From the NCBI GenBank assembly GCA_023262365.1, contig JALRBF010000011.1:1-18204 (forward strand): DNA of 18,204 bases, given 5' to 3'. Below, piece after piece: positions 1 to 18,204 of the stretch. The translations under genes were made by a program, and so were the position numbers. The number at the start of each line of letters is the position of its first letter. Within the stretch, counting starts at the first letter, position 1. The stretch is from Burkholderiaceae bacterium. GTDB taxonomy: Bacteria > Pseudomonadota > Gammaproteobacteria > Burkholderiales > Burkholderiaceae_C. Below the pieces are notes generated by a model. It saw nothing but the letters and a program-made list of their open reading frames with translations, did no database searches and was not told the DNA's origin.

Positions 1-940
1 GAATGCTGTCGGCAGGGGCGCGGGTGTCCTCGCCGCTCAAGGCATACAACAGCTCGCGTTGGCCATTGCCAGACACGCCCGCAATGCCCACGATTTCGCC
101 TCGACGCACTTGCAAATTCAAGGGGGAAAGGTTCATGCCAAAGGGGTCGGCACGTGGCAGGCTGAGTTGGCGAACCTCCAACACCACTTCACCAGGCGGG
201 GTGCTGTGGTGAACCAATGCGGGCGGCTCGCTGCCAATCATCATCTGGCTCAGGGAGGCATTGGTTTCTTGGCTGGGTATGCATTCGCCACTGACCCGCC
301 CGCCACGCAGCACCGTGCAATGGGTGCAGAGTGCGCGTATCTCGTGCAGCTTGTGGCTGATGTACAAAATGCTGCAGCCCTCGCTGGCCAATTGGCGCAG
401 CACCACAAACAGCTTGTCCACGGCCTGCGGTGTGAGCACCGAGGTGGGCTCGTCCAGGATGAGCAGCTGCGGCTCGGTAAGCAGCGCGCGGATGATCTCC
501 ACACGCTGCATCTCGCCCGTGCTTAGGCTGTGCACGGGTTGCTCGGGGTCAATGGGTAGGCCGTAGGCTTGCGCTTTGTCGCGGATGCGCTGTGACACCT
601 CGGCCAGCGTCAGCCGCTGGTCTAGGCCCAGCCACACGTTTTCGGCCACGCTGATCGAGTCAAACAAACTGAAGTGCTGAAACACCATGCTGATGCCCAG
701 TGCCCGTGCATGGCGCGGGTCGCGTATGCGCACCTCGTTGCCGTTGAAGTGCATCACGCCTTGGTCGGGTTTGACCGAGCCGTAAATCATCTTCATCAGC
801 GTGGATTTACCCGCGCCGTTTTCGCCCAACACCGCGTGCAGCGAGCCGGCGGCCACTTGCAGGCTTACGTCGTCGTTGGCCAGCACGCCCGGGTAGCGTT
901 TGCTCACGTGTTGCAGGTCAAGGCGGGGCGGGGCGGTCAT
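1..940 (-). CDS. ABC transporter ATP-binding protein, simple sugar/nucleoside (RbsA/YufO-like) type, 3'-truncated by the window edge
   Basis: This is the ATPase subunit of an ABC importer. It is open from the ATG at 940 to base 1, giving about 313 residues of a family that usually has about 500, so only the first nucleotide-binding domain and the start of the second are present. Domain 1 has Walker A GENGAGKST (residues 39-47), Q-loop VFQHF (86-90), signature LSTGEMQ (139-145), Walker B LLILDEP (159-165) and the switch His at 196. The second domain begins near residue 253 and has the degenerate Walker A GVSGNGQREL (288-297), typical of fused two-domain ATPases for ribose, other simple sugars or nucleosides (RbsA, MglA, YufO/NupO). 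The start codon overlaps the folA stop as ATGA, implying translational coupling. The substrate cannot be read from the sequence; permease and binding-protein genes would be expected to the left of the window. Confidence 0.9.
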   Translation of the reverse strand, partial: MTAPPRLDLQHVSKRYPGVLANDDVSLQVAAGSLHAVLGENGAGKSTLMKMIYGSVKPDQGVMHFNGNEVRIRDPRHARALGISMVFQHFSLFDSISVAENVWLGLDQRLTLAEVSQRIRDKAQAYGLPIDPEQPVHSLSTGEMQRVEIIRALLTEPQLLILDEPTSVLTPQAVDKLFVVLRQLASEGCSILYISHKLHEIRALCTHCTVLRGGRVSGECIPSQETNASLSQMMIGSEPPALVHHSTPPGEVVLEVRQLSLPRADPFGMNLSPLNLQVRRGEIVGIAGVSGNGQRELLYALSGEDTRAPADSI

Positions 941-1446
941 GGGGCATGGGTAGAGTGAAAGCGCTCAAAAGCATACCGCAGTCCATTGGCCGCCACGTGT
1001 GCCTCACGTTGCACCAGTTGCCAAGGCGGTTGGGTGAGCTCGGGGGCCCAGGTGTCGCCCGCCACCTCCAGCGCAATCACGGTACGCTCCACTCGGCTGG
1101 CCAAGGGCAGCGCCTGCGCGTACAACTGCGCGCCACCCATTACCCACAGGGTCGAGGCCTTGGGCTGCAGTTGCCCAGCCAGCGCCAGCGCCTCGGTCAT
1201 CGAGGCGCATGGGTGCGCACCCGGCGCGGCCCAATCGGGTTGGCGCGTCAGCACCAGGTTGTGGCGTTTGGGCAACGGCCGAAACGCCGCGGGCAACGAA
1301 TCCCAGGTTTTGCGCCCCATCAGCACCGGGGCGCCTTGGGTAAGGGTGCGAAAATGCGCCAAGTCTTCGGGTAAGTGCCAGGGCATACGGCCTTGGTGGC
1401 CAATCACGCCGTGGTTGGCCTGGGCCCAAATTAGCGCCAGTTTCAT
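937..1446 (-). CDS. folA: Dihydrofolate reductase
   Basis: DHFR reduces dihydrofolate to tetrahydrofolate with NADPH in the cytoplasm, regenerating the cofactor consumed by thymidylate synthase. The 169-residue protein is normal length. It opens with a KLALIWAQANHGVIG strand, followed by MPWHLPEDLAHF (residues 21-32), where Asp28 aligns with the catalytic acid of the E. coli enzyme. VLMGRKTWDSLP (41-52) and WVMGGAQLYAQAL (101-113) are the NADPH-binding segments. The reading frame stays open further upstream, but ATG at 1446 gives the family N-terminus and overlaps the stop of the EamA gene as ATGA. Its own stop overlaps the next ATG in the same way. thyA lies two genes upstream in the same direction, so the folate pair is kept together but not adjacent. 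Confidence 0.96.
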   Translation of the reverse strand: MKLALIWAQANHGVIGHQGRMPWHLPEDLAHFRTLTQGAPVLMGRKTWDSLPAAFRPLPKRHNLVLTRQPDWAAPGAHPCASMTEALALAGQLQPKASTLWVMGGAQLYAQALPLASRVERTVIALEVAGDTWAPELTQPPWQLVQREAHVAANGLRYAFERFHSTHAP

Positions 1447-2339
1447 TGCGCCCCTCGCGCGCCCCGGCTGGGCAACAGCACGGTGGCAATGGCCACGGCC
1501 ACCAGCCCCAGCGCAATCCAGTCTTGCCACACCGGCACTTCACCCACCACCACGGTGGCAAACAGCGTGCCCAGCACCGGCACGGCCAAAATGCTCATGG
1601 TGCTGGTGGCTGGGGGCAAACTGCGCGCAAGCCCAAACCACAGCACCTGGCTGAGGCCAAAATTCACCCACACGCCCCAGGCCAAACTGGCCCACATCAC
1701 CGGGGTAAAGCGGGCCAGGGCGGGCACGGGCTCGGTGCCCATGGCGGCCACCCACAAAATCGGGCAGCACAACAGCAGCATCCACACCGTGATGCGCAGC
1801 GGGCTGGCTTGGGTGTTGGCGCGCCGCATCCATAGCGTGCCCACGGCCCAGCTTAGCGCGGCCAGCAGCATCCACAGCACACCCGCTGGGCGCCCGCTTA
1901 GGTGCGAGGCCTCGTGCCACAGCAGCAGCGCCACTGAGCCAAGCGCCAAGGCCGCGGCCAGCAGGGTGCGCCGCGTCATGGCTTGGCCAAAAAACAAGCT
2001 GCCCAGCACCACGGTGAACACCGGCATCGTAAAGCCCAGCACCGCCGCGCGGCCTGAGGCCAGTTCTTGCACGCCAAAAATTGACAGCGTATGCCAGGCC
2101 AGGATGTTGGGTAGCATCAGCAGCGCCAGCGTTAACCAATCGCGCCGCGCCGGCCACACCGAGCCCTCGGCCCAGCGCACGTATGCGAGCAAACTCAGCG
2201 CCCCCAGCGTCATGGTGATGGCGCGAAAGTACAGCGGCGTGATTTGCTGCAGTGACAACTTCATCATGGGCCAATTCAGGCCCCAAAAAATCGTCAGGCC
2301 AATCAGCGCCCACGATTGTTGTCGCGTTAGGGTGCTCAC
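1443..2339 (-). CDS. EamA/DMT-family transporter, ten predicted membrane segments
   Basis: This is a 298-residue integral membrane protein of the drug/metabolite transporter superfamily (EamA type). It is hydrophobic throughout, with a family-typical first helix (WALIGLTIFWGLNWPMMKLSL, residues 10-30) and a duplicated five-helix architecture. The second EamA half starts near PAGVLWMLLAALSWAVGTLW (residues 151-170). Basic residues cluster at the helix ends. The start is GTG at 2339, 18 bases past the thyA stop, with only a weak ribosome-binding site; the end overlaps folA as ATGA. Family members export amino acids, purines or other metabolites, or import metabolites. The position between thyA and folA is suggestive but does not identify the substrate. 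Confidence 0.9.
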   Translation of the reverse strand: MSTLTRQQSWALIGLTIFWGLNWPMMKLSLQQITPLYFRAITMTLGALSLLAYVRWAEGSVWPARRDWLTLALLMLPNILAWHTLSIFGVQELASGRAAVLGFTMPVFTVVLGSLFFGQAMTRRTLLAAALALGSVALLLWHEASHLSGRPAGVLWMLLAALSWAVGTLWMRRANTQASPLRITVWMLLLCCPILWVAAMGTEPVPALARFTPVMWASLAWGVWVNFGLSQVLWFGLARSLPPATSTMSILAVPVLGTLFATVVVGEVPVWQDWIALGLVAVAIATVLLPSRGARGAQ

Positions 2340-2357
2340 ACCGGTGCCGCGTGCAGG

Positions 2358-3170
2358 CTACACCGCCACCGGCGCTTTAATCGCCGCGTGGCACCGGTAG
2401 TCGGCCACCTCAAAGTCGTCAAACGCGTAGTCAAACAGCGTGGGCGCCCGGCGCCGGATGTGCAGCGTGGGGTAGGGGTACGGCGCGCGCTGCAACTGCA
2501 ATTGCACTTGCTCGTGGTGGTTGTCGTAAATGTGGCAGTCGCCACCGGTCCAAACAAAGTCGCCCACCTCAAGGTTGCACTGCTGCGCCAACATGTGCGT
2601 AAGCAGCGCGTAGCTGGCAATATTAAAGGGCACACCCAAAAAAATATCGGCGCTGCGCTGGTACAGCTGGCAGCTGAGCTTGCCCTGCGCCACATAAAAC
2701 TGAAACAACGCATGGCAGGGCATCAGCGCCATGCGGCCAAGGTCGGCCACGTTCCACGCACTGACCACCATGCGGCGCGAGTCGGGGTTGGTTTGCAGCT
2801 GCTGCACCACCTGGCTGATTTGATCAATGTGCCCGCCGTCAGGCGTGGGCCAACTGCGCCACTGTTTGCCATACACCGGGCCCAAGTCGCCATCGGCGGC
2901 GGCCCACTCATCCCAAATGGTTACGCCGTGCTGTTGCAGCCATGTGGCGTTGCTGTCGCCGCGCAAAAACCACAACAGCTCGTAAATAATCGATTTAAGG
3001 TGAACCTTTTTGGTGGTAACCAAAGGAAACCCCTCGCTCAAGTCAAACCGCATTTGATGCCCAAACACGCTGCGCGTGCCGGTGCCGGTGCGGTCGGACT
3101 TGGCCACGCCGTGGGTGAACACGTGGCGCATCATGTCTTCGTATTGGGAGCGTATGGGTCGGTCGGTCAT
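2358..3170 (-). CDS. thyA: Thymidylate synthase (ThyA type)
   Basis: ThyA methylates dUMP to dTMP using methylene-tetrahydrofolate and releases dihydrofolate, which FolA then recycles. The 270-residue length matches the family (264 in E. coli). Visible motifs are the phosphate-binding SDRTGTGT (residues 25-32), FPLVTTKK (48-55), [10 protein letters not shown] (65-74), the [11 protein letters not shown] arginine segment (130-140), and the nucleophile Cys152 in [12 protein letters not shown] (149-160). [20 protein letters not shown] and the C-terminal APVAV also fit the family. The ATG at 3170 overlaps the stop of the upstream FAD oxidase as ATGA. The enzyme looks intact and active. Nothing in the sequence suggests its own promoter. 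Confidence 0.98.
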
Positions 3171-4588
3171 GTGGCGTTGGCGCGAAGCACCGCGCCAGGG
3201 TTAAGTAGATTGTGCGGGTCCAGCGCCTGCTTAATGGCGTGCATCATGCCCAAAGCGGTGCCGTCTTTGTATTGTTGCAAACTTGCTGCCTTTTGCCGCC
3301 CCACGCCGTGCTCGGCAGAAAACGAGCCCCCGTGCGCGGCCACCGCCTCGTACACCAAGGCGTTGATGGCGCCCTCGTGTGCGTGCAAAAACGCCGCGGC
3401 GTCGCCGCCCTCGGGCGCTTGCACGTTGTAGTGCAAATTGCCATCGCCCAGATGGCCAAAATTCACCAGCCTGGCTCCTGGCACGGCGCGCTGCAGTGCG
3501 GTGTCGGTGTGCTGCACAAAAGCCGCCAGCTGCGACACGGGCAGGGCAATGTCGTGCTTAATGTTTAGCCCCTCTTGGGCTTGCGCCAGCGGAATGCTCT
3601 CGCGCACGTGCCACATGGCTTGGGCTTGTTGCAGGTTTTGGGCAATCACCACGTCGCTGGCGTGCTCGGCCTCAAGGGCTTCTTGCAGCGTGTCCTCAAG
3701 GCCTTGACGCGCGCGCGCCTCGGCGTGTGCATCGCTTACCTCAAGCAGCACGGCGTAAGGGCCCTTGCCGTTAAACGGAATATGCAGCTGCGGCAGTTGC
3801 CGTGCCGTAAGGGCCAGCGCTTGTTGCCCCATCATCTCAAAGCCGGTGAGCGCGGCGTCCAAGCGCCGCTGGGCCATGCCCAGCAGCGCCACTGCCGCGG
3901 TCACGCTGGGCACCCGCGCCCACGCCGTCAGGCGTGCCGCTGGCATGGGGTACAGCTTAAGCGTGGCCGCGGTGATGATGCCCAGCGTGCCCTCGCTGCC
4001 CACCATCAGGTGGCGTAGGTCGTAGCCGGTGTTGTCTTTACGCAGCCCGGTTAGCCCATGCCATACCTGCCCCTGTGCCGTTACCACTTCCAGCCCTAGG
4101 CAAAGGTCGCGCGCGTTGCCAAAGCGCAGCACCTGGGTGCCCCCGGCGTTGGTGGCCAAGTTACCGCCAATGGTGCAGCTGCCCTCAGAGGCCAGGCTTA
4201 GCGGCAACAGCAAGTTGGCCTCGGCGGCCCAGCGCTGCGCTTGTTGCAGCACGCAACCGGCCTCCAGCGTCATGGTCAGGTTGGCCGCGTCCAGCGCGCG
4301 CAGGCGGTGCATGCGCGTGAGGCTGAGCACCACGGCCGTGCCACTGGTGTCGGGCGTGCTGGCCATGGCCAAGCCGGTGTTGCCCCCCTGGGGCACGATG
4401 GGCGTGCCGTGCGCGGCGCATTGGCGCACCACGGCGGCCACCTCTTGGGTGTGGCGTGGGCGCACCACGGCCAAGGCGCGCCCGGGTTGGCGGCCGCGCC
4501 AATCGCGCTCGTAGCTGGCGCAGTCGGCCCCGGTTAGCACATGCTCGGGGCCTACCGCCTCGCGCAGTGCGGCCAGCACATCAGCCAT
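3167..4588 (-). CDS. FAD-binding oxidase/dehydrogenase, GlcD/D-2-hydroxyacid dehydrogenase family
   Basis: This is a 473-residue flavoprotein of the vanillyl-alcohol-oxidase fold, likely oxidising a D-2-hydroxyacid such as D-lactate, glycolate or 2-hydroxyglutarate. The FAD-binding half shows [12 protein letters not shown] (residues 63-74), [19 protein letters not shown] (140-158) and [19 protein letters not shown] (194-212). The C-terminal half has the metal- and substrate-binding [12 protein letters not shown] (377-388), AEHGVGRQK (425-433) and [10 protein letters not shown] (456-465). I chose ATG 4588 because [19 protein letters not shown] is where family similarity starts; an in-frame ATG at 4606 would add six mostly basic residues. 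It overlaps the DUF2069 gene by 8 bases and thyA by 4. The exact substrate is not decidable here. Confidence 0.92.
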
Positions 4589-4973
4589 ACGCGGTCTCTT
4601 GCGCATCGCGCAGCCGCAGCCGCACGTGCGCCGCGCAAGCCACAAACAGCGCCACGCACAGCGCCACCTGCAGCCACGCCAGCAGCAGCCCCAGGCCGCT
4701 TTCGGTGGTGCCGCGAACCACCCCCTCTAAAAAGTACAACCACACCAACAGGCTGAGCCAGCGAAAGGTGTACATGCGCCGTTTAAGCAAGCCCGCCAGT
4801 GGTACACAAAGTGGCAGCACCTTAAGCGCCCACCATGAGCCCCCAGGACGCAGCGGCGCCAGCCACAGCTCCCACGCCAGACCCAGCGCGATCAACGCCA
4901 GCAACAGCGCCACGCTGGCGCGCTGGGTTTGCTGCACGTGGGGTGACATGGGGTTAGGGGGTGGCGCGTTCAT
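4581..4973 (-). CDS. DUF2069 family small membrane protein
   Basis: This is a 130-residue protein of unknown function with four hydrophobic segments. They lie near ASVALLLALIALGLAWELWL, WWALKVLPLCVPLAGLL, WLSLLVWLYFLEGVVRG and LLAWLQVALCVALFVACAAHV. The central pattern, LKVLPL..P..GLL.RR.YT.RW.S.L..LYF.EGVVR, is the DUF2069 signature as I recall it. ATG at 4973 is preferred over a TTG three codons upstream (4982) and an in-frame ATG at 4949. It lies 26 bases after the P450 stop and overlaps the FAD oxidase gene by 8 bases. The function is unknown and the neighbourhood does not settle it. Confidence 0.85.
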   Translation of the reverse strand: MNAPPPNPMSPHVQQTQRASVALLLALIALGLAWELWLAPLRPGGSWWALKVLPLCVPLAGLLKRRMYTFRWLSLLVWLYFLEGVVRGTTESGLGLLLAWLQVALCVALFVACAAHVRLRLRDAQETAYG

Positions 4974-4999
4974 GCGTGCCAATCATAAGGCCCACACGC

Positions 5000-6289
5000 T
5001 TAGCCCTGCGTGGTAAACGGTGCGTGCAAAAAGCCCCTAAACCGCGCCCGCTCGCCACGCGTGGGTGCAGCGCTTAGCGCGTAGCGCGGAAAGCGTCGTA
5101 AAAACATGGACAGCGCCACCATCCCCTCAAGCCGCGCCAGGCTGAGCCCGGCACACTGATGCGTGCCAAAACCAAACGCCAGGTGCCGGTTGGGTTGGCG
5201 CTGCAGGTCAAGGGTATGGGGCTGGGCAAATACCTCGGGGTCGCGGTTGGCCGCGCCAATGCACAAGGTAAGGCGCGCGCCTTCAGGCAGCGCGACGCCG
5301 CCCATTACGGTGCGCGTACGCGCGCGGCGGTTACCCAATTGGTTGGACGACTCAAAGCGCAAAAATTCATCAACTGCTGGCACCATCAACACTTCTTCTT
5401 CGGGGCTTTGTGCCGCGCAGGCCTGCAGCGACGCCAGCAGCCCCGCACGGGCTTGTGGCCATTCGCACAGCGCCACCAAGGCGTTGCCAATCAGGTTGGT
5501 GGTGGTCTCGTGTCCGGCGTTGAGCAAAAAAATACAGTTTTGCAGCAATTCGGTTTCGCTTAGCGCTTGGCCGTTGGCGTCGCCCGCAATCAAGCGCGTT
5601 AGTACATCGCGCTGCGGGTCCAGCGGATGCGCGCGCCGGTGCGCCACCAACCCGCGCAGGTACTGGGTAAAGTCGCGCACGCTGTCTTGTCCGCGCTGCA
5701 GTTGGGCGGCGCTGAGTGTGGGCTCCAGGGCGCCCAAAATCGCCAATGACCACTCGCGCAGCGGGCCGCGATCGGCGTGCGGCACGGCCAGCAAGTTGCC
5801 AATAATTTCCACTGGAATCGCCGAGGCAAAGTCGTCAATCAAGTCGCCGCCGCCGCGGGCTTGCAAGCGGTCAAGCAAATCGCTTACCAACTGGCGCAGC
5901 CCCGGTGCCAAGTCGGCAATCGCGCGGCGTGTGAGCGCGCCCATGATGATGCCGCGCACCCGGGTGTGCAGCGGCGGGTCGTTAAACACCAAGCTGGTGG
6001 TGTGGTGCTCGTACAGCGGCGTACCCTCGCCGTATTTGGGGGCAAATTCTTCGTGCTTGTCGGCGTAAAAGCTTTGGGCATCGCGGTACACCGCCACCAA
6101 GTCGGCGTGTCGTGTCAGAAAAAAACTGCCATCAGGCAACTGCGCCACCGGCCGCGTTTGACGCAGCGCGTCGTACACCGGGTAGGGGTTGGCCAAAAAG
6201 GCGGCATCCAGCGCCCGCAAGTCAAAGGTCTGCGCCATGGCCAAGGCCTGCGCGGGGGCCATGGGTGGCGTAATCACGGGCCCACCCAT
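5000..6289 (-). CDS. Cytochrome P450, bacterial soluble type
   Basis: This is a 429-residue heme monooxygenase without a membrane anchor, the usual size for bacterial class I P450s that need separate redox partners. It has the I-helix oxygen-activation motif LLNAGHETTTNL (residues 255-266), the K-helix ExxR (E308-R311 in DEFLRF) and the heme-ligand loop AFGFGTHQCAGLSLAR (371-386) with Cys379 as axial ligand. The C-terminal RFRGFLHAP strand also fits. No ferredoxin or reductase gene is adjacent. The ATG at 6289 shares one base with the stop of the upstream hydrolase (TGATG); an adjoining GTG at 6292 is an alternative. The long GC-rich extension further upstream has no P450 similarity. The substrate is unknown, and I cannot assign a CYP family by eye. 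Confidence 0.93.
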   Translation of the reverse strand: MGGPVITPPMAPAQALAMAQTFDLRALDAAFLANPYPVYDALRQTRPVAQLPDGSFFLTRHADLVAVYRDAQSFYADKHEEFAPKYGEGTPLYEHHTTSLVFNDPPLHTRVRGIIMGALTRRAIADLAPGLRQLVSDLLDRLQARGGGDLIDDFASAIPVEIIGNLLAVPHADRGPLREWSLAILGALEPTLSAAQLQRGQDSVRDFTQYLRGLVAHRRAHPLDPQRDVLTRLIAGDANGQALSETELLQNCIFLLNAGHETTTNLIGNALVALCEWPQARAGLLASLQACAAQSPEEEVLMVPAVDEFLRFESSNQLGNRRARTRTVMGGVALPEGARLTLCIGAANRDPEVFAQPHTLDLQRQPNRHLAFGFGTHQCAGLSLARLEGMVALSMFLRRFPRYALSAAPTRGERARFRGFLHAPFTTQG

Positions 6290-7098
6290 CACGCGCTCAG
6301 CAGCCACGGGTGCAGGGCCCGCAGCGTGGGCTCGGGGGCTTCGGTCATCAGCGCGTGGCCGGCCTCTACCAGCACCGTGTCGGCCTGGGGCAGGGCCGCC
6401 TGCAAGCTGGCGGCGGCTTTGGGGGGCGTCATTTGGTCGCGCTTGCCCAGCACCAAGCGCACCGGGCACTGCACCTTGGCTGCAGCGTCGGGCGCGCCTT
6501 GGTAGCTGTCGCAGGCCAAAAAGCCTTGGGCAAACACGTTGTGCTCGCGGTTGCTGGCTAGCACCCGCTTCATCAGCGCGTCCAGCGCGCCGTATGTCCA
6601 GGTGCCCGGGCCCAGCGCCGAGGGCGGCGGCGCTAAGGTGCTGTGGCTAAAAGTGTTAACCATGGCCATGGCACGCGGCGGGTCGTCTTGCGCGGCTTGC
6701 AGCAGGGCCGGTGCCACGCGCATGGGGTAAGCCGTGCCCACCAGCGCCAAGCGGCTGATGCACTGCGGCGCTTGCGCGGCCATCTCCAGGCCAATCAACG
6801 AGCCCATGCTGTGCCCGGCCACGGCGGCTTGGGTGACGCCAGCGGCTTGCAAGCACTGCAGCAAGGCCGCGGCGTAGGCCTCGATGCTGGCGCACGGCTG
6901 GCCCGTGCTGCGACCATGGCCGGGCAGGTCCACGGCCAGCACGTTGGCGCCATGGTGCGCCAGGTAACGGCTTTGCAAAATCCACACGCTGTGGTCGTTG
7001 AGCACGCCGTGAATCAGCAGCACGGTGGGCTGCCCGGCCACCCACGGCCGGCCACCCGTATAAGCGTAGGCTTGGCCCCAAGGGCATGCAATCTTCAT
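6289..7098 (-). CDS. Alpha/beta-fold hydrolase
   Basis: This 269-residue cytoplasmic protein is of the alpha/beta-hydrolase fold with a complete apparent catalytic triad. Ser97 lies in the nucleophile elbow GHSMGS (95-100), Asp221 in GKRDQMTPP and His248 in VEAGHALM. The oxyanion-hole segment is VLLIHGVLNDHSVW (26-39), and AVDLPGHGRS (55-64) is typical of the esterase/lipase and meta-cleavage hydrolase branches. It starts at ATG 7098 overlapping the metY stop (ATGA), and its stop touches the P450 start (TGATG), so all three genes are likely translated from one mRNA. The substrate is unknown. Neighbouring MetY chemistry (acyl-homoserine) could suggest an ester substrate, but that is speculation. 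Confidence 0.92.
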   Translation of the reverse strand: MKIACPWGQAYAYTGGRPWVAGQPTVLLIHGVLNDHSVWILQSRYLAHHGANVLAVDLPGHGRSTGQPCASIEAYAAALLQCLQAAGVTQAAVAGHSMGSLIGLEMAAQAPQCISRLALVGTAYPMRVAPALLQAAQDDPPRAMAMVNTFSHSTLAPPPSALGPGTWTYGALDALMKRVLASNREHNVFAQGFLACDSYQGAPDAAAKVQCPVRLVLGKRDQMTPPKAAASLQAALPQADTVLVEAGHALMTEAPEPTLRALHPWLLSA

Positions 7099-8399
7099 GC
7101 GTTACCCGCTTTCTCGGCTGCGCGCAGGGCACGCTTGAGGTCGTCAATTAAATCGTCGGCGTCTTCTAGCCCAATCGAGAGCCGAATGGTGCCCGCGCCA
7201 ATGCCAGCAGCAGCCAAGTCCGCGTCGCTCATTCGAAAATGCGTGGTGCTGGCCGGGTGAATCACTAGGCTGCGCGCGTCGCCCACGTTGGCCAAATGGC
7301 TAAACAACTGCAGCGCTTCAATAAAAGCCATGCCCTGTGCGCGGCTGCCGCGTAGGTCAAAGCTAAACACCGAACCCGCCCCGCGCGGCAGCAGGCGTTG
7401 AGCCAGGGCGTGGCTGGGGTGGCTGGGCAGCATGGGGTGGCCCACCCGTGCCACCATGGGGTGCGCGGCCAAAAATTCGACCACCCGCTCGGTGTTGCTC
7501 ATGTGCCTGGCCATGCGCAACGGCAGCGTCTCCAGCCCCTGTAGCACCAACCACGCCGAGTGCGGGCTGAGGCAGGCGCCAAAGTCGCGCAGGGCCTCGC
7601 GCCGCGCGCGCAGCAAAAACGCACCCACGGTGGCCTCTTCGGTAAACACCATGTGATGAAAGCCTTCGTAGGGTTCGCTCAGGGTAGGAAACTTGCCCGA
7701 CGTCTCCCAATCAAAGGCGCCGCTGTCCGAGACCACACCCGCGATGACCGTGCCGTGGCCGCTTAAGAATTTGGTGGCCGAGTGCATCACCAAATCGGCG
7801 CCGTGGCGCATGGGTTGCAGCAGCCACGGGGGGGTTAGCGTGGCGTCAACTAACAGCGGCAGCCCGTTGTCGTGCGCCAGCGCGCCAATGGTCTCCAAAT
7901 CCAGCACGTCGTTGCCGGGGTTGCCCACGGTCTCGCCAAACAGCAGCCGCGTGTTGGGCCGCAGCGCCGCGCGCCAGGCGTCGGGCTGGTTGGGGTCAAC
8001 AAAGGTGGTGTCAATGCCAAAGCGCGGTAGGGTGTAGTGCAGCAAGTTGTGCGAGCCGCCGTACAGCGCGCGACTGGCCACGATGTGGTCGCCCGCACCA
8101 AGCAGCGTGGTGATGCTGGCGTGCAGCGCGGCCTGCCCGCTGGCAAAGGCCAGCGCGCCGCAGGCGCCCTCAAGTGCGGCCACACGTTGCTCCAGCACGG
8201 CGTTGGTGGGGTTGCTGATACGGCTGTACACGTGCCCACCGCGCTCTTGGTTAAAAAGCGACGCGGCGTCGTCGGCGCTGCGAAAAACAAACGAGGTACT
8301 TAGGTGCAACGGCACCGCGCGCGCGCCGGTGGTGGGGTCGGGTTGTGCGCCGGCGTGCAGCGCCAGCGTGTCAAAGTTGGGGTTGGCTGCGCCAGCCAT
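7095..8399 (-). CDS. metY: O-acetylhomoserine sulfhydrylase / aminocarboxypropyltransferase (MetY type)
   Basis: This 434-residue PLP enzyme of the Cys/Met-metabolism family replaces the acyl group of an acylhomoserine with sulfide or methanethiol to make homocysteine or methionine. The N-terminus (NPNFDTLALHAGAQPDPTTGA, residues 6-26) is the MetY pattern. The PLP-binding region shows YSRISNPTNAVLE (58-70), FASGQAAL (85-92), LLVDATLTPPWL (182-193) and the Schiff-base Lys210 in HSATKFLSGHG. The length and the ETVGNPG segment (156-162) favour MetY over the shorter MetZ (O-succinylhomoserine), but the acyl substrate is not proven. An AGGAG ribosome-binding site precedes ATG 8399. It heads the long minus-strand run. 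No SAM riboswitch is visible in its 68-base leader region. Confidence 0.93.
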   Translation of the reverse strand: MAGAANPNFDTLALHAGAQPDPTTGARAVPLHLSTSFVFRSADDAASLFNQERGGHVYSRISNPTNAVLEQRVAALEGACGALAFASGQAALHASITTLLGAGDHIVASRALYGGSHNLLHYTLPRFGIDTTFVDPNQPDAWRAALRPNTRLLFGETVGNPGNDVLDLETIGALAHDNGLPLLVDATLTPPWLLQPMRHGADLVMHSATKFLSGHGTVIAGVVSDSGAFDWETSGKFPTLSEPYEGFHHMVFTEEATVGAFLLRARREALRDFGACLSPHSAWLVLQGLETLPLRMARHMSNTERVVEFLAAHPMVARVGHPMLPSHPSHALAQRLLPRGAGSVFSFDLRGSRAQGMAFIEALQLFSHLANVGDARSLVIHPASTTHFRMSDADLAAAGIGAGTIRLSIGLEDADDLIDDLKRALRAAEKAGNA

Positions 8400-8404
8400 G
8401 GCTT

Positions 8405-8409
8405 CTCCT
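8405..8409 (-). promoter_or_regulatory. Ribosome-binding site of metY
   Basis: AGGAG on the minus strand, five bases before ATG 8399. It is the only strong Shine-Dalgarno match in the first gene of the minus-strand run and supports the chosen start. Confidence 0.75.
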
Positions 8410-8452
8410 AGTCAAAGTCCGGTATATTCATCGTAACCGCAGCCAAGCGGCC

Positions 8453-8461
8453 AAGAGGAGG
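8453..8461 (+). promoter_or_regulatory. Ribosome-binding site of the CBS-domain gene
   Basis: AAGAGGAGG, six bases before ATG 8468. It fixes this start over the longer open frame that runs back into metY. Confidence 0.8.
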
Positions 8462-8467
8462 CAAACC

Positions 8468-8929
8468 ATGAAAGTCAGTGACATTTTGCGCGTCAAGGGC
8501 AACACGCTGTACACCGTGCGTCCAGACCAATCGCTTACCGAGGCCGTTGAGCTCATGGCCAGCCACGACATCGGCTCGTTGGTGGTCATGTCCCACGGCG
8601 TGCTCGAGGGCATGCTTACCTTTCGTGAAGTGATTAACCACTTGCACCAGCACGGCGCGGCCTTGGGCAACAGCACGGTGCGCGCGGCCATGGACGACGC
8701 CCCGCTTACTTGTACCCAGGCCACCGAACTCGACGAAGTGCGGCGCATGATGCTCGAGCGCCACGCGCGCTACATGCCGGTGATGGACCAAGCCATGTTG
8801 ATGGGGGTGATCAGCTTTTACGACGTGGCCAAAGCCGTGGTGGACAGCCAAAACTTTGAAAACCGCATGCTCAAGGCCTACATACGCGACTGGCCTGGCG
8901 AGGACGACCCCGCCCAAACCAAGGGCTAG
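8468..8929 (+). CDS. Stand-alone paired CBS-domain protein
   Basis: This 153-residue soluble protein consists essentially of two CBS motifs (a Bateman module). CBS1 covers about residues 1-65 (MKVSDILRVKG, then TVRPDQSLTEAVELMASHDIGSLVV and GVLEGMLTFREVI). CBS2 covers about 72-136 (VRAAMDDAPLTCTQATELDEVRRMMLERHARYMPVMD, then LMGVISFYDVAKAV). Such modules bind adenosine-containing ligands (AMP, ATP, SAM) and act as sensors, but no effector domain is attached here. The start follows a strong ribosome-binding site. It is transcribed divergently from metY, and its stop TAG shares the palindrome CTAG with the convergent hemH stop. The ligand and partner are unknown. Confidence 0.9.
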   Translation: MKVSDILRVKGNTLYTVRPDQSLTEAVELMASHDIGSLVVMSHGVLEGMLTFREVINHLHQHGAALGNSTVRAAMDDAPLTCTQATELDEVRRMMLERHARYMPVMDQAMLMGVISFYDVAKAVVDSQNFENRMLKAYIRDWPGEDDPAQTKG

Positions 8930-10014
8930 TTGTTCGCGCCCATGGCCAGGGCCGCCTCGCGTTGCGCGGCGCGGGCCTCGGGGCTGGTGTCGTCGTGGTC
9001 AGGGGCCGGCCAACCCTGCATGTGCTGCGTGGCCACGGCGGCCAGCGCGTCAAGCCACGCCGGGGCATCGTTAAGTGCCTCAATGTACGCAAAGTCGGTG
9101 CCCCCGGCTTCACGAAACGCCGCCTGCACCTCCATGGCAATTTCCTCCAGCGTCTCTAGGCAGTCGCTGGTAAAGCCCGGGCAAAAAACCTCCGCGCTGG
9201 TTCGCCCCTCTTGCGCCATGCGCACCAGAGTGGGCTCGGTGTAGGGCTCCAACCACTTGGCCTTGCCAAAGCGAGATTGAAACGTGACCGTGTAATCGGC
9301 CCGCGCCAACCCCAGGCGCTCGGCCAGCAGCCGCGCTGTTTTGTGGCACTGGCAGTGGTAGGGGTCGCCCTGCTCCAGGGTGCGTGCGGGCACGCCGTGA
9401 AAGCTCATGATTAAGTGCGCCTTGCGCCCGTGCGCGGCCCAATGGGTCTGCACCCGCTGCGCCAGCGCGTCAATGTAGGCCGGGTGGTCGTGGTAGGCGT
9501 TAACAAACCGCAGCTCGGGCACCCAGCGCGCCCGGGCGGCCCACTGGTACACGGCATCGGCCACGCTGGCGCTGGTGGTGCCGCTGTACTGGGGGTAGGC
9601 CGGCAGCACCAGCACACGGGTTACGCCCTCGGCCCGCAGCGCCTCAAGCTGCGAGGCCACCGACGGGTTGCCGTAGCGCATGGCCGCGCGCACCTGCACG
9701 TGCGGGCCCAGCCGCTGGGCCAGCCCTTGGGCTTGGCGCAGCGTCCAGCGCAGCAGCGGCGAGCCCTCGGGCGTCCAAATGCTGGCGTACTTGGCTGCCG
9801 AGCGTTTGGGCCGCACGCGCAAAATAATGCCGTGCAAAATCGGCCACCACAGCAGCCGCGGAATCTCCACCACCCGCTGATCGCTCAAAAATTCGGCCAG
9901 GTATCGCCGCAGTGCCGGCGCCGTGGGCGCATCGGGCGTGCCCAGGTTGCACAGCAGCACGGCCGTGCGCGGCACGCTACCGTGGCGGTACGGGGGTTCG
10001 GTTTCAAAACGCAT
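8926..10014 (-). CDS. hemH: Ferrochelatase (protoheme ferro-lyase)
   Basis: HemH inserts ferrous iron into protoporphyrin IX, the last step of protoheme synthesis. The protein has 362 residues. Motifs are TAVLLCNLGTPDAPT (residues 17-31), RVVEIPRLLWWPIL (47-60), YASIWTPEGSPL (76-87), VLPAYPQYSGTTSASV (136-151), the catalytic His206 in MSFHGVPAR (203-211), YHCQCHKTARLLAERL (219-234), TFQSRFGKAKWLEP (244-257) and FCPGFTSDCLETLEEI (277-292) with conserved Glu287. I chose ATG 10014 because RFETEPPYRHG is where family similarity begins; an in-frame frame extends to ATGs at 10038, 10113 and 10131, but with no family similarity there. The ribosome-binding site is weak. It converges on the CBS gene with a shared CTAG and diverges from proX. 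Confidence 0.95.
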   Translation of the reverse strand: MRFETEPPYRHGSVPRTAVLLCNLGTPDAPTAPALRRYLAEFLSDQRVVEIPRLLWWPILHGIILRVRPKRSAAKYASIWTPEGSPLLRWTLRQAQGLAQRLGPHVQVRAAMRYGNPSVASQLEALRAEGVTRVLVLPAYPQYSGTTSASVADAVYQWAARARWVPELRFVNAYHDHPAYIDALAQRVQTHWAAHGRKAHLIMSFHGVPARTLEQGDPYHCQCHKTARLLAERLGLARADYTVTFQSRFGKAKWLEPYTEPTLVRMAQEGRTSAEVFCPGFTSDCLETLEEIAMEVQAAFREAGGTDFAYIEALNDAPAWLDALAAVATQHMQGWPAPDHDDTSPEARAAQREAALAMGANN

Positions 10015-10108
10015 GGCGTATTTTGGCCCACTCCGCACCCCCATGCGGCCAGGGGGGATGTCGTCGGTCGCGAACCTGTTACCGCGCCGTTTTGGTGGAG
10101 TCAGCTGG

Positions 10109-10137
10109 TTCATATATGCACAAAAATGCATAAACAA
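10109..10137 (-). promoter_or_regulatory. Possible hemH promoter
   Basis: On the minus strand, TTGTTT (10137-10132) and TATGAA (10114-10109) are separated by 17 bases, a fair sigma-70 layout with 3 of 6 and 4 of 6 consensus matches. It would give a leader of roughly 90 bases before ATG 10014. The dyad TATGCA-N6-TGCATA lies in the spacer. Confidence 0.35.
10115..10132. repeat. Perfect inverted repeat TATGCA-N6-TGCATA, candidate operator
   Basis: A 6-base perfect dyad (10115-10120 and 10127-10132) around CAAAAA. It is AT-rich in an otherwise GC-rich window and is placed between the divergent hemH and proX genes, as expected of a dimeric repressor site. The cognate regulator is unknown. Confidence 0.5.
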
Positions 10138-10158
10138 TAGTTTACTTAGACGATAGGG

Positions 10159-10164
10159 TATATT
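10159..10164 (+). promoter_or_regulatory. Possible -10 box of the proXWV operon
   Basis: TATATT lies 35 bases before ATG 10199 in an AT-rich stretch. The hexamers 15-18 bases upstream (10135-10143) match the -35 consensus poorly, so it may need an activator, or the true promoter may differ. Confidence 0.35.
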
Positions 10165-10165
10165 A

Positions 10166-10185
10166 GGGGTTGTTTTATCAACCCC
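10166..10185. repeat. Perfect inverted repeat GGGGTTG-N6-CAACCCC directly before the proX ribosome-binding site
   Basis: Arms 10166-10172 and 10179-10185 with loop TTTTAT. If transcription starts at about 10171 it can only act as a DNA operator over the start site. If transcription starts further upstream it would form a 7-bp RNA hairpin abutting the Shine-Dalgarno sequence. Confidence 0.6.
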
Positions 10186-10192
10186 AAGGAGG
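10186..10192 (+). promoter_or_regulatory. Strong ribosome-binding site of proX
   Basis: AAGGAGG, six bases before ATG 10199. It is the best Shine-Dalgarno match in the window, consistent with high expression of a binding protein. Confidence 0.85.
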
Positions 10193-10198
10193 CGTCAT

Positions 10199-11197
10199 AT
10201 GACCCGAAAATCCCTAGGACTTTTTGCCGCGGCAGCGCTGGCTGCCGCCCTCTCCACCTCCGCTGCGGCGGCGTGTGGCCGTGTTACGGTTGCCAACATG
10301 AACTGGCAGTCGGCTGAAGTTTTGGCCGCCGTGGACAAAATGATTCTTGAAGAAGGCTACGGTTGCAAAGTGGAGATCGTCCCTGGCGACACAATGCCCA
10401 CGCTGACCTCCATGATGGAGAAGGGCGAGCCCGACGTGGCGCCTGAGGCGTGGATCAACTCGGTGCGCGAGCCGCTGGACGCGGCGGTAAAAGAGGGACG
10501 TTTGCACTATGCGGCCAAGTCGCTGCCTGACGGCGGCGTTGAAGGCTGGTGGATTCCCAAGTACGTGGCAGATGCCAACCCTGGCATCAAGACCATTGAC
10601 GACGCGCTCAAGCGCCCCGATTTGTTCCCTGCGGCCGAGGCCAAGGGCAAGGGCGGCGTACACAACTGCCCGTCCGGCTGGAACTGCCAGCTCAGCACGG
10701 CCAACGCTTTTAAGGCTTGGGGTGCCGAGGGCAAGGGCTTCGTGCTGATTGATACCGGCTCGGCCGCTGGCCTGGATGGCTCGATTGCCAAGGCTTTTGA
10801 GCGCAAGCAAGGCTGGCTGGGCTACTACTGGGCCCCAACCTCTATCTTGGGCAAGTACGAAATGGTCAAGCTCAACGCTGGCGTGCCGCACAACAAGGCC
10901 AACTGGAATTCGTGTAACTCCAAGGCCGACTGTGCGAACCCCAAGAAAAACGATTGGGCTGTAGCAGAGGTTTACACCGTTGTAACCGACCGCTTCAAGA
11001 AAGCTGGCGGGGACGCGTACAACTACCTCGCCACACGCGGTTGGGACAACCAGACCGTTGGTCAGCTAATGGCTTGGATGACCGATAATCAAGCCACCGG
11101 GGAAGATGGCGCAGTCCACTTCTTGAAGACCTATCCGCAGGTGTGGCAAAAGTGGGTGAGCCCTGCCGCTGCCAAGAAAATCAAGGCTGCTCTTTAA
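10199..11197 (+). CDS. proX: Glycine betaine/proline-type ABC transporter substrate-binding protein (OpuAC/ProX family)
   Basis: This is the periplasmic receptor of an osmoprotectant importer, 332 residues. It has a signal peptide: basic TRK, hydrophobic LGLFAAAALAAAL, and probable cleavage near TSAAAA before Cys26. The residue at -3 is Ala, so this is not a good lipobox. The OpuAC fold shows in VTVANMNWQSAEVLAAV (29-45), DVAPEAWINSVREPL (79-93) and CPSGWNCQLSTANAF (157-171), the last matching the E. coli ProX disulfide loop CNPGWGC. Trp85, Trp161 and Trp211 align with its betaine-binding aromatic box. Six cysteines fall in three close pairs (26/56, 157/163, 239/245). It is first in the operon, followed by hairpins that probably make it more abundant than ProW and ProV. 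Betaine, choline or another quaternary amine is possible. Confidence 0.9.
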   Translation: MTRKSLGLFAAAALAAALSTSAAAACGRVTVANMNWQSAEVLAAVDKMILEEGYGCKVEIVPGDTMPTLTSMMEKGEPDVAPEAWINSVREPLDAAVKEGRLHYAAKSLPDGGVEGWWIPKYVADANPGIKTIDDALKRPDLFPAAEAKGKGGVHNCPSGWNCQLSTANAFKAWGAEGKGFVLIDTGSAAGLDGSIAKAFERKQGWLGYYWAPTSILGKYEMVKLNAGVPHNKANWNSCNSKADCANPKKNDWAVAEVYTVVTDRFKKAGGDAYNYLATRGWDNQTVGQLMAWMTDNQATGEDGAVHFLKTYPQVWQKWVSPAAAKKIKAAL

Positions 11198-11206
11198 TTG
11201 CCTTAC

Positions 11207-11228
11207 GACCCCCGCTGAGGCGGGGGTC
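11207..11228 (+). terminator. GC-rich hairpin after proX (upstream of the tandem pair)
   Basis: A perfect 9-bp stem, GACCCCCGC/GCGGGGGTC, with a TGAG loop, 10 bases past the proX stop. No T-run follows, so it more likely protects the proX mRNA 3' end or pauses polymerase than terminates transcription by itself. Confidence 0.7.
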
Positions 11229-11229
11229 T

Positions 11230-11265
11230 AACGCCTGCGTCGGTCGACGCGGGCGTTTTGTTTTT
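11230..11265 (+). terminator. Intrinsic terminator/attenuator between proX and proW
   Basis: The 12-bp stem AACGCCTGCGTC/GACGCGGGCGTT (11230-11241, 11246-11257) contains one G-U pair and a GGTC loop, and is followed by TTGTTTTT. This is a standard Rho-independent terminator, yet it lies inside the operon, with the proW ribosome-binding site AGGAG (11266-11270) starting on the next base. Partial readthrough would give excess binding protein over permease. Confidence 0.85.
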
Positions 11266-11279
11266 AGGAGTACAGGTCA

Positions 11280-12167
11280 ATGGACTGGCTAGAAGAATTT
11301 CCAGCGCTATCACGAGGTGCCCTCCGGGAGATCAAGAAGGGCATCGACTTGGGGTTTCGCCAATTCACGCGGGAGTACGGTGAGTTCTGGGAAAACCTCT
11401 TTATGCCCCTGCGCGACTTTTTGCTTTGGTCAGAGTCGTTATTGACGGAGTCCCCTTGGCTCATTATTTTGGCGGGACTGGCCGCTCTGGCTTGGATGGC
11501 GAGCAGGAACTGGAAAATCGTCCTTGGCTCTGTGCTCACGATGGTTGTGATCGGAATTTTCGGGATGTGGGAAGACACCATGAAGACGGTATCGATGGTG
11601 TTTGTCTCCACCCTGGTGTCGTTGGCGCTTGGGCTACCGATCGGTGTGCTCATGAGTCGCTACGATCCTTTGCAGCGTGTGGTATCCCCTGTGCTGGACG
11701 TGATGCAAACCATGCCCAGCTTTGTGTACTTGATTCCGGTGGTGATGCTGTTGGGTATTGGGAAGGTGCCAGGCTTAATTGCAGTGGTGATTTTTTCTAT
11801 CCCCCCGGTGATTCGCTTCACCAACCTGGGTATACGCCTGGTGCCGGCAGACATGCTAGAGGCCGCCGATGCCTTTGGCACCTCGTACTGGCAAAAGCTC
11901 TTTAAGGTACAGTTTCCGCTGTCGCTGCCCACCATCATGGGGGGCATCAACCAAACCATCATGCTGGCGTTGTCCATGGTGGTGATTGCCTCCATGATTG
12001 GCGTGCAAGGCCTGGGCCAGCCGGTGCTCAAGGCCATCTCCAACCAGTACTTCACCTTGGGCATGTTCAACGGCTTGGCCATTGTGGGCATTGCCATCAT
12101 CTTTGACCGCATTTCGCAGGCCTACGGCAAGCGGCTGCAACGGCACCTGGAGGTGGTTCATGGCTGA
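11280..12167 (+). CDS. proW: Glycine betaine/proline-type ABC transporter permease
   Basis: This is the inner-membrane permease of the importer, 295 residues. An N-terminal amphipathic stretch of about 58 residues precedes the first helix (WLIILAGLAALAWMA, 60-74). The permease core runs from about 105 to 280, with VSTLVSLALGLPIGVLMSRY (109-128), PVLDVMQTMPSFVYLIPVVMLLGIG (137-161) and the EAA coupling loop EAADAFGTSYWQKLFKVQFPLSLPTIMGGIN (194-224) that contacts ProV. The start is ATG 11280, nine bases after AGGAG. The last 8 bases overlap proV, so the two are translationally coupled. The first half is noticeably less GC-rich than flanking genes: 96 of 180 bases are G or C at 11401-11580. Confidence 0.93.
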   Translation: MDWLEEFPALSRGALREIKKGIDLGFRQFTREYGEFWENLFMPLRDFLLWSESLLTESPWLIILAGLAALAWMASRNWKIVLGSVLTMVVIGIFGMWEDTMKTVSMVFVSTLVSLALGLPIGVLMSRYDPLQRVVSPVLDVMQTMPSFVYLIPVVMLLGIGKVPGLIAVVIFSIPPVIRFTNLGIRLVPADMLEAADAFGTSYWQKLFKVQFPLSLPTIMGGINQTIMLALSMVVIASMIGVQGLGQPVLKAISNQYFTLGMFNGLAIVGIAIIFDRISQAYGKRLQRHLEVVHG

Positions 12168-13245
12168 TTCAACCGCCTCTTTACCCGCCGCCGAGACCGA
12201 CGTGGTGGCCAGCTCGGTCGGCGTGAGCATCAAAAACCTGTACAAAGTGTTTGGCCCCAACCCCGCGGCGGTGATGCCGCTGGTGCACCAGGGCTTGTCC
12301 AAAGACGAGTTGCGCGACAACCACGGCCACGTGCTGGGCTTGCGCAACATCAACCTTGACATGAAGCCCGGGGCGATTCAGGTGGTCATGGGCTTATCGG
12401 GTTCGGGCAAAAGCACGCTCATTAGGCACATTAATCGCCTGATCGACCCCACCGAAGGCGAGGTGTGGGTAGGAGACGAGAACATCATGGCGTTGGGGGC
12501 CAAGGCGTTGCGCGAGTTTCGCCGCCGCTCCACGGCCATGGTGTTTCAGCGCTTTGCGCTGTTTCCGCATTACACCGTGATGGAGAACGTGCAGTTTGGC
12601 CTAGAAGTCAAAGGCGTGGGGCGCAAAGCACGGCGCGAAGAGGCCGCGCGCTGGATTGACCGGGTGGGCCTAGCGGGCTACGAGGACAACTACCCCAACC
12701 AGCTCTCAGGCGGCATGCAGCAGCGCGTGGGCTTGGCCCGGGCGCTGACCAACGACGCGCCGGTGTTGCTGATGGACGAGGCGTTTTCGGCGTTGGACCC
12801 GCTGATACGCAGCGACATGCAGTCGGTGCTGATGGACTTGCAAGGCGAAATTGGCAAGACCATTGTGTTTATTACCCACGACTTGGACGAGGCGCTGCGC
12901 TTGGGCGACAACATTGCCATTTTGCGTGACGGCGAAATGGTGCAGCAGGGCACGGGCCAAAGCATTGTGCTGCGCCCGGCGGACGATTACATCGCGTCGT
13001 TTGTGCGTGACGTCAACCGTGGCCGCGTGATTCGTTGCCGCACGCTGATGCAGCCCGGCGCACCGGTTGAGGGCCCGCAGGTGGAGCAGAGTTTGGTGAT
13101 TGAAGAGGCCGCGCGCTTGCTCAGCGCCGAGGGCCTGGAGACGGCCAACGTGGTGGACGGCAAAGGGCGGCATCGCGGCCTCATCACACAGTCCGACATC
13201 ATTGCCGCCATCGTGCCGCCAGCGGCCGAGACCGAGGCCGCTTAA
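12160..13245 (+). CDS. proV: Glycine betaine/proline-type ABC transporter ATP-binding protein
   Basis: This 361-residue cytoplasmic ATPase powers the importer. Walker A is GLSGSGKST (78-86), the Q-loop VFQRFALFPH (128-137), the signature LSGGMQQR (182-189), Walker B LLMDEAFSALD (203-213) and the switch His240 in FITHDLDEAL. The stretch LVHQGLSKDELRDNHGHVLGLRNINLDMKPG (41-71) is characteristic of the ProV/OpuAA branch. About 85 residues follow the ATPase core and contain one recognisable CBS-like unit (SLVIEEAARLLSAEGLETANVVD, then HRGLITQSDII), the osmosensory regulatory region in family members; a full tandem pair is not obvious. The stop TAA overlaps the convergent hpnE stop in a TTAA palindrome, leaving no room for a terminator. 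Confidence 0.94.
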   Translation: MADSTASLPAAETDVVASSVGVSIKNLYKVFGPNPAAVMPLVHQGLSKDELRDNHGHVLGLRNINLDMKPGAIQVVMGLSGSGKSTLIRHINRLIDPTEGEVWVGDENIMALGAKALREFRRRSTAMVFQRFALFPHYTVMENVQFGLEVKGVGRKARREEAARWIDRVGLAGYEDNYPNQLSGGMQQRVGLARALTNDAPVLLMDEAFSALDPLIRSDMQSVLMDLQGEIGKTIVFITHDLDEALRLGDNIAILRDGEMVQQGTGQSIVLRPADDYIASFVRDVNRGRVIRCRTLMQPGAPVEGPQVEQSLVIEEAARLLSAEGLETANVVDGKGRHRGLITQSDIIAAIVPPAAETEAA

Positions 13246-14510
13246 AACGGCAGCACGTGGGCGCTGCGTACCGCACCCTCTAGGGTGGCGGGGTAGGGGC
13301 CGGCCACGTAGTCGCCGGCCGCCCATAGCGTGTGCCAAACCACGCTGGGCGGGCGCACGGCCTGCGGGGTGCAGGCAAAGGTGGCGCGTTTTTCTTGCAC
13401 CGTTTGCTCGTGCCGCAGCCCAGGCATGGCCAGCTGCTCGCGCAGCTGTTGCGTCACGCGGTGCCCCAGCTCGTCGTTGGGCAGCGTGCTGTGGCTTACC
13501 ACGGCGGCCAGCTCGCCGGTGTGCCCGCGCAGGGCCGCGGCGTCAAACACAAATTGCGCCGGCTGCTCGGGGTTGCTGGGCAGGTGCTGCATGGGCCGTG
13601 CCAGCGCGCGCGCGCCGCTTACCCACACCGTGGCAATGGCCGTGTGCTGCAGCGCGCGCGCTGCCGCCGCCCAGTGCTGGGCGGCGGGGGCGGCACACGT
13701 GGCCGCCAGCGCGGCCGCCTGCGGCGCGCCGCAGGCCAGCACCACCGCGTCATGCGTGGTGCCGTCGCTTAGCTGCCATTGCGCGTGCTGGTGGTGCAGG
13801 CTTTGCACGCGTTGGCCCAGCTTAACCTGATGGCCGCGCTGCAGCAGCCAGTGCCGCGCGGGCTCGGGGTAGCACTGGCTTAGGTGCAGCCGGGGCAAAT
13901 ACACCAAGGCGTCGGCGCAGCGCCCGCCCAGTGCATCGCCCAGCACCCGCACCCATAGGTCGGCGCTGGCTTGGTGCGGTGGTAGGTTCAGCGCGCTTAG
14001 GCACAGCGGCTCCAGCCATTGCCGCCACACCACCTCGGGTAAGCCATGCGCCAGTTGCGCCACGTTTTGTCCGGGGTAGGGCGCAAAGCCTGGGTGCGTC
14101 CAGCGCCGCAGCGCCCGCGCCAGTGCCAAGCGCGCGGTCCAGGGCCAGCCCCGCGCGCGCAGCAGCGCCCACGCACCGGCCAGCGGCGCAGGCACGGCGC
14201 CCGGCCAGTTGGGCAAACACAAGCCTTGTCCGTTGGGTAGGCGCAAATCCAGTGGCAAGCACGCAAACGCTTGCGCCGGCTTAACCCCCACGGTGCGCAT
14301 GGCTTGCAAGGTGTGGGCGTAGGCCCCCAGCATGATGTGTTGGCCGTTGTCGCGGCTGCGCGGGTTAACCGCCTGTTGGGCACGGGCGCGGCCGCCCACC
14401 TGTCCGGCCAAGTCGTACAGCGTAACCTGCCAGCCACGCTGCGCGGCGCGCACCGCAGCGGCGCAACCCGCCCAGCCGGCCCCCACCACGGCCACCCGGC
14501 GCTTGGTCAC
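13242..14510 (-). CDS. hpnE: Hydroxysqualene dehydroxylase (FAD-dependent amine oxidase family)
   Basis: HpnE reduces hydroxysqualene to squalene, the last of the three Hpn steps. The 422-residue flavoprotein begins with a Rossmann motif, RVAVVGAGWAGCAAAVRAAQRG (residues 5-26), followed by the phytoene-desaturase-like DLAGQVGGRAR (33-43) and RDNGQHIMLGAY. It ends with the FAD-binding LWAAGDYVAGPYPATLEGAVRSA. The start is GTG 14510, which shares its G with the hpnD stop (TAGTG) and gives the usual short lead to the Rossmann fold. The frame is open further back, but only as Gly/Ala-rich sequence within hpnD. It is last of the hpnC-D-E unit and overlaps proV tail to tail by 4 bases. Confidence 0.93.
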   Translation of the reverse strand: MTKRRVAVVGAGWAGCAAAVRAAQRGWQVTLYDLAGQVGGRARAQQAVNPRSRDNGQHIMLGAYAHTLQAMRTVGVKPAQAFACLPLDLRLPNGQGLCLPNWPGAVPAPLAGAWALLRARGWPWTARLALARALRRWTHPGFAPYPGQNVAQLAHGLPEVVWRQWLEPLCLSALNLPPHQASADLWVRVLGDALGGRCADALVYLPRLHLSQCYPEPARHWLLQRGHQVKLGQRVQSLHHQHAQWQLSDGTTHDAVVLACGAPQAAALAATCAAPAAQHWAAAARALQHTAIATVWVSGARALARPMQHLPSNPEQPAQFVFDAAALRGHTGELAAVVSHSTLPNDELGHRVTQQLREQLAMPGLRHEQTVQEKRATFACTPQAVRPPSVVWHTLWAAGDYVAGPYPATLEGAVRSAHVLPF

Positions 14511-15364
14511 TACCAGACCAGCCCCAGCGCCTGCACCCGCCACGCCAGCCACATTTTGCGCAGTGGCGTAATGGCCGCCCGCCGCTGCAGCACATCAAAG
14601 CCTCGGGCCTGCATGGTCAGCAGCAAATGGCGGTAAATGCTGGCCATCATCAGCCCGGGTTTTTGGGCGCGGCGGTCTGCAAGGGGCAGCGCGGCCAGCG
14701 CCTGGTCGTAAAGCGCCAACGCCCGCTGCGCCTCAAACGCCAACAGCCCGGCCAAGGCTGGGCTGGTGCGGGGCTGCAGCAAGTCGGCCTCGCTCACGCC
14801 GTGGGTGCGCATGTCGTCTTGCGGTAAGTACACCCGCCCACGCCGGGCGTCCTCGCCCACGTCGCGAATGATGTTGGTTAACTGTAGCGCCTGCCCCAGC
14901 GTGTGGGCGTAGGTGGTGGTGGCCGCCTCGGTTTGGCCAAAAATACGCGCCGCGGCCTCGCCCACCAGCCCGGCCACCAAGTGGGCGTAGCTTTGCAATT
15001 CGTCAAAGCTGCTGTAGCGGGTTTGCCGCAGGTCTTGCTGGCAGCCGTCGATCACGCCCCACAGCGCGTGCAGTGGAATGGCCAGCGCCGCCATGTGCGG
15101 CTGCAGCGCCAGCGTGACCGGATGGGTGGGATGCCCATCGGCCAGGCGCTGCACCTCGGTGCGCCACCACGCCAGCTTGGTTTGCGCCACGCTGGGGTCG
15201 TGCACCTCGTCCACGATGTCGTCAACCTCGCGGCAAAACGCATAAAACGCCGTAATCGCCGCACGCCGGGGCGGGGGCAAAAACATAAATGCGTAGTAAA
15301 AACTGCTGCCCGAGCCTGCGGCCTTGGCCTGAACATACTGTTGGGGCGTGGTCGTGGCGCTCAT
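14510..15364 (-). CDS. hpnD: Presqualene diphosphate synthase
   Basis: HpnD condenses two farnesyl diphosphates into presqualene diphosphate. The 284-residue protein has the squalene/phytoene synthase fold. It begins with SSFYYAFMFLPPPRRAAITAFYAFCREVDDIVDE (20-53), which holds the first Asp-rich motif (Asp48, Asp49, Asp52). The second Asp-rich motif is NIIRDVGEDARRGRVYLP (164-181), preceded by DGCQQDL (106-112). These residues bind the Mg-diphosphate groups. ATG 15364 overlaps the hpnC stop as ATGA; the open frame continues upstream without family similarity. Lack of a membrane helix and the order hpnC-hpnD-hpnE match known squalene operons. Confidence 0.94.
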   Translation of the reverse strand: MSATTTPQQYVQAKAAGSGSSFYYAFMFLPPPRRAAITAFYAFCREVDDIVDEVHDPSVAQTKLAWWRTEVQRLADGHPTHPVTLALQPHMAALAIPLHALWGVIDGCQQDLRQTRYSSFDELQSYAHLVAGLVGEAAARIFGQTEAATTTYAHTLGQALQLTNIIRDVGEDARRGRVYLPQDDMRTHGVSEADLLQPRTSPALAGLLAFEAQRALALYDQALAALPLADRRAQKPGLMMASIYRHLLLTMQARGFDVLQRRAAITPLRKMWLAWRVQALGLVW

Positions 15365-16224
15365 GTCGCGCCAGTGTACCCACGCCACACCAACTTGCCC
15401 ATGCCCAGCGCCAGCGCCGGGGCATCGCGCCAGCCCAGCACCACGCGCTGCTGCCACGGCGCGGGCGACATGCGCTGCACCCGGTCACACACGCGCAAGC
15501 CGCCTGCGACCACGGCGTGCAGCTCCAGCCCCAGCCGGCCCGGTACGCGCCGCGCCAAGGGCGCGCCGCGCAGCAGGTGGCCGCGTGCCTCGGCCACCAG
15601 CGCCGTAATCACGGCCCGGGCCTGCGCCGGCGGCGCCTGTGCCGGGTCGGTGTCGCCCGGCAGACCCACCTGCAGCCAGCGTGACTGCGGCACATAAAAC
15701 CGCCCGCGCGGCCCATCCACCGACAAATCCTGCCAAAAGTTAATCAACTGCAGCCCGGTGCAAATGGCGTCGCTTTGCGCCAGCGCCGGCGGCTCGTGCA
15801 CCCCGGCCAGGTGCAGCACCAGCCGCCCCACCGGGTTGGCCGAACGCGCGCAATAGGCCAGTAGCGCCGCATCGTCGGCGTAGCGCAGCCCGTGCGCGGT
15901 ATGGCGCACGTCTTGGGCAAACGCATCAAGCAAATCGCGCAGCGGCTGCAGTGGCAGGCGCCACGCTTGCCAGTGCTGGGCCAGCCCAGCCAGCGGTGGC
16001 GCCAGCCCCCTCGTGTGTGGCTGCTGCGCCAGCGCCACCAGCCCGGCATCAAGCGCCTGCAACGTCGCCAGCCGCTGCGCCGCCGGGGCGTCACCCTCAT
16101 CGGCCACATCGTCAGCGTAACGTGCAAAGTGGTACAGCGCCTGCAGCACGGGGCGCATGGCCGGCGGGCACAGCCAACTGGCTACCGGAAAGTTTTCGTA
16201 GTGCCCCACCGCGCGGTTCTGCAT
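15361..16224 (-). CDS. hpnC: Squalene synthase-like hydroxysqualene synthase
   Basis: HpnC converts presqualene diphosphate to hydroxysqualene. The 287-residue protein begins with the hallmark HYENFPVASWLCPPAMRP (residues 8-25). It has Asp-rich motif 1, FARYADDVADEGD (33-45), and motif 2, LQLINFWQDLSVDGPRGRFYVP (158-179). It is the first gene of the minus-strand hpnCDE unit, 49 bases from the divergent tRNA-Leu. No clear ribosome-binding site precedes ATG 16224. The product squalene normally feeds squalene-hopene cyclase, whose gene is not seen in this window. Confidence 0.93.
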   Translation of the reverse strand: MQNRAVGHYENFPVASWLCPPAMRPVLQALYHFARYADDVADEGDAPAAQRLATLQALDAGLVALAQQPHTRGLAPPLAGLAQHWQAWRLPLQPLRDLLDAFAQDVRHTAHGLRYADDAALLAYCARSANPVGRLVLHLAGVHEPPALAQSDAICTGLQLINFWQDLSVDGPRGRFYVPQSRWLQVGLPGDTDPAQAPPAQARAVITALVAEARGHLLRGAPLARRVPGRLGLELHAVVAGGLRVCDRVQRMSPAPWQQRVVLGWRDAPALALGMGKLVWRGYTGAT

Positions 16225-16273
16225 GGCCCATATTGTCGCCTGCTTACACCCTTACAATGGCGGGTTTCCCGAT
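16225..16273. promoter_or_regulatory. Divergent promoter region of tRNA-Leu/tig and hpnC
   Basis: A TACAAT -10 box (16253-16258) lies 15 bases before the tRNA and is followed by a GC-rich discriminator typical of stable-RNA promoters. The nearest -35-like TTGTCG (16233-16238) is only 14 bases away, so the -35 element is uncertain. Read the other way, GACAAT (16237-16232) could be a -10 box for hpnC, which would give an almost leaderless hpnC message. Confidence 0.45.
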
Positions 16274-16361
16274 GCGCGGGTGGCGAAATTGGTAGACGCA
16301 CCAGGTTTAGGTCCTGACGCCCGTTAAGGGTGTGGGGGTTCGAGTCCCCCCCCGCGCACCA
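16274..16361 (+). tRNA. tRNA-Leu, anticodon UAG, with encoded CCA
   Basis: The 88-base type II tRNA folds cleanly. The acceptor stem is GCGCGGG/CCCGCGC (16274-16280 with 16351-16357), followed by discriminator A and CCA (16358-16361). The D arm is GCG-AAATTGGTAGA-CGC. The anticodon loop TTTAGGT (16306-16312) places TAG at 16308-16310, reading leucine CUA and, by wobble, other CUN codons. The 16-base variable arm (16318-16333) contains a CCC/GGG stem. The T arm is GGGGG-TTCGAGT-CCCCC (16334-16350). The outermost anticodon-stem pair is C16301/A16317, a mismatch. It lies 38 bases ahead of tig and is probably co-transcribed with it. Confidence 0.97.
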
Positions 16362-16399
16362 CCAACATGCAAACACATGCAAGCAATAGGAGCGAACCC

Positions 16400-17707
16400 A
16401 TGGCGGTAACCGTTGAAACGCTGGAAAAACTTGAGCGAAAAATCACGCTCACCGTGCCAGCGCAAGCCCTTACCCAAGAGGTTGAAAATCGGCTCAAGCG
16501 GCTCGCCCGGCAAGTCAAAATGGACGGCTTTCGCCCCGGCAAGGTGCCGCTGGGCGTAGTAGCCAAAATGTACGGTGCCTCGGTGCAAATGGAGGTGGTA
16601 AACGAAAAAGTTGGCCAAGCCTTTGGCGAGGCCGCCACCGAAGCCCAACTGCGTGTGGCGGGCACCCCCAGCATCACCGAAAAAGAAGGCGCCCCCGTGG
16701 GCGAACTGCACTTTGACGCGGTGTTTGAGGTCTTTCCCGAAGTTAAACTGGGCGACCTGAGCCAAGTTGAAGTCAAGCGCGCCACCAGCGAGGTGCCCGC
16801 CGAGGCCGTGGACAAAACCATTGATTTGTTGCGCAAACAGCGCCGCTCGTTTGCCGAGCGTGCCCAAGGCAGCGCCGCGGCCGCCAGCGACCAGCTGACC
16901 GTGGACTTTGCCGGCAGCATCGACGGCGTGGCCTTTGAAGGGGGGCAAGCCAGCGACTTTCGCTTTGTGTTGGGCGAAGGCCAAATGCTTCCGGCCTTTG
17001 AAGAAGCCGCCACCGGCATGAAAGTGGGCGAGAGCAAAACCTTTCCGTTGGCCTTTCCTGAAGACTACCAAGGCAAAGAAGTTGCCGGCAAAACCGCCGA
17101 CTTTGTGATTACCCTCAAGCGACTCGAAGCCGCCCACCTGCCCGAAGTGGACGAAGCCTTTATCAAGTCGTTGGGCGTGGAATCGGGCCAAGCCGACGAC
17201 TTGCGCGCAGACATACAAAAAAACCTTAGTCGCGAACTCGACACCCGACTTGAGGCCCGCAACAAAGGCGCGGCCATGCAAGCCCTGGCCGACAACGCCG
17301 AGCTCGACCTGCCGCAAGCCAGCATCAAAGACGAGATTCAGCGGCTGATGGAAAACGCCCGCGCCGAGCTCAAACAACGCGGCCTCAAAGACGCCGACAA
17401 AGCCCCGCTGCCCGAAGACATGTTTCGCGAGCAGGCCCAGCGCCGGGTGCGCCTGGGCCTTATCGTGGCCGAGTTGGTACAAAAACACGACCTTGCGGCC
17501 AAGCCCGAGCAAGTGCAAGCCCACATCGAGCAAATGGCCTCGGCCTACGAGCGTCCGGCCGACGTGATTCGCTGGTACGGCAGCGACCGCAACCGCATGG
17601 CCGAAGTTGAAGCCCTGGTGGTCGAGCGCAACGTCACGCAGCATGTCCTGTCGCAAGCCAAGGTCGTTGACGAGGTGGTACCCTTTGACGACGTGATGGG
17701 GCAATAG
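16400..17707 (+). CDS. tig: Trigger factor (ribosome-associated chaperone and peptidyl-prolyl isomerase)
   Basis: Trigger factor binds at the ribosome exit tunnel and shields nascent chains. The 435-residue length is normal. The N-terminal ribosome-binding domain (about 1-145) carries the L23-docking loop GFRPGKVP (43-50). The FKBP-like isomerase domain (about 150-250) includes DQLTVDFAGSIDGVAFEGG, FVLGEGQMLPAFEEAATGMKVGE and FPEDYQGKEVAGKTADFVITLKRL. The helical C-terminal chaperone arms follow, rich in Lys, Glu and Gln. ATG 16400 follows AGGAG (16388-16392); the frame extends 11 codons upstream towards the tRNA 3' end, without family similarity. clpP starts 24 bases after the stop, the standard order in proteobacteria. 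Confidence 0.97.
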   Translation: MAVTVETLEKLERKITLTVPAQALTQEVENRLKRLARQVKMDGFRPGKVPLGVVAKMYGASVQMEVVNEKVGQAFGEAATEAQLRVAGTPSITEKEGAPVGELHFDAVFEVFPEVKLGDLSQVEVKRATSEVPAEAVDKTIDLLRKQRRSFAERAQGSAAAASDQLTVDFAGSIDGVAFEGGQASDFRFVLGEGQMLPAFEEAATGMKVGESKTFPLAFPEDYQGKEVAGKTADFVITLKRLEAAHLPEVDEAFIKSLGVESGQADDLRADIQKNLSRELDTRLEARNKGAAMQALADNAELDLPQASIKDEIQRLMENARAELKQRGLKDADKAPLPEDMFREQAQRRVRLGLIVAELVQKHDLAAKPEQVQAHIEQMASAYERPADVIRWYGSDRNRMAEVEALVVERNVTQHVLSQAKVVDEVVPFDDVMGQ

Positions 17708-17731
17708 CCGCACAACCTTCGGAGCCAAAAC

Positions 17732-18204
17732 ATGAGTGCCATCGACACACAAGGCCTGGGCATGGTGCCCATGGTGATCGAACAATCGGGGCGCGGCGAA
17801 CGCGCCTACGACATTTACTCCCGCTTGCTCAAAGAGCGCGTGGTATTCATGGTGGGCGGCGTCAACGACCAAACCGCCAACTTGGTGGTGGCCCAGCTGC
17901 TGTTTTTGGAAAGTGAAAACCCCGACAAAGACATCCACCTCTACATCAACTCACCCGGTGGGTCGGTGAGCGCGGGCATGGCCATTTTTGACACCATGAA
18001 CTTCATCAAGCCCGACGTCTCGACCCTGTGCATTGGCATGGCCGCGAGCATGGGGGCGTTTTTGCTGGCCGCCGGCCAGCTAAGGGCTGCGCCGGTAGAA
18101 CTGCGGAGTGACGCCAGCGGGCAATCGCTGAACGGGCAGATCGAGCTGCTGGAGGATGTCGGCGGCACGCTGAGCATCGCCGACATGGCCGACCCGGCCA
18201 TCCA
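17732..18204 (+). CDS. clpP: ClpP protease subunit, N-terminal 115 residues genuine, then non-ClpP sequence; incomplete at the window edge
   Basis: The frame starts at ATG 17732 after GGAG (17721-17724). Residues 1-115 match ClpP closely: [23 protein letters not shown] (11-33), [13 protein letters not shown] (35-47), [18 protein letters not shown] (68-85) and the catalytic Ser106 in [14 protein letters not shown] (102-115). ClpP should continue with a lysine-rich turn, then the MIHQP catalytic-His strand and later the catalytic Asp. Instead the open frame reads [15 protein letters not shown] and onward to the window end. So only one of three catalytic residues is encoded, although the intact family length would still have about 85 residues to go. 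As written the product could not be an active peptidase. I infer an assembly junction near 18065-18080 more than a natural fusion. Confidence 0.85.
18077..18204 (+). other. Sequence foreign to clpP, resembling the start of a 7TMR-DISM sensor protein (extracellular domain 2)
   Basis: In frame after the ClpP LLAAG, this encodes about 42 residues to the window edge. The pattern G.SL...[15 protein letters not shown] resembles the opening of the 7TMR-DISMED2 extracellular domain of membrane histidine kinases and diguanylate cyclases, as I recall that family. Read with the preceding [14 protein letters not shown], it looks like a signal-peptide end plus mature start. The identity rests on a short stretch and is tentative; that it is not ClpP is clear. 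Confidence 0.6.

Follow-up and report, generated by a model that had tools for sequence, protein, structure and literature searches.

A clpP gene passing into Pseudomonas alcaligenes-like sensor DNA at a contig end: almost certainly an artefact

The clpP reading frame at the end of contig C199 switches in mid-gene to a sensor-like sequence, and on the comparisons presented here this switch is almost certainly an ordinary artefact and not biology. The tip of the contig can be called chimeric with great confidence, consisting of a Burkholderiales host sequence and a Pseudomonas alcaligenes-like tail, which were most likely brought together by a chimeric molecule or read or by a wrong extension of the assembly graph. 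Two sources of DNA are present and meet at a short word close to the end of the contig. The switch from one organism to the other is abrupt and lies at position 18077, 128 bases short of the end of C199. An artefact had been preferred to a natural fusion in the earlier note on this DNA, and the preference is strengthened by a Pseudomonas donor carrying the exact word at the join, by the intact clpP-clpX pair of genome G003, and by the contig-end position.

The window and its genome

The window, meaning the whole stretch of 18,204 nucleotides that was analyzed, is contig C199 of genome G000 in full (1-18204). The source genome comprises 1.90 Mb in 376 contigs, with a completeness of 90.67% and a contamination of 2.84%; because the assembly is fragmented, it is probably a metagenome bin. 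The opposite end of the window is unsuspicious: the truncated ABC-transporter protein found there aligns with G001 over residues 5-313 of 313, at 72%.

The gene tig (trigger factor), the usual upstream neighbour of clpP, is located at 16367-17707 (+), as shown by trigger factor homologues and by the same gene order in G003. Among the 120 matches listed of 7999, the nearest named relatives of this trigger factor belong to Hydrogenophaga, Ramlibacter, and other Comamonadaceae/Burkholderiaceae, at about 66-67%, and still closer relatives appear at 99%, 91%, and 69%. Because of these relatives the host is taken to be a member of the Burkholderiales.

Other genes of the window were also recorded. 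A tRNA-Leu gene (16274-16361, +) lies directly upstream of tig. Three adjoining genes at 13242-16224 (-) encode, according to Pfam, two members of the squalene/phytoene synthase family and one protein of the amine-oxidase type, a trio which we take to resemble the HpnC/HpnD/HpnE squalene route. A glycine-betaine-type ABC transporter occupies 10199-13245 (+), with an OpuAC binding protein (Pfam) followed by permease-like and ATPase-like frames from the open reading frame list.

The host part of clpP

The open reading frame at 17732-18202 (+) encodes 157 amino acids and is still open at the end of the window. Its host part, residues 1-111, is located at 17732-18064 (+) and is identified by Pfam family PF00574, by DNA identity to G003, and by the order tig-clpP-clpX in that genome. 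As the earlier note described, the frame is that of ClpP through Ser106, which is present in the motif ASMGA, and through GAFLLAAG (residues 108-115), so that Gly115, with its codon at 18074-18076, is the last ClpP residue. The Ser of ASMGA is the catalytic Ser of ClpP. Over residues 1-115 the frame is identical at 113 positions to P0193, a full ClpP of 212 aa.

The Pfam domain CLP_protease (PF00574) covers only residues 21-116 of the frame, corresponding to positions 2-97 of a profile of 182; the ClpP of G003 spans profile positions 2-181. DNA identity between the window and clpP of G003, a genome of the same genus, amounts to 318/345 at 17732-18076 and falls to 37/128 at 18077-18204. Both results agree with the reading that clpP turns into something other than ClpP at about 18077 while the frame stays open. 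His131 and the DTDRD motif of the G003 ClpP are both located after residue 116, where the window sequence is foreign. The MIHQP His and the DTDRD Asp are catalytic sites of ClpP, and the fused frame lacks both, just as had been predicted.

A complete clpP followed by clpX, reading on past the switch, is seen in G003, the closest relative, whose order tig-clpP-clpX was read from translations and, for clpP and tig, also from homology searches. A clpP search of 20 genomes, including that of the window, gave matches in 19 and none in G017, which is 68% complete. In all 18 relatives that were translated (L007-L024), among them 9 of 9 from the same genus, the main clpP remains ClpP beyond the switch point; this count leaves out L025, a second, weak clpP copy in G018. 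In G006 the contig also ends within clpP (L015, G006:C336, 1501-1904), 18-19 codons beyond the same point, as normal ClpP. When the tail was searched together with a few ClpP residues ahead of it, 399 genomes of the order gave a single match, in the genome of the window itself. A trait of the genus or of the order is ruled out by the 18 intact relatives together with the lack of the tail in the 398 other order genomes.

The foreign tail and its donor

The tail at 18077-18204 (+) had been described as a signal-peptide end with the start of a 7TMR-DISMED2 domain, and this description fits what was found, although the signal-peptide label was given by eye. The segment appears to be the beginning of a Pseudomonas 7TM-DISM/GGDEF protein that is cut by the contig end. 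At the DNA level, 18065-18204 is identical at 140 of 140 bases to a GGDEF sensor gene of Pseudomonas alcaligenes NBRC 14159 (L030), which includes all 128 bases of the tail. Two more loci titled P. alcaligenes match 18077-18204 at 117/128 (L031) and 102/128 (L032). Upstream of the shared word, agreement with the donor is only 8/44 bases (20/56 over 18021-18076 when the 12 bases of the word are counted in).

The product of the donor gene L030 has 638 amino acids with 7TMR-DISMED2, 7TMR-DISM_7TM, and GGDEF domains; the 7TM and GGDEF domains are absent from the window frame, which the contig end cuts off. By itself the 43-residue tail has no Pfam match. Residues 112-157, however, are identical at 44 of 46 positions to the protein P0001, over LAAG(E/Q)LRAAPVEL and onward, and P0001 carries 7TMR-DISMED2 (PF07696) at residues 41-173. 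A search with residues 114-157 alone returned seven proteins with E values up to 10, P0001 being the best at 95% identity, and six of the seven carry 7TMR-DISMED2. A genome scan with P0001 gave 45 loci, 43 titled Pseudomonas and two titled Gammaproteobacteria MAGs, with P. alcaligenes NBRC 14159 the best.

With the full donor protein as the query, distant relatives appear in 31 of 40 genomes of the order, most of the listed matches lying at about 420-640, in the GGDEF part; near full-length relatives at 32-33% identity are found in G410 and G024, and the genome of the window itself has three weaker matches (best E 1.4e-21). The kind of protein as such is thus not foreign, but the identical DNA is.

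The join

The two parts meet at the word CTGGCCGCCGGC (18065-18076, +), which encodes LAAG and suits clpP as well as the signal peptide of the Pseudomonas gene. It had been suggested that such a word could occur in both parents, and this holds: the word opens the donor match, is identical in L030 and L031, and is shared over at least 10 bases with G003, which carries TTGGCCGCCGGT at the site and so has TGGCCGCCGG in common. At 18064 the window has a host-like G and the donor L030 a C; after 18076 agreement is with the donor only. At this site 17 relatives were read (18 were scanned, L015 being missed by the pattern), and none of them has the exact 12-mer CTGGCCGCCGGC. The parental overlap is therefore put at a range of 10 to 12 bases. 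Both genes happen to read LAAG in one and the same frame, which keeps the frame open across the join; this openness is best regarded as a coincidence.

Origin of the chimeric contig end

The following course of events would account for these data. The bases from 1 to about 18064-18076 derive from a Burkholderiales bacterium, and those from 18065-18077 to 18204 from an organism like Pseudomonas alcaligenes that shared the sample or library. Joining took place at the word of 10-12 bases common to both genes, most likely by a template switch at short homology that produced a chimeric read or library molecule, at a contig end that was presumably thinly covered, or else by a wrong graph extension. 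The real clpP of the host would then presumably be intact.

Usual assembler k-mers measure 20 bases or more. A word of 10-12 bases is shorter than this, so that chimerism already present in the library molecule or read is at least as likely as a collapse of the graph. Of the earlier proposal, an assembly-graph chimera at a shared word, the join at the word stands, and the mechanism alone is qualified. A pure graph collapse on the shared word, in which no chimeric molecule or read took part, is a narrower form of the artefact and seems rather unlikely, at perhaps one chance to several against. The join lies exactly at a word common to both genes, and the formation of chimeric contigs through shared k-mers is a well-known fault (PMC7299287). 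Against this, besides the shortness of the word, no exact overlap as long as the donor match of 140 bases recurs at the other ends tested: at 98 ends of 49 unmasked contigs, a search for a fixed overlap of k size gave four matches, of 85, 65, 38, and 35 bases, all of them far from 140. A second test of contig ends, covering the 79 unmasked of 124 contigs, returned 17 cross-match rows and no k-like signature.

Some contig ends of the bin do overlap imperfectly, over 146 bases at 98.6% (L077/L092), 127 at 98.4% (L167/L173), and 217 at 83.9% (L075/L076), and in a further case over 385 bases at 72%. These imperfect overlaps of contig tips may be unresolved strain variants. One contig end, L183_R, resembles flanking sequence of numerous Pseudomonas loci, mostly at about 77-83% and in one row of 42 bases at 95%; it has the look of a conserved gene.

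Counting against the artefact reading are that no intact host clpP 3' part or clpX was seen, that the k-sized overlap signature is missing, and that the order does hold distant full-length relatives of the donor protein. A PF00574 search of the bin for the clpP 3' part, in which short contigs are masked, gave only the window's own copy. With the ClpX of G003 as the query, which had no positive control, the bin gave two weak matches, the best with E 5.7e-6 at 37%; PF07724 detected a 792-residue Clp-ATPase-like frame and three weaker matches. These searches are partly blind, for among 123 other contigs of the bin that were read, 45 consist entirely of N, each of at most 2,971 bases, and the 78 others measure at least 3,032 bases and hold no N. 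Because 45 of 123 contigs are masked, the absence of the clpP 3' part and of clpX is weak evidence.

Biological alternatives

The same absence, as far as the bin could be searched, would suit a real event, namely a very recent insertion or short-homology recombination of Pseudomonas sensor DNA in this strain or population, which broke clpP. The open frame also agrees with it, as does the 100% identity of the tail to a Pseudomonas gene, which is to be expected of a fresh transfer. If true as biology, the window would record a recent break of clpP by foreign DNA. Such an event is nevertheless considered very improbable. The switch falls just before the contig end, the 9 same-genus relatives read all have normal ClpP, and in the searchable bin the donor gene is represented as DNA by these 140 bases only, the rest not being found among the 40 of 77 candidates scored.

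Nor does the join recur. Residues 90-157 were searched against 5.8 billion proteins, and among the 120 matches listed of 6437, which include P0001 and ordinary ClpPs, there was no protein spanning the junction. P0155 and P0171, for which 84% coverage was reported, align only as far as residue 115, and a second independent case of the join is thereby dismissed among the matches listed. The window's own frame is likewise unlisted, so this absence is not strong and serves as supporting evidence only.

A natural divergent C-terminal half of ClpP, or a functional ClpP-sensor fusion, has next to no probability: a single open frame speaks for it, but the tail corresponds to the N-terminal end of 7TM-DISM proteins from Pseudomonas (P0001, 44/46 residues) and is identical at 140/140 bases to Pseudomonas sensor DNA, by which the divergent half is ruled out, the His and Asp sites lie past the switch, and no spanning homologue was listed.

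A chimeric contig end remains the preferred reading, and the last 128-140 bases of the contig should not be trusted. Caution is needed because a join of this kind, being in frame, could make a gene caller report a false ClpP-sensor fusion.

Comparison with known systems

Among known systems, the window most resembles the chimeric contigs of metagenomes and mixed samples, which likewise have two sources, a short shared word, and a short foreign tail at a contig end; nothing notable differs, and here the open frame mimics a fusion gene. With ClpP (PF00574) the frame shares residues 1-115, Ser106, and the upstream tig, but foreign sequence stands in for its second half, to which the His and Asp sites belong, and the contig ends before the gene does. 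With the 7TMR-DISMED2/7TMR-DISM_7TM/GGDEF protein of P. alcaligenes it shares the last 140 bases, identical to the NBRC 14159 gene, but of that sensor it keeps only the presumed signal-peptide end and the opening stretch of domain one.
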